A stretch of 64,000 nt of DNA from Haloarcula mannanilytica (GTDB lineage Archaea > Halobacteriota > Halobacteria > Halobacteriales > Haloarculaceae), in contig NZ_BIXZ01000001.1 in the NCBI RefSeq assembly GCF_005406125.1, positions 372,001-436,000 of the forward strand. The letters are read 5' to 3'. The notes beneath the pieces are model-generated. The model ran no database searches, was not told the origin of the DNA, and saw only the letters and a program-made list of their open reading frames with translations. The position numbers were made by a program, and so were the translations under genes. Shown one piece after another: positions 1 through 64,000 of the stretch (its first letter is position 1; every line of letters begins with the position of its first letter).

Positions 1-1403
1 CACTGGGAATTACCACGCTCGATGAACTGGAAGCGGCCGCTGAAGCCGGCGAGATACAGGAGGTCTCGGGCTTCGGCGCGAAAACGGAGCAGAACATCCT
101 CGACAACATCGACTTCGCCCGCGAGGCCCACGAGCGGTCGCTGCTGGGCGAGGCCCGCCCATATGGCGACCAGATTCGGGCGTACCTGGCCGCGGGCGAC
201 GCCGTCGAGGAGTGCGCACTCGGCGGGTCGATCCGCCGCTGGCGACCCACTATCGGCGACGTGGACGTGCTCGTCGGGAGCACCGACGCCGAGGCCGTCG
301 TTGAGCGGTTCGCCGACTGGGACGAACTCGACCGCGTCATCGAGTCCGGCGAGACGAAGGCCAGCGCATACGCGGACGACGTACGCGTTGACCTTCGGGT
401 CGTCGATCCGTCGGAGTTCGGCGCGGCGCTCCAGTATTTCACCGGCAGCAAGGATCACAACGTCGCGGTCAGGAACCGGGCCATCGAGCGGGACCTGAAG
501 GTCAACGAGTACGGCGTTTTCGACGTGACCGGCGTCGAAGACGACGACCAGCGGGCCGGCGAACTGGTGGCCAGTAAGAGTGAGGAAGCAGTGTACGACG
601 CGCTGGGCATGGAGTGGGTCCCGCCGGAACTCCGCGAGAACCGCGGCGAGGTCGCGGCCGCCGCCGCCGGGTCGCTCCCGGACCTGCTGGCCGAGGGCGA
701 GGTCCGCGGTGACATCCATACCCACACGAACTGGTCCGACGGCGGCAACACCATCGCGGAGATGGTTGAGGGGGTAACCGATTTCGGTCACGACTATCTC
801 GCCGTCACTGACCACGCGACCGGGCCGGGGATGGTCGGCGGCGTCGGCGTCTCGGACGAGAGGCTCCGCGAGCAGATCCCCGAAATCGAGTCGGTCGCGG
901 CAGAGGCCGACATCGACGTGTTCACCGGCGTCGAAGCCAACATCGCCGCGGACGGGACTATCTCCGTTGCCGACGACCTGCTGGCGGACTTAGACGTGGT
1001 CGTCGCTTCTCCCCACGCCGCACTCGACGGCGACGGGACCGACCGCCTCGTCACCGCGGCGGAACACCCCGACGTGAACGTCATCGGGCATCCGACGGGG
1101 CGGTATCTCAACCGCCGTGAGGGCCTGGACGTGGACATCGGTCGTCTCGCCGAAGCCGCGGCCGCCAACGACACCGCGCTCGAAATCAATGCCAATCCTG
1201 CGCGGCTGGACCTCGGCGGCGGCGCGGTCAAGCAGGCCATCGAGGCCGGGGCGACAATCGTCATCAACACGGACGCCCACAGCCCGGGCAATTTCGAACT
1301 GCTCCGCTACGGCGTCCACACGGCCCGTCGTGGGTGGGCCGAGACGGACGACGTGCTGAACACCCGCGACGCCGAGGGACTCCGTGAGTTCCTCGATGGC
1401 TGA
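1..1403 (+). CDS. polX: DNA polymerase/3'-5' exonuclease PolX (5' end outside window)
   Basis: Family X DNA polymerase fused to a PHP phosphoesterase domain, a repair enzyme that fills short gaps and trims 3' ends. The frame is already open at base 3, so the N-terminal part lies outside the window. What is visible starts in a helix-hairpin-helix segment (GFGAKTEQN). The nucleotidyltransferase palm follows, with GGSIRR and the metal-binding aspartate pair in GDVDVL (near nt 259-276). The PHP domain begins at DIHTHTNWSDGG (nt 711) and carries TDHA, GVEAN and NTDAHS metal-ligand motifs. The stop codon overlaps the start of the next gene by 8 bp, suggesting co-transcription. The identification is secure from domain order. 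Confidence 0.95.
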   Translation, partial: LGITTLDELEAAAEAGEIQEVSGFGAKTEQNILDNIDFAREAHERSLLGEARPYGDQIRAYLAAGDAVEECALGGSIRRWRPTIGDVDVLVGSTDAEAVVERFADWDELDRVIESGETKASAYADDVRVDLRVVDPSEFGAALQYFTGSKDHNVAVRNRAIERDLKVNEYGVFDVTGVEDDDQRAGELVASKSEEAVYDALGMEWVPPELRENRGEVAAAAAGSLPDLLAEGEVRGDIHTHTNWSDGGNTIAEMVEGVTDFGHDYLAVTDHATGPGMVGGVGVSDERLREQIPEIESVAAEADIDVFTGVEANIAADGTISVADDLLADLDVVVASPHAALDGDGTDRLVTAAEHPDVNVIGHPTGRYLNRREGLDVDIGRLAEAAAANDTALEINANPARLDLGGGAVKQAIEAGATIVINTDAHSPGNFELLRYGVHTARRGWAETDDVLNTRDAEGLREFLDG

Positions 1404-1860
1404 CGACGACGTTTCGGAGCGGCTGGTGCTTGATGTAATGTTAGGAAAGCTCGCCACGTATCTGCGGATGTGTGGCTACGACACGGCCTACGCACTGGAC
1501 CGGGACGCCGAAGCCGACGACAATCTCTTGGAATTGGCCGCCAGCGAGGACCGACTGCTGATAACCCGGGACAGAGACCTCGACGCTCGCGCGCCGGACA
1601 GCATTCTCCTTAGCGAGCGGGAGATCGACGGCCAGTTGCGGGAACTCGCCGACGCCGGCTTCCAGCTCTCGCTCGCGCCGGAGCCAGCCCATTGTGGCGT
1701 CTGCAACGGACCGGTCGAACAGGTCGATTCCGTGGAGCCGACGCCGGAGTACGCACCGAGTGCTGACGACGAGACCGTCTGGCGCTGTACCGACTGCGGG
1801 CAGCACTTCTGGAAGGGGAGCCACTGGGCGTCAGTGGCGGCGACGCTGGACGAACTGTAG
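1396..1860 (+). CDS. Mut7-C RNase-like domain protein with zinc ribbon
   Basis: Protein of 154 residues resembling the Mut7-C family: a PIN-like RNase fold followed by a zinc ribbon. The N-terminal half has the family's LVLDVMLGKLATYLRMCGYD block and an acidic TRDRDLD segment typical of PIN-type metal sites. The C-terminal half has CGVC and CTDCG cysteine pairs for zinc. An upstream ATG at 1384 would also work, but the ATG at 1396 matches the family start and gives an 8-bp overlap with polX. The coupling to a repair polymerase is visible. A nuclease activity is inferred from the family, and its substrate is unknown. Confidence 0.82.
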   Translation: MADDDVSERLVLDVMLGKLATYLRMCGYDTAYALDRDAEADDNLLELAASEDRLLITRDRDLDARAPDSILLSEREIDGQLRELADAGFQLSLAPEPAHCGVCNGPVEQVDSVEPTPEYAPSADDETVWRCTDCGQHFWKGSHWASVAATLDEL

Positions 1861-2044
1861 GCGCTGGGAAAGCAAGCACAGCGGTCGCTCATGTCGCGCG
1901 CTCAATTACCTGTCTCGGGGCTGTTCTCAGCTGTATAGCTCCGAATAACGGACTGCACATGCCGATTTGACCGCCCATTCGAAAACGGCCGAGCGCTACC
2001 GGGATTCAGAACACCGAAATACGTGCTCGCCGTACCGATGGGCG

Positions 2045-2524
2045 ATGACCCTCTCGGAGGAGGCCCGCGAACGACTCGCCGACATCGTCGAACTCCAGCC
2101 GACGAAAAACGGCGAGTTACAGGAGCGATGGGACATGGACAGCGGGAGCGAGGTCCACCAGTACCTCGAATCCGAACTCAAAGAGTACTACTACCGCAAC
2201 GACAACAGCCTCATCTGTGCGACCCCGGAGGCGACGACGCTCATCGACGGCGAGGATTCGGAACGGATACAGACAGTGACGGTCACCCCGCTCCAGCAGG
2301 CCATCGTCGACGTGATCGCCGGCCCGGACGAGGAGAGTCAGAGTGTCGTCGCCGTGTTACACGCTCTCCGCGAGGTCGGTGAGGACCGCGACACTGACGA
2401 CGTTCGCTCCGCGCTTCGCAGTCTCGCGGATAAGGGTATCGTGGAGACAGTCGAGAAGACCGTGCCGACGTTCAGGCTGGCCGTGCCGCGCGACGAACTG
2501 GACATCGAGCTGTCCGAAGAGTAA
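2045..2524 (+). CDS. DUF5797-type haloarchaeal protein
   Basis: Acidic protein of 159 residues that I associate with the haloarchaea-only family DUF5797 (from memory, not searched). The N-terminal half reads like a winged-helix-type domain (SEEARERLADIVELQPTKN, then a tyrosine-rich KEYYYRNDNSL). The C-terminal half (LQQAIVDVIAG through ALRSLADKGIVETVE) resembles a second small helix-turn-helix or DNA-binding-like unit. The frame stays open upstream, but ATG 2045 (MTLSEEARERL) gives the conserved-looking start. It converges on the next gene with 23 bp between them. A regulatory role is only an inference from fold-like appearance. Confidence 0.7.
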   Translation: MTLSEEARERLADIVELQPTKNGELQERWDMDSGSEVHQYLESELKEYYYRNDNSLICATPEATTLIDGEDSERIQTVTVTPLQQAIVDVIAGPDEESQSVVAVLHALREVGEDRDTDDVRSALRSLADKGIVETVEKTVPTFRLAVPRDELDIELSEE

Positions 2525-2547
2525 CCCCGGGCCGGGATAACGGTCGG

Positions 2548-3573
2548 CTACTCTGATAATCCCGGTCGCTGGCGGCGTCGCCGCCGTGCTAACAGCCGTT
2601 GTATTGCTTTGCCCGGTCCGCCGTCGAGCGGCCACGCTTTCGACCGCCACGCCGGCGGTTCCGGTTCGTAGGACGGGCACCGCCCCCGGCATTCCGCTGC
2701 CGTTGGGAGACATTCTTTCGCCGCGCAGTGCGGAAAGACGCCGGTTTCGTCGGCGCTGAGTTGAAAATGCCGGCAATCTGGGCGCATCGTGTCCGCGTAC
2801 GCGCGCCAGCCGCGGGCGTACGCCCGCTCCGCAATAGCGAGCCGGCGCTCTCGCTTCCAGTCAGTATCCACGTACTCGAACCGCGCCGCGCTGGTGTCGT
2901 CGGCTGGCCGGTCCAGAATCCGCGTTCCGGGGTCCTCCACTGATAGCGACCGCGGTTGCCAGACCGGTTCGGCCGTCGCCTGCTCGGGATCAATGGTCAA
3001 CACGCCGGCGGCCGCGGGCAGGTCCGCCAGCAGGATCGGCTCTACCCGCTCGTCGGTCGTCTCCGTCGCCACCCACACCTCGTCGGCCAGCGACAGGGCG
3101 ATGTCCCGCTGTAGTTGTGGGACGAGATTTCTGGCGGCGCTGGCAGTGAGATCGGGCTTGTTCTCGATGGCGATTATCCGCCGGACCCAGTCCGGATACG
3201 GACGCACCCGACGGATTTCGATGCGATTGCCCCGCTTTCGCGTCTCGATTGCGTCCCGGTCGGCCGCCTCGTGAATCGACTCCCGGACGTACCGCCACGG
3301 ATAGCCCGGATCGGGGAGGGCGTCGCGGTAGTACGTCCAGTCGGCCGGTGCGTTCCGAAGGACATGCAGGAGGTCCGAATCGAACGACTCCACCCCGAAC
3401 TTCGCTCGGTCTCGAAGCCCGGCGGGGTCACACTCCAGCACAATCGTGTCCCAGCGGCGGTGTTTCGTTCCGAACTGTCTGGCGACCAGCACCGCTGCGT
3501 CTTCGGCCGGTGACCACGCTCGCTCGGCCCACTGGCAGACAGCTAACTCGAAGGCGAACTCGGAACTGACCAC
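2548..3573 (-). CDS. DUF5787-type haloarchaeal protein
   Basis: Protein of 341 residues with a GTG start, which I recognise as the haloarchaeal family DUF5787 (from memory). The middle contains IAIENKPDL and LQRDIALSLADEVWVAT, an arrangement reminiscent of restriction-endonuclease-like folds in which E-x-K is a catalytic motif. The C-terminus has a cysteine cluster (CRHF, CAAKECLPTAAECRGRC) that could bind zinc or an iron-sulphur cluster and ends in an Arg-rich tail. A TATA-like box about 23 bp upstream of the GTG suggests a leaderless transcript. The nuclease-like reading is an inference and no function is established here. Confidence 0.72.
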   Translation of the reverse strand: MVSSEFAFELAVCQWAERAWSPAEDAAVLVARQFGTKHRRWDTIVLECDPAGLRDRAKFGVESFDSDLLHVLRNAPADWTYYRDALPDPGYPWRYVRESIHEAADRDAIETRKRGNRIEIRRVRPYPDWVRRIIAIENKPDLTASAARNLVPQLQRDIALSLADEVWVATETTDERVEPILLADLPAAAGVLTIDPEQATAEPVWQPRSLSVEDPGTRILDRPADDTSAARFEYVDTDWKRERRLAIAERAYARGWRAYADTMRPDCRHFQLSADETGVFPHCAAKECLPTAAECRGRCPSYEPEPPAWRSKAWPLDGGPGKAIQRLLARRRRRQRPGLSE

Positions 3574-3590
3574 AGTATTGTTCCGGTTTC

Positions 3591-3600
3591 GGTATAAATA
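3591..3600 (-). promoter_or_regulatory. TATA box of the DUF5787 gene
   Basis: GGTATAAATA on the plus strand reads TATTTATACC on the gene's strand. It is centred about 23 bp upstream of the GTG start at 3573, the spacing expected for a leaderless haloarchaeal transcript. It also supports choosing that GTG. Confidence 0.55.
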
Positions 3601-3769
3601 AACCCGCTTTCTCCGGGTGAGTCAGTTACTCCGTCCCATCCTCTCGTCATACATTTCCGATTTGGGAGCGGGATTACTCAATTTGATATTGGTAGCGAAA
3701 GCAAATCGGTTATGCAAATGAGATTCTTGTTAAATTATCAGACAAAGAATTTATTCCAAATGGGTCGAG

Positions 3770-4222
3770 ATGAGTGAGTGCATGTCAGTACTCAGTAGTT
3801 CGATTGACAGTGTCGGAACAGCATTGCTCCAATCTGGCGGAGGCGGTGGTGCCGCTGGAATTTTTGGAGGCCTGTTCTTCATTTTCCTCGTTCTGCTCGC
3901 GTTCGGTGTCTTCATCGCATATATTGCAGGGATGTGGAAAGTTTTCGAAAAGGCCGGACAACCGGGCTGGGGATCGCTCATCCCAATACTAAATGTCCTC
4001 TACATGCTGGATATCGCTGATAGGGAAACGTGGTGGATCATTCTGTTTTTCATTCCAGTGATCAACGGACTGGTGTTCATTGTGATCAACATTGATATTG
4101 CGAAAAACTTCGGAAAAGGACCTGGATACGGACTGGCGATGTGGCTCCTCCCATTCGTGTTCTGGCCACTGCTCGGTTTCGGTGACGAAACGTATGTTGG
4201 CGACACCTCTCCTGGCGTATAA
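3770..4222 (+). CDS. DUF5684-type small membrane protein
   Basis: Protein of 150 residues with a short glycine-rich stretch (LLQSGGGGGAAG) followed by about four hydrophobic segments (GIFGGLFFIFLVLLAFGVFIA, the segment around LNVLYML, WWIILFFIPVINGLVFIV, LAMWLLPFVFWPLLGF). The FEKAGQPGWGSLIPILN block is characteristic of DUF5684, seen in many bacterial and archaeal membrane proteins of unknown role. ATG 3782 is an alternative start: an A/T-rich TTTATT box at 3750-3755 fits it slightly better for a leaderless mRNA. The surrounding 200 bp is unusually AT-rich for this genome. Function unknown. Confidence 0.75.
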   Translation: MSECMSVLSSSIDSVGTALLQSGGGGGAAGIFGGLFFIFLVLLAFGVFIAYIAGMWKVFEKAGQPGWGSLIPILNVLYMLDIADRETWWIILFFIPVINGLVFIVINIDIAKNFGKGPGYGLAMWLLPFVFWPLLGFGDETYVGDTSPGV

Positions 4223-4315
4223 CTCGCTATAGACGCCACTCCATCTCAAATACCCCCGGGACAATGTCCCGTCGGGCATGGTTTCACTGAGCAGCCGCTA
4301 TCGGCTGCGACTGTC

Positions 4316-4747
4316 TTACTCCTCGTCGTCTTCGCGCTCGTCCAGGAACTCGTGTGCCTGTTCGAGTATCTCGCGGGGGCCATCCTGCGTGACCGTGTTG
4401 ATGGCCTGTTCGTAGTCGCGCCACTGCAGGTCGCGGTGTTCTGTGGACAGTTCGGCTGACGCTTCGAAGGACTTCGCGACGAACAGGTGGACCGTCTTGT
4501 GGATGGTGTTCCCGTTCGCTTCGAACACGTAGTCGTAGTCTTCGCGGAACCCGTCTAAAAGCCGGAAATCACCGATTCCGGCCTCCTCTTTCACTTCGCG
4601 TATGGCGGTCTGCTGGAGCTCTTCCTCGCCCTCGACGCCGCCCTTGGGGAACTCCCAATCGCCGGGTCGGCTCTTGAGCAGGAGGTACTCCCGCCGGCCA
4701 CGCGTATCGCGAAAGAGGATGGCTCCCGCGCTCGTGGCCTCTATCAT
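4316..4747 (-). CDS. Nudix hydrolase, bis(5'-nucleosyl)-tetraphosphatase type
   Basis: Small Nudix enzyme of 143 residues. It has a complete Nudix box, with G followed by five residues, E, seven residues, then REVKEEAGI, so all the metal-binding glutamates are present. SAGAILFR, LLLKSRPGDWEFPKGG and the C-terminal QWRDYEQA pattern resemble archaeal and animal Ap4A hydrolases (NUDT2 type). The expected role is clearing diadenosine polyphosphates or similar nucleotide by-products in the cytoplasm. A CTTAAGTAG box sits about 27 bp upstream of the ATG, implying leaderless expression. The class is secure; the exact substrate is inferred. Confidence 0.88.
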   Translation of the reverse strand: MIEATSAGAILFRDTRGRREYLLLKSRPGDWEFPKGGVEGEEELQQTAIREVKEEAGIGDFRLLDGFREDYDYVFEANGNTIHKTVHLFVAKSFEASAELSTEHRDLQWRDYEQAINTVTQDGPREILEQAHEFLDEREDDEE

Positions 4748-4770
4748 TATCGGATTTTAGGACACCGCTA

Positions 4771-4779
4771 CTTAAGAGA
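4771..4779 (-). promoter_or_regulatory. TATA-like box of the Nudix gene
   Basis: CTTAAG-centred A/T box about 27 bp upstream of the ATG at 4747, read on the minus strand. Its position fits a leaderless archaeal promoter. Confidence 0.45.
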
Positions 4780-4842
4780 ATATCGGAGACACAACGGAAA
4801 CAGATGGCCTTTTGTCACTCGCGGCAGAGTGTTCGTCTACAG

Positions 4843-5175
4843 ATGCCCTTCGTCACGACGCTGACCTTCACGAGTGGGGACCGACACCGCCTCGACGACA
4901 CCGTCACAGAGATCAAAGAAAGCGCCGAGCAGAAGGGAGTCGAACTGAAAGGCCCACACCCGAAACAGCCACAGGAGCTTCGCATTCCGCAATCGAAATC
5001 ACTCGGGCCGAGCGGTGGCCGCTTCGAGTCTTGGAACCACACGGTCTACACCCGGACGATAGAGATCGTCGGGTACGAGGAGTTCGCCCGGAACGTCACC
5101 CAGCGGACCTTCCCGAAGGCTATCCACGTCGAGGCCGGCGTCGAACAGCGGACGCAGGTCGGCAGCGGCTCGTAG
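4843..5175 (+). CDS. uS10/mL48-family ribosomal-protein-like protein
   Basis: Protein of 110 residues resembling ribosomal protein S10 (FTSGDRHRLDDTVTEIKESAEQKGVELKGPHP, then YTRTIEIVGYEEFARNVTQRTFPKAIHVE). Haloarchaea encode such a paralogue besides the true rps10, which sits in the translation-factor operon. This copy stands alone, so it is probably the paralogue and not the essential ribosomal protein. ATG 4843 gives the family start; the frame is also open from 4804. Whether it binds ribosomes is not known from the sequence. Confidence 0.78.
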   Translation: MPFVTTLTFTSGDRHRLDDTVTEIKESAEQKGVELKGPHPKQPQELRIPQSKSLGPSGGRFESWNHTVYTRTIEIVGYEEFARNVTQRTFPKAIHVEAGVEQRTQVGSGS

Positions 5176-5198
5176 TGGCGGACCTGCCCTGCGGATTC

Positions 5199-5207
5199 TT
5201 ATAAGTA
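5199..5207 (+). promoter_or_regulatory. TATA box of the amidohydrolase gene
   Basis: TTATAAGTA lies 22-30 bp upstream of the ATG at 5229, a close match to haloarchaeal TATA elements and to leaderless spacing. Confidence 0.6.
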
Positions 5208-5228
5208 ACTGCGGGTCGTTTTGCCGGC

Positions 5229-6500
5229 ATGAACGACACCCGGCAGGAGCGACTCCGCTTGCTTCGACGTGAACTACACAGCTATCCCGAACCCGCGTGG
5301 CGGGAGTTCTACACCACCAGTCGCATCGTCGATGAACTCGAACGGATCGGCGTCGACCAGTTGCATATCGGCCAGGACGTACTCGACGGCGACGCTCGGA
5401 TGGCAGTCCCTGACGACGATGAACTCGAAGAGTGGCGGGCGAAGGCCCGTGATGCCGGTGCCCGCGAGAATGTGCTGGACGCCACAGCCGGCGGTTTCAC
5501 CGGCGCGGTGGCCGTCCTCGAACAGGGCGAGGGACCGACCGTCGCGCTCCGGGTCGACATCGATGCGCTCCCGATAACGGAGTCAGACAGTGTGGCGCAT
5601 GCCCCGACTGCAGACGGGTTCCGCTCAGCCAACGACGGGTACATGCACGCCTGCGGGCACGACGCCCACGCGACGATTGGCCTCGGCGTGCTGGAAGCAG
5701 TGAAAGAGAGCGACTTCAAGGGGACGTTCAAGATCGTCTTCCAGCCGGCCGAGGAAGTCATCGGCGGTGGAAAGGCCGTCGCGGAGAGCGGCCACCTCGA
5801 CGATGCGGACCACCTGCTGGCGATCCACATCGGACTTGACCATCCGACCGGCGAAATCGTCGCTGGAGTGGATGGATTTCTGGCCGTCCGGCAATTCAGA
5901 GCGACGTTCACCGGGGAGTCAGCCCACGCAGGCGGGCATCCGGCACAGGGGCGGGACGCTGTCCAGGCGCTCGCGACGGCCGTCCAGAATCTCCATGCGA
6001 TTCGCCGCCATGGCGAGGGCGCGACGCGGGTCAACGCCGGGGTCGTCGAGGGCGGCACAGCGACGAACATCGTCCCCGAGGAGGCGACAATCGAAGGCGA
6101 GGTCCGCGGCGAGACGACCCCACTCAAGGAGTACATGAGCGAGCGGGCGGACACTGTCATATCCTCTGCAGCCGAGATGTACGACTGCGAAGTTGCTATC
6201 GAGACGACCGCAGAAGCGCCGAGTGCGGTGAGCGACGACACGCTCGCGGACGTGGTGTACGACGCGGCAGAATCCGTTTCCGGCGTCACCAGCCGCCTGC
6301 GGACCGACGACCTCGGCGGCAGCGAGGATGCCACCTATCTGATGGACCGCGTGCAGGACCACGGTGGGACGGCGACGTTCGTCGGCATCGGCACCGACCA
6401 CCCCGGCGGCCATCACACGCCTACCTTCGATGTCGACGAGGACTCGCTGGCTATCGGTGTTGATGTCGTTAGCGAGGCGATTGAGCGACTGAGCGAGTGA
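5229..6500 (+). CDS. M20D-family amidohydrolase (aminobenzoyl-glutamate or N-acyl amino acid hydrolase type)
   Basis: Zinc-dependent amidohydrolase of 423 residues, the usual length for the M20D peptidase group that includes AbgA and IAA-amino-acid hydrolases. Visible family motifs are RRELHSYPEPAWREF at the N-terminus, RVDIDALPI, the metal site MHACGHDAHA, FQPAEE with its catalytic glutamates, GESAHAGGHPAQGRDAV at the dimerisation domain and GTDHPGGHHTPTFD near the C-terminus. It probably removes an acyl or aminobenzoyl group from an amino acid in the cytoplasm, but the substrate cannot be read from sequence. The stop codon abuts that of the convergent pilin gene with no spacer. Confidence 0.88.
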   Translation: MNDTRQERLRLLRRELHSYPEPAWREFYTTSRIVDELERIGVDQLHIGQDVLDGDARMAVPDDDELEEWRAKARDAGARENVLDATAGGFTGAVAVLEQGEGPTVALRVDIDALPITESDSVAHAPTADGFRSANDGYMHACGHDAHATIGLGVLEAVKESDFKGTFKIVFQPAEEVIGGGKAVAESGHLDDADHLLAIHIGLDHPTGEIVAGVDGFLAVRQFRATFTGESAHAGGHPAQGRDAVQALATAVQNLHAIRRHGEGATRVNAGVVEGGTATNIVPEEATIEGEVRGETTPLKEYMSERADTVISSAAEMYDCEVAIETTAEAPSAVSDDTLADVVYDAAESVSGVTSRLRTDDLGGSEDATYLMDRVQDHGGTATFVGIGTDHPGGHHTPTFDVDEDSLAIGVDVVSEAIERLSE

Positions 6501-6956
6501 CTACGGCGCTTCCCAGCTGGCGAGCTGGATGGACCGGTCACTGTCCGGTGATTGCCAGTTCAGCGTGACCGTCGCGTCCGAGAGGTCGAGCGAACTCTCC
6601 GAAAACGTCACGCGTGATCCGGCCGTGATTTCCGAACTGTCACCCAGCGTTTTGTCGATGCTCGTGAAATCATGCTGTCCGTTGGCGGTCGAAGCCCCGC
6701 TGACAGTGATGTATAGACTCCCGGCCCGAACCGAGTCACCGCTTCGGTGTTCGATTGTCAGACTGTCTGGGCTCCCGGCGTCGTAATCGAAGGTAAACGC
6801 CGCTTGCGGAGTGTTTTGTCCGAGGTTTCCGGAGCCCAAATCGAGGAAGAACGTCGCTGCCGTCGCCGCTAACAGGACCGTTATTGCGACCATTAGGATG
6901 ACCCCTACCACTGGTGAGACTGCGCTATCGTCGGAGTTGAATCTACCTGCTACCAT
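6501..6956 (-). CDS. Type IV pilin-like protein
   Basis: Secreted or surface subunit of 151 residues. The N-terminus (RFNSDDSAVSPVVGVILMVAITVLLAA) is the archaeal type IV pilin class III signal: a short charged leader, then the SAVSPVVG cleavage region and a hydrophobic helix that forms the pilus core. The rest is a Thr/Ser-rich beta-type domain. ATG 6956 is preferred because it puts the cleavage site at the expected short distance and follows a G-rich stretch; an in-frame start at 6989 is also possible. It is a single gene, so it is probably an accessory adhesin subunit assembled by a Pil system encoded elsewhere. Confidence 0.85.
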   Translation of the reverse strand: MVAGRFNSDDSAVSPVVGVILMVAITVLLAATAATFFLDLGSGNLGQNTPQAAFTFDYDAGSPDSLTIEHRSGDSVRAGSLYITVSGASTANGQHDFTSIDKTLGDSSEITAGSRVTFSESSLDLSDATVTLNWQSPDSDRSIQLASWEAP

Positions 6957-7186
6957 GATTGCCCCCCACTCAGGAGACGGTCGACACACTGTCTCCGTTT
7001 CGGTGACCCCCCGGTCGACCGACCCCGAGTGACTTCAATTAGATATCATGTTATTATAGTATAAAACCTTTTGTCTGGATGAATAGTTTATCTGGGTCTC
7101 TATTACTATCCAGATACTGTGACGGTCGATAATGAAACCGAACCAGAGAACCGGAACGGGTCGCAGGGCCGCTACAAGCCAGCGAA
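6957..7186. other. Intergenic region upstream of the pilin gene
   Basis: 230 bp between the pilin start and the end of the reductase gene, both on the minus strand. An A/T-rich stretch around 7045-7075 (TTATTATAGTATAAAACC) may hold the pilin promoter, which would leave a leader of roughly 90 nt. I see no convincing gene. Confidence 0.4.
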
Positions 7187-8605
7187 TCAGTACTTGGGAT
7201 CTGCGCCGGTGACTTCGTAGATGTCGTCCATGATCGAGTCACGTTCGCGCTGCCACGTCTCGAAGCCGTCTCGGTCGCTGGGGTACGACTCGTAATGCTC
7301 CAGCAGCCGGTCGGCCGCTTTCTTTGTCTGGTAGAGGTCCCGGATGGTTCCCAAGTGGCCGATGCTCTTGACGGCCATCTTGAGCTTGAGTCCGAGCCCG
7401 ATGCTGGTCGAGCCGCCGTACAGCGCCTCGGCGAGCTTCTCGCCGGGCAGCGCGGCCAGCAGCGCCATCAGGTCGTCCACGTCGTAGGCGGTGGTGAAGA
7501 TGTTGTACACGTCAAGCGCCGCATACCGGGCGCCGAAGTGGTCCATCACGCGCTCGTTGTACTCCCAGAGCGCGGCTTCGTCGTCCGTGCGGCCCGACTC
7601 GATAGCCTCGATGGCCTGTTCGGCGGCGTAGGTCCCGGCGTAGGCAGCCCCGGCGATTCCCCCGCCTGTCGTCGGGTTGACGTGTCCGGCGGCGTCGCCC
7701 ACCGCCATGAATCCGGGTGCAACGGCGGAGTCGTAGGGGCGACGGGTCGGTAGTGCAGCGCCGAGTTTGTCCTGAACCTCCGCGCCCTCGAACTCACTCC
7801 GACCCTGGAGATCGCGCTTGAGGTCGTCAACCAACTCCATTGGCTCCTCGTTCATCTGGAATCCGAGGCCGGCGTTGATCTCCGTGTCCGTGCGCGGGAA
7901 GTACCACAAGTAGCCGGCGGAGCGCTCGGTCGGCTTGAACACGAGCGCGTCGTCCCACTCGACCGGCTCGTCGACCTCGATGATTTCCCGATAGGCCGAA
8001 CAGAACTGCGAGTACTGGACGTTCGTATCGAAGGTGGCGTCTTCGAGGTCGGTCTTGTCCTGGAGGATCGATAGCGCGCCGGCCCCGTCGATGACGATAT
8101 CCCCCTCGTAGGTGACCGGGTCGCCCTTCCGCATGGCTTTCACGCCGGTCACGCGGCCGCTGTCGTCCTGAAGTACGTCCTGGACGACGGTGTCGTAGTG
8201 GAACTCCACACCGCTGTCGGCCGCGCCCTCGATGAGACAGCGACCGTACTCCCAGCGGTCGATGACGGCGAGTTCTCCCGGCACGGGTATTTCGAGGACG
8301 GTGTCCTCCTGTGGAATCTCGAACCGGCCGTGGTCAACATCCGTGTTCGTAAAGGCTGGTTCGAGCTGGGACTTCGGAATCGCCTCGGGGAAGTCACTGG
8401 CCCCCTTCAGCGCGTCCCCGCAGGCGATATGGCCGGCCTCGGTCTCGTCTTTGCGCTCGACGACGACGACATCGTAGCCCGCGTCCGCGATAGTCGCAGC
8501 GGCGTAACAGCCGGATGTTCCGGCCCCGACGACGACAACGTCCACGGAAACGGTCCGTGCTGTCGCCGACTCTCCCCCGGCGTTGCCGTCCTGGTGTGTG
8601 GTCAT
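7187..8605 (-). CDS. Geranylgeranyl reductase family FAD-dependent oxidoreductase
   Basis: Flavoprotein of 472 residues. The N-terminus has the dinucleotide-binding motif VVVGAGTSGCYAA and an acidic strand end VVVVERK. CGDALKG follows, the family's conserved cysteine. AGYLWYFP is the geranylgeranyl-reductase motif (YxWxFP), and GDAAGHVNPTTGGGI is the second FAD motif. In archaea such enzymes saturate the isoprenoid chains of membrane lipids or of quinone-type side chains. The divergent 2Fe-2S ferredoxin gene starts 105 bp away, and a ferredoxin electron donor would suit this reaction; that pairing is an inference. Confidence 0.88.
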   Translation of the reverse strand: MTTHQDGNAGGESATARTVSVDVVVVGAGTSGCYAAATIADAGYDVVVVERKDETEAGHIACGDALKGASDFPEAIPKSQLEPAFTNTDVDHGRFEIPQEDTVLEIPVPGELAVIDRWEYGRCLIEGAADSGVEFHYDTVVQDVLQDDSGRVTGVKAMRKGDPVTYEGDIVIDGAGALSILQDKTDLEDATFDTNVQYSQFCSAYREIIEVDEPVEWDDALVFKPTERSAGYLWYFPRTDTEINAGLGFQMNEEPMELVDDLKRDLQGRSEFEGAEVQDKLGAALPTRRPYDSAVAPGFMAVGDAAGHVNPTTGGGIAGAAYAGTYAAEQAIEAIESGRTDDEAALWEYNERVMDHFGARYAALDVYNIFTTAYDVDDLMALLAALPGEKLAEALYGGSTSIGLGLKLKMAVKSIGHLGTIRDLYQTKKAADRLLEHYESYPSDRDGFETWQRERDSIMDDIYEVTGADPKY

Positions 8606-8709
8606 GCACTCCCGTCCTGCCCGGAGAGAGAAAATTATTCCGACTATCGGTTTCAGTCGGGGACAGTGGGTGATAAAGAGTTTTGCTGGGGGGTATCAAA
8701 GGGCCGAGC

Positions 8710-9042
8710 ATGACCGAGTATACGGTAACGTTCGTGGGGACGGGTGAGGAGATCACCGTCTCCGAGAAGGAGACGATCCTCTCGCGATGTATCGAGGAGG
8801 GTATCGCACAGGAGTACTCCTGTCGCGTAGGGATGTGCCTGGCCTGCTCGGCTGAAATCATCGAGGGGTCGGTCACCCAGCCCGCCGCGCGTGGACTGAC
8901 CGACCGGGAGCGGGAGAACTACGCGCTGACCTGCATGGCGCGACCGCAGTCGGACCTGAAACTCGACCGCGGGAAGTACCCGCCCAGTATCGAAGGGGAA
9001 GCCGGCCCGGAAGACGGCGACCCCACACCTGCGGACGATTAG
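8710..9042 (+). CDS. 2Fe-2S plant-type ferredoxin
   Basis: Ferredoxin of 110 residues. The cluster loop CRVGMCLACSAE provides three cysteines, and a fourth lies in LTCMARP after the usual 30-residue gap. The acidic C-terminal tail (PEDGDPTPADD) is a halophilic trait. It lacks the large N-terminal insertion of the major halobacterial ferredoxin, so it is a minor paralogue. It is divergent from a geranylgeranyl reductase, making electron transfer to that enzyme plausible but unproven. ATG 8710 is chosen over 8683 because it fits the family N-terminus (MTEYTVTFVGTGEE). Confidence 0.88.
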   Translation: MTEYTVTFVGTGEEITVSEKETILSRCIEEGIAQEYSCRVGMCLACSAEIIEGSVTQPAARGLTDRERENYALTCMARPQSDLKLDRGKYPPSIEGEAGPEDGDPTPADD

Positions 9043-9238
9043 TAGGCACTGAATACTGCTAACAATTGTCCTGCTAGAAGGTCTCTAAACACCTTTAACA
9101 TGGGGGCTCGGATACGGCCCGGTATAGAGCGGTGAAACCGCGAATGAAGGACAGGTCATATAAGCAAGTGGCCCCTATAGCGTAGTGACTACAGCGTCAG
9201 CGGACGGCCTTCGACGACTGACACACGCTTCCCCAACC

Positions 9239-9841
9239 ATGACCAGCCGCGTATACAGACTTCACTCGACACTTGAACTGCCACTAGAAGACGCCTACGA
9301 TTTCTTCGAGGACCCGGACCTCCCCCCCGAAATCGCTGACATCGACATCACCCGTCGAAACAATACGCTCATCGTCAGCGCCGTCGCCAAGGACGACTCT
9401 ATGAGCAAGTACACTCCGACGGCCCAGCTCAAGGCCAGCGTCACGGAGAACCGGGTGTACGAGGAGGACCCCGACGAGATGGGGCCGCCCGGGGCCGCGA
9501 GTACCGGGAGCTCGGGCGGCGGCCCGCAGTGGGGCGCGCTCGAAGAGGAAGAGGAGGAGATCGAGTCGGAACTCGTCGAGTACGCCTGTTTCAAGGGCGA
9601 CCGCGAGACGGTGCTTCAGAACACCGCGCTCCAGTACGCGATGTTTGAGGTCCTGTGTGACGTAGCGAAAGTCGCGGAGAAGGGCACGCTAACCGCGATT
9701 GCGGCGGTCGACGAGGAACTCGAAGCCGTCCGCATCGTCGACGGGGAGGAGCGGCCCGCGGCGATCAACGTCGCAGAAGAACCCCGCGACGGGGACGAAG
9801 AAGAGGGCGTCAACTGGCGCGACAACGAGTTCATCTCGTAA
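9239..9841 (+). CDS. Haloarchaeal protein of unknown function (possibly DUF7110)
   Basis: Strongly acidic protein of 200 residues. The first half reads RVYRLHSTLELPLEDAYDFFEDPDLPP, then a linker rich in Gly/Ser (STGSSGGGPQ) and a run of glutamates (EEEEEEIESE). The second half has an alpha-helical stretch LQNTALQYAMFEVLCDVAKVAEKGTL. I recall this as a haloarchaea-only family (DUF7110 from memory). A TATA-like ATATAAG at 9158-9164 would place the transcript start near 9185, where an in-frame GTG offers an 18-residue longer version; homology to the MTSRVYRLHS start favours 9239. Function unknown. Confidence 0.72.
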   Translation: MTSRVYRLHSTLELPLEDAYDFFEDPDLPPEIADIDITRRNNTLIVSAVAKDDSMSKYTPTAQLKASVTENRVYEEDPDEMGPPGAASTGSSGGGPQWGALEEEEEEIESELVEYACFKGDRETVLQNTALQYAMFEVLCDVAKVAEKGTLTAIAAVDEELEAVRIVDGEERPAAINVAEEPRDGDEEEGVNWRDNEFIS

Positions 9842-9917
9842 CGCTGTCTCCTCGAAGTCCGGTCACCTATTTTACTCCGTTCAGCCGGTGCTCTAGTGTC
9901 GTGGGGAACCCTGACTG

Positions 9918-10535
9918 TCATTCCACCGCGATACCCGAGAGGTCAGCGTCGGTAAACTGCGACGCGATTTCGAGTGTGAGGTTCGCTTCGATGTAGGCCG
10001 CGATCACGATGAGTACAGCGGCCGTGGCGAGTAGCCAGCCGGCCTCCCGGAGATCCTGTCCGGTGACCAGTTCAGTCGTACGCCCGCGGATGTACTGAAT
10101 CGTCTGCCACCCAAATCGGAGGCCGACGGCGGCGACGATGAGCAATGCTGGAATCTCGATGAGACCATGGGGAACGATGAGCGCGGCGACGACGACGGGC
10201 GAGACCTGCTTGAGTGCGATACCGACGACGGCCCCGATGACCAGTCCGTTCAAGACGAGCGACAGCACCGTCATGGTCCCGAGCGAGACGGCACCGAGTG
10301 CCATGACGAGCAACGCACCGAGATTGTTGATCGTCAGCGAGAGCGTGGTCAGTTCGACCGGCATAAAGGCGTTCTCGCCTGTCGTGCCCGGGTTCTGGAG
10401 CCATTCGGTGGGTATCTGACTGCCAAGCGCGTATCCGATTAGCACACTGAGACTCAGTATCAGCGCAGCGACGGGGACGTAGTACAAGAGCCAGCGGTGA
10501 AAGAGGCGGGCTGGAAGGCGAGGGCGGTCGTCCAT
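9918..10535 (-). CDS. SpoIIM-like (stage II sporulation protein M) membrane protein
   Basis: Integral membrane protein of 205 residues with about five or six hydrophobic segments, starting with WLLYYVPVAALILSLSVLIG. The family signature is visible in NNLGALLVMALGAVSLG and VVAALIVPHGLIEIPALLIVAA, where NN and PHG-xx-E are the conserved polar residues inside the membrane. SpoIIM relatives are widespread outside spore formers and are thought to act in membrane remodelling or protein export. ATG 10535 gives the natural start (MDDRPRLP). It is transcribed divergently from the PAPS-reductase-like gene. Confidence 0.8.
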   Translation of the reverse strand: MDDRPRLPARLFHRWLLYYVPVAALILSLSVLIGYALGSQIPTEWLQNPGTTGENAFMPVELTTLSLTINNLGALLVMALGAVSLGTMTVLSLVLNGLVIGAVVGIALKQVSPVVVAALIVPHGLIEIPALLIVAAVGLRFGWQTIQYIRGRTTELVTGQDLREAGWLLATAAVLIVIAAYIEANLTLEIASQFTDADLSGIAVE

Positions 10536-10670
10536 GGTAGACCCTTTGGACCGAACGCAAAAAACCCGGGTGACCAAGCGGGACTAAACGAGGCTACATT
10601 TGCCACCCCCTCACACACCTGTAGAAAATCCAAAAAGTACTTGACACTCGTAATTATATCTCATTACACT

Positions 10671-11648
10671 ATGTCCGAATCAGCAGAGTTCCCAGACTAT
10701 CTGGACGTTGATTACACTGACGGGGAAGGCGAAGACCCCGAGGAGTACCCGACTGTCAACCACAAGATCGAGAAGGCTATCGAGGTCACGAAGGCCGGCC
10801 TCGAACAGTACGAGAACCCGGTCGTGATGTGGACGGGCGGTAAGGACTCCACGCTGACGCTGTACTTCGTGAAAGAGGTCGCCGACCGCTTCGACCTCGA
10901 AGTCCCGCCGGTCGTCTTCATCGACCACTACCAGCACTTCGACGAGCTCATCGACTACGTCGAGCACTGGGCCGAAGAGTGGGACCTCGATGTCATCTGG
11001 GCGCGCAACGAAGATGTCGGCAACTACGTCGACGAGAACGGTCTCGAACCGGGCGACGACATCCCGATTGACGAACTCTCCGAGCACAATCAGCACCACG
11101 TGCGCAACATCCTCGAATACGAGGAGGACACGTTCCCGTTCCTGCTCGACACCTACGTCGGCAACCACCTCCTGAAGACGGTGGCGCTCAACGACGCTAT
11201 CGAGGAACACAACGTGGACGGCATCCTCTCGGGTATCCGCTGGGACGAGCAGGAGTCCCGTGCCGACGAGACGTTCTTCTCGCCGCGTCACGACCCCGAC
11301 ATCTACCCGCCCCACGACCGCATCCAGCCGATCCTCCAGTTCGCCGAACCCGACGTGTGGGAGGCCTTCTGGAACTTCGTCGTGCCGGACACCGTCGAGG
11401 GCTACCCCGAAGACGGCTACGTGCCACAGGGCCAGGACGACCTGCCCGAGGGCATCGAGAAGGAAGACGTGCCGGTCTCGCCGAAGTACTTCGCCGGGTT
11501 CCGCTCGCTCGGGAGCGAGGTCAGCACCGACAAGTCCGCCGAGGAGCCCGCCTGGCTGCAGGACATGGAGAACACGACCGAGCGCGCCGGCCGCGCCCAG
11601 GACAAAGAGGACCTGATGGAGCGCCTGCGCGACCTCGGCTACATGTAA
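10671..11648 (+). CDS. Phosphoadenosine phosphosulfate reductase family protein (PP-loop ATPase)
   Basis: Protein of 325 residues in the PAPS reductase/ATP sulfurylase-small-subunit superfamily. The PP-loop VMWTGGKDSTLTLY binds adenine nucleotide. GILSGIRWDEQESRADE and FSPRHDPDIYPPHDRIQPIL match the CysD/CysH region that contacts adenosine and arginine-bound sulphate. It probably takes part in sulphate assimilation or a related adenylation reaction. No CysN- or CysI-like partner is present, so the exact reaction is open. ATG 10671 is preferred over the frame's upstream GTG at 10497 because homology begins there. A run of seven T follows 29 bp after the stop. Confidence 0.85.
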   Translation: MSESAEFPDYLDVDYTDGEGEDPEEYPTVNHKIEKAIEVTKAGLEQYENPVVMWTGGKDSTLTLYFVKEVADRFDLEVPPVVFIDHYQHFDELIDYVEHWAEEWDLDVIWARNEDVGNYVDENGLEPGDDIPIDELSEHNQHHVRNILEYEEDTFPFLLDTYVGNHLLKTVALNDAIEEHNVDGILSGIRWDEQESRADETFFSPRHDPDIYPPHDRIQPILQFAEPDVWEAFWNFVVPDTVEGYPEDGYVPQGQDDLPEGIEKEDVPVSPKYFAGFRSLGSEVSTDKSAEEPAWLQDMENTTERAGRAQDKEDLMERLRDLGYM

Positions 11649-11676
11649 ACGGGCGGCAAATATCTCGCTGCGTCGC

Positions 11677-11683
11677 TTTTTTT
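11677..11683 (+). terminator. Poly-T terminator after the PAPS-reductase-like gene
   Basis: Seven consecutive T residues 29 bp after the stop codon. This is the typical archaeal intrinsic termination signal, which needs no hairpin. Confidence 0.55.
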
Positions 11684-12125
11684 ATAGTATCCCAGCAGCT
11701 CTGCCTGCGTCAGCAGGTGTATCGTATATGATAGGTCCGAGTGAGTTCTCGCAAAAATTGGGATGCTAAACTGTGACACGGCACTAAAACCGGAACTAAC
11801 TTTTGCCACTGAATGTTGAGACAGTATCACTTCGACACGAGTCGATGTATATGGGCCGGTCCCGGCTTCAGCACCTATGAGAACTACACAGTTCAATCTC
11901 GAAAAGCGTACATTTCTTCCAGTTTACACACAAGAACGGCTACACACGTCGACCATCAATGGTATTCAGGGCCTTGTTCACCGTTGATGAACGATGCAAT
12001 TATCCACTGTTCAGGCTTGCTCGAACCGTTATTAGGTCCGCTCTGGCCTGAAAATCAACAGTAGGAGAAGTATAGACAGTTGTCGAGAAAAGCTTTAGGT
12101 ACTGTCGAATACTACATGGAGGTGA
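11684..12125. other. Gene-poor, relatively AT-rich intergenic region
   Basis: About 440 bp with lower GC than its flanks. Short open frames exist on both strands (for example 11813-12064 plus), but none has recognisable motifs or haloarchaeal acidic composition. A small inverted repeat ACCAT-CA-ATGGT is present near 11953. I see no supported gene; it may be decayed sequence. Confidence 0.4.
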
Positions 12126-12239
12126 ATGAGTTCAGATCAGTACAACTGTCCGAACTGCGGGATGGAACTGAGTTATCAGACGACCAAGCACAACGGCTGT
12201 TCGAACTGCGGTTTCGTCCCGCCGCACAGCGCTGAGTAA
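12126..12239 (+). CDS. Small zinc-ribbon protein of 37 residues
   Basis: Short reading frame that starts ATG AGT TCA GAT and encodes two zinc knuckles, CPNCG and CSNCG, spaced by 15 residues, ending HSAE. The composition (two CxxCG pairs, few hydrophobics) matches the zinc-finger micro-proteins common in haloarchaea. Such proteins are often missed because of their size. It lies 119 bp upstream of the MFS gene on the same strand. The cysteine pattern makes chance unlikely. Function unknown, possibly nucleic-acid or protein binding. Confidence 0.75.
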   Translation: MSSDQYNCPNCGMELSYQTTKHNGCSNCGFVPPHSAE

Positions 12240-12358
12240 GCAGCGGATTGCCGAGTACGCCGACGCCACGTCCAGTTAGCAGTCACTATAAATTCTATCC
12301 GTGGATTGCAGTCCTCGGGTCCGACATCTATTTTTCTCGCCTCGCTGTATCGTCGGCC

Positions 12359-13549
12359 GTGACGGACCGCACAGAACGGGGGATTCTCGCCGGCGTCATC
12401 TTCGCCGTCCTGCTCGCACAGGTCCTGCTGTATCCGGGCGTCGATAGGCTGGTCCGGACGCTGGGGGCGACGACGGACCTGAACGCCAGCATGTGGTTCC
12501 TCGCGGCCGAGTTCGGGGCCTTCGTCGCCTTTGCCGGCGTCTGGGGCGCGCTCAGCGATGCGACCGGGCGACGCAAGCCGTTTATCATCGGCGGGGCGGC
12601 CACGAGCGCGGTGCTGTACGCCCTCCTCGCGTGGCTCCCCAGCGCTGTTTCGCTCCCGTTTGTCGGCGTTCTGGCCCTGCGAATCCTCCAGGGCGGGGCC
12701 ACGATTGCCGCGTTCTCGCTTTCGATGACGATGCTGATGGACCTCGGCGGTGGCCACGGGAAGAACATGGGGGCGGCGGGTATTGCAATCGGCAGCGGGA
12801 CGGCGCTGGGCGCACCGCTGGGCGGCCAGCTGTACGAAATCCAGACGGTTCTGCCGCTGTACGTGGCGAGCATACTCTCGCTCGTCGTCGCAGTAATCGC
12901 CCTCCTCGTGACCGACCGCGCGCCGTCTGACGACCGGTCGGGGCTGGCCGCGACCGTGGCCGGACTCAAGCGGCGACCGACGCTGGGCGTCCCGTACGCT
13001 TTCGGCTTCATCGACCGGCTCACCGCCGGCTTTTTTGCACTCGTCGGAACGCTGTATTTCAGGGAGACATTCGAACTGGGACCGGGCGAAACCGGCATCA
13101 TGCTGGCGCTGTTTTTCGCTCCTTTCGCTCTGTTGCAGTACCCCTTCGGCGTGCTCTCGGACCGAATCGGGCGCACGGTTCCAATCGTCGCCGGGTCGGT
13201 GCTGTACGGGCTCACCGTCATCGGCGTCGGACAGGCTCCCTCGGTCACTATCGCCGGCGCGGGGATGGTGCTGACTGGCGTCATCGGCGCGCTGATGGCT
13301 CCGGCGACGATGGCGCTCGTTTCGGACCTCGCGAGCGAGACGGAGCGCGGGACCGCCATGGCCGGGTTCAACATCTTCGGCAGCGTCGGCTTCCTCGCCG
13401 GCATCCTCGTCGGGGGGACAGTCGCGGGGGCCTTCGGCTACCCCGTCGCCTTCCTCGTTGCCGGTGGGACGGAAGTCGTTCTCGCAGTGCTCGCGCTGCC
13501 CGGACTGTTGCGGCTCGAAAAACCGACCGAAGACGCAGTGAGTAGCTGA
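12359..13549 (+). CDS. Major facilitator superfamily transporter
   Basis: Twelve-helix MFS carrier of 396 residues. GVWGALSDATGRRKPFI between helices 2 and 3 is the family's motif A, repeated in the second half as FGVLSDRIGRTVPI. LRILQGGATIAAFSLS is motif-B/C-like, resembling drug or sugar efflux carriers. The start chosen is GTG 12359 because an A/T box (ATCTATTTTT near 12326-12335) sits at leaderless distance; the frame is open back to 12248 but that stretch is not membrane-like. The substrate is not predictable. Its stop abuts the stop of the convergent acyl-CoA synthetase gene with no spacer. Confidence 0.88.
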   Translation: MTDRTERGILAGVIFAVLLAQVLLYPGVDRLVRTLGATTDLNASMWFLAAEFGAFVAFAGVWGALSDATGRRKPFIIGGAATSAVLYALLAWLPSAVSLPFVGVLALRILQGGATIAAFSLSMTMLMDLGGGHGKNMGAAGIAIGSGTALGAPLGGQLYEIQTVLPLYVASILSLVVAVIALLVTDRAPSDDRSGLAATVAGLKRRPTLGVPYAFGFIDRLTAGFFALVGTLYFRETFELGPGETGIMLALFFAPFALLQYPFGVLSDRIGRTVPIVAGSVLYGLTVIGVGQAPSVTIAGAGMVLTGVIGALMAPATMALVSDLASETERGTAMAGFNIFGSVGFLAGILVGGTVAGAFGYPVAFLVAGGTEVVLAVLALPGLLRLEKPTEDAVSS

Positions 13550-15577
13550 CTACGACGCCTCGCGGACCTCGTCCAATGCGTCGGGGTTCTCGATGCTGGA
13601 CATATCGCCCAGGTCCTCGCCGCGGTAGACGCCAGCGATGGCCCGACGGATGATTTTCCCGCTCTGTGTTTTGGGGAACTCGTCGACGAACAGCACCTCA
13701 CGGGGCCGGAACGGCTTGCCGAGTTCCTCGCCGACGGCGGCGCGGATGCCGTCCCGGAGGTCATCGGAGGGCTCGTAGCCGGGTTCGAGGACAGTGTAGA
13801 GAACGACGGCAGTGCCGGTGGTGTCGTCCGGCGCACCAACGGCGGCGGCCTGATTGACGGCTTCGTGTTCCATCGCCGCGCCCTCAACCTCCGCCGGGCC
13901 GACCTTCCGCCCGGCGACGTTGAGCACGTCGTCGGCCCGACCGTGGAGGAACCAGAGGCCGTCCTCGTCCTTTTGCGCCCAGTCGCCGTGGTCCCAGATG
14001 TCGTCCCAGGTCGACCAGTACTCTTCGAGGTAGCGTTCGTCGCCGCTCCACAGCGAGCGCGTCATCGACGGACAGGAGTCCCGGGCGACCAGATAACCGC
14101 GCTCGTGGGTGTCAGCAATCGAGTTTCCGTCCGAATCAACGATGTCGATATCCATCCCCAGGCCGGGGCCGCCGAGCGTGCACGGTTTGAGCGACTGAAT
14201 CGGCATCGGCATGAGAAAGCAGCCCATGATCTCGGTCCCGCCGGAGATGTTGATGATGGGACAGTCCCCGTTGCCGACGTTTTCATAGAACCACAGCCAA
14301 CTCTCGGGGTCCCAGGGTTCGCCGGTCGACCCGAGCAGTCGCAGGCTGGAGAGGTCGTGCCCCTCCAGCCACTCGTCGCCTTTCTTTCGCAGCGCCCGGA
14401 CGGCGGTCGGTGAGACGCCAAACGTAGTGAGGTCGTGGCGGTCGATCATCTTCCAGAAGCGGTCCGGCTCGGGATGGTCCGGCGCGCCCTCGTACATGAA
14501 CACGGTGCCGCCGAAGATGTGGTTCCCGAGCAGCGTCCAGGGACCCATCATCCAGCCGATGTCGCTCACCCAGAAGAAGCGGTCGCTGGGCTTGTGGTCG
14601 AAGCCGAAATAAATCTCCTTGGCGGCCTGCATGACCGCGCCCGCGTGGGTGTGGACGATGCCCTTCGGCTTCCCAGTCGTCCCGGAGGAGTACAGCAGCA
14701 TCGACTCCTGGTTGCTCGGGAGTTCCTTGGCGGCGTACTCGTCGTCGGCTGTTTCGATGGCGTCGTCCCACCACGAATCCTGGTCGGTCCACGAGATATC
14801 TGCGTCCGGGTCGTCAGCGGTTCCGAAGCGGTCGTAGACGACGGTGTGTTCGACCGGCGTCGTCCCGAGGTCTTCGCCGGCCTGTTCGATGGCCTCGTCG
14901 GCGCTGTCCTTGAGATGGACCTCGGAGCCGCGGCGGTAGAAGCCGTCGCCGGTGAACAGGACGGAACACTCCGCGTCGGCGATGCGGGTCGCCGTCGCGT
15001 CGACGCCGAACCCGGAGAAAATCGGCACGGCGATTGCGCCGACCTTGAGACAGCCGTACAGTATCGACGCGACCTCGGGGACCATCGGCATGTACAGGCC
15101 GACGGTGTCGCCGGTGTCGACGCCGACCGACTCCAGGTAGTTTGCCACTTTGCTGGCCTGGCGGTTCAGTTCGTGGTACGTGACCTCCCGCACGTCGCCG
15201 GGTTCACCCTCCCAGATGAGCGCTACTGTGTTCCGAGTGGGGCTGTCCCGCGCCGCGTGGCGGTCGAGAACATTGTGGGCGGCGTTGATGGTTCCCCCGG
15301 GGTACCAGTCGGTGAACTGCGGGCCGTCGCTAGTATTTCGGACCTCGTCGTACTCCTCGAAGAACTCGATGTCGAGGTACTCCGGGAGTACGTCCCAGAA
15401 CCACTCGACGCCGGATTCGGGTTCGTCTGGCACGTCGGTTGTCGTTCGCTCGATGAGTTCGTCGTAGTTGTCGATGTCATAGGTCTGCATGAACTCCCAG
15501 ACGTTCGTCGACTCGACGAACTCCTGGCTCGGTTCGTGGACGATGGTGTTGGTATCGGTGGGCTGTTGCTCGCTCAT
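13550..15577 (-). CDS. AMP-forming acyl-CoA synthetase (Acs/acetoacetyl-CoA-synthetase-like)
   Basis: ANL-superfamily ligase of 675 residues that activates a carboxylic acid with ATP and CoA. P-loop-like SSGTTGKPKGIVHTH, the hinge region LHGRADDVLNVAGRKVGPAEVE and the catalytic lysine in KTQSGKIIRRA are all present. The acyl-pocket motif reads ISGGTEIMGCF where true acetyl-CoA synthetases have WWQTETG, so acetate may not be the main substrate. Acetoacetyl-CoA synthetases have a similar SGGT stretch (from memory). The neighbour is a 3-hydroxybutyrate-dehydrogenase-like SDR, which would supply acetoacetate. ATG 15577 is used. A candidate operator lies 132 bp upstream. Confidence 0.88.
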   Translation of the reverse strand: MSEQQPTDTNTIVHEPSQEFVESTNVWEFMQTYDIDNYDELIERTTTDVPDEPESGVEWFWDVLPEYLDIEFFEEYDEVRNTSDGPQFTDWYPGGTINAAHNVLDRHAARDSPTRNTVALIWEGEPGDVREVTYHELNRQASKVANYLESVGVDTGDTVGLYMPMVPEVASILYGCLKVGAIAVPIFSGFGVDATATRIADAECSVLFTGDGFYRRGSEVHLKDSADEAIEQAGEDLGTTPVEHTVVYDRFGTADDPDADISWTDQDSWWDDAIETADDEYAAKELPSNQESMLLYSSGTTGKPKGIVHTHAGAVMQAAKEIYFGFDHKPSDRFFWVSDIGWMMGPWTLLGNHIFGGTVFMYEGAPDHPEPDRFWKMIDRHDLTTFGVSPTAVRALRKKGDEWLEGHDLSSLRLLGSTGEPWDPESWLWFYENVGNGDCPIINISGGTEIMGCFLMPMPIQSLKPCTLGGPGLGMDIDIVDSDGNSIADTHERGYLVARDSCPSMTRSLWSGDERYLEEYWSTWDDIWDHGDWAQKDEDGLWFLHGRADDVLNVAGRKVGPAEVEGAAMEHEAVNQAAAVGAPDDTTGTAVVLYTVLEPGYEPSDDLRDGIRAAVGEELGKPFRPREVLFVDEFPKTQSGKIIRRAIAGVYRGEDLGDMSSIENPDALDEVREAS

Positions 15578-15708
15578 AGGGCGTGTATCCTGTCGGGTGT
15601 TCGGAGGCCGGTACGACCACGTTCGGCGAATCGGCGTATGCTTTCCCTGTTCGGCCACCGCGGCAGCTCGGCCTCGCACAATATGTGTGGAGTGTTACTG
15701 CGGCTCAT

Positions 15709-15722
15709 GTTCACACGTAAAC
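15709..15722. promoter_or_regulatory. Candidate operator, site 1 (upstream of acyl-CoA synthetase)
   Basis: GTTCACACGTAAAC, imperfect dyad with half-sites GTTCAC and GTAAAC. It differs by one base from the reverse complement of site 3 at 16719. It lies 132 bp upstream of the acyl-CoA synthetase ATG and just past the SDR stop codon. The regulator that binds is inferred, not known. Confidence 0.55.
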
Positions 15723-15725
15723 TAC

Positions 15726-16595
15726 TCACTCGTAGGTCTTTGTCATTCCGCCGTCGAACAGCAGGTCGCCGCCGTTGAGATGGTCGGCGTGGCCGGAGAA
15801 CCCGAACACGAAGAGGTTCGCCACGTCGACGGGGTCCATCATCTCCTTGACGCGGGCCTGTCCCAGCATCACGTCGTCGATGACCTCGTCAACGCTGATA
15901 CCGCGCTGCTCGGCGGTATCGGGAATCTGGTCGACGACGAGCGGCGTCTTGACGTAGCCCGTGCTGATAGAGAACCCACGCAAGCCGTCGCCACCCTCGG
16001 CGGCGATAGACTGCGTCAGCCCCCGCAGGCCGAACTTCGAGACGTTGTAGGCCACCTTATCGGAGGTGACGTAATGGCCGTGGACCGACGCCATGTTCCC
16101 AATGGCACCCACCCCGTCGTCGGTCCCGCGGATGTGAGGGATGACCTGTTTTGAGAGCGCCAGCGGGGCGCGAAGCATTACGTCGTGCATCTGGTCGTAC
16201 TTCTCCATCGGGAAGTCCTCGATGGCGTCGATGTGCTGGAGGCCGGCGATGTTGGCGAGATACCGCACCGTGCCGTGGGACGCGGCCGTCTCGACGATGT
16301 GGTCGATGTCCGCGTCGCTGGCGAGGTCGCCGGCCACCGTCTCGACGGTCCCATCGAGGTCGAGGTCCGCTGCGGTCGTCTCGACCTCAGCGAGTCCGTC
16401 CTCGTCGATGTCCGTGGCGACGGCGGTCACCCCGTTTGCGGCCATCGCCAGCGCCGTCGCCCGGCCGATGCCCGACCCGCCGCCGGTCACCAAACAGACG
16501 GTGTCGTCGGTGTAGTGGTCGTCGTCGACGAACAGTATCGAGGACTCGTCGATGGGGGCGACTTCGAGCCGTTCGTGAGAGGTGCTGGATGCCAT
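15726..16595 (-). CDS. SDR-family dehydrogenase, 3-hydroxybutyrate dehydrogenase-like
   Basis: Classical short-chain dehydrogenase of 289 residues. The cofactor motif VTGGGSGIGRATA and the aspartate after strand 2 (ATDIDEDG) indicate NAD preference. NIAGLQHI is the structural NAG-like motif, and the catalytic set is Ser in GNMASVHGHYV, then Tyr and Lys in AYNVSKFG. The sequence from there (LRGLTQSIAAEGG, TGYVKTPLV) follows the 3-hydroxybutyrate dehydrogenase pattern, giving acetoacetate. It has a 45-residue N-terminal extension. It lies upstream of, and on the same strand as, the acyl-CoA synthetase, and diverges from the ABC operon. Confidence 0.85.
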   Translation of the reverse strand: MASSTSHERLEVAPIDESSILFVDDDHYTDDTVCLVTGGGSGIGRATALAMAANGVTAVATDIDEDGLAEVETTAADLDLDGTVETVAGDLASDADIDHIVETAASHGTVRYLANIAGLQHIDAIEDFPMEKYDQMHDVMLRAPLALSKQVIPHIRGTDDGVGAIGNMASVHGHYVTSDKVAYNVSKFGLRGLTQSIAAEGGDGLRGFSISTGYVKTPLVVDQIPDTAEQRGISVDEVIDDVMLGQARVKEMMDPVDVANLFVFGFSGHADHLNGGDLLFDGGMTKTYE

Positions 16596-16634
16596 TCAAT
16601 CACATGTTTTCTTGACACCGCCGAATAGGGGTGG

Positions 16635-16648
16635 GTTGACATGTATAC
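16635..16648. promoter_or_regulatory. Candidate operator, site 2 (SDR promoter)
   Basis: GTTGACATGTATAC, flanked by G and C that extend the dyad to 16 bp, around a perfect ACATGT centre. It is 40-53 bp upstream of the SDR start codon, almost the same distance as site 4 from the second binding-protein gene. It matches site 4 at 11 of 14 positions. Confidence 0.55.
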
Positions 16649-16718
16649 CCGACCGGCAGTGAGCGGGCATCGCAGTTCGGCTTGAGAGCCTTGATACGCA
16701 ACTCCGCCGACCCCCGTG

Positions 16719-16732
16719 GTTTACGTGTAAAC
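16719..16732. promoter_or_regulatory. Candidate operator, site 3 (upstream of ABC operon 1)
   Basis: GTTTACGTGTAAAC, with arms GTTTAC and GTAAAC around GT, extended to 7-bp arms by flanking G and C. It sits in the divergent gap between the SDR and the substrate-binding protein, 107 bp before the latter's ATG. Confidence 0.6.
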
Positions 16733-16838
16733 CTCCCGTTATTCCCTGGGTTGTGCGGTAGCCATACGCACCCCTGTGAACGCGGCACACGCTGTGGGCA
16801 GAGATGCCGGACGCCGCGTCCGGGACGGGGTGATACCT

Positions 16839-18191
16839 ATGGATTCAACGGCTACTTCGGACCATGACGCTGGTGGCATCGGCAGACGACAACTGCTCTC
16901 CGCGGTCGGCGGCTCGGCCGTCGCCGCGGCGCTTGCCGGCTGTTCGACCCTGCTGAGTGACGGCGAGTCAGCGGACCAGGGCGGACAGTCCGGCGACGGA
17001 ATCTCGGACGAACCGATACAGGCCGGGCTATTGACGTTTACTCGGGGCGCGCCGGGTGTCCTCGGTATCCAGGCCCAGCGCGGGGCCGAACTTGCCGTCC
17101 AGCGCATCAACGAACAGGGCGGTATCGGCGGGCAGCGCGAAATCGAACTGGACGTGGTCAACGAGGGGTCGAACGCGCTGGACAGCTACAACCAGTTCAT
17201 CGAGGAGGGAAAAGAAGTCACGTTCGGCCCGATCTCCAGTGGCACACACAGCCAGATTGCGCCCGAAGTCGAGAAAAACGAGGTCATCAACGTCGGCACC
17301 GACGGGACGGTGACGACGCTCTACGAGGAGACTGTCCCAGACCCGACCTACTCCTTCCGCTTCCAGAACTACGACATCATGGAGGTGGTGACGATGGCCC
17401 GGGAGGCCGTCGAGCGCATCGGGGCCGACAACATCTCGACCGTCGCCGGCGTCAACCCCGGCTACTCCTTCGGCGAGGACGAGATGCAGGTGTTCACGCA
17501 GGCGATTCAGCAGCTCACGGACGCCGAAATCGTCTACGAGGGGTTCCCGGAACTGGGCGCAAGCGACATGTCCAACCACATCACCTCGATCAACAACGAG
17601 GAGCCGGACGTGACCTTCTCCAGCCTGTGGGGCGGCGACGTGACGACGTTCGTCCGCCAGGCGAATGCGAACAACATGTTCGAGAACACGACGGTGTTCG
17701 GGACGACCCTCTACAGCGCGGCCGGCGACGTTCCCGGTGATGCCTTGGCCGGCACGGACATCTACTCGGGGTCCCGAAACTACTACTGGGGCTTGCCGGC
17801 GCTGGGCAACTGGCAGCCCGGCCGGGAGCTGTTCGACGCCGCGACACAGCAGGAGGGTGTGACAGTCCCGACAGCCCACTATATGAGCGGCTACGGTGCG
17901 GTCACCGCCTGGGCGACGGCCGTCGAGAAGGCCATCGACCTGCTGGGTACCTACCCCAGTCAAGAGCAGATTGCCCAAGTGCTGGAGGGGCACGGCTTCT
18001 TCACGCCGGCCGGCTACCACAACATGGCCGAGGACCACCAAGGCGCGTCGAACTCCTTTGCCGGCCAGATGGTGTACGACGACGACCTCGGCGCGGCCAG
18101 GCTCGACGACGTGAACACCTACGCGGCGACCGAGACCGCGCCGCCGCCGGGCGTCACCGGAAGCGACTGGCTGGAGAGCTGGAGCGCCTGA
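16839..18191 (+). CDS. Liv-type ABC transporter substrate-binding lipoprotein (module 1)
   Basis: Extracellular binding protein of 450 residues. The N-terminus has a twin-arginine motif (GRRQLLSAV, Arg 16-17) and a lipobox LAGC with Cys35, so it is exported folded and anchored by lipid, as is usual in haloarchaea. The mature part (IQAGLLTFTRGAPGVLGIQAQRG, AVQRINEQGGIGGQ) is a type I periplasmic-binding fold of the LivJ/LivK group. It heads a five-gene operon with permeases and ATPases. The neighbours are a CoA ligase and a hydroxyacid dehydrogenase, which suggests an organic acid rather than an amino acid as ligand; that is an inference. Confidence 0.9.
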   Translation: MDSTATSDHDAGGIGRRQLLSAVGGSAVAAALAGCSTLLSDGESADQGGQSGDGISDEPIQAGLLTFTRGAPGVLGIQAQRGAELAVQRINEQGGIGGQREIELDVVNEGSNALDSYNQFIEEGKEVTFGPISSGTHSQIAPEVEKNEVINVGTDGTVTTLYEETVPDPTYSFRFQNYDIMEVVTMAREAVERIGADNISTVAGVNPGYSFGEDEMQVFTQAIQQLTDAEIVYEGFPELGASDMSNHITSINNEEPDVTFSSLWGGDVTTFVRQANANNMFENTTVFGTTLYSAAGDVPGDALAGTDIYSGSRNYYWGLPALGNWQPGRELFDAATQQEGVTVPTAHYMSGYGAVTAWATAVEKAIDLLGTYPSQEQIAQVLEGHGFFTPAGYHNMAEDHQGASNSFAGQMVYDDDLGAARLDDVNTYAATETAPPPGVTGSDWLESWSA

Positions 18192-18200
18192 GACCGAGCC

Positions 18201-19145
18201 ATGGCCGTAACACCCACAGCCGCGCTCGTCCAGACGCTCAACGGCATCCAGTTCGGGTTCATCCTGTTCATGATCGCCTCGGGACTGACCGTCATCCTCG
18301 GCATCCTGGACGTGCTGAACCTCGCCCACGGGGAGCTGTTCTCCATCGGTGCCTACACCGCTATCGGCGTGTTCGGCTTCATTATCGGTGTCGTCGGCCC
18401 GCCGGGGGGCGGCATCGTCGGGACCGCCGTGTTCCTCTTCGCTGTCATCGCGGCCGTCCTCATCACGGCAGCCATCCTCCTTCCGGTCGGCACCGTTCTG
18501 GAGGCGGTGTTTCTCCGCCAGATATACGACCGCGACCAGGTGTACCAGCTCGTCCTGACGTTTGCCCTCCTGCTCATCCTGCTCGACGTGAAGAAGTTCA
18601 TCTGGGGGGATAGCTCGCTCCGGACCGACGCCGTCTACAGCGCCATCAACACCATCCCGACCAGCGAACTCGTCGGCCTGAACTACCCGACGTACAACGT
18701 GTTCGTCATCCTCGTCGGGATGGCCTCCGTCGTCGGTCTGTTCTGGTTCTTCGAACGGACCAAGACCGGCCGCATCATCCGAGCGACGGCTATCGACCGC
18801 GAGATGGCGACCGCCATCGGCGTCAGCACTGACCGCGTGTTCACGCTCGTGTTCGCGCTCGGGGCCTTCCTCGCCGGCTTCGCGGGCGCGATGGCCGTCC
18901 CACCCACTGCGGCGACCTTAGAGATGGGGACCAACCCGCTGGTGCTTTCCTTCGTTGTCATCGTCATCGGCGGCCTCGGTAGCCTCCGGGGTGCGTTCGT
19001 CGGGGCGCTTCTTGTCGGCGTCATCCGGAGCTGGATGATTACGCTGTACCCACCCGGTGAGATAGCGGCCCCGTTCGCCATCATGGCGCTCATCCTGCTG
19101 GTCAAGCCCGAGGGGCTGTTCGGGACGTGGGGTGAGACGGCGTGA
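18201..19145 (+). CDS. Liv-type ABC transporter permease (LivH-like, module 1)
   Basis: Inner permease of 314 residues with about eight hydrophobic segments. LivH hallmarks are visible: LDVLNLAHGELFSIGAY near the N-terminus, RATAIDREMATAIGVSTDRVF in the cytoplasmic loop that meets the ATPases, and VIVIGGLGSLRGAFVGALLVGV near the end. It starts 9 bp after the binding-protein stop and its own stop overlaps the next start. It forms the membrane channel with the LivM-like partner. Confidence 0.9.
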   Translation: MAVTPTAALVQTLNGIQFGFILFMIASGLTVILGILDVLNLAHGELFSIGAYTAIGVFGFIIGVVGPPGGGIVGTAVFLFAVIAAVLITAAILLPVGTVLEAVFLRQIYDRDQVYQLVLTFALLLILLDVKKFIWGDSSLRTDAVYSAINTIPTSELVGLNYPTYNVFVILVGMASVVGLFWFFERTKTGRIIRATAIDREMATAIGVSTDRVFTLVFALGAFLAGFAGAMAVPPTAATLEMGTNPLVLSFVVIVIGGLGSLRGAFVGALLVGVIRSWMITLYPPGEIAAPFAIMALILLVKPEGLFGTWGETA

Positions 19146-20293
19146 TGCCGAGGCGGACCGACCGCGACGGGACGCCGGCGTATCGGTTCCTCGGCGTAGA
19201 GGTGACCCGCCGGGAGGCCGTTTTCCTACTGGTCGGCGTCGTCGTCCTGTTCATCGTGCCGGACCTCACGACCGTCTCCGACAGCCTGCAACTGAGCGTC
19301 ATCCACCAGGGCCTCCTATTCGGTTTCGCGGCGGTCGGACTCAATCTATTGCTCCGGCACACGAAGCTCACCTCCTTTGGTCACGCGGCGTTCTTCGGCA
19401 CTGGCGCATACGCGACCGCAGTTCTGGCTCGCTATGCCGGCGTCCAGAGCGTCGGCCTGCTGTTGCTCGGCGCTATCGCAGCCGCGACGGTGATGGCCGC
19501 TATCATCGGCGTGCTGTCGCTGCGACACACGGGGCTGTACTTCGCCCTCTTGACGCTGGCCTTTGGCCAACTGCTGTACGCCATTGCGCTCGGACAAAGT
19601 GCACTCGGCGGGAGCGACGGGCTCCCCATCCGACCGGGACCGGCCAATCAGCCGCTCCTGTTCGGGACCGCGTTCAGTCCGGACGTGTACCAGGTGCTGA
19701 CGTACTACCTGACGGTCGTCGTCATCCTCATCGGCCTGTTCGTGATGTACCGCATCACGCAGTCGCCGTTCCGCAACGCCTTAGACGCCATCGGACAGGA
19801 GCGGACCCGGGCGCGGTTCATCGGTCTGCCGGTCCGCCGGTACGTCTGGGTCGCGTTCGTCATCTCAGGTATCTACGGTGGCGTCGCGGGCGGACTGTTC
19901 GCCGTCGTGCGCCAGTACATCCGCCCGGAGGAGACGCTGTTTTTCCTCCGGTCGGGCGACATCCTGTTCATGGCGATTCTGGGCGGGTTCCGGACGCTCG
20001 TTGGGCCGCTGCTCGGTGGTGTCGTCCTCGTCTTCCTGCAGGACGTGGGCCAAGATGTCACCCAGTACTACGACTTCCTCACCGGTGTGATACTCCTGAT
20101 ACTGGTGTATGGATTCCCGCGGGGCATCGTCGGTTCGCTGCAGTCCGGCGGCATCGTCAACACCCGCCTCGGGGAGCTACGCCGGGAGCCGTCCGTCCTG
20201 TCGACGTGGGGCCAAACAGCCGTCGAGACGACGGAGCGCAAGCTCGCCGAGTCGATGACCAGCCTGCGGATAATCCTCTTTGGAGCTGACTGA
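19145..20293 (+). CDS. Liv-type ABC transporter permease (LivM-like, module 1)
   Basis: Second permease, 382 residues. LivM signatures are GLNLLLRHTKLTSFGHAAFFGTGAYA, GVLSLRHTGLYFALLTLAFGQLLYA, and FRNALDAIGQERTRARFIGL in the EAA-type loop. ATG 19145 overlaps the preceding stop as TGATG; a GTG three bases earlier is an alternative. After the last membrane helix there is a cytoplasmic tail of about 45 residues (GELRREPSVLSTWGQ to the end). It pairs with the LivH-like subunit. Confidence 0.9.
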   Translation: MPRRTDRDGTPAYRFLGVEVTRREAVFLLVGVVVLFIVPDLTTVSDSLQLSVIHQGLLFGFAAVGLNLLLRHTKLTSFGHAAFFGTGAYATAVLARYAGVQSVGLLLLGAIAAATVMAAIIGVLSLRHTGLYFALLTLAFGQLLYAIALGQSALGGSDGLPIRPGPANQPLLFGTAFSPDVYQVLTYYLTVVVILIGLFVMYRITQSPFRNALDAIGQERTRARFIGLPVRRYVWVAFVISGIYGGVAGGLFAVVRQYIRPEETLFFLRSGDILFMAILGGFRTLVGPLLGGVVLVFLQDVGQDVTQYYDFLTGVILLILVYGFPRGIVGSLQSGGIVNTRLGELRREPSVLSTWGQTAVETTERKLAESMTSLRIILFGAD

Positions 20294-20294
20294 G

Positions 20295-21050
20295 ATGCTC
20301 GAAGCACGCAACCTACGCAAGTCCTTCGGTGAACTGGTCGCGACTGACGACATCACACTTGAGTTCGGCAAAGACGAGGGCGAACTCGTCTTCATCGTCG
20401 GCCCGAACGGGGCCGGCAAGACGACGTTCATAAACCTGCTGACCGGTTTCCTCTCGCCAGACGAGGGCGAAATCGTCCTCGACGGCGAGGACATCACCGG
20501 CATGTCGGCCGACAGCCGCGTCGACGCCGGTATTGCCCGGAGCTTCCAGGTCGTCAAGGTGTTCGAGGAGATGACCGTCCGGGAGAACCTCCGGACGGTG
20601 GTCCTCACTGAGCAGGGCAAGACCTGGAGCCTGTTCTCGATGGCCGACGGCCACGAGGACGTGGAAACGAAAGTGGAGGAACTGCTGGCGAGGTTCCGGC
20701 TGGAAGACGCCGCCGACACCATCGCCGAGGAACTCCCCCACGGCGACCGGAAACTGCTCGACGTGGCGATGTCCTTCGGCCTCGATCCCGAGTACCTCCT
20801 GCTTGACGAACCCACATCCGGCGTCTCGACCCGCGAGAAAGAGTACGTCATCGAGACGATTGTCGAGGTCGGTCGGGCCGAGGGCGTCACGACGGTCACC
20901 ATCGAACACGACATGGACATCGTTACCGAGTACGCCGACCGCGTCGTGGCGCTGCACCAGGGAGCCGTTCACGGGGTCGGTCCGCCGACGATGCTCGAAA
21001 CCGACGACGAACTCCGGCGGCTCCTCCTGGGGGTGGGAGACGATGAGTAG
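20295..21050 (+). CDS. Liv-type ABC transporter ATP-binding protein (LivG-like, module 1)
   Basis: ABC ATPase of 251 residues. Walker A is GPNGAGKTTF and Walker B is YLLLDEPTSG, followed by IEHDMDIV with the switch histidine. The signature loop reads LPHGDRKLLDVAMS, where most ABC proteins have LSGGQ; LivG subunits often carry such a variant. RSFQVVKVFEEMTVREN is the LivG-type Q-loop. The start at 20295 lies one base after the preceding stop. Confidence 0.9.
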   Translation: MLEARNLRKSFGELVATDDITLEFGKDEGELVFIVGPNGAGKTTFINLLTGFLSPDEGEIVLDGEDITGMSADSRVDAGIARSFQVVKVFEEMTVRENLRTVVLTEQGKTWSLFSMADGHEDVETKVEELLARFRLEDAADTIAEELPHGDRKLLDVAMSFGLDPEYLLLDEPTSGVSTREKEYVIETIVEVGRAEGVTTVTIEHDMDIVTEYADRVVALHQGAVHGVGPPTMLETDDELRRLLLGVGDDE

Positions 21051-21780
21051 CGAACCCCTGCTGTCGGTTCGCGGCCTCAGCGCCGCCGTCGAGGGGTTCC
21101 AGGTGACCGAGGACATCGACCTCGACGTGACCGCCGGGGAGGCGGTCGGGCTGGTCGGACGCAATGGCGCGGGCAAGACGACCACCTTCCGCGGCATCAT
21201 GGGCCTGACGCCGGTCTGGAGCGGGTCGGTCAAATTTCGCGGCGAGGAACTGACCGACATCCGCTCGGAGCTGATTCCCAAGCGGGGCATCGGCTACCAG
21301 CCCGAAGACCGGAAGCTGTTCACCGGGATGACCGTCGACGAGAACTTCCGGCTCCCAATCTGGACCAGCGGAAAGGCCCGCGGTATCGACGACGAGGACG
21401 CGGTCATCGAGAGCGTCTACGACGTGCTGACCGAACTTGACGACCGCCGGGACGCGAAGGTCCAGAACCTCAGCGGCGGCCAAGCGAAGATGGTCGCCAT
21501 CGGCCGGGCGCTCGCGCTCCAGCCCGACCTGCTCATCCTCGATGAACCGCTGGAGGGGCTGGCCCCCGTCGTCGTCGAGAGCCTCAAACGCTACATCCGG
21601 GCCATCAACGACCGCGACATCGCAGTGCTCATCGCCGAGTCCAACGTCACGCACGTCCCAGAGGTCGTCGACCGCCTCTACGTCATCGAGCGCGGCGATA
21701 TCGTCGCCAGCGGCGACCCGGAGGAACTGGCAGCCGACGAAGACATCCAGAAGCTGATGCAAGGCAGCGGGACGGAGTAA
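21043..21780 (+). CDS. Liv-type ABC transporter ATP-binding protein (LivF-like, module 1)
   Basis: ABC ATPase of 245 residues, partner of LivG. Walker A GRNGAGKTTT, Q-loop GIGYQPEDRKLFTGMTVDEN, signature LSGGQAKMVAIGRALA and Walker B LLILDEPLEGLAP are complete. It starts inside the end of livG with an 8-bp overlap, indicating translational coupling. The convergent regulator gene ends 25 bp beyond its stop. Confidence 0.9.
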   Translation: MSSEPLLSVRGLSAAVEGFQVTEDIDLDVTAGEAVGLVGRNGAGKTTTFRGIMGLTPVWSGSVKFRGEELTDIRSELIPKRGIGYQPEDRKLFTGMTVDENFRLPIWTSGKARGIDDEDAVIESVYDVLTELDDRRDAKVQNLSGGQAKMVAIGRALALQPDLLILDEPLEGLAPVVVESLKRYIRAINDRDIAVLIAESNVTHVPEVVDRLYVIERGDIVASGDPEELAADEDIQKLMQGSGTE

Positions 21781-21805
21781 AGACAACGCAGCGCCAGATC
21801 GAGTC

Positions 21806-22510
21806 TCACTCGGTCACATCGTTCATCGCCGTCGTAACGCGGTCGAGAATTTTGCGCTGGCTGCGCCGGAGGTTCTTCGAGATTGCCATCTTCGACACGT
21901 CGAACTCCTCGGCGAGCGACGACAGAGTCTCGTCCCGGGGCGTGTCGAAGTAGCCGCCTTCGACGGCTTTCTCCAGCGTGTCCCGCTCCACCTCTGAGAG
22001 TTCTCGGCACCCGTCGACCAGCCGCTTCGCCGAGTCGATGTTCTGCAGCAGGTCGTAGTAATCCTCCAAGTCGACCGATTCTCGGGACCGGATGGTGTAG
22101 TCGTTGTCCCGTTCCAGTTCCGACAGCGTTCCATCGGCGACCCGCTCGGTGTCGAAGCCGACGTGCCAGATTTCCGAACCGTCACGGATGCGGAACGGTC
22201 CGGTGATGTAGCCGCTGTGGTCGCGGATGACGTTCATCGCGTTCGTCTCGTCGATGCGCGAGCGGATGAGCGCCAAGTCGCCCTTCCGACGGAGGAGCTG
22301 ATAGGACTCCATGTGGTCGTGGGCTTCGAGCGCGTTCAGCCCGCGGTCCAGTTCTTCTCGGTCCGCACCGTTGACCATGATTCGCGTCTCAAGCTCCCGC
22401 TCGACGGGGTGGAAATCCCACTGCTTGGCCAGAAACGACACCTCGTAGTCCCGTGTCGTGTCGATGTACGGACAGTCGTACTGGACCATATCCATCTCGA
22501 GCGAGATCAT
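21806..22510 (-). CDS. Bat-type helix-turn-helix transcriptional regulator (paralogue A)
   Basis: Regulator of 234 residues. The C-terminal 60 residues hold the haloarchaeal Bat-type HTH (LSEVERDTLEKAVEGGYFDT, then LSSLAEEFDVSKMAISKNLRR). The N-terminal domain (MDMVQYDCPYIDTTRDYEVSFLAKQWDF) is not a PAS or GAF domain I can name and may sense a ligand. A full-length paralogue of identical length lies at 56620-57324, and both share the QYDCP-IDTT and GGYITGPF/SGYITGPF blocks. It is convergent with ABC operon 1 and is the best candidate for binding the nearby dyads. Confidence 0.87.
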   Translation of the reverse strand: MISLEMDMVQYDCPYIDTTRDYEVSFLAKQWDFHPVERELETRIMVNGADREELDRGLNALEAHDHMESYQLLRRKGDLALIRSRIDETNAMNVIRDHSGYITGPFRIRDGSEIWHVGFDTERVADGTLSELERDNDYTIRSRESVDLEDYYDLLQNIDSAKRLVDGCRELSEVERDTLEKAVEGGYFDTPRDETLSSLAEEFDVSKMAISKNLRRSQRKILDRVTTAMNDVTE

Positions 22511-22618
22511 GGGTAATCAATCATGTTGGACTGTCTTAGTGATTGCCTCTTCGCTACGTAACACCCGTCCCGAAGAGACCCCACAAACCCTTTTCACTGC
22601 GGCAGTTAATTTTCAGGC

Positions 22619-23203
22619 ATGTACGTCCGGGATGCGAAAAACCGAGAGGAGGTCTGGCTGCTGGACCGTATCGAGGAGATGGGGCTGGACGAGACAGCCT
22701 TCAGGTCCCGGGACTACGTCGTCGCTATCGACGAGGAGAGCCACGAGAAGGCCGGATTCGGCCGCATCCGTATCCACAAGGGCGACGAGGAGTCCGTCTG
22801 TGAACTCACGAGCATCGGTGTCCTGCCGGAGTGGCGCAATCAGGGCGTCGGCGCTCACGTCATCGAGCGACTGGTCGAGTACGCCGGCGACGAGGGGTTC
22901 GACACCGTCTACTCGCTGACGAACGCCGCGGAGTACCTCGCGCAGTTCGGGTTCGAGCCGATTGAGCCGGCGCAGTTGCCCGACTCGCTCCGGGACCGGC
23001 TGGCTACCAAACAGGAGAACATCCAGCCCGACGCGGTGCCGCTCCGGGTGGCCGTCGACCGCTTTCAGGTGCCCGGGCACCTCCGAAGTCGGTTCAAGCA
23101 GGCCAGTGCCGGCGAACCCGAGGACCCCGAGCCGGAAGAGGGGCCCGAGGACTTCGGGATCGACCCCGATGAAGCGACCTACAAGTACGATACGGGCGAC
23201 TAA
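22619..23203 (+). CDS. GNAT-family N-acetyltransferase
   Basis: Acetyltransferase of 194 residues. The core is in the first 120 residues: VVAIDEESHEKAGFGRIRIH, then CELTSIGVLPEWRNQGVGAHVIERLVEYA, which contains the acetyl-CoA pyrophosphate loop RNQGVG, and LTNAAEYLAQFGFEPI. The last 70 residues are acidic and halophile-specific (EPEDPEPEEGPEDFG). The acceptor is unknown. It overlaps the stop of the convergent FKBP gene by 4 bp. Confidence 0.85.
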   Translation: MYVRDAKNREEVWLLDRIEEMGLDETAFRSRDYVVAIDEESHEKAGFGRIRIHKGDEESVCELTSIGVLPEWRNQGVGAHVIERLVEYAGDEGFDTVYSLTNAAEYLAQFGFEPIEPAQLPDSLRDRLATKQENIQPDAVPLRVAVDRFQVPGHLRSRFKQASAGEPEDPEPEEGPEDFGIDPDEATYKYDTGD

Positions 23204-23679
23204 TCGCGACGAACGTCGACGACCTCGATGTCGAACACGAGCGTCTTGCCCGCCAACTCGTGGTTGAAATCAACCTCGACGGCGTCGTCCCGGACCGCGG
23301 TCACGTCCCCGTGGAGTCCGTTCTCGGCCTCGACGTGGAGTCCGACTGCAGGCTCCTTTCCGACCATCCCCTCGAACGTCTCGGGATCGTACTCGCGGAC
23401 GCGGTCGGCCTGGAATTCCCCGTAAGCCTTCTCCGGGGGGACCGTGGTTGTGGTCTCTTCACCCGCAGTCATGCCGACGAGTGCCTCGTCGAGCCCTTCG
23501 ATGATCTCGCCTGCACCGACGGTGAAGGAAAGCGGTGTGTACTCGCTCGCCTCCACGCCCTGTGCCTCGATGAGTCCGTGTTCGCTGGCCACGTCGGGGC
23601 GGGACGTATCGAAGACGGTCTCGTCCTCGAAGCGACCGACGTACTCGATGGTGACACTGTCACCCGGTTCGATTGGCAT
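23200..23679 (-). CDS. FKBP-type peptidyl-prolyl cis-trans isomerase (SlyD-like)
   Basis: Isomerase and chaperone of 159 residues with the SlyD architecture. The FKBP domain (IEPGDSVTIEYVGRFEDETVFDTS, then PLSFTVGAGEIIEGLDEALVGM) is interrupted by an insert-in-flap domain (PPEKAYGEFQADRVREYDPETF) and completed by VDFNHELAGKTLVFDIEV. ATG 23679 (MPIEPGDS) is the family start. It assists proline-limited folding in the cytoplasm. Confidence 0.92.
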   Translation of the reverse strand: MPIEPGDSVTIEYVGRFEDETVFDTSRPDVASEHGLIEAQGVEASEYTPLSFTVGAGEIIEGLDEALVGMTAGEETTTTVPPEKAYGEFQADRVREYDPETFEGMVGKEPAVGLHVEAENGLHGDVTAVRDDAVEVDFNHELAGKTLVFDIEVVDVRRD

Positions 23680-23778
23680 ACTTCCCCATAGCTGGTGACG
23701 ATATAAACCCACCTCGGAACGGCGCGCCACTGCGTCTACGAGGGACGGAATATTAAAAACCGTGAAGGATTTGGGAAC

Positions 23779-23785
23779 CCTTAAG
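23779..23785 (+). promoter_or_regulatory. TATA-like box of the mutase gene
   Basis: CCTTAAG about 27 bp upstream of the ATG at 23810, at leaderless distance. A second A/T stretch (AATATTAAAAA) lies about 30 bp further upstream. Confidence 0.4.
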
Positions 23786-23809
23786 CCTCCGCCGTCCGAG
23801 GGTCCGTCC

Positions 23810-25492
23810 ATGTTTGACCCCGACGAGCTGGCGCAGATACGGGAGTCGAAGGCTCAGTGGGAGGAAGACGATGTCCAGCCCACCGTCGACCGCTTTGGCG
23901 AGCGCAAGGAGACGTTCACCACGGACACCGAGGGACACGAGGTAGATCGACTGTACACGCCCGCAGATGTCGCTGATCTGGACTACGAGGAAGACCTGGG
24001 CTTTCCCGGTCAGGAACCGTACACCCGCGGGGTGTACCCGACCGGCTATCGGGGTCGCCTCTGGACGATGCGCCAGTACGCCGGAATGGGGACCGCGACG
24101 GAGACAAACGAGCGCTTCAATTACCTGCTCGACCAGGGCCAGACCGGGCTCTCGATGGCGTTTGACCTCCCGACGCAGATGGGCTACGACTCCGACCACG
24201 CGATGGCCGCCGGTGAAGTTGGGAAGACCGGCGTCGCCATCGACTCGCTAGACGACATGGAGACCGTCTTCGACGGCATCCCGCTAGACGAGGTGTCGAC
24301 GAGCATGACCATCAACGCCCCCGCGTCGGTGCTGCTAGCGATGTACATCGCCGTCGGCGACAAGCAGGGCGTCGACCGCGAGGAACTCCGCGGGACCATC
24401 CAGAACGACGTACTGAAGGAGTACATCGCCCGGAACACGTTCATCTACCCGCCGGAGCCGTCGATGCGGCTCATCACCGACATCTTCGAGTTCTGCGCCG
24501 CCGAAACACCGAGTTTCAACACTATTTCCATCTCGGGCTATCACATCCGCGAGGCCGGCTCGACGGCCGCCCAGGAAATCGCCTTCACGCTCGGCGACGG
24601 CATCGAGTACGTCGAGGCTGCCATCGAAGCCGGTCTTGATGTCGACGAGTTCGCCCCGCAGCTATCCTTCTTTTTCGCCTCCTACAACAACATCTTCGAG
24701 GAGGTGGCGAAGTTCCGTGCGGCTCGCCGCCTCTGGGCGAAGATCATGGACGAGCGCTTCGACGCCAACAACCCCAAGTCCAAACAGTTGAAGTTCCACA
24801 CGCAGACCGCCGGGTCGACGCTGACCGCCCAGCAGATCGAGAACAACGTCGTTCGCGTATCTTATCAGGCGCTCGCTGCGGTCCTGGGTGGGACCCAGAG
24901 CCTCCACACGAACGGCAAGGACGAGGCCATCGGCCTGCCGACCGAGCAGTCCGTCCGGACCGCACTGCGGACCCAGCAGATACTCGCCCACGAGTCGGGG
25001 GCCGCAGACACAATTGACCCGCTGGCCGGCAGCTACTACGTCGAGTCGCTGACCGACGAACTCGAAGCCGAGGCCCGCGAACTCATCGAGGAGGTCGACG
25101 AACGCGGCGGGATGCGCCGCTCCATCGAGGAGCAGTGGGTCCAGCGCCAGATTCAGGACGTGGCCTTCGAGCGCCAGCGCGAACAGGAAGACGGCGAGCG
25201 CATCATTGTCGGCGTCAACGAGTACCAGGTCGAAGAGGAGGGCGAGCAGGACATCGAGGAAGTCGACGAAGCAGTCGAGCAGGCACAGAAAGACAATGTC
25301 GCGACAGTCCGAGAGGAACGCGACGACGAGGAAGTCGAGGCGAGACTCGACGCGCTTCGGGGGGCTGCTGAGGGCGACGAGAACATCATGCCCTATATCA
25401 TCGACGCCGTGAAGGTGTACGCCACGACCGGCGAGGTGTGTGACGTGCTCCGGGACGTGTTCGGGGAGTACCAGCCCGGATCGTCGATGTGA
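23810..25492 (+). CDS. Methylmalonyl-CoA mutase large (catalytic) subunit
   Basis: Catalytic subunit of 560 residues that interconverts methylmalonyl-CoA and succinyl-CoA using adenosylcobalamin. Typical motifs are [60 protein letters not shown] and the CoA-binding [14 protein letters not shown] region. The B12-binding domain with DxHxxG is absent, so a separate small subunit encoded elsewhere must supply it, as in other archaea. The epimerase follows 83 bp later. Together they serve propionyl-CoA and branched-chain acid breakdown and, in some Haloarcula, the methylaspartate cycle. Confidence 0.95.
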
Positions 25493-25545
25493 GGAGCGGT
25501 CCAAACGCTGTTGCTGACCGCTATTGGACCCGCCCGGCTCCCGGA

Positions 25546-25552
25546 ATTATAT
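25546..25552 (+). promoter_or_regulatory. TATA box of the epimerase gene
   Basis: ATTATAT centred 27 bp upstream of ATG 25576. The epimerase therefore probably has its own leaderless promoter in addition to read-through from the mutase gene. Confidence 0.5.
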
Positions 25553-25575
25553 GCCGGCCCGATGTACCATCTCCC

Positions 25576-25965
25576 ATGAAATTCGACCACGCCGGCATCG
25601 CCACCGACGACGCCGACCCGCTCGCGGAACTGTTCGCAGACGCCTTCGGGGCGCCGGTCGTTCACGAGGAGACGTTCGACAGCCTGCAGGTGACGTTTCT
25701 GGACATGGGTAACGGCTACTTCGAACTGTTAGAGCCGCTGCCCGACGCTGATGGGGCGATCCCCAGGTACCTCGACAGCAACGGGCCGGGTATTCATCAC
25801 GTCGCCCTGGAAACCGACGACATCGCGGCCGCGCTAGAAGCGGTCAGCGACTGCGGGATCGACTTGATAGACGAGGAACCGCGGCCGGGCGCGTGGGGCC
25901 ACGACGTGGCGTTTCTGCATCCGAAGACGACCGGCGGCGTACTCGTGGAGTTAGTCGAACACTGA
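25576..25965 (+). CDS. mce: Methylmalonyl-CoA epimerase
   Basis: VOC-fold (glyoxalase-like) metalloenzyme of 129 residues that converts the S and R forms of methylmalonyl-CoA. FDHAGIATDDADPLAELF begins the first beta-alpha-beta unit with its histidine ligand. NGYFELLEPL gives a glutamate ligand, GIHHVALETDDI begins the second unit, and LHPKTTGGVLVELVEH ends it. The length and the position next to the mutase fit. ATG 25576 is chosen because homology starts there. Confidence 0.92.
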   Translation: MKFDHAGIATDDADPLAELFADAFGAPVVHEETFDSLQVTFLDMGNGYFELLEPLPDADGAIPRYLDSNGPGIHHVALETDDIAAALEAVSDCGIDLIDEEPRPGAWGHDVAFLHPKTTGGVLVELVEH

Positions 25966-25988
25966 CCGACTGCTCGTTCCGGGCTGAC

Positions 25989-26642
25989 TCACTCGCTGTC
26001 ATCGAGGAAGGCCGCGAACCGTTCCTCGGCTCCTGGCGTCAGACGCTCCGGCGGCTCTGCGAACCAGGCAGCCCCCACGAGTTCTGACTCGTCAACGTCG
26101 AGAGCGCCCTTTTTGTACTCTGCTTCGAGGTAGATATCAAGCGTGTGTACCGACCCCTGTGCGTCGGTGTCGGGATAGTACTTCGAGTGAACGACCTCCG
26201 CGACGCCGGTGACCGTACAGCGGATGCCGGTCTGTTCGTTGACGCGGCGGACCGCAGTCCCCTGTACCGACTCGTACTCGTCGCCTTTGCCGCCGCCGGG
26301 CAGCGCCCACATGTCAGCGCCGCGACCCAAAACCAGCAGGACGCGGTCGCGGGTGTCGCCAGCAGCCTGGTCGGGTATCTGGTCGCTCAGTTCCGGGAAG
26401 TCGGTGCCATCGCGGGTGACGAACACGACGCTGTTTCCGGAGTAGCCGGTGCCGCGCGTCGCGGCAAACACGTCAGCGTATTCGTCGGGCGATAGCACGA
26501 AGGTCTCCTCGGTGACCGGGACCTCGTCGTAGGCGGCCTCCAGGCTCGAAATACGCTTGTCGACGTTCGTCTGGTTGATCTTCTCCGTGAGGTTCGTGTC
26601 ACCCGGTTTTGCGTCAGCCGGGATATCGGCGTCGTCAGTCAT
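25989..26642 (-). CDS. Nudix-fold protein with degenerate catalytic box
   Basis: Nudix-superfamily protein of 217 residues with an extra N-terminal region of about 95 residues that I cannot assign. The fold is clear: RVLLVLGRGADMWALPGGGKGD, followed by the Nudix box. That box reads RRVNEQTG where the consensus is REUxEExG, so one catalytic glutamate is arginine and another is glutamine. Hydrolase activity may be altered or lost. ELVGAAWF is the usual closing strand. It is divergent from the nucleotidyltransferase gene (84-bp gap). Substrate unknown. Confidence 0.82.
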   Translation of the reverse strand: MTDDADIPADAKPGDTNLTEKINQTNVDKRISSLEAAYDEVPVTEETFVLSPDEYADVFAATRGTGYSGNSVVFVTRDGTDFPELSDQIPDQAAGDTRDRVLLVLGRGADMWALPGGGKGDEYESVQGTAVRRVNEQTGIRCTVTGVAEVVHSKYYPDTDAQGSVHTLDIYLEAEYKKGALDVDESELVGAAWFAEPPERLTPGAEERFAAFLDDSE

Positions 26643-26726
26643 ACGGGGTGATACTGCGGGGCACCGATAAGTGCCGCGATCCAGCCGATGAAAAAGAACT
26701 TGTAGTCTGGTTGTCTCTCTCCGGGC

Positions 26727-27695
26727 ATGAAAGCGATTGTCCTTGCGGGCGGATACGCCACCCGACTATGGCCTGTCACAAAGCACCGGCCCAAGATGTT
26801 GCTCCCTGTGGGTGACACGACTGTCATCGACCGAATCCTCGGCGAATTAGAGGCGGACAATCGCATTTCCGACGTGTTCGTCAGTACGAACCAGCGCTTT
26901 GCCGACGACTTCCGTGACCACATCGCGGCAAGTGGCTTCGAGAAGCCGGCGCTAACCGTCGAAGAAACCGCCGAGGAGGACGAGAAGTTCGGCGTCGTCG
27001 GCGCGCTCGCCCAACTGGTCGACCGGGAGGGCCTCGGCGACGAGGACCTGCTCGTCATCGCCGGCGACAACCTCATCAGCTTCGACATCGCGGAGTTCAT
27101 CGACTACTTCGAACAGTACGACGACCCCACGCTCGCCGCCTATGACGTGGGGTCCCGCGAGAAGGCCAGTTCCTACGGCCTCATCGAACTCGACGGCGAC
27201 GAAGTGACGGACTTCCAGGAAAAGCCCGACGACCCCAACAGCACGCTCGTCTCGATTGCCTGCTACGCGTTCCCGGCCGACGCGATTCGCTTTAACGAGT
27301 ACCTCGAAGACGGGAACAACCCCGACGAGCCCGGGTGGTTCATCCAGTGGCTCGTCGACGACGGGCCGGTCCGCGCGTTCACCTTCGACGACGCCTGGTA
27401 CGACATCGGAACCCCAGAGAGCTACCTCGAGGCCGTCGCGTGGGAACTCGACGGCGAGAACGTCGTCGCGGAGGACGCCACTATCGAGAACACCACGCTC
27501 GGTGAGAACGTCCACGTTCTCTCGGGGGCCGAGATCGTCAACTCCAGCCTCGACGGGACAATCGTGTTCCCGGACACGACTATCCTCGATTCAGACATCC
27601 GCCAGTCGATTATCGACCGGGATACACAAGTCGAGAGCCTGGACCTGGCCGGCGCGCTCATCGGCGCGCACACGCAGTTGACGAACGGGAACTAA
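26727..27695 (+). CDS. Sugar-phosphate nucleotidyltransferase (RmlA/GlmU-type N-terminal fold)
   Basis: Enzyme of 322 residues that makes an NDP-sugar from a sugar-1-phosphate and an NTP. MKAIVLAGGYATRLWPVTKHRPKMLLPVGD is the NTP-binding pyrophosphorylase motif. VIAGDN is the metal-binding aspartate site, GLIEL and FQEKPDDP contact the sugar, and AWYDIGTPESYLEA closes the catalytic domain. About 75 C-terminal residues form a few hexapeptide-like turns (ATIENTTLGENVHVLSGAEI). It may act in cell-surface glycan or S-layer glycosylation. The sugar is unknown. Confidence 0.88.
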   Translation: MKAIVLAGGYATRLWPVTKHRPKMLLPVGDTTVIDRILGELEADNRISDVFVSTNQRFADDFRDHIAASGFEKPALTVEETAEEDEKFGVVGALAQLVDREGLGDEDLLVIAGDNLISFDIAEFIDYFEQYDDPTLAAYDVGSREKASSYGLIELDGDEVTDFQEKPDDPNSTLVSIACYAFPADAIRFNEYLEDGNNPDEPGWFIQWLVDDGPVRAFTFDDAWYDIGTPESYLEAVAWELDGENVVAEDATIENTTLGENVHVLSGAEIVNSSLDGTIVFPDTTILDSDIRQSIIDRDTQVESLDLAGALIGAHTQLTNGN

Positions 27696-27723
27696 CCCCG
27701 ACCAGACGTTTTAATTCTCCCGA

Positions 27724-28443
27724 TTACGCCAGCCACGCGTCTTCAATTTTGAGTGTCCCGCGGCTGCCGTCCCACTCCGTCTCGTACTCCAGTTCGATCC
27801 GGCGGTCCATGTGTGGGCCGTCGGTGACGAGCGTCTCGAACTCGCCGCCTTCCCCGAGGATGTGGACGCCGTACTCCTCGTTGAGCGCCTCCAGTTCGTC
27901 GAGCGCGTCAGCATCCAGCGTGCGGCCCAGCCAAGACTCATCGAGGCCGTAGGCAGCCACGCGGATGATGCGGATTTCGAAACCGGCGTCAAGCATCGCA
28001 TCGGCGAGGTCGCGGGGGTTCTCCTGCCACAGCGGCGCGAACACGTTGGCTTCGAGGCGCTCGGCCATCGATTCGATACGGGTCGTCTGGTATTCGCTTT
28101 CGACCGCGCCGGCGGTGACGCCTGTGATGCCGCCGTCCAGTTCGGCGTCGAGCTCTCTAAGTGCGGCCTCCAGCGGTTCGAGTTCGGCGTCGCCCTGTTC
28201 GCCGGAGTCGGGCACGTCGTGGGCGTCGAAGTCGTCCGGTTCGACCTCGACCAGCGGGATGCCGATACTCTCGGCGGCAAGGCTGGCCAGTCGCGTCGCC
28301 GGGACGTGGTACATGTAGGAATCGCCTTCGGGATGGACCGTCACCAGTCGCTCGACGGGATGGCCCCGCTCCAGTGCCCGGTACAACGCCCACGAGGAGT
28401 CTTTGCCGCCGGAGAACAGCGAAACCCACGCGCCGTCTGTCAT
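27724..28443 (-). CDS. dph6: Diphthine-ammonia ligase (DUF71/Dph6 family)
   Basis: ATP-dependent ligase of 239 residues that performs the last amidation step in making diphthamide on translation factor EF-2. The PP-loop SLFSGGKDSSWALY binds ATP. GVTAGAVESEYQ, LGRTLD and the family signature GVHILGEGGEFETLVTDGP are all present, so it looks functional. ATG 28443 is preferred to the GTG two codons upstream. It converges on the nucleotidyltransferase gene. Confidence 0.9.
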   Translation of the reverse strand: MTDGAWVSLFSGGKDSSWALYRALERGHPVERLVTVHPEGDSYMYHVPATRLASLAAESIGIPLVEVEPDDFDAHDVPDSGEQGDAELEPLEAALRELDAELDGGITGVTAGAVESEYQTTRIESMAERLEANVFAPLWQENPRDLADAMLDAGFEIRIIRVAAYGLDESWLGRTLDADALDELEALNEEYGVHILGEGGEFETLVTDGPHMDRRIELEYETEWDGSRGTLKIEDAWLA

Positions 28444-28478
28444 AGCCACCGGTAGCCGTCGCCGGCCTAAATCGCTGT

Positions 28479-29600
28479 CTATTCAACCAGTTCGTCCTCG
28501 ATATCGGTGTGGCTGACGTAGGTCGCCACCCGGACGCCAACGAGGCTGATGAGAATGCCAGCGAGAATGAATATCGCCAGCCGGGGACCGGCCTGCAGTG
28601 TGAACCCCTGAATCTGGACGATACCGAGGTCATGTTGGCGGACCCGAAACGGCTCGAACACGCCGCCGCGTTCGAGGAAATACGCAGAAAAACCGCGAAC
28701 GACAAGCCCGACAGCGACCGCACCGAACGGCAGGTTCACGTACGCGCTCCGGACCCCTTCTTGCTGGATAAGTTCGTCCAGCAACCGACCCAGCGAGGCG
28801 GCCAGCGCCGCGCCGGTCAGCCACGGCACGGACGCGAAAGCAAAGCGGTTCACAAGCAGGAAGAGGCTGATGTCCTCAACCGCCGAGACGCCCAGCACGC
28901 CGGCGAAAATGCCGACGAGCGAGAGGCCGGCGGCGACGACGTAGGTTACGAGTGACACCTGGCCCGAGTACAGTGCTTCCCGGGTCTGACCGGGCAACCG
29001 CGAGAGGTACGTGTCGATACCGAGGCCCTTGTAGATGAGGAACACGCCGATGGCGGCCGCGATAGCGCCGACGGCGATGGTGGGGCTGGTGACGACGAGC
29101 AACAGCGGGAACGCGAGCATGATGATCCCGACGGGAACCAGTACGGTCTTGCGCAGTTCCTCGTCGGCCAGGAACTGCTTGAGCAGGTAGTACGTCGACT
29201 CGATATCCCGGGCCTGGCGGACGACGACCCGGTCGACGGCATCGACTCTGACGCGACTCTCGATGATGGGGACCAGCCGCTCGTCGTCGGCGCTGTCGAC
29301 GACGACGACCGCCGAATCTGGGTCGTGTTCGGCGACCAAGTCGTCGATCTGGCTGGCGATTTCCCGGTCCGAGCCCACGCTGTCGCTTCCGCCACCGACG
29401 ACGGCAAGTACCGGCGAGGACCCTTCGGCCTCGAGTTCGTCCGCGACTGCGAGCCCTTCCAGCAGGCAGTTGACCCGGCTGTCTTCGGGGTCGACGACGC
29501 CCGTCTGTGTGATGAGTGACTCGACGGCGTTCCGGCCGACGACGGGACACGCCGCTGTGGCCGGACTGTCCCTGTCGATACACACCACCAGCGTAGTCAC
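28479..29600 (-). CDS. DUF373 family membrane protein
   Basis: Archaea-specific protein of 373 residues with a GTG start. The soluble N-terminal part (TTLVVCIDRDSPATAACPVVGRN, VAVVGGGSD-like stretch, VVVVDSADDERLVPI, DAVDRVVVRQARDIESTYY) has an alternating strand-helix pattern with many aspartates. About seven membrane helices follow (from TVLVPVGIIMLAFPLLLVVT to AIFILAGILISLVGV). The family has no established function in my knowledge. It is next to sppA and PAC2 genes on the same strand. Confidence 0.85.
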   Translation of the reverse strand: MTTLVVCIDRDSPATAACPVVGRNAVESLITQTGVVDPEDSRVNCLLEGLAVADELEAEGSSPVLAVVGGGSDSVGSDREIASQIDDLVAEHDPDSAVVVVDSADDERLVPIIESRVRVDAVDRVVVRQARDIESTYYLLKQFLADEELRKTVLVPVGIIMLAFPLLLVVTSPTIAVGAIAAAIGVFLIYKGLGIDTYLSRLPGQTREALYSGQVSLVTYVVAAGLSLVGIFAGVLGVSAVEDISLFLLVNRFAFASVPWLTGAALAASLGRLLDELIQQEGVRSAYVNLPFGAVAVGLVVRGFSAYFLERGGVFEPFRVRQHDLGIVQIQGFTLQAGPRLAIFILAGILISLVGVRVATYVSHTDIEDELVE

Positions 29601-29640
29601 ACTACGGCGAAGGCGGTCCCCGAATAAAAAACCTCCCGAG

Positions 29641-30636
29641 CTATCGCCGGAAGGAAAGCCCGTCGATATCACCGTCGGCGACGCGGGCGATACCCGCACC
29701 GAAGGCGAAGGCGACCTGCTGTGCGCCACCGCGGAGCTTGCCCGTCAAACCGCGTTCGGGCTCGTACTCCTTGACCGTCACGTCCGCACCGAGGCGCTGC
29801 TCCAGGCTCGCCTCCACGTCGTCTCGGGTTCCGAGTCGGTCGACGAGCCCACGCTCCTCAGCCGCGTCGCCGAGGAAAATGCGTGCTTCGGTGTCTCGGA
29901 GCGTCTCGGCGTCCATCTCACGGCCCTCGGCCACGGTGTCGATGAACTGGTCGTAGTAGTCATCGACGATGCCCTGCAGGTACTCCCGTTCGTCCTCGGA
30001 CATTTCCTTCAATGGCACCCCGGCGTCTTTGTACTCGCCGGCGGTGAACTGCTCGTAGGAGAGACCCAGGCGGTCGGCCAGCTCCTTGGCGTTGACTCGC
30101 GAGCCGACGACGCCGATGGAGCCGACGATAGAGCCCTCCCGTGCCCACAGTTCGTCACAGCCGGCGGCGATGTCGTAGCCGCCGCTGGCACAGACATCTG
30201 TGGCGTAGGCGATGGTCGGGCCGTCGAACTCCTCGGCGGCGATGCGGATGTCCTCGCTGGGGACGATTTCGCCGCCGGGCGTGTTCAGTTTCAGCATGAG
30301 CGCCTCCGAGCCGCGGTCCGCATCGGCGCGTTCGATCTGTTCGACGATGTCGTCGGCCGACGCGCCGACCGGCGGACTGGTGATACCGCCACCCCCGTCG
30401 CGGGTGATCGGCCCTTCGACAGCGACCTCCGCGACGTTGTGTGCCGGCAGCAGTGACCCCGCGATGTTGCTGCCGATGCGCGCCGCAGCGACAGCGAGGG
30501 CGACGACCAGCAGGACGCCGAGCAACTGCGCGAGATTTCCGGGTGTTCTGACGAACAGCACCCAGCCAAGTACCACAGCGATACCGACGATGAGCAGGAC
30601 CAGTAACCCACGAACGATGTCGTCTGCGCCCGCCAT
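29641..30636 (-). CDS. sppA: Signal peptide peptidase SppA (S49 serine protease)
   Basis: Membrane-anchored protease of 331 residues with two N-terminal hydrophobic segments (LLVLLIVGIAVVLGWVLFV and LLGVLLVVALAVAAA). The S49 domain shows LKLNTPGGEI, the nucleophile serine in DVCASGGYDIAAG, SIVGSIGVVGS and the general-base lysine in AGEYKDAG. It probably degrades remnant signal peptides or membrane proteins. Its ATG shares one base with the upstream PAC2 stop (TAATG), indicating translational coupling. Confidence 0.92.
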   Translation of the reverse strand: MAGADDIVRGLLVLLIVGIAVVLGWVLFVRTPGNLAQLLGVLLVVALAVAAARIGSNIAGSLLPAHNVAEVAVEGPITRDGGGGITSPPVGASADDIVEQIERADADRGSEALMLKLNTPGGEIVPSEDIRIAAEEFDGPTIAYATDVCASGGYDIAAGCDELWAREGSIVGSIGVVGSRVNAKELADRLGLSYEQFTAGEYKDAGVPLKEMSEDEREYLQGIVDDYYDQFIDTVAEGREMDAETLRDTEARIFLGDAAEERGLVDRLGTRDDVEASLEQRLGADVTVKEYEPERGLTGKLRGGAQQVAFAFGAGIARVADGDIDGLSFRR

Positions 30637-31373
30637 TACTGATACATCCCGAGCGGGCGTGCGCTCGTGCTCTCCTCCTGATTCTCCTGTAGTTGCTCTG
30701 CGAGTTTCGCCTTGGCCTGGCCGATCTCCTCGGCCTGCTCGACCAGTGCCTCGGTGTCGACCTCGAAGTCGGCCAGCGGACTGATCGCCGTCTGCAGGAG
30801 CGCCCGCGCGGCTTCCGGGTCGGGGAACTGCTGGTCGGCTTCGACGATGAGCCCGATGCTCGTCAGGCCGACCCGCTGTGATTCATGGACCAGCGCGCCG
30901 GTCGGCCCCGTAATCGCGCCGTTCTCCGAGGGCGGGTCCACGTTCGCCTCTTTGAGCATCGACGCCCCGTCGCCGGTCGAGACGCCGTACACCTCCGGAG
31001 CCCCGTCTTTCTCGGCGGGGCGGCCGCTGAGATAGATCGGCGTCACGTCGTTTGCCTCGAACCAGCCGACGATACAGCCGGCGAAGTCCCTCGCGCCGGA
31101 GGGCGAGATGGGCGCGTCGCTCTGGAGGACGAGCAGGTTGCGGCCTTCGTCCGCGTACAGGCGGACGGGTGGGCGGACCTCGGGGTCGTCGTCCGCGTAC
31201 ACGGCGATTTCCGGCAGCCCGTCGCAGTGGACCGCCGCGTAGTACTCCATGTCGTAGGCGTCGACGAGGTGATCGGCGGCTATCTTGCCGACGAGGCCGA
31301 CCCCCGGGAGTCCTTCGACCAGTGTCGGCGAGTCGAGCGAAATGTCGTCGCGGTGGACCTGTACGTGTGCCAT
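30636..31373 (-). CDS. PAC2-family proteasome assembly chaperone-like protein
   Basis: Protein of 245 residues with the PAC2 fold. DSPTLVEGLPGVGLVGKIAADHLVD is the family signature near the N-terminus. Later features are LLVLQSDAPISP and VYGVSTG, a GPTGALVHESQRVGL strip, and a C-terminal helix rich in Gln/Glu (LVEQAEEIGQAKAKLAEQ). In archaea such proteins are linked with proteasome assembly. ATG 31373 is used because residues upstream do not match the family. It is the first gene of a PAC2-SppA-DUF373 cluster. Confidence 0.88.
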   Translation of the reverse strand: MAHVQVHRDDISLDSPTLVEGLPGVGLVGKIAADHLVDAYDMEYYAAVHCDGLPEIAVYADDDPEVRPPVRLYADEGRNLLVLQSDAPISPSGARDFAGCIVGWFEANDVTPIYLSGRPAEKDGAPEVYGVSTGDGASMLKEANVDPPSENGAITGPTGALVHESQRVGLTSIGLIVEADQQFPDPEAARALLQTAISPLADFEVDTEALVEQAEEIGQAKAKLAEQLQENQEESTSARPLGMYQ

Positions 31374-31460
31374 ACCACAGGTATCGGCCGCCGGCGGCTT
31401 GAAAGCCATGGGCCAGTGGCGTTCGAAACCCACAAACCGACCGCCAGCGAACGCCGGACA

Positions 31461-32372
31461 ATGGAACCACTCGACCGCTACCGGCCCATCATCGACGACT
31501 TCGAGGCGTTCATCGACGCGTGTGAACGCCCGCTGCCGTCGGCAGTCAGGGTCAACACCATCAAAGCCACCGTCGAGCGGGTCCGGACGGCGCTTGCGGA
31601 CGCGGACATCGCCGTCGAGCCCGTCGACTGGCACGACGGCCTGTTCGTCCTGCCAGAGGACTCCCCCGGCGCGAACTGGCCGTACTTCCACGGCTGGATT
31701 CACGGCCAGGAGGAGGTGTCCGTGATTCCGGCGACCGTACTCGACCCACAGCCCGGCGAGCGGGTCTGGGACGCCTGCGCGGCACCGGGCAGCAAGACCA
31801 CCCAGCTCGCCGCGCTGATGGACGACGCCGGCGAGGTCGTCGCCACCGACAACAACCTCGGCCGTATCTCGGCGCTGCGGACCAACACCGAGCGGCTGGG
31901 CGTGACGACGGTGGCCGTCACTCACGAGGACGGCCGCAACCACTCGCTCAAGCCCTTCGGCGGCGAGGGGTACGACCGCGCACTCGTCGACGTGCCCTGC
32001 TCCTGTGAGGGGACCATCCGCAAGAATCCGGATACGCTGGAGGACTGGACGCTCTCTCACGTGGAGGGCATCTCGGGCGTCCAGAAGGGCATCCTCAAAC
32101 GCGCCGTCGAAGTGACCGACCCCGGCGGCACCGTCGTCTACTCCACCTGTACGTTCGCGCCGGAGGAAAACGAGGCCGTACTGGACTACGTGCTTGAGGA
32201 GACGGACTGCGAAATCGTGGACTACGACCTCCCGCTCTCACACGCCCCCGGAATCACTGAGTGGCAGGACGAGAGCTTCCACCCGAGCGTGACCAACGCC
32301 AAGCGCATCTACCCACATCACAACGACACGGGCGGGTTCTTCTGTGCGAAACTGGAGGTGCCCGCCGAATGA
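31461..32372 (+). CDS. NOL1/NOP2/Sun (RsmB-like) RNA m5C methyltransferase
   Basis: SAM-dependent RNA cytosine-5 methyltransferase of 303 residues. AVRVNTIKATVERVRTAL begins the substrate-recognition subdomain. DACAAPGSKTTQLAALM is the SAM-binding motif I, and VDVPCSCEGTIRKNP (motif IV) and VVYSTCTFAPEENE (motif VI) hold the two cysteines used for catalysis and product release. Both cysteines are present. The target (tRNA or rRNA) is not evident. It overlaps the next gene by 4 bp (ATGA), so the pair is translationally coupled. Confidence 0.92.
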   Translation: MEPLDRYRPIIDDFEAFIDACERPLPSAVRVNTIKATVERVRTALADADIAVEPVDWHDGLFVLPEDSPGANWPYFHGWIHGQEEVSVIPATVLDPQPGERVWDACAAPGSKTTQLAALMDDAGEVVATDNNLGRISALRTNTERLGVTTVAVTHEDGRNHSLKPFGGEGYDRALVDVPCSCEGTIRKNPDTLEDWTLSHVEGISGVQKGILKRAVEVTDPGGTVVYSTCTFAPEENEAVLDYVLEETDCEIVDYDLPLSHAPGITEWQDESFHPSVTNAKRIYPHHNDTGGFFCAKLEVPAE

Positions 32373-32869
32373 GCGACCAGAGTACGGTGTTCACGCGGCT
32401 TCCCGAAACGGACGACGAGCGCGAGGACCCCGAACGGGCGACCCGCGAAGAAGTACTGGATTTCTGGACGGATCGCTTTGGCGTGCCGCCCGAAACCTTC
32501 GAGGGGTACACGTTCTGGGAGCGCGGCGCTGGCAAACTGTGGCTGTATCAGGGCACCCCTCCGTCGCCGGTTGACATCGAGGGCCTGGGAATGACGGTCC
32601 TGCGGACGCGCCAGGAACACTGGAAGCCGACGCTGGAAGCCGTCCAGCGGTTCGGCGAGCACGCCAGCGAGAACGTCATCCGCCTCGACGAGGACGCCGC
32701 CCGGGCGTTCGTCGCGGGAGAGGACCAGGAACTCGACTGGGACGGCGATTGGGGGTATCTGATCGTCACCCATGACCTCGCCGACGAGCCAGAACCGGTC
32801 GGCGTCGGCCTGTACGTCTACGGCGAACTCCGGTCACAGGTGCCGAAGGGCCGCCGGCGCGAGGTCTGA
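32369..32869 (+). CDS. DUF7122-type protein, probable RNA-binding partner of the methyltransferase
   Basis: Protein of 166 residues. FWTDRFGVPPETFEGYTFWERGAGKLWLYQG and RLDEDAARAFVAGEDQELD resemble the C-terminal domain found in many RsmF/NOP2-type methyltransferases, where a PUA-like module binds RNA. Here the module is a separate gene overlapping the methyltransferase stop by 4 bp, so the two products probably act together. The name DUF7122 is from memory, and the RNA-binding role is inferred from the arrangement. Confidence 0.72.
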   Translation: MSDQSTVFTRLPETDDEREDPERATREEVLDFWTDRFGVPPETFEGYTFWERGAGKLWLYQGTPPSPVDIEGLGMTVLRTRQEHWKPTLEAVQRFGEHASENVIRLDEDAARAFVAGEDQELDWDGDWGYLIVTHDLADEPEPVGVGLYVYGELRSQVPKGRRREV

Positions 32870-32892
32870 CCGGCGGATACGGAAGTGGGCTG

Positions 32893-34482
32893 CTACGCTT
32901 CTCGGTCCCGCAGTTCGATAGTCCCACTCCCCAGCCCCTCCCAGGCGACGCGGTAGCCGAGGCGTGCGAGGGCGGCGCTGTCGTCCTCGATACCGTACGC
33001 TGCCAGTCGGTCTGTCGCCGTCTCGTAGGCCATGCCAGGCTCGATTTCCGCGGCCAGGTCCTCCAGCACGGCGGGGTCGATGAGCGTGCGGCCGACCAGT
33101 TCGTGGGCTGGAAAGGCCACATCTGTGAGCGCCTCCTCACTGACGCCGTGCTCGGCGGCGAGGTCCGCAAGCGAGATGACCGGGTGGTCCGGGCGGAGTT
33201 CGTCGGGAATCGCCGCGGCACTCTCGCGCACCAGTCGGTCCTCGTAGGGCCGCAGCGCGTCCCGCACGTCTTTGACGCTGACCGTGCCGGCGTACGGAAT
33301 CGCTCGGTTGTCCGTCGCTTCGATGTCTTCGCCGACGCCGAGCGACTCGTCGACGGCGACCAGCATCTCGACATCTTCCAGCGCATCGAGGCGAGCGAGT
33401 TTCTTCTCCACGTACTCTGGCGTCCAGAAACCCATAATTTCGAAGAAGACGCGGAAGGGGGTGTCGTCACCGACAGTCACCCCAGCCCCGTCCGAATCCA
33501 TCTCACTGCGCCCGGTCTCCCGAACCGTGGTGTCCGCCCCGGGTCGCCACTCGAAGGCGAAATCCGGGATGACGACGTGTTCGCCCGCCGCCAGTGGTTC
33601 TGGCTCGCGGATGAGGTCCCAGTCGAGGTCCAGCGTGGCGAATCGGCCGGCGAAGTCCGCTTCGACGCCGCTGTCGTAGCTGACCTCGGCAACGGGCTCG
33701 ACGCCGGGAACGGAAATATCCCCGTCCGAGAGCGTAAGTTCCCGCTCAGTGCCCCGGTCGTCGATAGTCGCTGTCAGTTCCCACTCGCTCGCAGTTGCGA
33801 CCGTCCGCAAGAGTCGGGCAAAGCGGGTCCCGTACCGGCGCGTGTTCGAGAACAGCGTGTCCGGTCCCGTGACAACCACTTCACGGCCAGTCTCCGTCCG
33901 TCGAATCTCGTACATGAGCCGGAGCCGTTTGACCGCCGAGACGAGCGCCTTCGGGTCCGAAGACCGGACCCGCACCTCGGTCGCGTCGAACAGCACCGTC
34001 TGCGCCAGCGAGAGGTTGTACTGCGTCCGCAGTTCGGCCGGTCCCCAGCGGGAGTCGACGGTCGTGAGAATCTGGCGCGACTCCCGGTCGGCGTACAGCG
34101 CATCGGCCAGTACCGCGGCGTCTGTGCCGAAGTGGGCAGCCGCTTCGGAGAGTGCCTGCTCGCGCTCGCCCTCGCTCACGACGCCGATGTCCGCGGCGGC
34201 TTCGAATACCCGACGACGGGCACGAACGGGGTCGACCGGGGCCTGCGTCTCGAACGTGGCCTCCCGCTCGACGAGCTTCGCCAGCCCGCGGACGAGCTTG
34301 AAATCGTCGGCCTCCCGTTCCAGGTCCGCGAGTGCCGCCTCCAGCGTCTTGCGGGACTCGCCGACGTGGCCCTGATAGATACCGAGCACGCGGGCCGCCA
34401 GCCGCTCCGCGTCGGCGTCGGCGAACTGCAGGTGAAAGCCGCCGCCGGCGCGGGACACCCGCAGGAGGTCTTTCGTCAGCAC
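32893..34482 (-). CDS. Bax1 nuclease (DUF790), partner of XPB helicase
   Basis: Protein of 529 residues of the DUF790 family, known as Bax1 (binds archaeal XPB), a structure-specific endonuclease. LTKDLLRVSRAGGGFHLQFAD is the conserved start. The middle shows the FRVFFEIMGFWTPEYVEKKL region of the nuclease domain, where the glutamate and lysines fit a restriction-like active site. GTG 34482 matches the family N-terminus; the frame is open for 11 more codons. XPB is encoded upstream on the same strand but is separated from this gene by a DUF389 membrane protein gene. Confidence 0.88.
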   Translation of the reverse strand: MLTKDLLRVSRAGGGFHLQFADADAERLAARVLGIYQGHVGESRKTLEAALADLEREADDFKLVRGLAKLVEREATFETQAPVDPVRARRRVFEAAADIGVVSEGEREQALSEAAAHFGTDAAVLADALYADRESRQILTTVDSRWGPAELRTQYNLSLAQTVLFDATEVRVRSSDPKALVSAVKRLRLMYEIRRTETGREVVVTGPDTLFSNTRRYGTRFARLLRTVATASEWELTATIDDRGTERELTLSDGDISVPGVEPVAEVSYDSGVEADFAGRFATLDLDWDLIREPEPLAAGEHVVIPDFAFEWRPGADTTVRETGRSEMDSDGAGVTVGDDTPFRVFFEIMGFWTPEYVEKKLARLDALEDVEMLVAVDESLGVGEDIEATDNRAIPYAGTVSVKDVRDALRPYEDRLVRESAAAIPDELRPDHPVISLADLAAEHGVSEEALTDVAFPAHELVGRTLIDPAVLEDLAAEIEPGMAYETATDRLAAYGIEDDSAALARLGYRVAWEGLGSGTIELRDREA

Positions 34483-34559
34483 AGCCGTGTGTCCGCGGCG
34501 GAGCGACAAAAACACGGGGAGTTATGCCGATCCACTCGACCGCCTGCAATCGGCCGGCC

Positions 34560-35828
34560 TCACCCCGGATGTCTGTCCACGAACGTGACTTCGACAGTAG
34601 CATCGTCCGCAATCGACCGGCTGACAGCGCGCTCAAGCGCCGGAACGAGGTCCGGATACGCCCGGTCGGCGGGCCGGCTGACCGTGACAGTGACTTCCCG
34701 GTCCAGCCGGTAGACCGAGACGCCGCCAAAGCGAGTTTGGACCGACTGTAGCCGGAGTCGTTCGTAGGACTCGTCGGACAGGACTTCCGTGACAGCGTCG
34801 TTCACAGACGTTTCGACCTGCATCTGTTGGACGGTGACTGTCCCGGCTCCGGCGAACGCGACCAGCAGCGCCAGAACGGCGACGGCGGTCGGCGCGTACC
34901 GTCGAACCGTCTCGGCGGGGGAGCGGTCGGCCGTCCAGTCAACCGGGCGAAAGCCCAGTCCCCAGAGGACCAGAAAGCCGGTGAGGTTAATCGACGCGAC
35001 GTTGACGAGCAGGAGGATGCTCGCCCCGAGCGCGACGGCCGGCAGTTCCCAGGCGATGCCGACCCCGACGGCCGCGGCGGCGGGAATGAGTGCGGCTGCA
35101 ATCATCACCCCGACGAGCGACACCGGCAGCGCCGTCGCCAGTCCGAACGCTCCGGCGGCCCCCGCACAGAGGCCGACCGCGAGCGAGAGGAAGCCCGGTG
35201 AAATGCGCTGTGCGATCTGCTGGACCGTCGTGACCCGGAGCTGTCCGGGGACGAACCCGCTATGGCGGATGAACAGGCCGAACAGGGCCGCGCTGCCGAT
35301 AGCCACGGCAAGTCCGGACAGCTGGTCCCGGACGCCTTCGACGATGAGCCGGCGGTCGCTGAGCGTCGTGCCGACGCTGGCGATGAGCGCCGAACTGACC
35401 TGTGGCGCGATGACCATCGACCCGACAACGACAGCCGGCGAATCGAGCAGCAGTCCAGCCGTCGCGACGATTGCGCTCAGGACCGTCATCGCGTAGTAAA
35501 TCCCCTGTCCGGGGTTCATGCCGACCGCGCGACCGCGGAGCTCGTCGTGTGAGATGCGGTCTTTGTGGCGGCGAGCGGAGTCCGACTGGTCCGGCCTGGC
35601 GGTCTCGGCGTTCCCGACGACGGTGTACCGGTCGGCGTCGAGTCCGGTCGCTTCGAGGTCTTCGAGCACCTCGTCGACGGCCTCCGGTGGGAGCGGAAAC
35701 TGCAACAGCCACGCCGCCTCGTCGTCACTCTCCTCCTCGGTCCGGACGTAGCTGATGTCTCGGTCGTCCAGAACGTCGCTGACGCTGTCGAGGCTGTCGT
35801 CCGGAACGCGGATGTGTATCAACCGCAC
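34560..35828 (-). CDS. TIGR00341/DUF389 family membrane protein
   Basis: Protein of 422 residues. A soluble N-terminal domain of about 100 residues (LIHIRVPDDSLDSVSDVLDD) resembles a small ligand-binding or ACT-like fold. About seven or eight membrane helices with DUF389 motifs follow: NPGQGIYYAMTVLSAIVATAGLL, SMVIAPQVSSALIA and GVMIAAALIPAAAAVGVGIA. A C-terminal soluble segment completes it. The function of the family is not established. It sits between xpb and bax1, which are usually neighbours. Confidence 0.88.
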   Translation of the reverse strand: MRLIHIRVPDDSLDSVSDVLDDRDISYVRTEEESDDEAAWLLQFPLPPEAVDEVLEDLEATGLDADRYTVVGNAETARPDQSDSARRHKDRISHDELRGRAVGMNPGQGIYYAMTVLSAIVATAGLLLDSPAVVVGSMVIAPQVSSALIASVGTTLSDRRLIVEGVRDQLSGLAVAIGSAALFGLFIRHSGFVPGQLRVTTVQQIAQRISPGFLSLAVGLCAGAAGAFGLATALPVSLVGVMIAAALIPAAAAVGVGIAWELPAVALGASILLLVNVASINLTGFLVLWGLGFRPVDWTADRSPAETVRRYAPTAVAVLALLVAFAGAGTVTVQQMQVETSVNDAVTEVLSDESYERLRLQSVQTRFGGVSVYRLDREVTVTVSRPADRAYPDLVPALERAVSRSIADDATVEVTFVDRHPG

Positions 35829-35952
35829 TCGGGATCACTCTGTGGCTCGTGTCACTCTGGCGTCGCGCATCTCTCTGGGTCTCGGCGGAGAGGATCATAG
35901 TTATCAGGGAGGTAAGACGGGTCATCGCGGAGGGAAACGCGCAGACAGGGTT

Positions 35953-37287
35953 TTACCTGCGTCGCCGTGCGACCCGCTCCTCTGCGGTCTCCTCAGTCAC
36001 GAGTTCGTACAGCAGCGCCCGCCCGCCGTCGGCTTTCGGCCGGAGAATCCGACCGAGCCGCTGGGTGAATTCCCGTTCGGAGCCACTGCCCGAGAGCACG
36101 ACAGCCACGTTCGCGTCGGGCACGTCGACGCCTTCATCGAGGACGTTCGCCGTCACGACACGGGAGTAGGTCCCGTCGCGGAACCGCTCTAATATCTCCC
36201 GGCGTTCGCTCGCGCCGGTCTCGTGTGTTATCGCCGGGATGAGAAACCGCTCGGAGAGGCGATACACGAGGTCGGTATGGGCAGTGAAGACGATGATCCG
36301 GTCCTCGCGGTGGCGGTCCAGAATCGTCGCCAGCCGGTCGACCTTTCGCTGGGCGTTCATCATCACCTCGCGTGCGCGCTGTTTCGCCAGCAGCGCCTCG
36401 CGGGCCGCCGGGTCGTTGCCCGACCGCTTGACGAGTTCCTGATAGTCGCTACCGGACCGGAGTTGGATGTTCGACTGCTTGAGGTAGTCTGTGAACGTCC
36501 TCTGGTGCTTCTCGTAGCGCTCCCGCTCGTCCGCCGTGAGCGAGACCTCGATTCGCTTGATGTCGTAGTCCGCGAGGTGCTCACCGGCCAAGTCATCAAT
36601 ATCTACGCGCTGGACGAGCGGTCCGACGAGATTCTCGATGGCCTCGTGTGCCCCATCTGGCCGCTCGAACGTCGCCGTCAGCCCGAGTCGTGCCGGCGCA
36701 GCGAGCAATCGAGCAATGTCCTGATACCCCTCGCCGCCGAGGTGGTGGACCTCGTCGAAAATCACAAGTCCGAACCGGTCGCCGAGTTCGTCGGCCCGCA
36801 GATACGCCGAGTCGTACGTCGATACCGTGATGGCCTCGACGCGCTGTTCGCCGCCACCCATGCGGCCGATTGGCTGGTCGAACTCCCGCTGTAGCTCGCG
36901 CTGCCACTGCTCCAGCAGGTCGATGGTCGGGACCACGACCAGCGTTGGCGTCCCCAGCGCGACCATCGCCGCGATGCCGATGACGGTCTTGCCGCTCCCC
37001 GTCGGTAGCTCCAGGCAGCCCCTATCGCCGGCGTCGCGCCAAGCGTCCAGCGCCGCCTGCTGGTACGCTCGGAGGTCGTACGTCGTCGAGAGCGATAGCG
37101 ACGGCAGAGAGTAGACGTGGTCTTCGTACGCCAGCCCGCGCTCGTCGAGCGCGTCTGCGAGTTCGGCGTACCGGTAGGCTGGCGCTCTCGCTGTTTGCGT
37201 GCGCTCGTCGTACTCGACACCGGGCAGGTCCGACGGCGGGTCCCCGGTCACGCGGATGGTCCCCGACTCGTACGTCAACTCCAGCAC
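35953..37287 (-). CDS. XPB/Rad25-type DNA repair helicase
   Basis: Superfamily 2 helicase of 444 residues. A damage-recognition-like N-terminal region is followed by LRAYQQAALDAW (Q-type motif), Walker A LPTGSGKTVIGI, IFDEVHHLGG (DEVH box), LTATFERPDG (motif III), then IVFTAHTDLV, ANVLDEGVDVPDANV and QRLGRILRPK (motif VI). A thumb-like insert with many charged residues (around KHQRTFTDYLKQSN) fits XPB. It partners Bax1 in unwinding and cutting damaged DNA. Confidence 0.92.
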   Translation of the reverse strand: MLELTYESGTIRVTGDPPSDLPGVEYDERTQTARAPAYRYAELADALDERGLAYEDHVYSLPSLSLSTTYDLRAYQQAALDAWRDAGDRGCLELPTGSGKTVIGIAAMVALGTPTLVVVPTIDLLEQWQRELQREFDQPIGRMGGGEQRVEAITVSTYDSAYLRADELGDRFGLVIFDEVHHLGGEGYQDIARLLAAPARLGLTATFERPDGAHEAIENLVGPLVQRVDIDDLAGEHLADYDIKRIEVSLTADERERYEKHQRTFTDYLKQSNIQLRSGSDYQELVKRSGNDPAAREALLAKQRAREVMMNAQRKVDRLATILDRHREDRIIVFTAHTDLVYRLSERFLIPAITHETGASERREILERFRDGTYSRVVTANVLDEGVDVPDANVAVVLSGSGSEREFTQRLGRILRPKADGGRALLYELVTEETAEERVARRRR

Positions 37288-37426
37288 ACTCCGGGGTTCG
37301 CCGGTCCGGCCGATAACGCTTTCGCGGCCACCGCTGCTGGCGTCATGGCGTGAACTACCAATGAGGGTTGCGTCCCGTCATTGTCACCCTGTTTCAGGCT
37401 CCCAATCTCGTCGCCAAAGCGAAGCC

Positions 37427-37438
37427 CTTAATTAAAAC
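37427..37438 (+). promoter_or_regulatory. TATA box of the tRNA-Pro gene
   Basis: CTTAATTAAAAC is centred about 26 bp upstream of the mature tRNA 5' end, a good archaeal TATA position for transcription starting at or near the tRNA. Confidence 0.6.
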
Positions 37439-37458
37439 ACCCCCCTCTGACGGAGTAC

Positions 37459-37529
37459 GGGACCGTGGGGTAGCGGTATCCTCGGCGGATGGGGTCCGTC
37501 GGACCTGAGTTCGAATCTCGGCGGTCCCA
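37459..37529 (+). tRNA. tRNA-Pro(GGG)
   Basis: Sequence folds as a 71-nt tRNA. The acceptor stem is GGGACCG with CGGTCCC plus discriminator A. The D arm has GGG-TCC pairing, the anticodon stem is GGCGG/CCGTC with loop ATGGGGT, and the T arm is CTGAG-TTCGAAT-CTCGG. The anticodon GGG at 37491-37493 reads CCC proline codons. CCA is not encoded. The last 13 nt are the start of the 24-bp repeat used by the integrated element, and the gene remains intact. Confidence 0.93.
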
Positions 37530-37540
37530 CTTCAACTTCT
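37517..37540 (+). repeat. attL: 24-bp direct repeat in the tRNA-Pro 3' end
   Basis: Runs from CTCGGCGGTCCCA (the last 13 nt of the tRNA) into CTTCAACTTCT. It is identical over 24 bp to 43246-43269, and the flanking bases differ at both ends. Confidence 0.9.
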
Positions 37541-37815
37541 ACCAGATGCCGACACCTGTACGCTTAGGTATGCGAGCGACCAATTTCCTTCGCGTATTCG
37601 GCTGAAATTTAATCGTTCTTTAAATACCTCTGCGAACCATAAGAAGTCTGTCAAGAAGCTACGGCTTCTGATAGAACTTCGGCGTCGTCAGCAGTGGCCG
37701 TACCCATCCTGTGCGTTCGTTCCTGCGAGCCGACTCGTCGAGGACGGTGCGACTGATGCAGAGGTGCGTCGTGCGGTCCAAGAGGTCGACGGCGATCTCG
37801 TGCGAGGTGGTTCCG
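37541..37815. other. Left end of the element without a clear gene
   Basis: 275 bp between attL and the first element gene, with AT-rich stretches (TTTAATCGTTCTTTAAATACC around 37607-37627). It may hold the promoter for the zinc-ribbon gene. No supported reading frame. Confidence 0.4.
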
Positions 37816-38133
37816 ATGAGTGATGCGGAGAGCCGCGTAGACTCCGCTGAGGAAGCCGACAAGAGCGAGATACCGGACTCCGGCCCAAGCCCGTCGAAGC
37901 GTGGTTCGACCCCTGAGAACCTACCAGAGGAACACAGACCGGACCTGCCACACGTAGCAGACGGTGAGAGTACCGACTGGTCGCAGTACACGGCCTATCG
38001 GTGCGCCCACTGTCACGACAACTGTATCAACAAGATCGACTCGGACTACGCCCGAGCGCGGGAGTGTCGCCACTGCTACGCCGTGCCGACTCTCGACCGC
38101 CACAGCGTCGACGATCCTGCGCTCGACCGCTGA
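37816..38133 (+). CDS. Element-encoded zinc-ribbon protein
   Basis: Acidic protein of 105 residues, unrecognised as a family. The first 60 residues look disordered (many Ser, Asp, Pro). The C-terminal part has CAHCHDNC and ECRHCYAV, which supply four or five cysteines and a histidine for one zinc site. It lies at the left end of the element, upstream of the hairpin-rich gap and the Rep gene. It may be a copy-control or DNA-binding accessory protein; that is a guess. Confidence 0.6.
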   Translation: MSDAESRVDSAEEADKSEIPDSGPSPSKRGSTPENLPEEHRPDLPHVADGESTDWSQYTAYRCAHCHDNCINKIDSDYARARECRHCYAVPTLDRHSVDDPALDR

Positions 38134-38169
38134 CCGTTCTGTCCGACCATGTACCGAGGACAGAACGGA

Positions 38170-38192
38170 AGGCTACCCGCGAGCGGTAGCCT
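38170..38192. repeat. Inverted repeat with 8-bp arms
   Basis: AGGCTACC and GGTAGCCT separated by CGCGAGC. The perfect arms can form a hairpin on single-stranded DNA. Confidence 0.6.
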
Positions 38193-38385
38193 ACCTACCG
38201 ACCAACCAACCCGGTTGGTGCGCTGCTCGACCCCGGCCCGCCGAGGACCGGGAGAGGAAACCCCCCTTGCGGGGGTTGACTCGACCTCGCAGCCGTGCGT
38301 GTCTGCCAGCCTCCACAGTCCACCGAAAGCGAGGGTGCGGGAGAGCTGGCACGCCCGGCAGCGCAGCGGAGCGAGCAGCCCGGAC

Positions 38386-38412
38386 CGGGCCGCGAGCGCC
38401 AATCGCGGCCCG
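38386..38412. repeat. Inverted repeat with 10-bp arms
   Basis: CGGGCCGCGA and TCGCGGCCCG around GCGCCAA. It is the strongest hairpin in the gap before rep. Confidence 0.65.
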
Positions 38413-38555
38413 CACCTGCTCGACCAGCCGGCAGCGACCCCTTGCGGGTCGACCCGGAAGCCCGAGCGTTTCCCCCGAACCCGGCGGGTGAGGGGAATCG
38501 TTACCGCGTTCACCTGTCCGACCAACGCTGTTTCTGCGTCTGCGGGGTCCTACGT

Positions 38556-40397
38556 ATGAGTAGCCGCGTGGAGCCGCCGGGACACCTGGGCGGCCTTGAC
38601 CTCGCTGATAGATGTAACACTCCCGTCTTAGCGGACCTCCTGGAAGAGCGCGACCTCCTCGGCCACGGCCAGTTGCTCGACGGAACACTGACGGAACGTG
38701 ACGAAGACCGCGTACGCATTGCGAAGTTCATTGCGGCGCATCCGGAAGGTACGCCGCTGTCTCATGTTGTTTCGTACGCTGTGAAGGGAGTCTCGCCGGA
38801 GACGTGCGAGCGCGTCGACGGTTCGGACCCGGATTACCAGTTTGCATACCGCTTCATCGACGACCTCGTAGCCGATGACGACCCGTACGTCCGGAAATCC
38901 CGGTCGTCAGGCGTTCTTTTCGTGACCCCGACACTGCGGCTTCTTGACTTGATTACAGAAGGCATTACTCAAACAACCCAGACAGACGGTATAACGTACG
39001 ACCGCGAGTTTCTGCGTAATTACCTCTCTCGTGTCGATTCTGTAGACGATGACCTGCGCGAGTTACTGAAGGACGGTTTTACATCCTACCTGAACCGCAT
39101 CAAGGATTACAAACTGCTGTTCGATGTTCACTTCGTCGACCGGCGCGGCGGCGAATCCACACAGCGGATGACGAAGGATTACAAGACCCGCTTCAACGAC
39201 CAAGGCCGCGTCTCGAAGCAGTTCGCACGATTCAATGATGCGCTGGAATACGGCTACGAGAACGCCAATAATGCCGTTTTGGTGACGCTGACGACCGACC
39301 CGAAGCGCCAAGATTCGCTGCTCGACGGGATCGACTCGATAAACGAGAACTTCAACCGGCTGTTGTCGTATTTCGATTCGGACCCGTCGACTAAAGCCGA
39401 TACCCGCGACCCAGATGTTCCCGGTTGGCGTCCCGATCTCGATAGCGAGGTGACTGGGCGACCTCGTGACCGACCGGACTACATCAAGGCGCTGGAGTTT
39501 ACTGAGAAAGGATACCCGCACCTGCACGTGCTGTTTTTCGACGTGCCGATACGCGCATCCGATGGCCTCCCGTGGCTGTGCGACAAACCGGAAGTGGCCG
39601 CTAAATGGGCCGACTACGGCCAAGGCGAGATTGTCGACGTGTACCCGCTGACGTACCGCGACGACCTCGACGACCTGGAACCAGAGTTCCAGAGTGACGA
39701 GGGCTTCGTCGACTGGTACAGGTTCGGCGACCACGATCACGGTGAGCAGTGGGTTCGAGAACGAACCCGCTCGCACGAGTTGATCGAGTTCGGCGACGAC
39801 GGCCGCGAAATGGAGTCGACGGCTGGCGCGTATCTTGGGAAGTACCTGAGCGCGACGTTCGGCTCGCTGCTCGACGCGACGGAGTCCTTCGAGGCGTCCG
39901 ACGACGAACGAGAGTCGTACGTGGACAAAGCGGCGACGTGGAAGCTCGCGCTGTACTGGGCGACGAACCGGCGCTTCTGGTCTTGCTCGGAGTCGATTAC
40001 AGAAGGAATCGACCCGAACGACCACCTGCAAGATCCGGACGTGCGCGAAGCCGTACGCTGGTGTTCGCTCGACTCAGTACAAACTGCGAGCGAATCCGAG
40101 ATACGCGACAGCCTCGCGCGTCAGCAGTGGGACGACCTCGACAATCTCGACGCTGCTGTAGAGAGGGCGGTTTCAGACGTGGAACAGCCGCAGGTACGTT
40201 CAACGCTGCCAGAAGAAGCCTCTTTCCGGTGTGTTGTTGACTACATCGGTGCGTATGCATACTGGGATCTTCCGAGCAGCGAGGTAGCTGATAGTTCTCA
40301 AAACCTCGAAACTGCTGAGATCTATATTGTGGATACCGATGGTTTGCCGGATATCAACCGTGAAAAAGACCCACCGATTATCGACATCTGGAAGTGA
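38556..40397 (+). CDS. HUH-superfamily replication initiator (rolling-circle Rep)
   Basis: Protein of 613 residues. Three rolling-circle motifs are visible in order: VLVTLTTDP near residue 243 (motif 1), the metal-binding HUH in PHLHVLFFD with His322 and His324 (motif 2), and AYLGKYLSATFG at 426-430 (motif 3). Motif 3 has two tyrosines spaced by three residues, the arrangement of two-tyrosine initiators. It is related to Rep proteins of haloarchaeal plasmids and pleolipoviruses. Homology-like sequence starts at ATG 38556; the frame is open back to 38295 but that part is low-complexity. It would nick the origin in the preceding gap. Confidence 0.83.
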   Translation: MSSRVEPPGHLGGLDLADRCNTPVLADLLEERDLLGHGQLLDGTLTERDEDRVRIAKFIAAHPEGTPLSHVVSYAVKGVSPETCERVDGSDPDYQFAYRFIDDLVADDDPYVRKSRSSGVLFVTPTLRLLDLITEGITQTTQTDGITYDREFLRNYLSRVDSVDDDLRELLKDGFTSYLNRIKDYKLLFDVHFVDRRGGESTQRMTKDYKTRFNDQGRVSKQFARFNDALEYGYENANNAVLVTLTTDPKRQDSLLDGIDSINENFNRLLSYFDSDPSTKADTRDPDVPGWRPDLDSEVTGRPRDRPDYIKALEFTEKGYPHLHVLFFDVPIRASDGLPWLCDKPEVAAKWADYGQGEIVDVYPLTYRDDLDDLEPEFQSDEGFVDWYRFGDHDHGEQWVRERTRSHELIEFGDDGREMESTAGAYLGKYLSATFGSLLDATESFEASDDERESYVDKAATWKLALYWATNRRFWSCSESITEGIDPNDHLQDPDVREAVRWCSLDSVQTASESEIRDSLARQQWDDLDNLDAAVERAVSDVEQPQVRSTLPEEASFRCVVDYIGAYAYWDLPSSEVADSSQNLETAEIYIVDTDGLPDINREKDPPIIDIWK

Positions 40398-40442
40398 TTG
40401 TAGGACATATGTTTTAACTCCTGAGAGATGTAGACTATAGTA

Positions 40443-41105
40443 ATGAGTTCCGAGATCATTTTTAATTACAAGACCGCTAACATCGGTAGTTCTGGCAATG
40501 TTGGACACGAGAGGTTAGAAGATGAAACAGTAGCAAAGGCTAAATGTCCATTCTGTGACCATATATCCTCATTTCGTCAGGTAGGAAGAGGGAACAGATC
40601 AAGATTAAAAGGCCAAATGGTCGCCTTGAAGTGTCCTAATTGTGGTTGTATTATATCTGCATCTATAGATGAAGAAGAAATATTCCCCAAACCAAAAGTT
40701 GAAGATTTTGGAGAAGATCTACCGGATAATATCCAAGATTACTACGATGAAGGAGTCCGTTGTTTGGGTGCAGACGCCCCAAATGGTGCAGCAACAGTTT
40801 TCAGGAAAGTGATTCATGCAGTGTGTATGTATTATGATATTACTGAAGCTGATTCAAATGATGGGTTTTATGATATGATTCAAACACTCTCTGATGAAGA
40901 AATAATCACGGAATCACTCCGTCAAAGCCTTCTCGGTGTAAAAGATGCGGGAAATGATGGTGCTCATATTAATAATAACGACCCAACATTAGACCAAGCT
41001 AAGAACATGAAAGAAATGATTGAGGCTGTCCTTACAGCGACAGTAGTTGCTGATGAAAAAGTCAATAAACTACGTGAAGAACATCCAAATCCACATCAAG
41101 AATAG
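40443..41105 (+). CDS. DUF4145 domain protein with N-terminal zinc ribbon (cargo gene)
   Basis: Protein of 220 residues. The N-terminal 75 residues carry CPFC and CPNCG zinc pairs. The C-terminal DUF4145 domain shows NGAATVFRKVIHAVCMYYDI and LRQSLLGVKDAGNDGAH. DUF4145 often occurs near or inside restriction and other defence proteins, but no such partner is present here. Its codons are markedly A/T-rich compared with the Rep and integrase genes, so it was probably acquired from a different host. Its role is unknown. Confidence 0.8.
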   Translation: MSSEIIFNYKTANIGSSGNVGHERLEDETVAKAKCPFCDHISSFRQVGRGNRSRLKGQMVALKCPNCGCIISASIDEEEIFPKPKVEDFGEDLPDNIQDYYDEGVRCLGADAPNGAATVFRKVIHAVCMYYDITEADSNDGFYDMIQTLSDEEIITESLRQSLLGVKDAGNDGAHINNNDPTLDQAKNMKEMIEAVLTATVVADEKVNKLREEHPNPHQE

Positions 41106-41183
41106 AATCTGAATGAATTAGTTGATAAGAAATTATTAAAAAAGGAAATCAGTCGACTGCTATATCAGAAGATCGTCGAACGT

Positions 41184-41379
41184 GTTCCCGATGTGAAACC
41201 GATCAAGTCCCCGATGAAAGAGTGAACCCGGCGCTTCGGATCGAGTCTGTAGAGTGCTCGGTGAGCGAGTCCCCGATGTGAAACCGACGACCGAGTCCCC
41301 GATGGGAGAACGGAACAAGTGAAACAGAGCGACCGCCGAACGAGTCCCCGATGTGCTGGCGGCGACTGAGTCCCCGACA
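41184..41379. repeat. Six-copy iteron-like repeat GTCCCCGATG
   Basis: Core copies begin at 41184, 41207, 41269, 41295, 41344 and 41370. The first reads GTTCCCGATG, the last GTCCCCGACA, the others GTCCCCGATG, mostly preceded by GA. They form three pairs with inner spacings of 23, 26 and 26 bp, all in the same orientation. The first copy of each pair is followed by TG and, in two cases, AAACCGA. They lie immediately downstream of the winged-helix gene's stop. They look like iterons or an operator array. Confidence 0.75.
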
Positions 41380-41389
41380 GGAGAGCGAA

Positions 41390-41608
41390 TTACTCGTTGT
41401 CGTCTGAAACCCACCAGACCCAGCTACGTCCGGCCTGTTTTCCGTTAATGCGCCCTTCGGTTCGCAGTTCTTTCAGTCGTATCTGTGTTGCATTGGATTT
41501 GATCGGGAGTTGATCGACGACTTCGTTTGTGGACAGAACGGGATCTGAAGCCTGTTCTAAAACAGCGATGATTTCTTCGTCAGTCACGTCCGGTTTTCGG
41601 CCCGCCAT
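41390..41608 (-). CDS. Small winged helix-turn-helix protein
   Basis: DNA-binding protein of 72 residues. TDEEIIAVLEQASDPVLSTNEVVDQL, then SNATQIRLKELRTEGRINGKQAG and RSWVWWV form a compact winged helix of the MarR/DUF-type small regulators found on haloarchaeal plasmids. The promoter is probably in the AT-rich 41620-41690 stretch. The repeat array begins right after its stop, so it may bind there as a copy-number or element regulator; that is an inference. Confidence 0.78.
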   Translation of the reverse strand: MAGRKPDVTDEEIIAVLEQASDPVLSTNEVVDQLPIKSNATQIRLKELRTEGRINGKQAGRSWVWWVSDDNE

Positions 41609-42095
41609 TGTACCGCATATCGGTTGTGTACGCCAAATAAACTCTGGTCCATCGTATTATTATGATTAGACACATAACAAGTACAGAAACCATTATTGTG
41701 CTTTGGCAGAAGAAGTAGTTACGGAGGTCACCCGGACTGCTGCAACAGTTCGGAAAATGCGGACCCGGTGCTGCAACACCGGCCCGCTGTGGCTTCCGTG
41801 ACCATCCCACGGAAGCATGTTAGCAGACACAACCGCGAGGATTAAACCCCTCGCTCGACCCCACCGGAGGTTGTCCGGTAGATGTATTAGCTTCTCAAGA
41901 GTGGATTCAGAAAGGCGGATAAACGCAGTAATCAGTGGGCCTAGCCCCACGGTTTCACTTTCACCCCACCGAGACGGCCCGGTTTATACCAGGATTCAGC
42001 AGTCACAAGTGGATGACTGCCCCGTCAAATCTGAAATCGGATTCGCTCGTCCGCCGTCGAATCAGAACCGGATGCCCCGTCCGAGGGGGACACCG
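41609..42095. other. Non-coding region between wHTH gene and integrase
   Basis: 487 bp. The first 80 bp are A/T-rich and likely hold the wHTH promoter. Three perfect hairpins follow (41765-41782, 41792-41816 and ACCGG/CCGGT near 41867-41883). The integrase frame is open upstream to 41817 without family-like sequence. No other gene supported; a structured RNA or the right-end recombination accessory sites are possible. Confidence 0.45.
41765..41816. repeat. Two adjacent perfect stem-loops
   Basis: CCGGTG-CTGCAA-CACCGG at 41765-41782 and GCTTCCGTG-ACCATCC-CACGGAAGC at 41792-41816 are separated by 9 bp. The arms are perfect (6 and 9 bp). No T run follows, so a plain terminator is unlikely. Confidence 0.6.
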
Positions 42096-43172
42096 ATGAG
42101 TGACGATCTCCAACCGCTTGCCCCGCGGCAAGCACTGGAGATGTGGATTGACCGGCAGAAGGCCGAGAAAGCCGACGAGACGGTCCAAAGTTACTACTAC
42201 CGCGTTCGGCAGTTCGTCGACTGGCTCGACGAAGAGGGCATCGACAACCTGAACGACCTCACCGGGCGCGACGTGTTCCGGTACGATTCCGAGCGACGTG
42301 CTGACGGGCTAACCAAGAACGCCCTGAACACGCAACTCGGGACCATCAAACTGTTTCTGGACTTCTGCGTCGACGTAGAAGCCGTTCCGCCGGTGCTGCC
42401 CGCGAAGGTTGACGTGCCGACCCTCTCGAAGGCAGAACGAGCGAACGAGGAGAAACTGACGGCGAACCGCGCCGAGACGATTCTGCACAAGCTGGAACAG
42501 TTCGACTACGCCAGCCGCGACCACATGCTGTTCGCGCTGGCGTGGCATACTGGTGCTCGACTCGGTGCGCTTCGTGCGCTCGACCTGGACGACTGCTACC
42601 TGACCGACGACGATCTCGACCGACTGGCCCACCGGGACGGACTCACCGACGAGGAACTCGAACAGTTCGACGTTCCGTTCGTCTACTTCCGCCATCGGCC
42701 TGAGACGGATACGCCGCTGAAGAATCAGGAGGATGGTGAGCGTCCGGTCGGCCTGTCGGAAGAGATCGGGCAGCTGCTCGAAGACTACATTGAGGTAACC
42801 CGCGTCGAGGTCGAGGACGAACACGGGCGCAAGCCGCTGTTCTCCAGCAAGCGCGGAACCGGTCGAATGTCGAAGGGCGCGATTCGCTCGCGGTTCAATA
42901 TCATCACCCAGCCGTGCCGTTTCGGGACGTGTCCGCACGACCGCGATACGGAGACCTGCGAGGCACTGGAACACGGCTACGAATCGCGCTGCCCGTCGGC
43001 CCGTTCGCCTCACCGGATTCGGACTGGTTCGATCACGCATCACCGTGATGAAGGCTGGCCGCCGGAGGTGCTGGCCGAGCGTGTGAACGCGACCCCGGAG
43101 GTCATTCGGACGCATTACGACCAGCCGGACCTGCTGAAGCGGATGGAATCGCGCCGTAGCTACCTCGACTAA
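42096..43172 (+). CDS. Tyrosine recombinase/integrase of the element
   Basis: Site-specific recombinase of 358 residues. The N-terminal SAM-like DNA-binding domain (ALEMWIDRQKAEKADETVQSYYYRV) is followed by the catalytic domain, which has the first arginine in WHTGARLGALRAL, the H-x-x-R box in SPHRIRTG and the nucleophile tyrosine in IRTHYDQPD. A CPHDRDTETCEALEHGYESRC segment before the HxxR box may bind zinc, a feature of haloarchaeal integrases. The gene is intact and 74 bp from attR. It should catalyse integration at the tRNA-Pro 3' end. Confidence 0.9.
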   Translation: MSDDLQPLAPRQALEMWIDRQKAEKADETVQSYYYRVRQFVDWLDEEGIDNLNDLTGRDVFRYDSERRADGLTKNALNTQLGTIKLFLDFCVDVEAVPPVLPAKVDVPTLSKAERANEEKLTANRAETILHKLEQFDYASRDHMLFALAWHTGARLGALRALDLDDCYLTDDDLDRLAHRDGLTDEELEQFDVPFVYFRHRPETDTPLKNQEDGERPVGLSEEIGQLLEDYIEVTRVEVEDEHGRKPLFSSKRGTGRMSKGAIRSRFNIITQPCRFGTCPHDRDTETCEALEHGYESRCPSARSPHRIRTGSITHHRDEGWPPEVLAERVNATPEVIRTHYDQPDLLKRMESRRSYLD

Positions 43173-43245
43173 CAGCAGTTCACAGACCCATGAGTCACAA
43201 CCACGACACCCCACGGATGGATAGCTCTAGAGACGAATCGCGGCA

Positions 43246-43269
43246 CTCGGCGGTCCCACTTCAACTTCT
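43246..43269 (+). repeat. attR: second copy of the 24-bp direct repeat
   Basis: Identical to 37517-37540. Just upstream, GACGAATCGCGGC resembles the tRNA T-arm (TCGAATCTCGGC), hinting that similarity to the tRNA extends imperfectly further into the element side. Confidence 0.9.
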
Positions 43270-43405
43270 TGCGTGACGAATACGACTGGACAGTGGCGGT
43301 TTCGCATGCGGCTGACGACTGGTGCCAAAGTGTGATCTGTACGGCCGTGTCAGACCGAGACTGATTTCCTCTACACTTTTGTGACGCCGATAGCAATCGG
43401 GGGGT

Positions 43406-44656
43406 ATGGGAAAGGCAAACGACGTAGACTACGCTGACCTGCACGACCCGAACGCGGAGTACACGATGCGGGAGCTCTCCGCGGAGACAATGGGCGTCAC
43501 CGCGAAACGTGGCGGCGGCCGCGACGTGGAGATTACCGACATTCAGACGACGATGGTCGACGGGAACTTCCCGTGGACGCTCGTCCGCATTTACACCGAC
43601 GCAGGCATCGTCGGCACGGGCGAGGCCTACTGGGGCGCTGGCGTCCCGGAACTCATCGAGCGGATGAAGCCGTTCGTCGTCGGGGAGAACCCGCTGGACA
43701 TCGACCGCCTCTACGAGCACCTCATCCAGAAGATGAGCGGCGAGGGCAGCGTCGAGGGCGTCACCGTCACCGCCATCGCCGGCATCGAGGTGGCGCTGCA
43801 CGACCTCGCGGGCAAGATCCTCGAAGTGCCGGCGTACCAGCTACTCGGTGGCAAGTATCGCGACGAGATGCGCGTGTACTGTGACTGTCACACCGAAGAG
43901 GAGGCCGACGCCGACGCCTGCGCCGAGGAGGCCCGCCGCGTCGTCGACGAACTGGGCTACGACGCCCTGAAGTTCGACCTCGACGTGCCAAGCGGCCTGG
44001 AGAAGGACCGCGCGAACCGCCACCTCCGCCCGGGCGAAATCCGCCACAAGGCCGAGATCGTCGAGAAGGTCACCGAGGAAGTCAAAGACGAGGCCGACGT
44101 GGCCTTCGACTGTCACTGGACGTACTCGGGTAGCTCCGGCAAGCGCCTCGCCGAAGCTATCGACGAGTACGATGTCTGGTGGCTCGAAGATCCCGTCCCG
44201 CCGGAGAACCTCGAAGTGCAGGAGGAGGTCACCAAGTCCACGAACACGCCGATCACCGTCGGCGAGAACCGCTACCGCGTCACCGAGGAGCGACGGCTCA
44301 TCGAGAACCAGGCCGTCGACATGGTCGCACCGGACATGCCGAAAGTCGGCGGCATGCGCGAGACGCGCAAGGTCGCTGACGTGGCCAACCAGTACTACAT
44401 CCCGGTGGCGATGCACAACGTCTCCTCGCCGATTGCGACGATGGCGAGCGCCCACGTCGGGGCCGCGGTCCCGAACTCCCTGGCTGTCGAGTACCACTCC
44501 TACGAACTCGACTGGTGGGAGGACCTGGTCGAGGAGACTGTCATCGAGGACGGCTACATCGAGATTCCGGAAGAGCCGGGGCTCGGGCTGACGCTCGACC
44601 TCGATACCGTCGAAGAGCACGTCGTCGAGGGCGACACCGTCTTCGACGAAGCGTAA
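43406..44656 (+). CDS. Mandelate racemase/muconate lactonizing-type sugar acid dehydratase (gluconate dehydratase-like)
   Basis: Enolase-superfamily enzyme of 416 residues. After a 40-residue N-terminal part come the capping domain (TTMVDGNFPWTLVRIYTDAGIVGTGEAYWG) and barrel motifs: YDALKFDLDVPSG, metal ligands in DCHWTYSG, WLEDPVPPEN and ITVGENRYR, plus AMHNVSSPIAT with a histidine. It follows the pattern of haloarchaeal D-gluconate and D-xylonate dehydratases, which make 2-keto-3-deoxy acids in the semi-phosphorylative Entner-Doudoroff or pentose pathways. The substrate choice cannot be settled from the sequence. No aldolase or kinase neighbour is present. Confidence 0.88.
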   Translation: MGKANDVDYADLHDPNAEYTMRELSAETMGVTAKRGGGRDVEITDIQTTMVDGNFPWTLVRIYTDAGIVGTGEAYWGAGVPELIERMKPFVVGENPLDIDRLYEHLIQKMSGEGSVEGVTVTAIAGIEVALHDLAGKILEVPAYQLLGGKYRDEMRVYCDCHTEEEADADACAEEARRVVDELGYDALKFDLDVPSGLEKDRANRHLRPGEIRHKAEIVEKVTEEVKDEADVAFDCHWTYSGSSGKRLAEAIDEYDVWWLEDPVPPENLEVQEEVTKSTNTPITVGENRYRVTEERRLIENQAVDMVAPDMPKVGGMRETRKVADVANQYYIPVAMHNVSSPIATMASAHVGAAVPNSLAVEYHSYELDWWEDLVEETVIEDGYIEIPEEPGLGLTLDLDTVEEHVVEGDTVFDEA

Positions 44657-44732
44657 GTTCGGACCCCGTAGTTGGTGTTGACTGGGGCGGCACCGGGTGA
44701 CGTGGTGGTCACCCGGTATCACGGCGGCACGG

Positions 44733-46235
44733 CTACGCCGTTTCGAACTCGACGCCGGTGATCTCGAAGCGAGCACCGCCGGCGTCGCTTTCTGTGACCG
44801 CTATCGACCAGCCGTGGGTGTCTGCGATGTCGTCGACAATTCGGAGACCGAAGCCCGGCCCCGAAGCCAGCGAGTAGCCGCCCTCGAACACGTTCTCGCG
44901 CTCCTCGGCCGGAATCCCGACGCCGTCGTCGGCGACATAGAAGCCGTCGTCCAGTTCGCCGACGGTTAGCGTCAGGTCGGCGGCCGCGGTCCCCTGTGAC
45001 TGTGACAGCGAGGTCGTCCCACGCTGCTCGCCCGTCTCCGCCTGTCTCTCGGTGTGTGGCGTCGGGCCGTGTTCCACGCTGTCGTCGGCCCGCGGCCGAC
45101 TGCTTGTGGAACCGTGTTCCACACTGTTCCGGATGAGGTTCTCGAACAGCTGTCGGAGCCGGGCCGGGTCGACTCGGACCACGGCCGAGGTCTGTAGCTC
45201 CAGCGTCGCATCGCCAGTCTCGACAGTTTGCCAGCACTGCTCGACGACTGTCTGAAGCGGCACCGGCTCGCTGTCGAGCGCCGCTTCGCCGTTCCGGGCC
45301 AGCGTCAAGAGGTCGTCGATGAGCTGTCCGATGCGGTCGTGTGCCCGCTCGACCGAATCGAGGTGGTCGCCGTCGTTTTCCGCCCGCGCAAGTTCGAGTT
45401 GACCGCGGGCCACGTCCAGCGGGTTTCGGAGGTCGTGGCTGACCTCGCTGGCGAACTCTTCGAGGCGCTTGCGCTCGGTGATATCGCGCGAAGCCCCGAC
45501 TATTCTGGTGACCGTGCCGTCCTCGACAATCGGTTGCGCCTCGGCCCGCATCCAGCGCCGTTCGTCATCCGGCCGGGTGATGCGGAATTCGAGGTCGACG
45601 GCCTCGCCCGCCGACACGCGCTGCATCGCCTGAATGACCCTGTCCTGATCGTCCGGATGGATCGCCGTCATAAACTCCGCGGGATTGGCTTGCAGTGATT
45701 CGACGGACCGCCCGTAGAGCGATTCGTACTGTGAATTGACGAACTGTATCTCGGTCCAGTCCCCGGAAAACACCCACAGCAGTTCGTCGGACTGTTCCGC
45801 CAGTTCCGTCAATCGCTGTCTGGCCTGAACAGCGGTTTCGGTCGACCGGTGACGCTCGACGAGCAGCCGAATCCGGTTGGCGAGAAGGTCGCTCTGGCCC
45901 GTCTCTGTGTCTTTTCTGAAAATATCGGTGACGCCCCGCGAGACCGCATCGCTGGCAACTGACTCCGACTCGGTGAGCAAGAGAACCGGGATATCGGGGT
46001 CCGTCTCACGGACCGCGTCGACAAACGCAAGCCCGGTCATGTCTGGGAGGGAGTCGGCGACGACGATACCGTCGATGGCGTTCCTTTCGAGGTGGTCGAG
46101 CGCATCGTCTGCCCGATCGGTCGTGGTCACCGTGAGCGAGTTCGTCCGCTGTGTGTCGGGAAAGTCCACGGTTTCGTCGAGCGGCGGGGCGGTATCTACT
46201 TGCAGTACGTGTATCTGATCTGCTTGCACACACAT
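44733..46235 (-). CDS. Receiver-PAS-histidine kinase
   Basis: Hybrid sensor of 500 residues. A receiver-like domain (about 1-130, VVADSLPDMTGLAFVDAV) precedes a PAS domain (about 140-260: LLWVFSGDWTEIQFVNSQYE, MTAIHPDDQDRV, VGASRDITERK). The kinase core has phospho-acceptor EVSHDLRNPLDVARG, N box NLIRNSVEHG, DDGVGIP and GPGFGLRIV. Between the N box and the next motif there is an insert with a repeated SVEHG unit. It ends GGARFEITGVEF, like the kinase at 54733. No response regulator with output domain is adjacent. Confidence 0.9.
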   Translation of the reverse strand: MCVQADQIHVLQVDTAPPLDETVDFPDTQRTNSLTVTTTDRADDALDHLERNAIDGIVVADSLPDMTGLAFVDAVRETDPDIPVLLLTESESVASDAVSRGVTDIFRKDTETGQSDLLANRIRLLVERHRSTETAVQARQRLTELAEQSDELLWVFSGDWTEIQFVNSQYESLYGRSVESLQANPAEFMTAIHPDDQDRVIQAMQRVSAGEAVDLEFRITRPDDERRWMRAEAQPIVEDGTVTRIVGASRDITERKRLEEFASEVSHDLRNPLDVARGQLELARAENDGDHLDSVERAHDRIGQLIDDLLTLARNGEAALDSEPVPLQTVVEQCWQTVETGDATLELQTSAVVRVDPARLRQLFENLIRNSVEHGSTSSRPRADDSVEHGPTPHTERQAETGEQRGTTSLSQSQGTAAADLTLTVGELDDGFYVADDGVGIPAEERENVFEGGYSLASGPGFGLRIVDDIADTHGWSIAVTESDAGGARFEITGVEFETA

Positions 46236-46298
46236 GTCAGTCGTATTGTGTAAACAGGACTGCCCCCGCCCTCTTGAAGATACGCCTGAATTGACGGA

Positions 46299-47930
46299 TT
46301 ACCCCCCGAACCGATCCGAGATCGCGCCCCGGTCGATCTTGTCCGGGCCGCTGGTTGGCATCGCCTCGACGAACGCGATTTCGCGGGGGTGCTTGTACCG
46401 GGCCAGGCGGTCATCGAGGAACGCCCGGAGTTCCGGAAGCGTTAGCGGCCGGTCGCCGGCCCCGTCCGTCGTGACACCGGCAGCGGGTTCGATGACGGCC
46501 TTCCCGACCTGGCCCCACGTGTCGTCGGGCACCGGAATCACGACGACTTCACCGACGGAGGGGTGGTCGGCGATGGCGTCTTCGACCTCGGCAGGATAGA
46601 CGTTCTCGCCGCCGCTGACGAACATGTGCTTGGTACGGCCCTCAATGTAGTAGTAGCCGTCCGTGTCGACGCGGGCGAGGTCGCCGGTCGACACCCAGCC
46701 GTCGCCGAACGTGTCGGCGGTGGCCTCGGGATTGTCGAGGTAGCCCGTCGCGGCGTGGGGCGAGCGCAACTGGAGTTCGCCGACAGTGTCGGGGTCGACC
46801 GTCTCCCGCGGGCCGGAGGGACCGTCCCCGTCGTCCCTGTCTTCGGGTTGGACAACTCTGGCGTCAACGTGCAGCACCGGCTTCCCGACGGAATCGGCCT
46901 TCTCGCGGGGCCAGTCTTCGGGCATCGCGAAGTTGTTGGGACCGCACTCAGTGAGGCCGTAGCCCTGCGAGAGGTCGACGCCGCGGTCCCACCACGTCTC
47001 CATCACGCTCTTGCGGCAGGGACCGCCGCCGGACTTGGCAAAGCGCAGCGTCGAGAGGTCCGTCTCCGCCCAGCGGTCGTGCTGGGTCATCATCCGAAGC
47101 ACTGCGGGAACGGCAACGAGGACGGTCCCGCCCTCGGTGTCGATGGTCTCTAGCACGTCGCCGGGGTCGAACTCGCGGGCGATGACGACCGTTCCGCCCA
47201 TGTGCCACAGCGGGACGGTGAGGACGTTCCAGCCGCCGGTGTGGAACATCGGGAACACCATCGGCGTCACGTCGTCCTCGCGCAACCCCCAGGCCGTGAT
47301 CGTGTTCAGGGAGTTCCAGACGATACCGCGATGGGTTATTTCCGTCTCCTTGGGCGTCCCCGTCGACCCGCCAGTGTGAAGCAGGAGGTGCGTGTCGCCG
47401 GGGGCCGCCGTCGCCGTTTCGACGGGCGCGTCGTCCTCGGGGAGGGCCGAAGCGTAGGGCGTGCTGTCGAGTTGGGCGCCCGAGGACGCGCCGTCGCTTG
47501 CGGTTTCGAGATGGATGAGGCGGGGGGCAGTCGCGTCGGCTGTCTCCAGGGCGGCCGAGACAGTCTCGGCGAAGCGGGCCTCGACGACGAGGAGTTCGGG
47601 GTCCACACGGTCGAGGAGGTCGGCGAGTTCCGGGGGCGCAAGCCGGTGGGACAGCGGGGCCAGTCGGCTCCCGGTCTTTCCGGTGGCGAAGAACAGGTCG
47701 ACGACGGCCGGACGGTTCCGCGAGACGACGGCGACACTCGATTCATCACCGACCCCATGCTGTCGAAGCAGGCGAACGGTCCGGTTCGCTCGCCGGTCCA
47801 GTTCGGCGTAGGTGAACCGCTCGCCAGTCGTCGCGTCCACCAGCCCCTCGCGGTCCGGGGTGAGCGCGGCCCGGCGTTCGCTCCAGGCACCGACCCATTC
47901 CTGCGGAGTGTTGGGGCCGATCTCAGACAT
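46299..47930 (-). CDS. AMP-forming fatty-acid-type acyl-CoA ligase (module 2)
   Basis: ANL-superfamily ligase of 543 residues. LHTGGSTGTPKETEITHRG is the P-loop, FPMFHTGGWNVLTVPLWHMGGTVV lies in the acyl region, and LSQGYGLTECGPNNF is the A5 motif of medium or long-chain ligases. IEGRTKHMFVSGGENVYPAEVE is the hinge, and the catalytic lysine lies in SGPDKIDRGA. It differs from the acetyl-CoA-synthetase-like enzyme of module 1. It overlaps the hydrolase stop by 8 bp and follows ABC operon 2, suggesting activation of an imported carboxylate. Confidence 0.9.
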   Translation of the reverse strand: MSEIGPNTPQEWVGAWSERRAALTPDREGLVDATTGERFTYAELDRRANRTVRLLRQHGVGDESSVAVVSRNRPAVVDLFFATGKTGSRLAPLSHRLAPPELADLLDRVDPELLVVEARFAETVSAALETADATAPRLIHLETASDGASSGAQLDSTPYASALPEDDAPVETATAAPGDTHLLLHTGGSTGTPKETEITHRGIVWNSLNTITAWGLREDDVTPMVFPMFHTGGWNVLTVPLWHMGGTVVIAREFDPGDVLETIDTEGGTVLVAVPAVLRMMTQHDRWAETDLSTLRFAKSGGGPCRKSVMETWWDRGVDLSQGYGLTECGPNNFAMPEDWPREKADSVGKPVLHVDARVVQPEDRDDGDGPSGPRETVDPDTVGELQLRSPHAATGYLDNPEATADTFGDGWVSTGDLARVDTDGYYYIEGRTKHMFVSGGENVYPAEVEDAIADHPSVGEVVVIPVPDDTWGQVGKAVIEPAAGVTTDGAGDRPLTLPELRAFLDDRLARYKHPREIAFVEAMPTSGPDKIDRGAISDRFGG

Positions 47931-48777
47931 CGTCGATGAACTCCTGTATCTGTGTGTTGACACGCTCGTACTCCTCGATGAACAGCAGATGCGGACCACC
48001 GTGGACGGTGATGAAGTCGGCGTTTGGCAGCCCCCGTGCCAGCAGTTCCCCGTTCTCATAGGGGACGACCTCGTCGGCGGTCCCGTGGATGACCAGTGCC
48101 GGCTCCGTGATTTCCTGGAGGCGGTCCGACGCGTCGAACGCCTGGACCGCCGCGCCTTGCCATTCGAGAGCCTGGTCGCTGGCGTCGCTGTCGATACGCC
48201 AGTCGATGATGCGTTCGATAAGGTCCTCGTGGGCCCCCATGAACGAATCTGAGAGTGCCGGCTGCATCTTGTACCGCCGGAGTTCGCGTTCGTCGAGGTC
48301 GTCGGGGACAGCGAACATCCGCTGCTGGGTCTCCTCGGGGACCGGCTTGGCCTCCGGCCCGCCCGGCGAGGTACACATGAGCGTCAGCGACCTGGCCCGG
48401 TCGTACTCTAAGGCGTACTGCTGGGCGATCATCCCTCCCATGCTGGCCCCGACGACGTGGGCCTGCTCAACGCCGGCGTCGTCCAGCACCGCTTCCAGGT
48501 CGCTCGCCATCTGGCGCATCGTGTACGGCCCCTCGGATTCGTCCGAGTCGCCGGTGCCGCGGTTGTCCCACACGATCGTCTGGTACTCGTCGACGAGGGC
48601 CTCCTGTTGCCACAGCCACATCCAGCGGCCGTAACCGATGCCTTCGACGAAGACAACGGTCTCGGCGTCCGGCGGCCCGTCACGTTCGTAGGCGATGTCG
48701 ACGCCGTCGTTGGTCGCGTATTGCATACTGGCTGGTTCTGGTTGGATATCCTTCAAGTGGTCCGGTTCCGCGGTCAT
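47923..48777 (-). CDS. Alpha/beta-fold hydrolase (module 2)
   Basis: Hydrolase of 284 residues. VVFVEGIGYGRWMWLWQ is the oxyanion region, GASMGGMIAQQYALEY holds the nucleophile serine, and the acid is in IHGTADEVVPY and the histidine in HGGPHLLFIEE. It resembles enol-lactonases and small esterases (3-oxoadipate enol-lactonase group). It lies 145 bp after the LivM-like gene on the same strand and overlaps the acyl-CoA ligase, so it may release a free acid from an ester or lactone for the ligase. The substrate is unknown. Confidence 0.87.
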   Translation of the reverse strand: MTAEPDHLKDIQPEPASMQYATNDGVDIAYERDGPPDAETVVFVEGIGYGRWMWLWQQEALVDEYQTIVWDNRGTGDSDESEGPYTMRQMASDLEAVLDDAGVEQAHVVGASMGGMIAQQYALEYDRARSLTLMCTSPGGPEAKPVPEETQQRMFAVPDDLDERELRRYKMQPALSDSFMGAHEDLIERIIDWRIDSDASDQALEWQGAAVQAFDASDRLQEITEPALVIHGTADEVVPYENGELLARGLPNADFITVHGGPHLLFIEEYERVNTQIQEFIDDV

Positions 48778-48922
48778 TGCTCTACTGGCTCCGTGTTCGG
48801 GAGGTCAGATATCGTGTCGTCTCGCTGGCGATACCTCTCCGTGGGCCAGCCTGGGGGCGAGCGGCCGCCCCACGCCCAGGTCGTCGCTCTGTCTGGCGGT
48901 TCGACGGTCGTTTTCACTGTTT

Positions 48923-50233
48923 TCATTGGTCGGAGTCACCCCAGAGCTTCGCCGGCAGCGCCTCGGCGAATGTTCCGCCGATGCGTGCCCGGAGCGTCCC
49001 GAGCAGGCCGTCGGGGACGTAGAGGACGAACAGCACGAACACGAGGCCGACGTAGAGGCTCGCGTGCCCGTTCAACAGCAGGTCGATGAGCCCGCCGATG
49101 GTCGTGTCTCCGAACAGCGTCGCGTCCAGCGTTTCCTGGCCCAGTAGCGCGCGGAGATAGGGTAACAGACCCCCTCCTTGGCCGGCCTTCGAGAGGAATT
49201 CTCGGACTGTTTCGTCGAACAGGTGGCCGTACAGCGAGCCGGCGAGCGTGCCGAACCCGCCGATGATACTCGCCAGCAAGGCATCGCCCGTCACCAGGAA
49301 GTAAAAGGAGTTCTCCGGGCTGGCCGAGCGCTTGAAACCGGCGAACAGGCCGCCGGCGACGGCGGCGAAGAAGCCGCTGATTGCGAAGGCCCCGAGCTTG
49401 TACAGGTAGGTGTTGTAACCGATGGCGACGGCGCGCTCCTCGTTTTCCCGGATGGCTATCATCACCCGTCCGAACGGGGAGTGGATGACCCGCTGCATGG
49501 CGAAGTAGCAGGCCAGGACGACCAGGCCGATCATGTAGTAGGACACCTCCGTCCCGGACAGCGTCGACCCGAGTAGGGCCACCTCGTCACCGGTCAACAC
49601 GCCGATAGACAGCGAGAGCTGGTCGATACCGGGCACGCCGATCTGGAACCCCTCGGCGTGGCTCGGGCCGACCGCTGGGCCGTCGCGGGGGTTGTTGGCG
49701 ACGTAGTCCCAGCCGCGGACGAACACGTAGAACACCTGCGCGAAGCCCAGCGTAATCATCGCGAAGTAGACGCCCGACAGGCGGAAGGACACGAGTCCGA
49801 CTAGTATCGCCAGCGCGATGGCGATGAGGCCGCCGACCAGGAGCGACAGCATGAACGGCGTCCCGGGACCGAGCAGCGGCATCTTCCCGTTAGCGATGAG
49901 GATGACCGTGTACGCGCCGGTGCCGTAGAACACCGCGTGGCCGAAGGAGAGGTAGCCAGTGTAGCCGCTGATGAAATCAAAAGAGATGGCAAATAGGCCG
50001 AAGTAGAGGACGCCGACCATCGTCTCCACCGTCGGCAGGAGCATCTGCGTCTCGGCGCTGACCGGCGAGTTCAACAGCGTGTGATACACCGGCGGGTACA
50101 GCACCAGCAGGGCGATGATGACGATGTGGGCGGTGTGGTCCCGCAGGTACTCCCGGGGCCACCCAGTTTCAACGGTTGTGGCGGCCTGTGGCTCGGACGC
50201 CGCCTCGGCGTCGGCCTCAGTTTCGGCGCTAAT
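48923..50233 (-). CDS. Liv-type ABC transporter permease (LivM-like, module 2), ATT start proposed
   Basis: Permease of about 436 residues. FISGYTGYLSFGHAVFYGTGAYTV, LSGVYFAMITLGFAQVFYVF, and SPFGRVMIAIRENEERAVAIGYN are LivM signatures. The first ATG, GTG or TTG in frame is the GTG at 50104, which would remove the first membrane helix (AHIVIIALLVLYPPVYHTLL). Translating upstream gives a normal acidic N-terminus (SAETEADAEAASEPQ) that begins at ATT 50233, overlapping the livH stop as ATTAG. I therefore propose ATT initiation. The C-terminal part contains an extra segment of about 40 residues (GQGGGLLPYLRALLGQE). Confidence 0.85.
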   Translation of the reverse strand: MSAETEADAEAASEPQAATTVETGWPREYLRDHTAHIVIIALLVLYPPVYHTLLNSPVSAETQMLLPTVETMVGVLYFGLFAISFDFISGYTGYLSFGHAVFYGTGAYTVILIANGKMPLLGPGTPFMLSLLVGGLIAIALAILVGLVSFRLSGVYFAMITLGFAQVFYVFVRGWDYVANNPRDGPAVGPSHAEGFQIGVPGIDQLSLSIGVLTGDEVALLGSTLSGTEVSYYMIGLVVLACYFAMQRVIHSPFGRVMIAIRENEERAVAIGYNTYLYKLGAFAISGFFAAVAGGLFAGFKRSASPENSFYFLVTGDALLASIIGGFGTLAGSLYGHLFDETVREFLSKAGQGGGLLPYLRALLGQETLDATLFGDTTIGGLIDLLLNGHASLYVGLVFVLFVLYVPDGLLGTLRARIGGTFAEALPAKLWGDSDQ

Positions 50234-51218
50234 GGCCCCCCACCTCCTCGACGCCGAACAGTCCCTGCGGGCGGACGATGAGCGTCACCACGAGCACCAG
50301 GAACAGGACGAGTTCCGGCAGGCCCGTGAACTGAATGGCGTTCTGGAACCACCAAGTCGTCACCGCGTCGGCCATTCCCACCACGAGGGCAGCGACGACG
50401 GTCCCGCGAAAGGTTCCGAGGCCGCCGACGATGACGACGATGAACGCCGGCAGCAACGTCTCGGCCGCAAGCGGGACGCTCGCGCCCCACGTCGGGTCCC
50501 ACATCAACAGCGTTCCGGCTGCGCCGGCCAGGCCGATACCCAGCGCGAACACAACGGTGAACACCTGGCGAACGTCAATGCCCAGCGCCGACGCCATCTC
50601 CGTGTCCTCGCTGCCGGCCCGGATGTACAGCCCGTAGCGGGTCTTCGTGAGGAAGGCCCAGATGCCGACCACCGTGATAGTTCCAAGGAGTATCTGGAAC
50701 AGCGACATCCAGCCGGCGCTGACGGGGCCGAGCGAGACCGGCTCCCGGAGGAACTGGGGCTTGGTCGCCAGCGCGGCCTGCCAGTCCGACAGCGGCTGGA
50801 GGTCATAAATCCCCAGCACGATGCGAACGAGTTCCTCGATGACGAGCGTCAGGCCGAAGGTCAGCAGGATCTGGTATATCGGCGGCCGGTCGTACAGCGG
50901 CCGGATGATGGTCGTCTCGATTGCGCCGCCAAGCACCGTCAACAGTGCAAAGACGACGACGATGGCGACGAAGAACAGCCCGAGACGCGTTAGCGGTGCT
51001 GTCCCACTGGTGACCGTGACGACCATCAGGAGGCCGCCGAGATATGCGCCGACCATCGTCAGCGACCCGTGCGCGAAGTTCAACACGCCCATCAGACCGA
51101 AGATGAGGGTGAGGCCGCTTGCTATCATCACGTACAGCGCCGACTTGGCGAGGCCGTTGACGATGACGCCGCCGAGTTCGCTCAGCGTCAGAAACTCCGC
51201 GAGTGCTTCCAGTATCAT
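50229..51218 (-). CDS. Liv-type ABC transporter permease (LivH-like, module 2)
   Basis: Permease of 329 residues with about eight membrane segments. LMGVLNFAHGSLTMVGAYLGG, RAGSEDTEMASALGIDVRQVF and VIVGGLGTFRGTVVAALVVGM are LivH hallmarks. Its ATG overlaps the end of the livF gene (ATGA). Its C-terminus and stop overlap the LivM-like start region by 5 bp. Confidence 0.9.
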   Translation of the reverse strand: MILEALAEFLTLSELGGVIVNGLAKSALYVMIASGLTLIFGLMGVLNFAHGSLTMVGAYLGGLLMVVTVTSGTAPLTRLGLFFVAIVVVFALLTVLGGAIETTIIRPLYDRPPIYQILLTFGLTLVIEELVRIVLGIYDLQPLSDWQAALATKPQFLREPVSLGPVSAGWMSLFQILLGTITVVGIWAFLTKTRYGLYIRAGSEDTEMASALGIDVRQVFTVVFALGIGLAGAAGTLLMWDPTWGASVPLAAETLLPAFIVVIVGGLGTFRGTVVAALVVGMADAVTTWWFQNAIQFTGLPELVLFLVLVVTLIVRPQGLFGVEEVGGH

Positions 51219-51913
51219 GCCGAGAGATACCTCCGGAACCGTTCGTCGTCGGCCGTCACCGCCGCCGTGTCGCCGTCGTCGACGACGCGGCCCTTGTCGA
51301 TGATGTAGAAGCGGTCGGCCAGATCCAGCGCCAGCGGGAGGTTCTGCTCGACCAGCAGCATCGTCACGTCCTCACTCGCCGTCGACAGCGCCTCGGCCAC
51401 GTCGGCGACGATTTGTGGGGCCAGTCCTTCGCTCGGCTCGTCGACCAGCAACAGGTCGTTGTCACCGACCAGCCCGCGGGCGATGGCGAGCATCTGCTGT
51501 TGGCCCCCCGACAGCGTCCCGGCGTCCTGGCCCCGCCGCTCTTCGAGGATGGGGAACGAATCGAAGGCCAGCCGGAGGCCGTCGCTCACGTCGTCGGGGT
51601 CCGGAATCGCCGCCCGGAGGTTTTCCTCGACCGTGAGCTGGCCGAATATCCGGCGGTCCTCGGGAATCCAACCGAGTCCCCGAGCGGCGACCTCGTGTGT
51701 TTCCAGGCCGACCAGCGACTCGTCACGGAACGTGATTGACCCTTCGCGGGGCGGCGTCAGTTGCAGAATCGTCCGGAGCGTGGTGGTCTTGCCGACGCCG
51801 TTGCGGCCGGCCAGCGCGACCACCTCCCCCTCCTCGACGGCGAGGTCGACGCCTTCGAGGATGTGGCTGTCGCCGTAGTAGGTGTGGACGCCGCTCAGTT
51901 CGAGCAGGCTCAT
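51215..51913 (-). CDS. Liv-type ABC transporter ATP-binding protein (LivF-like, module 2)
   Basis: ABC ATPase of 232 residues. Walker A is GRNGVGKTTT, Q-loop is LGWIPEDRRIFGQLTVEEN, signature is LSGGQQQMLAIARGL and Walker B is LLLVDEPSEGLAP. It overlaps the upstream livG gene and the downstream livH gene by 4 bp each, so the operon is tightly coupled. Gene order here is binding protein, LivG, LivF, LivH, LivM, unlike module 1. Confidence 0.9.
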   Translation of the reverse strand: MSLLELSGVHTYYGDSHILEGVDLAVEEGEVVALAGRNGVGKTTTLRTILQLTPPREGSITFRDESLVGLETHEVAARGLGWIPEDRRIFGQLTVEENLRAAIPDPDDVSDGLRLAFDSFPILEERRGQDAGTLSGGQQQMLAIARGLVGDNDLLLVDEPSEGLAPQIVADVAEALSTASEDVTMLLVEQNLPLALDLADRFYIIDKGRVVDDGDTAAVTADDERFRRYLSA

Positions 51914-52719
51914 ACCGGTCCCTCCTCTGGGTCCGTTGCGGACCCGGCTGTCGCGTCGTCGTCCAGACTGCCCGGCTCGTAGCCGCCGAGGTACGCCGAC
52001 TGCACGTCGGGGTTGGCCCGGACCTCTGCCGGTGGGCCGTCGGCGATGACCGCGCCCTGATGCAGGACGACCACGCGGTCGGAGACGCCCATCACGATGT
52101 CCATGTTGTGCTCGACCAGCAGGACGGGGTAGTCCTCCGCCACTGCTTCGATGAGGTCCCGAATTTCGTCGACACTCTCCGAGGAGACGCCAGCGTTTGG
52201 CTCGTCGAGCAGGAGGACTGCGGGGTCGCCGGCCAGCGCGATGGCGACTTCGAGCTTGCGCTTTGCGCCGTGGCTGAGTGTGCTCGCGGCGTCTTCGGCC
52301 CGGTGGGACAGGCCGACCCGCTCCAGAATCTCGTGGGCGCGCTCGGTGAACTCCTCGTAGTGGTCGACGTTGCGCCAGAACGTCGTCGCGTCGTCGCTAT
52401 GGGCCTGCTCGGCGACCCGGACGTTTTCCAGCACCGTGCTGTTCGGGAAGACATTCGTCACCTGGTAGGAGCGGTGGATGCCCTTGCTGGCCGTCTCGTG
52501 GGGGGCGGCGTCGGTGATGTCCTCCCAGGCCCCGTTCCGCCGGAGTTCGACCGTTCCTTCGGTGGGCGAGAGCGTCCCGGTCAGCAGATTGAAGAACGTC
52601 GTCTTGCCGGCCCCGTTCGGGCCGATGAGCGAGCAGAGTTCGTTTTCGAGCTCGAAGTCGACGCTGTCGACGGCGACGAGCCCACCGAACCGCTTGGTCA
52701 GTCCCTGTGTTCTGAGCAT
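51910..52719 (-). CDS. Liv-type ABC transporter ATP-binding protein (LivG-like, module 2)
   Basis: ABC ATPase of 269 residues with Walker A GPNGAGKTTF, HRSYQVTNVFPNSTVLENV as Q-loop region, a variant signature LSHGAKRKLEVAIALA and Walker B LLLDEPNAG, then VEHNMDIV. It has an acidic C-terminal tail of about 25 residues. It starts 3 bp after the binding-protein stop. Confidence 0.9.
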   Translation of the reverse strand: MLRTQGLTKRFGGLVAVDSVDFELENELCSLIGPNGAGKTTFFNLLTGTLSPTEGTVELRRNGAWEDITDAAPHETASKGIHRSYQVTNVFPNSTVLENVRVAEQAHSDDATTFWRNVDHYEEFTERAHEILERVGLSHRAEDAASTLSHGAKRKLEVAIALAGDPAVLLLDEPNAGVSSESVDEIRDLIEAVAEDYPVLLVEHNMDIVMGVSDRVVVLHQGAVIADGPPAEVRANPDVQSAYLGGYEPGSLDDDATAGSATDPEEGPV

Positions 52720-52721
52720 GC

Positions 52722-54131
52722 CTACAGTGAACAGCCCATCTGGTCGCTGTCCTGCGGGATGGTCGTCTCGTCAGCACTGATGCGGGCCAGCGGTTCGCCG
52801 GGCATAATCGCGGCCCCCCAGTTGTCGGCCCACTCGTCGGTCGTCGGAATCGGGTTCGCGACGGTCATCGCCGACCGCGCCTGGTTGTTGTACTCCTGGA
52901 AGGTGTAGCCGTTCTCGCCTTTCGGCGTGTCGGTGACGGTCATCCCCTTCAGAGCGTCGGCGATGTCCGCGCCCTCGGTCGACCCGCTCTCCTGTATCGC
53001 CTGGTGAATCGCCGACGCGCCCGTGAACGTCCCCGCAGTAAAGAGGTCGGGAACGACGCCATAGGCGTTGGTGTAGCTCTCGACAAATGCGTCGTTGATG
53101 GGGTTGTCGTACTGGTTCCAGTGGTACCGTGTCGTGAACGGCCCTAGCCGGGAGTTCCTGATCTTCTCCTCGGTCAGGGGCTCGCCGAGGACGCTCTGCA
53201 TCGTCCCGCCGACGACGCTGTTCGTGATGCGGGTAGCGAACCCGCCGAACACGCGGTAGGAGTAGTCGCCCGAGAGGAAGGCGTTGAACATCGCCGGGAG
53301 CGTCGCGACGGTGAACCCGCCGACGACGCCCTCGGCACCGGCCTCCTCGGCGTTGTCCAGCAAGCCGTCCCATTCGGCATACCCCTGTTCGACAAAGCGC
53401 TCGCCGACGATATCGACGCCCTCCGCTTCCAGCACGGCCCGGTAGTTGTTGACGACGGCCCGGCCGAAACTGTAGTCAGCGCCGAAGAGATAGACGCTCG
53501 AAACGTCCGTCTCTCTGGCGACGTACTTCCCGCCCGAGCGGGCGTCCATCGCGGTGTTCTCGCTCGCCCGGTAGACGAGGTCGCTACATGTCTCGGAGTT
53601 AGACGTGATATCTGCTGACGCCGCCGGGCCGAGCATGATGGGGACCTGCGCCTGATTGACGACCGTCGTGACGACCCGGCTGGCGACCGCCGAGGACGCA
53701 CAGCCGGCGAGCATGTCCACGTCCTCATTCTCGACGAGATTCGTCGCCGCCGTCTGGGCGGTGTCCGCCGAAAACTCCGTATCACGTACCAGCAGCCGAT
53801 ACTCCGTGTCTCCGGCGGTGATCGTTACTTCACCGCTGCCAGCGTCGGTTGGAGGGGCCGTCTCACCCTTGTACGCCAGCCCGGAGAGAAAGCCCCACAG
53901 CGCCTGGTCGCCGTAGTACTTCAGGTCCCCGGAGCGGGGCTGTAACACGCCGATACTGACCGTCTGTGTGGAGTCCCCGCCCGATTCGCCGTTCGTGCCA
54001 CTATCCGTCATGCCGCCGTCCGAACCGTCCTGTTCTGTCATGGTTGAGTCGTCACCGACACAGCCGCTGAGTCCAACGACACCGACACCGAGCGCACCGA
54101 GGACGCGCCGCCGTGTGGTCGTATTCTGCAT
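52722..54131 (-). CDS. Liv-type ABC transporter substrate-binding lipoprotein (module 2)
   Basis: Binding protein of 469 residues. ATG 54131 gives a normal Tat lipoprotein signal (TTRRRVLGALGVG, Arg 7-9, lipobox LSGC with Cys24), so the upstream in-frame starts at 54161 and 54179 are not needed; the latter would overlap the palindromic operator. A Gly/Ser/Asp-rich linker precedes the type I binding fold (VSIGVLQPRSGDLKYYGDQA). Its sequence is only distantly similar to the module 1 protein, so a different ligand is likely. Confidence 0.88.
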   Translation of the reverse strand: MQNTTTRRRVLGALGVGVVGLSGCVGDDSTMTEQDGSDGGMTDSGTNGESGGDSTQTVSIGVLQPRSGDLKYYGDQALWGFLSGLAYKGETAPPTDAGSGEVTITAGDTEYRLLVRDTEFSADTAQTAATNLVENEDVDMLAGCASSAVASRVVTTVVNQAQVPIMLGPAASADITSNSETCSDLVYRASENTAMDARSGGKYVARETDVSSVYLFGADYSFGRAVVNNYRAVLEAEGVDIVGERFVEQGYAEWDGLLDNAEEAGAEGVVGGFTVATLPAMFNAFLSGDYSYRVFGGFATRITNSVVGGTMQSVLGEPLTEEKIRNSRLGPFTTRYHWNQYDNPINDAFVESYTNAYGVVPDLFTAGTFTGASAIHQAIQESGSTEGADIADALKGMTVTDTPKGENGYTFQEYNNQARSAMTVANPIPTTDEWADNWGAAIMPGEPLARISADETTIPQDSDQMGCSL

Positions 54132-54171
54132 AACAGATAATCGTATATTCGCTACCTCCATAGTGTACTGA

Positions 54172-54185
54172 GTTAACATGTTAAC
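54172..54185. promoter_or_regulatory. Candidate operator, site 4 (upstream of ABC operon 2)
   Basis: GTTAACATGTTAAC, a perfect 14-bp palindrome, 41-54 bp upstream of ATG 54131. It fits the same pattern (GTTNACRYGTWWAC) as the three sites in module 1. Confidence 0.65.
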
Positions 54186-54732
54186 GCGGCGGGGCAGAAC
54201 GCAGTACCCGGCGTACTGGGTCAGTCACAGAACGGATCGCAAACTACTGATCTCGCTCCTCGCTTGCCGGATTATCTGCAAAAAAACAGCTCGGACTTAG
54301 TCCTCGGCGGAATCACGCGCGGCTTGTTCCACCTCGTTCCGATGAGCGAATTCACCGGGACTGGTGCGAGTCTCACTCCTCTCTTGGGTATTTACACCGA
54401 CATGTACGCCCAACACTATCGCACTGAATCGGAGTAGCTATTTTCGCACAGGTAATTGACAGCCCACTTAGTGACCACTGTGTTTCACCCAGATAAGCGC
54501 AGAACAGTCTACTTCTGACGGTCGAATGCAACTGCCATCGGAGTGGCTGTCCTGTCTACGGATCGATATCGACCGGAGACGTGCTCAGGGCACACAATAA
54601 AATCTGTCTCGTCAGGAACAACCCCCCTCTTCGATCTGACGGAGTAACCATTCAAGAGAGAGATCGCTTCTGTAGGTTCTGGACAGCTTCTCCCATGTGC
54701 TTATTCATTTGTGTATCAAATTAAATTCGCAT
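54186..54732. other. Intergenic region between ABC operon 2 and the membrane histidine kinase
   Basis: 547 bp that become progressively AT-rich to the right. A CAGTAC-CCGGC-GTACTG inverted repeat lies near 54202. No reading frame with recognisable motifs. The A/T-rich last 30 bp before the kinase ATG probably hold its promoter. Confidence 0.4.
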
Positions 54733-55590
54733 ATGCACTTTCAGGGTAGAAACGAGAGCTGGCTGAGAATTGAGTTAACGCCACTCCGAATAGCAGGTAT
54801 TTACACGATATTTGGGTTTCTTATGTTGTATTTGTTTGATTTCTATATAGTGCGGTTCTTTTCTGACCCATTCTTGGCTCAGGTACAGGCTCTGAAAGGG
54901 AGTCTCGAAGTGCTACTGACAGCGGGCCTTGTCTATGCATTGACTTATCATAGTGAACGACAGCTTCAGCAAACGAACCAACGATTGGAGGCGTTTGCAG
55001 GGATTGTTAGCCATGACCTCAAGAATCCATTAAACGTGGCCAGCGGACGCCTTGAATTGGCCCGAGAGGAATGTGACAGCGAGCATCTCGATAGCATTGC
55101 TGATGCCCACAAGCACATGAGCGAACTCATCGAGGACTTGCTGGCCCTATCTCGCCAAGGTAGATGGACCGGAGAGACGGAGCCAGTAAATCTTAAAACT
55201 ATGTCTATCAACTGTTGGCAGACGGTTACAGGAACTGAACCATCTATCCGCATCGAGACTGAGAAACGGATACTAGCCGATCCCGCTGCTCTCCGCCAAG
55301 TGTTTGGGAACTTGTTCACAAATGCAGTTCAATATACCGGTCCGAACGTCACGATTACCGTTGGGGAACTAGCTGACGGCTTCTATATTGAGGATGATGG
55401 ACCAGGGATTCCCAATGAGGAACGTGAACTCGTGTTTGAACCTAGGCACTCAATTGTGGAGGACGGGACAGGATTTGGCCTGACTATTGTTAAACAAATA
55501 ATCGAGGCTCACGGGTGGGAAATCCGTATTGTCGGGGGAAGCGATGGTGGGGCCCGGTTTGAAATCACCGGTGTCGAATTCGCAGAGTGA
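54733..55590 (+). CDS. Membrane-anchored sensor histidine kinase
   Basis: Kinase of 285 residues with two membrane helices (IAGIYTIFGFLMLYLFDFYIV and VLLTAGLVYALTYH) and almost no extracellular loop, so it may sense the membrane or a partner. The kinase core has IVSHDLKNPLNVASG (phospho-acceptor), NLFTNAVQYTG, DDGPGIP and GTGFGLTIV. Its core is clearly related to the kinase at 44733-46235, and both end in GGARFEITGVEF. Base composition is more A/T-rich than its neighbours, pointing to transfer. ATG 54733 gives the shortest sensible cytosolic N-terminus. Confidence 0.87.
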   Translation: MHFQGRNESWLRIELTPLRIAGIYTIFGFLMLYLFDFYIVRFFSDPFLAQVQALKGSLEVLLTAGLVYALTYHSERQLQQTNQRLEAFAGIVSHDLKNPLNVASGRLELAREECDSEHLDSIADAHKHMSELIEDLLALSRQGRWTGETEPVNLKTMSINCWQTVTGTEPSIRIETEKRILADPAALRQVFGNLFTNAVQYTGPNVTITVGELADGFYIEDDGPGIPNEERELVFEPRHSIVEDGTGFGLTIVKQIIEAHGWEIRIVGGSDGGARFEITGVEFAE

Positions 55591-55767
55591 GAGAGACGCA
55601 TCCTGTATCTTGTACCGCTCTGCAAATATGGTATGAAACTACCACGATCCCAAGTAGTCAATTCGAACATATGTGTCCTGCTGTTTCACGGTACGGCAGG
55701 ACGTGGGGCGGCCGTCTCGTTTCGACAGTTTTAGCGGGAGTTCTTTGGTCGGCGGAATCGAAATGTA

Positions 55768-56126
55768 TCAGGATGAGAGCCATGCGTACGTTTGGATGGC
55801 CCCGAACAATAGCGTGAGCGCCCCATTTTCGATCAGTAATAAAACGTTGTTTGCCAGCATCGTCCGGGTAACTACAGCGAGAATACCGAACATCGTTGCC
55901 AGCAGCAGATTGTATTTTGCGAACGCTACCCAACACTCTTGATCCAGCTCAATGAGTCCATCACTACCCATACGTACTGTTTGTCCTCGGCGCTGACAAA
56001 TGGCAGGATCAACACGGCGACAGTGCCGAGCAATCTGCAGTCACGATACGTGGACTGTACTGACTGATTCGGGTCGGCGTCGTTGGTTGCTGACCTGGTG
56101 ACCGACTCGCGCCCTGTATTCTGCAT
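55768..56126 (-). pseudogene. Possible broken small membrane protein
   Basis: Two overlapping short frames on the same strand. Frame A (56126-55926) begins MQNTGRESVTRS and contains one hydrophobic segment (LLGTVAVLILPFV). Frame B (55971-55768) carries two more (YNLLLATMFGILAVV and VLLLIENGALTLLFGAI). Together they would make a normal three-helix protein if joined by one frameshift near 55930-55970. It may equally be two tiny genes or nothing. No family recognised. Confidence 0.3.
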
Positions 56127-56195
56127 GGTCTCAACAAAACATTAGTAGTTGAATATTTCAACAAATCCAAGTAGTCGGTTCGAGGATTGTGGGAC

Positions 56196-56402
56196 TCAGT
56201 TCGCTGGAGCGAGAGTGTATCGATGGAGTTCGGCAACGGCCTCTGCTACGAGCGATGCCGAGATCGTCTCTTGCTGCTGATCGAGAGCCCGGTCCTCGAT
56301 TGTCTCGTATACCACGGAGAGATACGAATTCGTCTGTGAGCCGCCCTGAATCCAAGCGTCACCAGGAACGGGAATCCCACCAGCATGCTGCTGTGTGGTC
56401 AT
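56196..56402 (-). CDS. Small hypothetical protein
   Basis: Short frame of 68 residues (MTTQQHAGGIPVPGDAW start, then VVYETIEDRALDQQQETISASLVAEAVAELHRY), with haloarchaeal-like acidic composition in its second half. The helix-rich C-terminal part could be a remnant of an output-domain protein. It has no clear motif, so it is listed at low confidence. Confidence 0.3.
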   Translation of the reverse strand: MTTQQHAGGIPVPGDAWIQGGSQTNSYLSVVYETIEDRALDQQQETISASLVAEAVAELHRYTLAPAN

Positions 56403-56619
56403 CGCGACGGCGATACACCCCGTATGCGAGAACGGATGACTGTCACCGCTGACGATCGTCCATGGGCGATACGATGGCCCGGATTTGTGCGGTGCCGATC
56501 CCCACCAGACTTCCCCCTGCTCTTAAGCCATTACTCGTCCTCCGAACCGTCATCGATGCCCGGGCCCCACTCGTCTAGGTCTCGGGGCGTGAAGCGACTG
56601 GGGTAACAGCCACACAGAA
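56403..56619. other. Intergenic region before the second regulator
   Basis: About 217 bp without a supported gene. Together with 55591-56402 it makes a kilobase of weak coding content between the kinase and the regulator. Confidence 0.35.
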
Positions 56620-57324
56620 TCAGTCGTCGATGTCGTCTAATGCCTCGATGACGCGCTCGATCATCTTCCGCTCGCCGCGACGGAGGTTCTTCGAGACCGC
56701 GGGTTTGGACACGCCGAAGTCCTCGGCCAGCGAACCCAGCGTCGCGTCGCGGGGTGATTCGAAGTACCCCTCGGAGACGGCGGTTTCCAGCGTCTCGCGT
56801 TCGGTGTCCGAGAGGTCACGACAGCCGTCGACGAGCGTCATCGCCGCGCCGGCGTTTTTCACGAGGTCCTGAAGCTGGGGGAGCGTCGTCGACGTGCGCT
56901 CGATCACGTCGTACTCGTTGTCACGGTCAAGCTCCGAAAGGGTGGTATCGGCGTCCCGGCCGCGGTCGAAGCCGACGTGCCAGGTCTCGCTGCCCGCCTC
57001 GATGTGGAACGGCCCGGTGATGTAGCCGCCGTTGTCCCTGATAGTCTGCATCGCCGCCGTCTCCTCGATGGTCGTTCGGATGTGGGCGGCGTTGTCCTCG
57101 CGGCGCAACAGCACGCAGTCGTTCATGTTCCCGTGGGCCTGCAGGCTCTCCAGTCCCGTATCGAGGACCCCCGAATCCTCGGCTTCGACGACCATTCGGG
57201 TCTCAAGTTCCCGTGCGCGCTGGTCGAAGTCCCAATGTACGGCCGCGAAGGCGACATCGTGGTCTGCCGTGGTGTCGATGAACGGACAGTCGTACTGCTC
57301 CATGTCCAGGGCGATATCTATCAT
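56620..57324 (-). CDS. Bat-type helix-turn-helix transcriptional regulator (paralogue B)
   Basis: Regulator of 234 residues, the same length as the one at 21806-22510 and alignable over its whole length (EQYDCPFIDTT, ARELETRMVV, GGYITGPFHI, SETWHVGFD, then LSDTERETLETAVSEGYFES). The HTH recognition helix region (FGVSKPAVSKNLRRGERKM) is close but not identical to paralogue A (FDVSKMAISKNLRRSQRKI). It is the nearest regulator to ABC operon 2, about 2.5 kb away, and could act on the shared palindrome. Confidence 0.87.
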   Translation of the reverse strand: MIDIALDMEQYDCPFIDTTADHDVAFAAVHWDFDQRARELETRMVVEAEDSGVLDTGLESLQAHGNMNDCVLLRREDNAAHIRTTIEETAAMQTIRDNGGYITGPFHIEAGSETWHVGFDRGRDADTTLSELDRDNEYDVIERTSTTLPQLQDLVKNAGAAMTLVDGCRDLSDTERETLETAVSEGYFESPRDATLGSLAEDFGVSKPAVSKNLRRGERKMIERVIEALDDIDD

Positions 57325-57478
57325 TGGCAGTCCACTGTATCGTGTGACATTACGGTGACACGGTAAAGAACCCCACGATTAATGATAGTTATCTCGGCAC
57401 AGCCGTGTTCTTCACGAACGTCTATCCCCGATACACCGTTTCAATAGTGTTTTAGGTCTCGGTTTTGGAGGAAGTGGT

Positions 57479-60175
57479 ATGACTTTGCACGCCAGAGAGA
57501 TTAACCAGGACGTACGGGAGTTGGGTGAGCTCCTGGGCGAGGTCCTGGAGGCACAGACGTCGACCGAGGCGTTCGAAACGGTCGAGACCATTCGAACGTC
57601 GTGTATCGACTACCGCCGCGGGGACGCCGAGACGCGGGACGAGGTCCATCGGGCGCTGAACCGACTGAACCCGGAGACCCAGGACATCGTCGCACGCGCG
57701 TTCACGACGTATTTCGAACTCATAAACCTCGCCGAGGAACGCGAACGGGTCCGCGAAATTCGGGAGGGAAGCCAGGAGGGTGTCCTAGCCGACAGCGTCG
57801 AGGAGGCCGTTCGGGACCTTGCCGACCGCGGGGCGGACGCAGAGGAGGTCCAGCAGGTGCTCGAAGACGTGCTCATCCAGCCGACGTTTACGGCCCACCC
57901 AACGGAGGCCCGACGAAAGACGGTGAAGGCGAAGCTCCGGTCGGTGGCCCGCGATATCGAACGGCTCGATGAGCGCCGTCTTACCGACCGCGAACAGAAG
58001 CGTATCGAGCGCAACCTCGACGCCGAGGTGACGAGCCTCTGGCAGACTCCACAGGTCCGGGACCGCCGCCCCGAGGTCACCGACGAGGCGCTGAACGTCC
58101 AGTGGTACCTGGAGAACGTCCTGTTCGATGTCATCGACGAGGTGTACGACGAACTCGAACACACGCTCGAAGACGAGTACGGCGAGGACATCGATGTCGA
58201 CACCCTCTACGAGTTCCGCTCGTGGGCCGGCTCCGACCGCGACGGCAACCCGTTCGTCACCACCGACGTAACCGAGGAAACCCTGGAGCGTCAGCGCGAT
58301 ACCGTGCTCCCGCTGTACCGCAACAAGCTCAAGGAGCTCTCCGGGGTCCTGAGCCAGGACGCCTCGAACATCGCGACCGACGCGGTGTTCAACGAACGGC
58401 TGGACCGCCACAAGTCACGCCTGCCCGGCATCGCCTCTGAAGCTGAGGAGCGGTACCCGGACGAGCCCTACCGCCAGAAGCTCCGGCTGATGCGCGAGTC
58501 AGTCATCCGTGTCAGCGATGTTCGCCAGGGCGGCTACGAGAACGAGGAGGAACTGCTGACCGACCTCGAAGTCATCGCCGACAGCCTCCGAGAGAACGAC
58601 GCGGAGGTAATCGCCGAGGCCCACGTCGACCCGCTCATCCGAAAGGTCGAGACGTTCGGCTTCAACCTCGCCAGCCTCGACCTGCGCGACCACCGGAAGA
58701 TGCACACCGACGCCATCGCCGAGGCCGTCGACCGCCAAGGCATCGACTACGCGGCGATGGACGAGGACGAGCGCGTCGAGTTCCTGACCGAGGCCATCCT
58801 ACAGGACAACACCGTCATCGACATGGCGGACACCGACGGCCTCTCGGACGATGCGACGCGCGTTCTCGACCGGTTCCGTGCGGCCGCCGACTGGCAAAAC
58901 GAGTTCGGCATCGACGCCATCGACACCTACGCTATCTCCTGGTGCGAGGAACCGAGCCACGCGCTGGAAGTCCTGTTCCTAGCCGACCAGGTCGACATCG
59001 TCGATCTGCCCGGCTACTGCGGGTTCGACGTGGTCCCGCTGCTAGAATCGGAGTACGCGCTCTCCGGTGCCCGCCGCATCATGGGCACGCTGTTCGAGAA
59101 CGAGGCCTACTCCCAGGCCCTTGAGGCCCGGGACAACGTTCAGGAGATCATGCTGGGGTACTCCGACTCGAACAAGGAGAACGGCTTCCTCGCAGCCAAC
59201 TGGTCGCTGTACAACAACCAGAAGCGACTGGCGGACATCACCAGCGACTACGACGTGGAGATGCGCCTGTTCCACGGCCGCGGCGGTTCCATCTCCCGCG
59301 GCGGCGGCCCGATGAACGACGCCATGCTGGCGCTGCCAAACGAGACGGTGACCGGCCAGATCAAGTTCACCGAGCAGGGCGAGGCCATCGCCGAGAAGTA
59401 CGCCAACCACGACATCGCCGAGCGGAACCTCGAACAGATGCTCAACGCCCAGATCCGGGCGCGGAAAAACGCAATCGAGGAGCCCGTCGAGGAGATTCCC
59501 GAGGAGTGGGAGGAGGCCATGGAGACGGCATCCGACGCCGCCCGCACCGAGTATCAGGACCTCCTCGAAACCGACGGCTTCGTCGAATTCTTCGAGCAGG
59601 CGACGCCGATCACTGTCATCGAGAACCTCAACATGGGCTCGCGGCCGGCTTCCCGAAGCGAGGACCGCAGCGTCGAGGACCTCCGGGCCATCCCGTGGGT
59701 GTTCTCCTGGACGCAGGCCCGCTGTATCATTCCCGGCTGGTACTCCATTTCGACCGGACTGGACGCCTACCTGGAAAACGGCGGCGACATGGAGACCCTT
59801 CAGGAGATGTACGAGAACTGGCCGTTCTTCCGGACGAAACTCGACAACGCGTCGCTGGCGCTCGCCCGCACCGACCTCGAAATCGCGGAGGAGTACGCCG
59901 ACCTCGCCGACCCCGAACTCCGGGAGCGCATCTTCCCGCGCATCGTCGAGGAGTACGAGGAGACCGTCGAGAAAGTCCTCGAAATCACCGGGCAGGACGG
60001 CCTGCTCTCCCGCGATTGGCTGGAGGAGAACCTGGAGCGTCGGAACCCGTACGTCGACCCGCTGAACCTGTTGCAGGTCCGCCTGCTCAAGCAGTCCCAC
60101 CGGACCGAGACCGAGCGCCGGACCCTGCGACTGACCGTCCAAGGGATCGCGGCCGGGATGAAAAACACCGGATAA
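57479..60175 (+). CDS. ppc: Phosphoenolpyruvate carboxylase
   Basis: Bacterial-type PEP carboxylase of 898 residues that makes oxaloacetate from PEP and bicarbonate to refill the citric acid cycle. All signature blocks are present: QPTFTAHPTEARRKTV with the catalytic histidine, RSWAGSDRDGNPFV, VMLGYSDSNKENG-like MLGYSDSNKENG, FHGRGGSISRGGGPM and the C-terminal VQGIAAGMKNTG. A GGAGG Shine-Dalgarno at 57467-57471 is seven bases before the ATG, so unlike many genes here it has a leader. It stands alone. Confidence 0.96.
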   Translation: MTLHAREINQDVRELGELLGEVLEAQTSTEAFETVETIRTSCIDYRRGDAETRDEVHRALNRLNPETQDIVARAFTTYFELINLAEERERVREIREGSQEGVLADSVEEAVRDLADRGADAEEVQQVLEDVLIQPTFTAHPTEARRKTVKAKLRSVARDIERLDERRLTDREQKRIERNLDAEVTSLWQTPQVRDRRPEVTDEALNVQWYLENVLFDVIDEVYDELEHTLEDEYGEDIDVDTLYEFRSWAGSDRDGNPFVTTDVTEETLERQRDTVLPLYRNKLKELSGVLSQDASNIATDAVFNERLDRHKSRLPGIASEAEERYPDEPYRQKLRLMRESVIRVSDVRQGGYENEEELLTDLEVIADSLRENDAEVIAEAHVDPLIRKVETFGFNLASLDLRDHRKMHTDAIAEAVDRQGIDYAAMDEDERVEFLTEAILQDNTVIDMADTDGLSDDATRVLDRFRAAADWQNEFGIDAIDTYAISWCEEPSHALEVLFLADQVDIVDLPGYCGFDVVPLLESEYALSGARRIMGTLFENEAYSQALEARDNVQEIMLGYSDSNKENGFLAANWSLYNNQKRLADITSDYDVEMRLFHGRGGSISRGGGPMNDAMLALPNETVTGQIKFTEQGEAIAEKYANHDIAERNLEQMLNAQIRARKNAIEEPVEEIPEEWEEAMETASDAARTEYQDLLETDGFVEFFEQATPITVIENLNMGSRPASRSEDRSVEDLRAIPWVFSWTQARCIIPGWYSISTGLDAYLENGGDMETLQEMYENWPFFRTKLDNASLALARTDLEIAEEYADLADPELRERIFPRIVEEYEETVEKVLEITGQDGLLSRDWLEENLERRNPYVDPLNLLQVRLLKQSHRTETERRTLRLTVQGIAAGMKNTG

Positions 60176-60248
60176 GGTCGTGTGAACGGGTTACACCGAA
60201 AGTAGTACCTACCGAAGGATTTAGGCATCTTCCTGCGGAGTAGCCGAT

Positions 60249-60701
60249 ATGGCACTCGAAACTGTTCTTCTTGCAGTTGGGCCGAACGACGCCGACCGAA
60301 TCGACGAACTCGCGGACGCCGTCCTCGACATTGCGGGGCCGGCCGGTGCGACAGTCGTCGTTGCACACGTATTCACCGACGATCAGTACGACGGCGTCGT
60401 CGACCGGCTTGAGTTCGAATCGACGGGCGAAGCCGATCCCGACGAGGTCGCCGACCGCCACACGACCGTCCGAGAACTCATCTCGCGGTTCAAGGACGCC
60501 GGGCTGGAAACGGAGGCCCGCGGTGCCGTGGGCAACCACGGCGAGCAGATCGTCGACCTCGCCGAGACGACCGCGGCTGACCTCATCGTCGTCGGCGGCC
60601 GCAAACGCTCGCCGACCGGGAAGGCCGTCTTCGGTTCCACCGCACAGGAAGTCATGCTGAACGCGCCGTGTCCGGTCACGTTCGTCCGCGGCGAAGAGTA
60701 G
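60249..60701 (+). CDS. Universal stress protein (UspA family)
   Basis: Single-domain Usp of 150 residues. The N-terminal strand (LETVLLAVGPNDADRIDELADAV) and the ATP-type loop near the end, VVGGRKRSPTGKAVFGSTAQEVML, match the family's G-x2-G-x9-G-S/T nucleotide pattern. It ends with APCPVTFVRG. The role in stress response is inferred from the family. It is separated from the convergent glpC by 21 bp. Confidence 0.9.
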   Translation: MALETVLLAVGPNDADRIDELADAVLDIAGPAGATVVVAHVFTDDQYDGVVDRLEFESTGEADPDEVADRHTTVRELISRFKDAGLETEARGAVGNHGEQIVDLAETTAADLIVVGGRKRSPTGKAVFGSTAQEVMLNAPCPVTFVRGEE

Positions 60702-60707
60702 GGCAGC

Positions 60708-60720
60708 GAAAACGGTTTTC
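60708..60720. terminator. Possible two-way terminator between usp and glpC
   Basis: GAAAAC-G-GTTTTC, a symmetric element placing four T on each strand within the 21-bp gap between convergent stops. Short T runs can end archaeal transcription; this one is weak but symmetric. Confidence 0.4.
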
Positions 60721-60722
60721 AG

Positions 60723-62093
60723 TTACTCCACCAGCGCGGCTTCGAGCAACTCCAGCGGATGCCGGATCTCGTAGCCGCTGCCGTGTTCCATCTGCATCGC
60801 ACAGGTCGGACATTCGGTCATGCCGGTCTCGCCCTCGGCGTGGTCCATGTGTTCGAACATCTCCTCGCCGATTGCCATGGACTTCTCGTATTTCTCTTCC
60901 TTCCAGCCATAGGTTCCCGAGATGCCAGAACAGGAGTCGCCCACGTCCTCGACTTCGACCCCGTCTAAGTCCCGGAACAGCTCGACGGCCTGGCGGTCAA
61001 GCCCCTGATTGCGCGAGTGACACGGGGCGTGGTAGGCGAACTCCTCTGCCAGTTCGCCGTCCACGTCGGCCGCCTGCACCTCGCTCGTGAGGTCCTCGTG
61101 GATGCGGAGGTACTCGATTGCCTCGAAGGTGTTTTCGGCCACCTTGTCGATGCCGTCGATGTCGAACAGTTCGGGGTACTCCTGGCGGAGCGCCATCGAA
61201 CAGGAAGTACAGGAGGCGATAGCGTGATACCCCTCGTCGACGAGTTCGGACATCGAGGAGACGTTGGTCTCGGCGTGGCGGCGGGCGTCATCAAGCATGC
61301 CGTTGGCGAACATCGGCGTCCCGGAGCACTTCTGCTCGGGCGCGACGATCTCGTAACCGAAATGTTCGTACACTCGGACCATCGCCTTGGCGACCTCGGG
61401 GGTGTTGTAGTTGGAGTAACAGCCGTGGAAGTACGCCACCTTCTTGTCGGCGTCCTCGGGGAGCCCACGGCGCTTGCGGGCGGCTCTGGCGTTTTCGCGT
61501 GACTGGACCTGGCCGCCGCGGTCGGCCCACCACTCGCGGAAGGTCTGCTTTGCGAACGCTGGGAAGTCCCGCTCGCTCGTGACGCCGAGCGTCTTCTCCA
61601 TGACCCAGCGGGCCGGGCCGAAGTTCATGGCGAAGTTCGCAAGCCGCGGGACCTTGCTGGCGAAAAAGGCCGAGGTGCGGTAGTTCGCGAGGATGCGATT
61701 GCGGATGTACTCGACGGAGAGCTTGTCCATCTGCTCGCTGACGTACTCCCCGCGGGCGGTGTTGTGCATCTGGCTGAGCGGGACCCCCGACGGGCAGGCG
61801 TTATCACAGCGCATGCAGTTCGAGCAGTCCATCACCGAGTCGTCGATGTCGTGGTCGTCGTCGGACTGCTTCAGCCGCCACTGTTCGGGGCCCTGGAACT
61901 TCGGGCCAGGGAAGTCGTCGTCGACCTCCGCGACGGGGCAGTTCGTGTCGCAGGTCGAGCATTTGTAACAGGAGTCCGCGCCGGGCCGGAGGTCGAAATC
62001 GTCGCTGTCGGGGAAAACGTCGACGGGTTCGAACTCCTCGCCTGTGTTCGGTGCAACCGGGTCAAAGTCTGGTGGGGTTTCAGCGTCACTCAT
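60723..62093 (-). CDS. glpC: Anaerobic glycerol-3-phosphate dehydrogenase subunit C
   Basis: Iron-sulphur subunit of 456 residues that passes electrons from GlpAB to the quinone pool. Two 4Fe-4S ferredoxin clusters are visible (CYKCSTCDTNCP and CSNCMRCDNACPSG). Two CCG-like cysteine domains follow (FHGCYSNYN with CSGTPMF and ASCTSCSM, then APCHSRNQG, SCSGISGTYG and ECPTCAMQ). ATG 62093 overlaps the glpB stop (ATGA). In haloarchaea this enzyme serves glycerol use. Confidence 0.93.
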   Translation of the reverse strand: MSDAETPPDFDPVAPNTGEEFEPVDVFPDSDDFDLRPGADSCYKCSTCDTNCPVAEVDDDFPGPKFQGPEQWRLKQSDDDHDIDDSVMDCSNCMRCDNACPSGVPLSQMHNTARGEYVSEQMDKLSVEYIRNRILANYRTSAFFASKVPRLANFAMNFGPARWVMEKTLGVTSERDFPAFAKQTFREWWADRGGQVQSRENARAARKRRGLPEDADKKVAYFHGCYSNYNTPEVAKAMVRVYEHFGYEIVAPEQKCSGTPMFANGMLDDARRHAETNVSSMSELVDEGYHAIASCTSCSMALRQEYPELFDIDGIDKVAENTFEAIEYLRIHEDLTSEVQAADVDGELAEEFAYHAPCHSRNQGLDRQAVELFRDLDGVEVEDVGDSCSGISGTYGWKEEKYEKSMAIGEEMFEHMDHAEGETGMTECPTCAMQMEHGSGYEIRHPLELLEAALVE

Positions 62094-63364
62094 CGTGCCT
62101 CCTGTGCGGCGCGCTGGCCCGCCGCGTAGCCTGTGGCAATCGAGATACCGCTGCCGGATTTCTCGGCGGCAAAGTCGTAGCCGCCAAGCACCGAGCCGGC
62201 GGCGCGTAGGTTCTCGAACTCTCGGTCGTCGCTCGCATCGAGGGGGCGCAGATCGTCGTCGGTCGCCACGCCGTAGCGGGCGAACTCGTGATCGCCGAAC
62301 AGTTCGCCCTCGAACCAGTCGTAGCGGTCCGCGGCGTGGGGAACGTGGCAGTCGAAGACGGGTTCGTACACGCCCTCGCGGTCGGATTCGACGCCCTTGC
62401 CGACGAAGCCGCCGGTCGCGAGGACGTATTGGTCGGCGCTGTTGGGGATTTTTGCGCCGTTTTTCTCGATGAACACCCGCTCGATGCGGTCCTCGCCCTC
62501 GAAGTCGACGACGGGGTTGCCGGTCTCGATACTCGCACCGGCCGCGTCAAGCGCCGAGAACAGGGCGTCCTCAAGCCGGAGACCGGGCAGCGACGGCGGT
62601 CCCATCGGCACCTCGAACACGTCGACGCCGAGGTGGTCGCCGAGCGAGTCGCGGATAGCGCCGGGGTGGTCATCTCCTAAAATCGCCGGGAAGCCGACCC
62701 GTTGTTCACCCTCAAGTAGGGGGTTTACGCGCTGGGCCAGCGCCTCGCGGGCCGGAACCATTCGCCCGCGGACCGCCACCTCGCTGTTGGTATCGAGCAG
62801 TTTGGCATATCGCGTGACCTTCGCGTCCGCTCGCAGGTCACCGGGGAACCGGATTGTCTCACCCCGAACGTCGAACGGGACGCCCGTCGCGTCGAGGTGG
62901 GCGGCGACGTGAGGCGCGTCGAAGTCGACCATCTCCTCGATGCCGACGAGCAGCGTGTCCCGGGTATCGCTGGCGAGGCCGGCGCTGGCCCCGGCCGGGT
63001 AGCGGGCGGTCGGCTTGATGCTTCCGCCGTGGGTCGGCAGGAGCGCGTTGGTGTCGGTGTGGTCGCCCTCGTAGGTCGGGACCGCGTCATCGAACAGCGC
63101 CATCGCTTCGCGGACCGTCCCGACACCCACTTTTCGGTAGGGGTGTTTATCGGGCAGCGACGGAATCGCCTCGTACGGGTCGGTCAACGGGCCGTCGCCG
63201 TCAGGTGTGTAGCCAAGCACGTCAACAAGGCCCGACGCCTGCCGGAGCGTGCTCTGCTTGTAGGAGACCAGTCGCACGTCGGCCCCGTCGCGGGCAGCCG
63301 AAAGCGCGCTGGTCAAGCCCGCGAGGCCGCCGCCGACGACGAGTACCTCCGACTCAATAGCCAT
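62090..63364 (-). CDS. glpB: Anaerobic glycerol-3-phosphate dehydrogenase subunit B
   Basis: FAD-binding subunit of 424 residues. [34 protein letters not shown] is a Rossmann FAD motif and KSTLRQASG-like [17 protein letters not shown] is the GlpB signature. [14 protein letters not shown] and [13 protein letters not shown] are the C-terminal FAD contacts. The start at 63364 matches the family; the frame extends 23 codons further. It overlaps glpA by 11 bp and glpC by 4 bp. Confidence 0.93.
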
Positions 63365-64000
63365 CTGTCCCTCCGTCGGCGGCCACGTCCGCGCTGTCGA
63401 CGCTGCCGCCCGTCTGTCCGCGGCCCGAGTCAAAGGCCGAGAAATCGACGGGGTCGCCGTCCGCCGGGTCCTGGTCGCGGTTCTGTGTCGTTGCGTGCAG
63501 CGCGTAGTTCAGCGCGGCCTGGGAGAGTTGTTCGCCCCAGAGAGCATGGCGCTGGCCCTTCCAGCGCTCTTGGAGCAGTTCGTCCCAGGCCTCGCGGACG
63601 ACAGCCTCGTCGTACTCCGAGTGGAGTTCACTCGCCATCCGATGGGAGCAGAAACCACCCTGGCAGTTGCCCATCGACGCGCGGGTGCGGATGCGGACGG
63701 CGTTGAGGTCCGACCCGGACCCCTCGATGGCGTCGTGAATCTCGGCACGGGTGACGCCTTCGCACTCACAGACCGTCGGGTTCGGGCCGTCGGTTGTGAG
63801 CACCTCGTCAGCGCGGGAGCCGAGTCGCTCGACGCTCCGGCGGCCGATTGGCGAGCGGAGGCCGAACTCGTCCATGTAGTCCCGAAGGACCGAGAAGTCC
63901 TCGCTGCCGGGCAGGGGCACGTCGGCGGTTCGGCAGTCGGCGTCGATACCGAACTTCCCGCAGACGTGGTCGGCGATCTGCTCGCCCATCATCCGGTAGG
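63354..64000 (-). CDS. glpA: Anaerobic glycerol-3-phosphate dehydrogenase subunit A (5' end outside window)
   Basis: C-terminal part of the catalytic FAD subunit; the gene continues beyond the window. The visible part has the regulatory Fer2-BFD domain with [13 protein letters not shown] and [13 protein letters not shown], giving the four cysteines of a 2Fe-2S cluster, then [24 protein letters not shown] and an acidic tail. It precedes glpB and glpC on the same strand in the usual order. Confidence 0.92.

Follow-up and report, generated by a model that had tools for sequence, protein, structure and literature searches.

Gene content of the locus

The window, a 64,000-nt stretch of the Haloarcula mannanilytica genome (contig NZ_BIXZ01000001.1), carries a full Liv-type ABC transporter on the plus strand, divergent from two minus-strand genes: an AMP-forming acyl-CoA ligase (LIG) and, directly upstream of it, an SDR (Table 1). 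This is the arrangement described in a first-pass annotation made from the sequence alone. Module genes were assigned to families by Pfam and NCBIfam profile matches. The likely start of LIG is an ATG, from which the coordinates in the table are counted; the longest ORF reaches a GTG at 15679. The DNA between the SDR and the transporter genes is unremarkable in its folding (z −0.84).

Table 1. Genes and operator copies at the locus (window coordinates)
Feature	Position	Strand	Evidence
Acs-like AMP-forming acyl-CoA ligase (LIG), predicted AacS-type acyl pocket	13550..15577	−	PF00501/PF13193/PF16177; pocket alignment; tree
SDR, 3-hydroxybutyrate dehydrogenase (BdhA) group	15726..16595	−	TIGR01963 best NCBIfam model; PDB matches; active-site residues
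Operator copy 1, GGTTGACATGTATACC	16634..16649	+	Kept in 7 aligned Haloarcula species; one of two genome matches
Operator copy 2, GGTTTACGTGTAAACC	16718..16733	+	84 bp from copy 1
Substrate-binding Tat lipoprotein, HAAT family	16839..18191	+	PF13458; Tat RR + lipobox LAGC
LivH-type permease	18201..19145	+	PF02653
LivM-type permease	19142..20293	+	PF02653
LivG-type ATPase	20295..21050	+	PF00005
LivF-type ATPase	21043..21780	+	PF00005
HTH_10 (HVO_2525_N) transcription regulator, likely module regulator	21806..22510	−	PF04967 + PF24279
GNAT acetyltransferase, outside the transporter module, conserved LIG neighbour	22619..23203	+	
Methylmalonyl-CoA mutase large subunit (MCM), syntenic with LIG	23762..25492	+	PF01642; TIGR00641 over cut-off
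Methylmalonyl-CoA epimerase (MCE)	25567..25965	+	TIGR03081 140.6 bits vs cut-off 114.95

Conservation of the module and its operator

The genes of the module are grouped again outside Haloarcula, in at least 14 genera and four families. We collected 33 orthologous binding-protein loci outside this genus and counted neighbours within ∼10 kb: the HTH_10 gene is present at 28 of them, the SDR at 24 and LIG at 17, while at five loci another AMP ligase replaces LIG. Gene order varies, several orders being observed. Recurrence across so many genera and families indicates that the grouping did not arise by chance; the SDR, ligase, transporter and regulator make a real module. A literature search found no paper on this haloarchaeal module. 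SDR–LIG pairs also occur without the transporter. Four transporter loci have an MbcS-type ligase and no SDR, so the transported acid may differ by lineage.

The 16-bp palindrome GGTTKACRTGTAWACC has two matches in the 4.2-Mb genome, both in the promoter region shared by the SDR and the transporter. Within Haloarcula the matches are found essentially only at the module; of the 34 sites in other genera, 26 are located upstream of module genes. The product of the minus-strand gene downstream of the transporter has the C-terminal HTH (PF04967) of HTH_10, bacterio-opsin-activator-like, proteins and is likely to be the regulator of the module. We infer that it probably acts through the two palindromes paired in the DNA that separates the divergent operons.

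Transporter and binding protein

The transporter has the composition of the HAAT (Liv-type) family, i.e. a PF13458 binding protein, two BPD_transp_2 permeases and two ABC ATPases; the Tat RR and the lipobox cysteine are invariant among the binding-protein orthologues. Automated annotation labels the permeases as branched-chain amino acid transport, and these names, together with the HAAT/Liv architecture, would fit a conventional transporter of branched-chain amino acids that has no functional link to the adjoining genes. We regard this explanation as very improbable, given that the SDR, ligase, regulator and operator recur across genera in differing orders and that the NCBIfam Liv model, with a cut-off of 477, gives the binding protein 35 bits. 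In addition, the protein appears to lack the LivJ amino-group ligands Tyr202 and Glu226, with W and G at these positions in all 22 aligned orthologues, though the two proteins align only remotely, and less securely around E226 than around Y202. The label is probably wrong, and the changed ligands lend support to the first-pass suspicion that it misleads. An AlphaFold2 model of the binding protein, built from eight sequences, had a pLDDT of 37.

An SSxWGGD signature is common to this protein and to bacterial binding proteins encoded beside gamma-hydroxybutyrate genes. The shared WGGD, along with the lactonase, Fe-ADH, SSADH and IclR genes (or subsets of them) that adjoin the bacterial relatives, would fit import of a different hydroxy acid, for instance 4-hydroxybutyrate or one derived from gamma-butyrolactone, as the bacterial relatives probably carry out. 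For the haloarchaeal transporter we find this improbable: no Fe-ADH, SSADH or lactonase homologue was seen near the haloarchaeal orthologues, the partner enzyme is an SDR of the 3-hydroxybutyrate (3HB) dehydrogenase type, and the bacterial proteins are only ∼27–29% identical.

The SDR

The best NCBIfam model for the SDR is TIGR01963, with 201 bits; as this is below the 307-bit cut-off, we file the protein only as a member of a haloarchaeal BdhA-like group, which includes the patatin-linked putative BdhA of Haloferax mediterranei (63.7% identity). Its best PDB matches are 3HB dehydrogenases. Residues Q94, S142, H144, K152, Y155, K159 and Q196 (Pseudomonas fragi numbering) are kept in all module SDRs, and among the active-site positions checked, which we take to be the catalytic and carboxylate-binding residues of (R)-3HB dehydrogenase, the sole change is W187 to Y. 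Two generic SDRs used as negative controls lack this residue set. The resemblance to 3HB dehydrogenase seen at first reading thus extends to the active site, apart from W187, and points to NAD-dependent oxidation of (R)-3HB as the predicted function. SDRs upstream of SGGT ligases in Marinovum and Nitratireductor looked like a bacterial parallel; these SDRs lack the 3HB-dehydrogenase residues.

The ligase and its tie to methylmalonyl-CoA mutase

The motif ISGGTEIMG, previously noted in place of WWQTETG, is confirmed at residue 478 of LIG (counted in the longest ORF). In the alignment LIG has the pocket changes V310M/T311M/V386T/W414G and the SGGTEI.GCFL segment as in AacS, i.e. an SGGT(E/D) acyl pocket with a small residue at Acs W414. 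The WWQTETG/YWQTESG motif of AcsA and PrpE is absent, and the curated cut-offs of these two families are not reached. LIG falls on the AacS side of a branch with 100/100 support, yet outside the AacS clade; its score against TIGR01217 (acetoacetyl-CoA synthetase) is 354 bits vs a cut-off of 520.9, and it stays below every NCBIfam equivalog cut-off. Judged by its residues, the LIG pocket is predicted to work like that of AacS without LIG being a member of the AacS family. No PF01144 CoA-transferase was found in the genome (99.97% complete).

LIG is near-universal in the class, being present in 169 of 194 haloarchaeal genomes (about 87%). It is co-lost with MCM, as seen in 11 of 12 MCM-less genomes, and some genomes without LIG still have the SDR; this distribution suggests that LIG has a role beyond 3HB. 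In many genera without the transporter, LIG is divergent from GNAT-MCM(-MCE). From the synteny and the co-loss it follows that C5 acids (3-hydroxyvalerate) or other acids yielding propionyl-CoA may be substrates too. The tie to MCM, which was not part of the first-pass annotation, widens the substrate range in this direction.

The same synteny and co-loss could mean that the acid activated by LIG is propionate or else a short one with a branched chain (isobutyrate, 2-methylbutyrate), with propionyl-CoA passing to the mutase and epimerase, the transporter importing the same acid and the SDR being a side activity. Similarly, in L193 the ligase, transporter and SDR stand beside MCM-MCE, a Natrinema plasmid groups MCM with a related Liv system and an AMP ligase other than LIG, and MbcS-type ligases stand in for LIG at some loci. 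Still, we consider this alternative unlikely. The WWQTE/YWQTE pocket of Acs and PrpE is missing from LIG, which the tree places on the AacS side, and the recurrent SDR partner of 3HB-dehydrogenase type (24 of 33 loci) would be left unexplained; absence of the PrpE pocket is the reason why we do not prefer a propionate-only reading of LIG.

Proposed function

The reading that we favour, with some confidence, is that the module is regulated and serves to scavenge short 3-hydroxy acids, 3HB in the first place and probably 3-hydroxyvalerate as well. The lipoprotein would capture a short 3-hydroxy acid and LivHMGF would import it, import being the direction that we infer. The SDR would then use NAD+ to oxidize the acid to acetoacetate or 3-oxovalerate, LIG would convert this 3-oxo acid to 3-oxoacyl-CoA at the expense of ATP, and a thiolase encoded elsewhere would release acetyl-CoA together with acetyl- or propionyl-CoA, the propionyl-CoA draining via the neighbouring mutase and epimerase. 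The earlier proposal that a short acid, possibly 3HB or acetoacetate, is taken up and activated here gains support from the multi-genus module, the SDR residues, the AacS-type pocket, the lack of PF01144, the changed ligands of the binding protein and the module-specific operator; all these computational tests agree with it.

A broader proposal, possible but offered tentatively, is a class-wide regulon in which an HTH_10 protein with its dedicated paired palindrome would control a previously unassigned HAAT subfamily whose ‘WGGD’ binding proteins serve to take up the PHBV monomers 3HB and 3HV with high affinity; this uptake would be coupled to ligases of a new family that activate 3-oxo acids and are evolutionarily tied to MCM.

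Acids of the 3HB type are building blocks of bioplastics. If the proposed function is true, haloarchaea can scavenge 3-hydroxyalkanoates that are set free from bioplastic granules when neighbouring cells lyse, a flow of carbon in hypersaline waters hidden by present annotations. A Liv-type transporter subfamily lacking a substrate class would acquire one, the ligase of about 87% of sampled haloarchaeal genomes would have a likely role, and the specific operator would make the proposed regulator directly testable.

Comparison with known systems

The aromatic-acid Cou and Hba systems of Rhodopseudomonas, in which a Liv transporter stands beside a CoA ligase, had been suggested as a parallel; to our knowledge they have no 3HB dehydrogenase. 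This parallel gives way to a closer bacterial context, the Liv systems beside gamma-hydroxybutyrate genes on R. johnstonii pRL10, S. meliloti pC and M. extorquens p1METDI. These share with the haloarchaeal module a related SSxWGGD binding protein, a full Liv cassette and adjoining hydroxy-acid oxidation genes, but have Fe-ADH and SSADH in place of the SDR and ligase, as well as a lactonase in two of the three and an IclR regulator in two of the three.

In the phaZh1-bdhA cluster of H. mediterranei, which serves intracellular PHA depolymerisation by the patatin PhaZh1 (PMC11205408), the homologous SDR is linked to the patatin, whereas the partners of the Haloarcula SDR are an importer and a ligase. 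In bacterial 3HB catabolism by BdhA and AacS, e.g. hbdH/aacS of P. putida (PMC13390443), a 3HB dehydrogenase-type SDR is likewise combined with an SGGT-pocket AMP-forming ligase to produce acetoacetyl-CoA. The haloarchaeal LIG, however, makes a separate clade, ∼27–30% identical to the AacS rows and below TIGR01217, and its module adds Liv-type ABC uptake and an archaeal HTH_10 regulator.

Organization and conservation of the gene set

A short-chain dehydrogenase of the BdhA group (SDR), an Acs-like AMP-forming acyl-CoA ligase (LIG), a complete Liv-type cassette with its substrate-binding lipoprotein (SBP) and an HTH_10 regulator very probably make up a co-regulated module for uptake and catabolism of an organic acid. 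The first-pass annotation had described an SDR and a ligase diverging from a full Liv transporter, and gene positions and family assignments bear out every element of that description. Downstream of the regulator are genes for a GNAT acetyltransferase, an FKBP-type isomerase, methylmalonyl-CoA mutase (MCM) and methylmalonyl-CoA epimerase (MCE). The window covers positions 372001–436000 of contig C1 in a Haloarcula assembly (4.2 Mb) that is 99.97% complete, and the locus is also present in named Haloarcula species, with binding-protein identity of 85–96%.

Features of the window
Feature	Position	Strand
Acs-like AMP-forming ligase	13550–15577	minus
SDR, upstream of ligase	15726–16595	minus
Operator palindrome, SDR/SBP intergenic region	16634–16649	
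Operator palindrome, SDR/SBP intergenic region	16718–16733	
Liv-type cassette (binding protein, LivH, LivM, LivG, LivF), divergent from SDR and ligase	16839–21780	plus
HTH_10/HVO_2525_N regulator, opposing, after Liv cassette	21806–22510	minus
GNAT acetyltransferase	22619–23203	plus
G+C dip (0.48 vs ∼0.64), possibly inserted DNA	40001–42000	
Second HAAT-type binding-protein gene	52857–53963	minus
G+C dip (0.50 vs ∼0.64), possibly inserted DNA	54001–56000	

Across the class, 42 of the 391 haloarchaeal genomes searched, from 17 genera, carry an orthologue of the binding protein. We read 33 such loci outside Haloarcula, counting neighbours within about 10 kb: 24 have the SDR, 17 have LIG, 28 have an HTH_10 gene and 29 have the SDR or a ligase, while in five a different AMP ligase (four MbcS-type, one FadD-type) replaces LIG. 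Loci with the SDR come from 14 genera and four families; chance adjacency of an SDR would be about 1% per locus, given some two copies per genome. Gene order varies: MCE-MCM-GNAT/LIG-SBP-LivHMGF-SDR (L193), SDR/HTH10/Liv-SBP-LIG (L198–L201), mostly SBP-LivHMGF/HTH10/SDR-LIG (L203–L217), the whole module on one strand (L133) and SDR divergent from SBP (L129 and L130). The same neighbours being kept in reshuffled order argues for functional linkage of the module genes, the loci being phylogenetically non-independent. The SDR and ligase are also paired without the transporter in one genus (g13) and on a Natronorubrum plasmid (HTH10/SDR-LIG). A homologous SDR also belongs to another acyl-CoA cluster (L148, G070:C357), whose further genes encode a PAS sensor, an HTH_10 protein, an enoyl-CoA hydratase, a 3-oxoacyl synthase of the PRK06840 type and two ligases of the FadD type.

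Specificity of the transporter

The transporter belongs to the HAAT family, and its binding protein, with a twin-arginine motif and a lipobox cysteine that are invariant among orthologues, scores 35 of 477 bits against the curated Liv model. Upon alignment with E. coli LivJ and LivK, a remote one in which the E226 region is less certain than Y202, every one of the 22 orthologues aligned has W and G in place of LivJ's amino-group ligands Y202 and E226. The annotation as branched-chain amino acid transport, which would be misleading if the first-pass reading holds, is very likely wrong for the module binding protein.

Bacterial binding proteins encoded beside gamma-hydroxybutyrate genes (27–29% identical) carry, like the module protein, an SSxWGGD motif and, at LivJ position 100, an Asp; this gene context is missing from some relatives. 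The neighbours are lactonase, Fe-ADH, SSADH and IclR for R. johnstonii pRL10; Fe-ADH, MBL hydrolase and SSADH for S. meliloti; Fe-ADH, SSADH and IclR, near phaZ and phasin, for M. extorquens; and AMP ligase, ADH and SSADH for Thermus. The second HAAT-type protein of the window has binding residues unlike both LivJ and the WGGD type. On a Halalkalicoccus plasmid (L181 and L219) a paralogous Liv system (39% binding-protein identity) adjoins hydantoinase A/B genes, which suggests another non-amino-acid substrate.

The dehydrogenase and the ligase

The best curated model for the SDR is 3-hydroxybutyrate dehydrogenase, at 201 bits and thus below the cut-off of 307, and the closest solved structures are enzymes of this kind. 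Residues Q94, S142, H144, K152, Y155, K159 and Q196 of the P. fragi enzyme, which we take to be catalytic or carboxylate-binding, are the same in every module SDR; W187 is replaced by Y, which the Thermus and Deinococcus enzymes also have. Q94, H144, K152, W187 and Q196 are not kept in two generic SDRs whose genes adjoin bacterial SGGT ligases. In other haloarchaea related SDRs adjoin a patatin gene; the patatin-linked homologue of H. mediterranei (63.7% identical) matches the published phaZh1-bdhA cluster (PMC11205408). On the SDR tree the Liv association needs two changes, L130 and L135 having SDRs from the other branch.

LIG is below every curated equivalog cut-off (acetate 582 of 725, acetoacetate 354 of 521 and propionate 355 of 827 bits); membership of TIGR01217 is excluded by the second of these scores. 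Relative to S. enterica Acs and reference rows its acyl pocket carries V310M, T311M, V386T and W414G, and SGGTEI.GCFL stands where Acs and PrpE, the propionate ligase, have WWQTETG/YWQTESG. In Acs-type enzymes, exchanging Trp for Gly at the W414 position can make room for larger acids. SGGT(E/D) is common to LIG and acetoacetyl-CoA synthetase (AacS), and in a maximum-likelihood tree LIG is a separate clade that falls on the same side of a 100/100 branch as AacS (itself long-branched), at a distance from Acs, PrpE and MbcS. No PF01144 CoA-transferase is encoded in the genome; acetoacetate formed by the SDR would therefore require a ligase or an unknown route. LIG plausibly works like AacS.

In many transporter-less genera LIG is divergent beside GNAT-MCM, often with MCE. 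It is near-universal among the 194 Halobacteria genomes sampled (169 of 194) and was lost together with MCM in a few genera, being missing from 11 of 12 MCM-less genomes vs 14 of 182 others (Fisher p 1.8e-10, not phylogeny-corrected); SDR homologues are kept in several genomes without LIG. Given this synteny, co-loss and SDR persistence, LIG has a broader function connected with propionyl-CoA. The main rival explanation is a propionate or branched-acid ligase. A 3-hydroxyvalerate route would reconcile the SDR link with the MCM link: the SDR would oxidise 3-hydroxyvalerate, and LIG would activate the product, giving acetyl-CoA and propionyl-CoA. Haloarchaea make PHBV, a copolymer of 3-hydroxybutyrate and 3-hydroxyvalerate (PMC4823750). 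On balance we favour one of these two acids as the predicted substrate, with moderate confidence; the first-pass annotation had proposed 3-hydroxybutyrate or acetoacetate.

A possible parallel module for an acid that yields propionyl-CoA is found on a Natrinema caseinilyticum plasmid (L187), where MCM lies together with a B12-binding subunit, a related Liv system and another AMP ligase. On Haloarcula sinaiiensis pHsi540 a second LIG paralogue (L165, 8079–10079; 67–69% identical) lies between PaaI thioesterase and F420-/SSADH-type genes, with an IclR regulator present.

The paired operator

Two 16-bp palindromes stand out as conserved when the SDR/SBP intergenic regions of seven Haloarcula species are aligned, the surrounding DNA having diverged. 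The pattern GGTTKACRTGTAWACC has no further match in the 4.2-Mb genome with one mismatch allowed. Among 32 Haloarcula genomes scanned, 13 that bear the module have at its locus a pair of matches to a related pattern, GGTTNACRTGTNNACC, 82–85 bp apart, and one more (G106) has a single copy; the remaining genomes have matches in only two (G112 and G435, one site each), and no pair was found in G112 or other Haloarcula genomes found without the binding protein.

In other genera, outside the derivation set, 26 of 34 sites (at least 14 of 16 positions) are found in the 300 bp upstream of a gene for the binding protein, the SDR or the ligase, regions that make up 4% of the sequence (p about 1e-30, not phylogeny-corrected); at this threshold the motif is absent from many Natrialbaceae loci. 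The sites move with module genes where gene order differs, and they also adjoin the SDR in transporter-less SDR-HTH10 pairs (L136–L138). The HTH_10 protein is the natural candidate for binding the operator. An exact copy of the operator palindrome near an apparent second Liv operon (L195, 3614–3629) may mark a further regulon member.

Comparison with known systems

GNAT is a conserved neighbour of LIG (25 of about 40 loci), and LIG keeps the PKTQSGKI lysine motif, an arrangement resembling bacterial acuA-acsA control by lysine acetylation (PMC11255334). The chemistry of the pathway is already known; what is new is that a Liv-type importer, an unassigned ligase clade and an archaeal regulator with its own paired operator come together.
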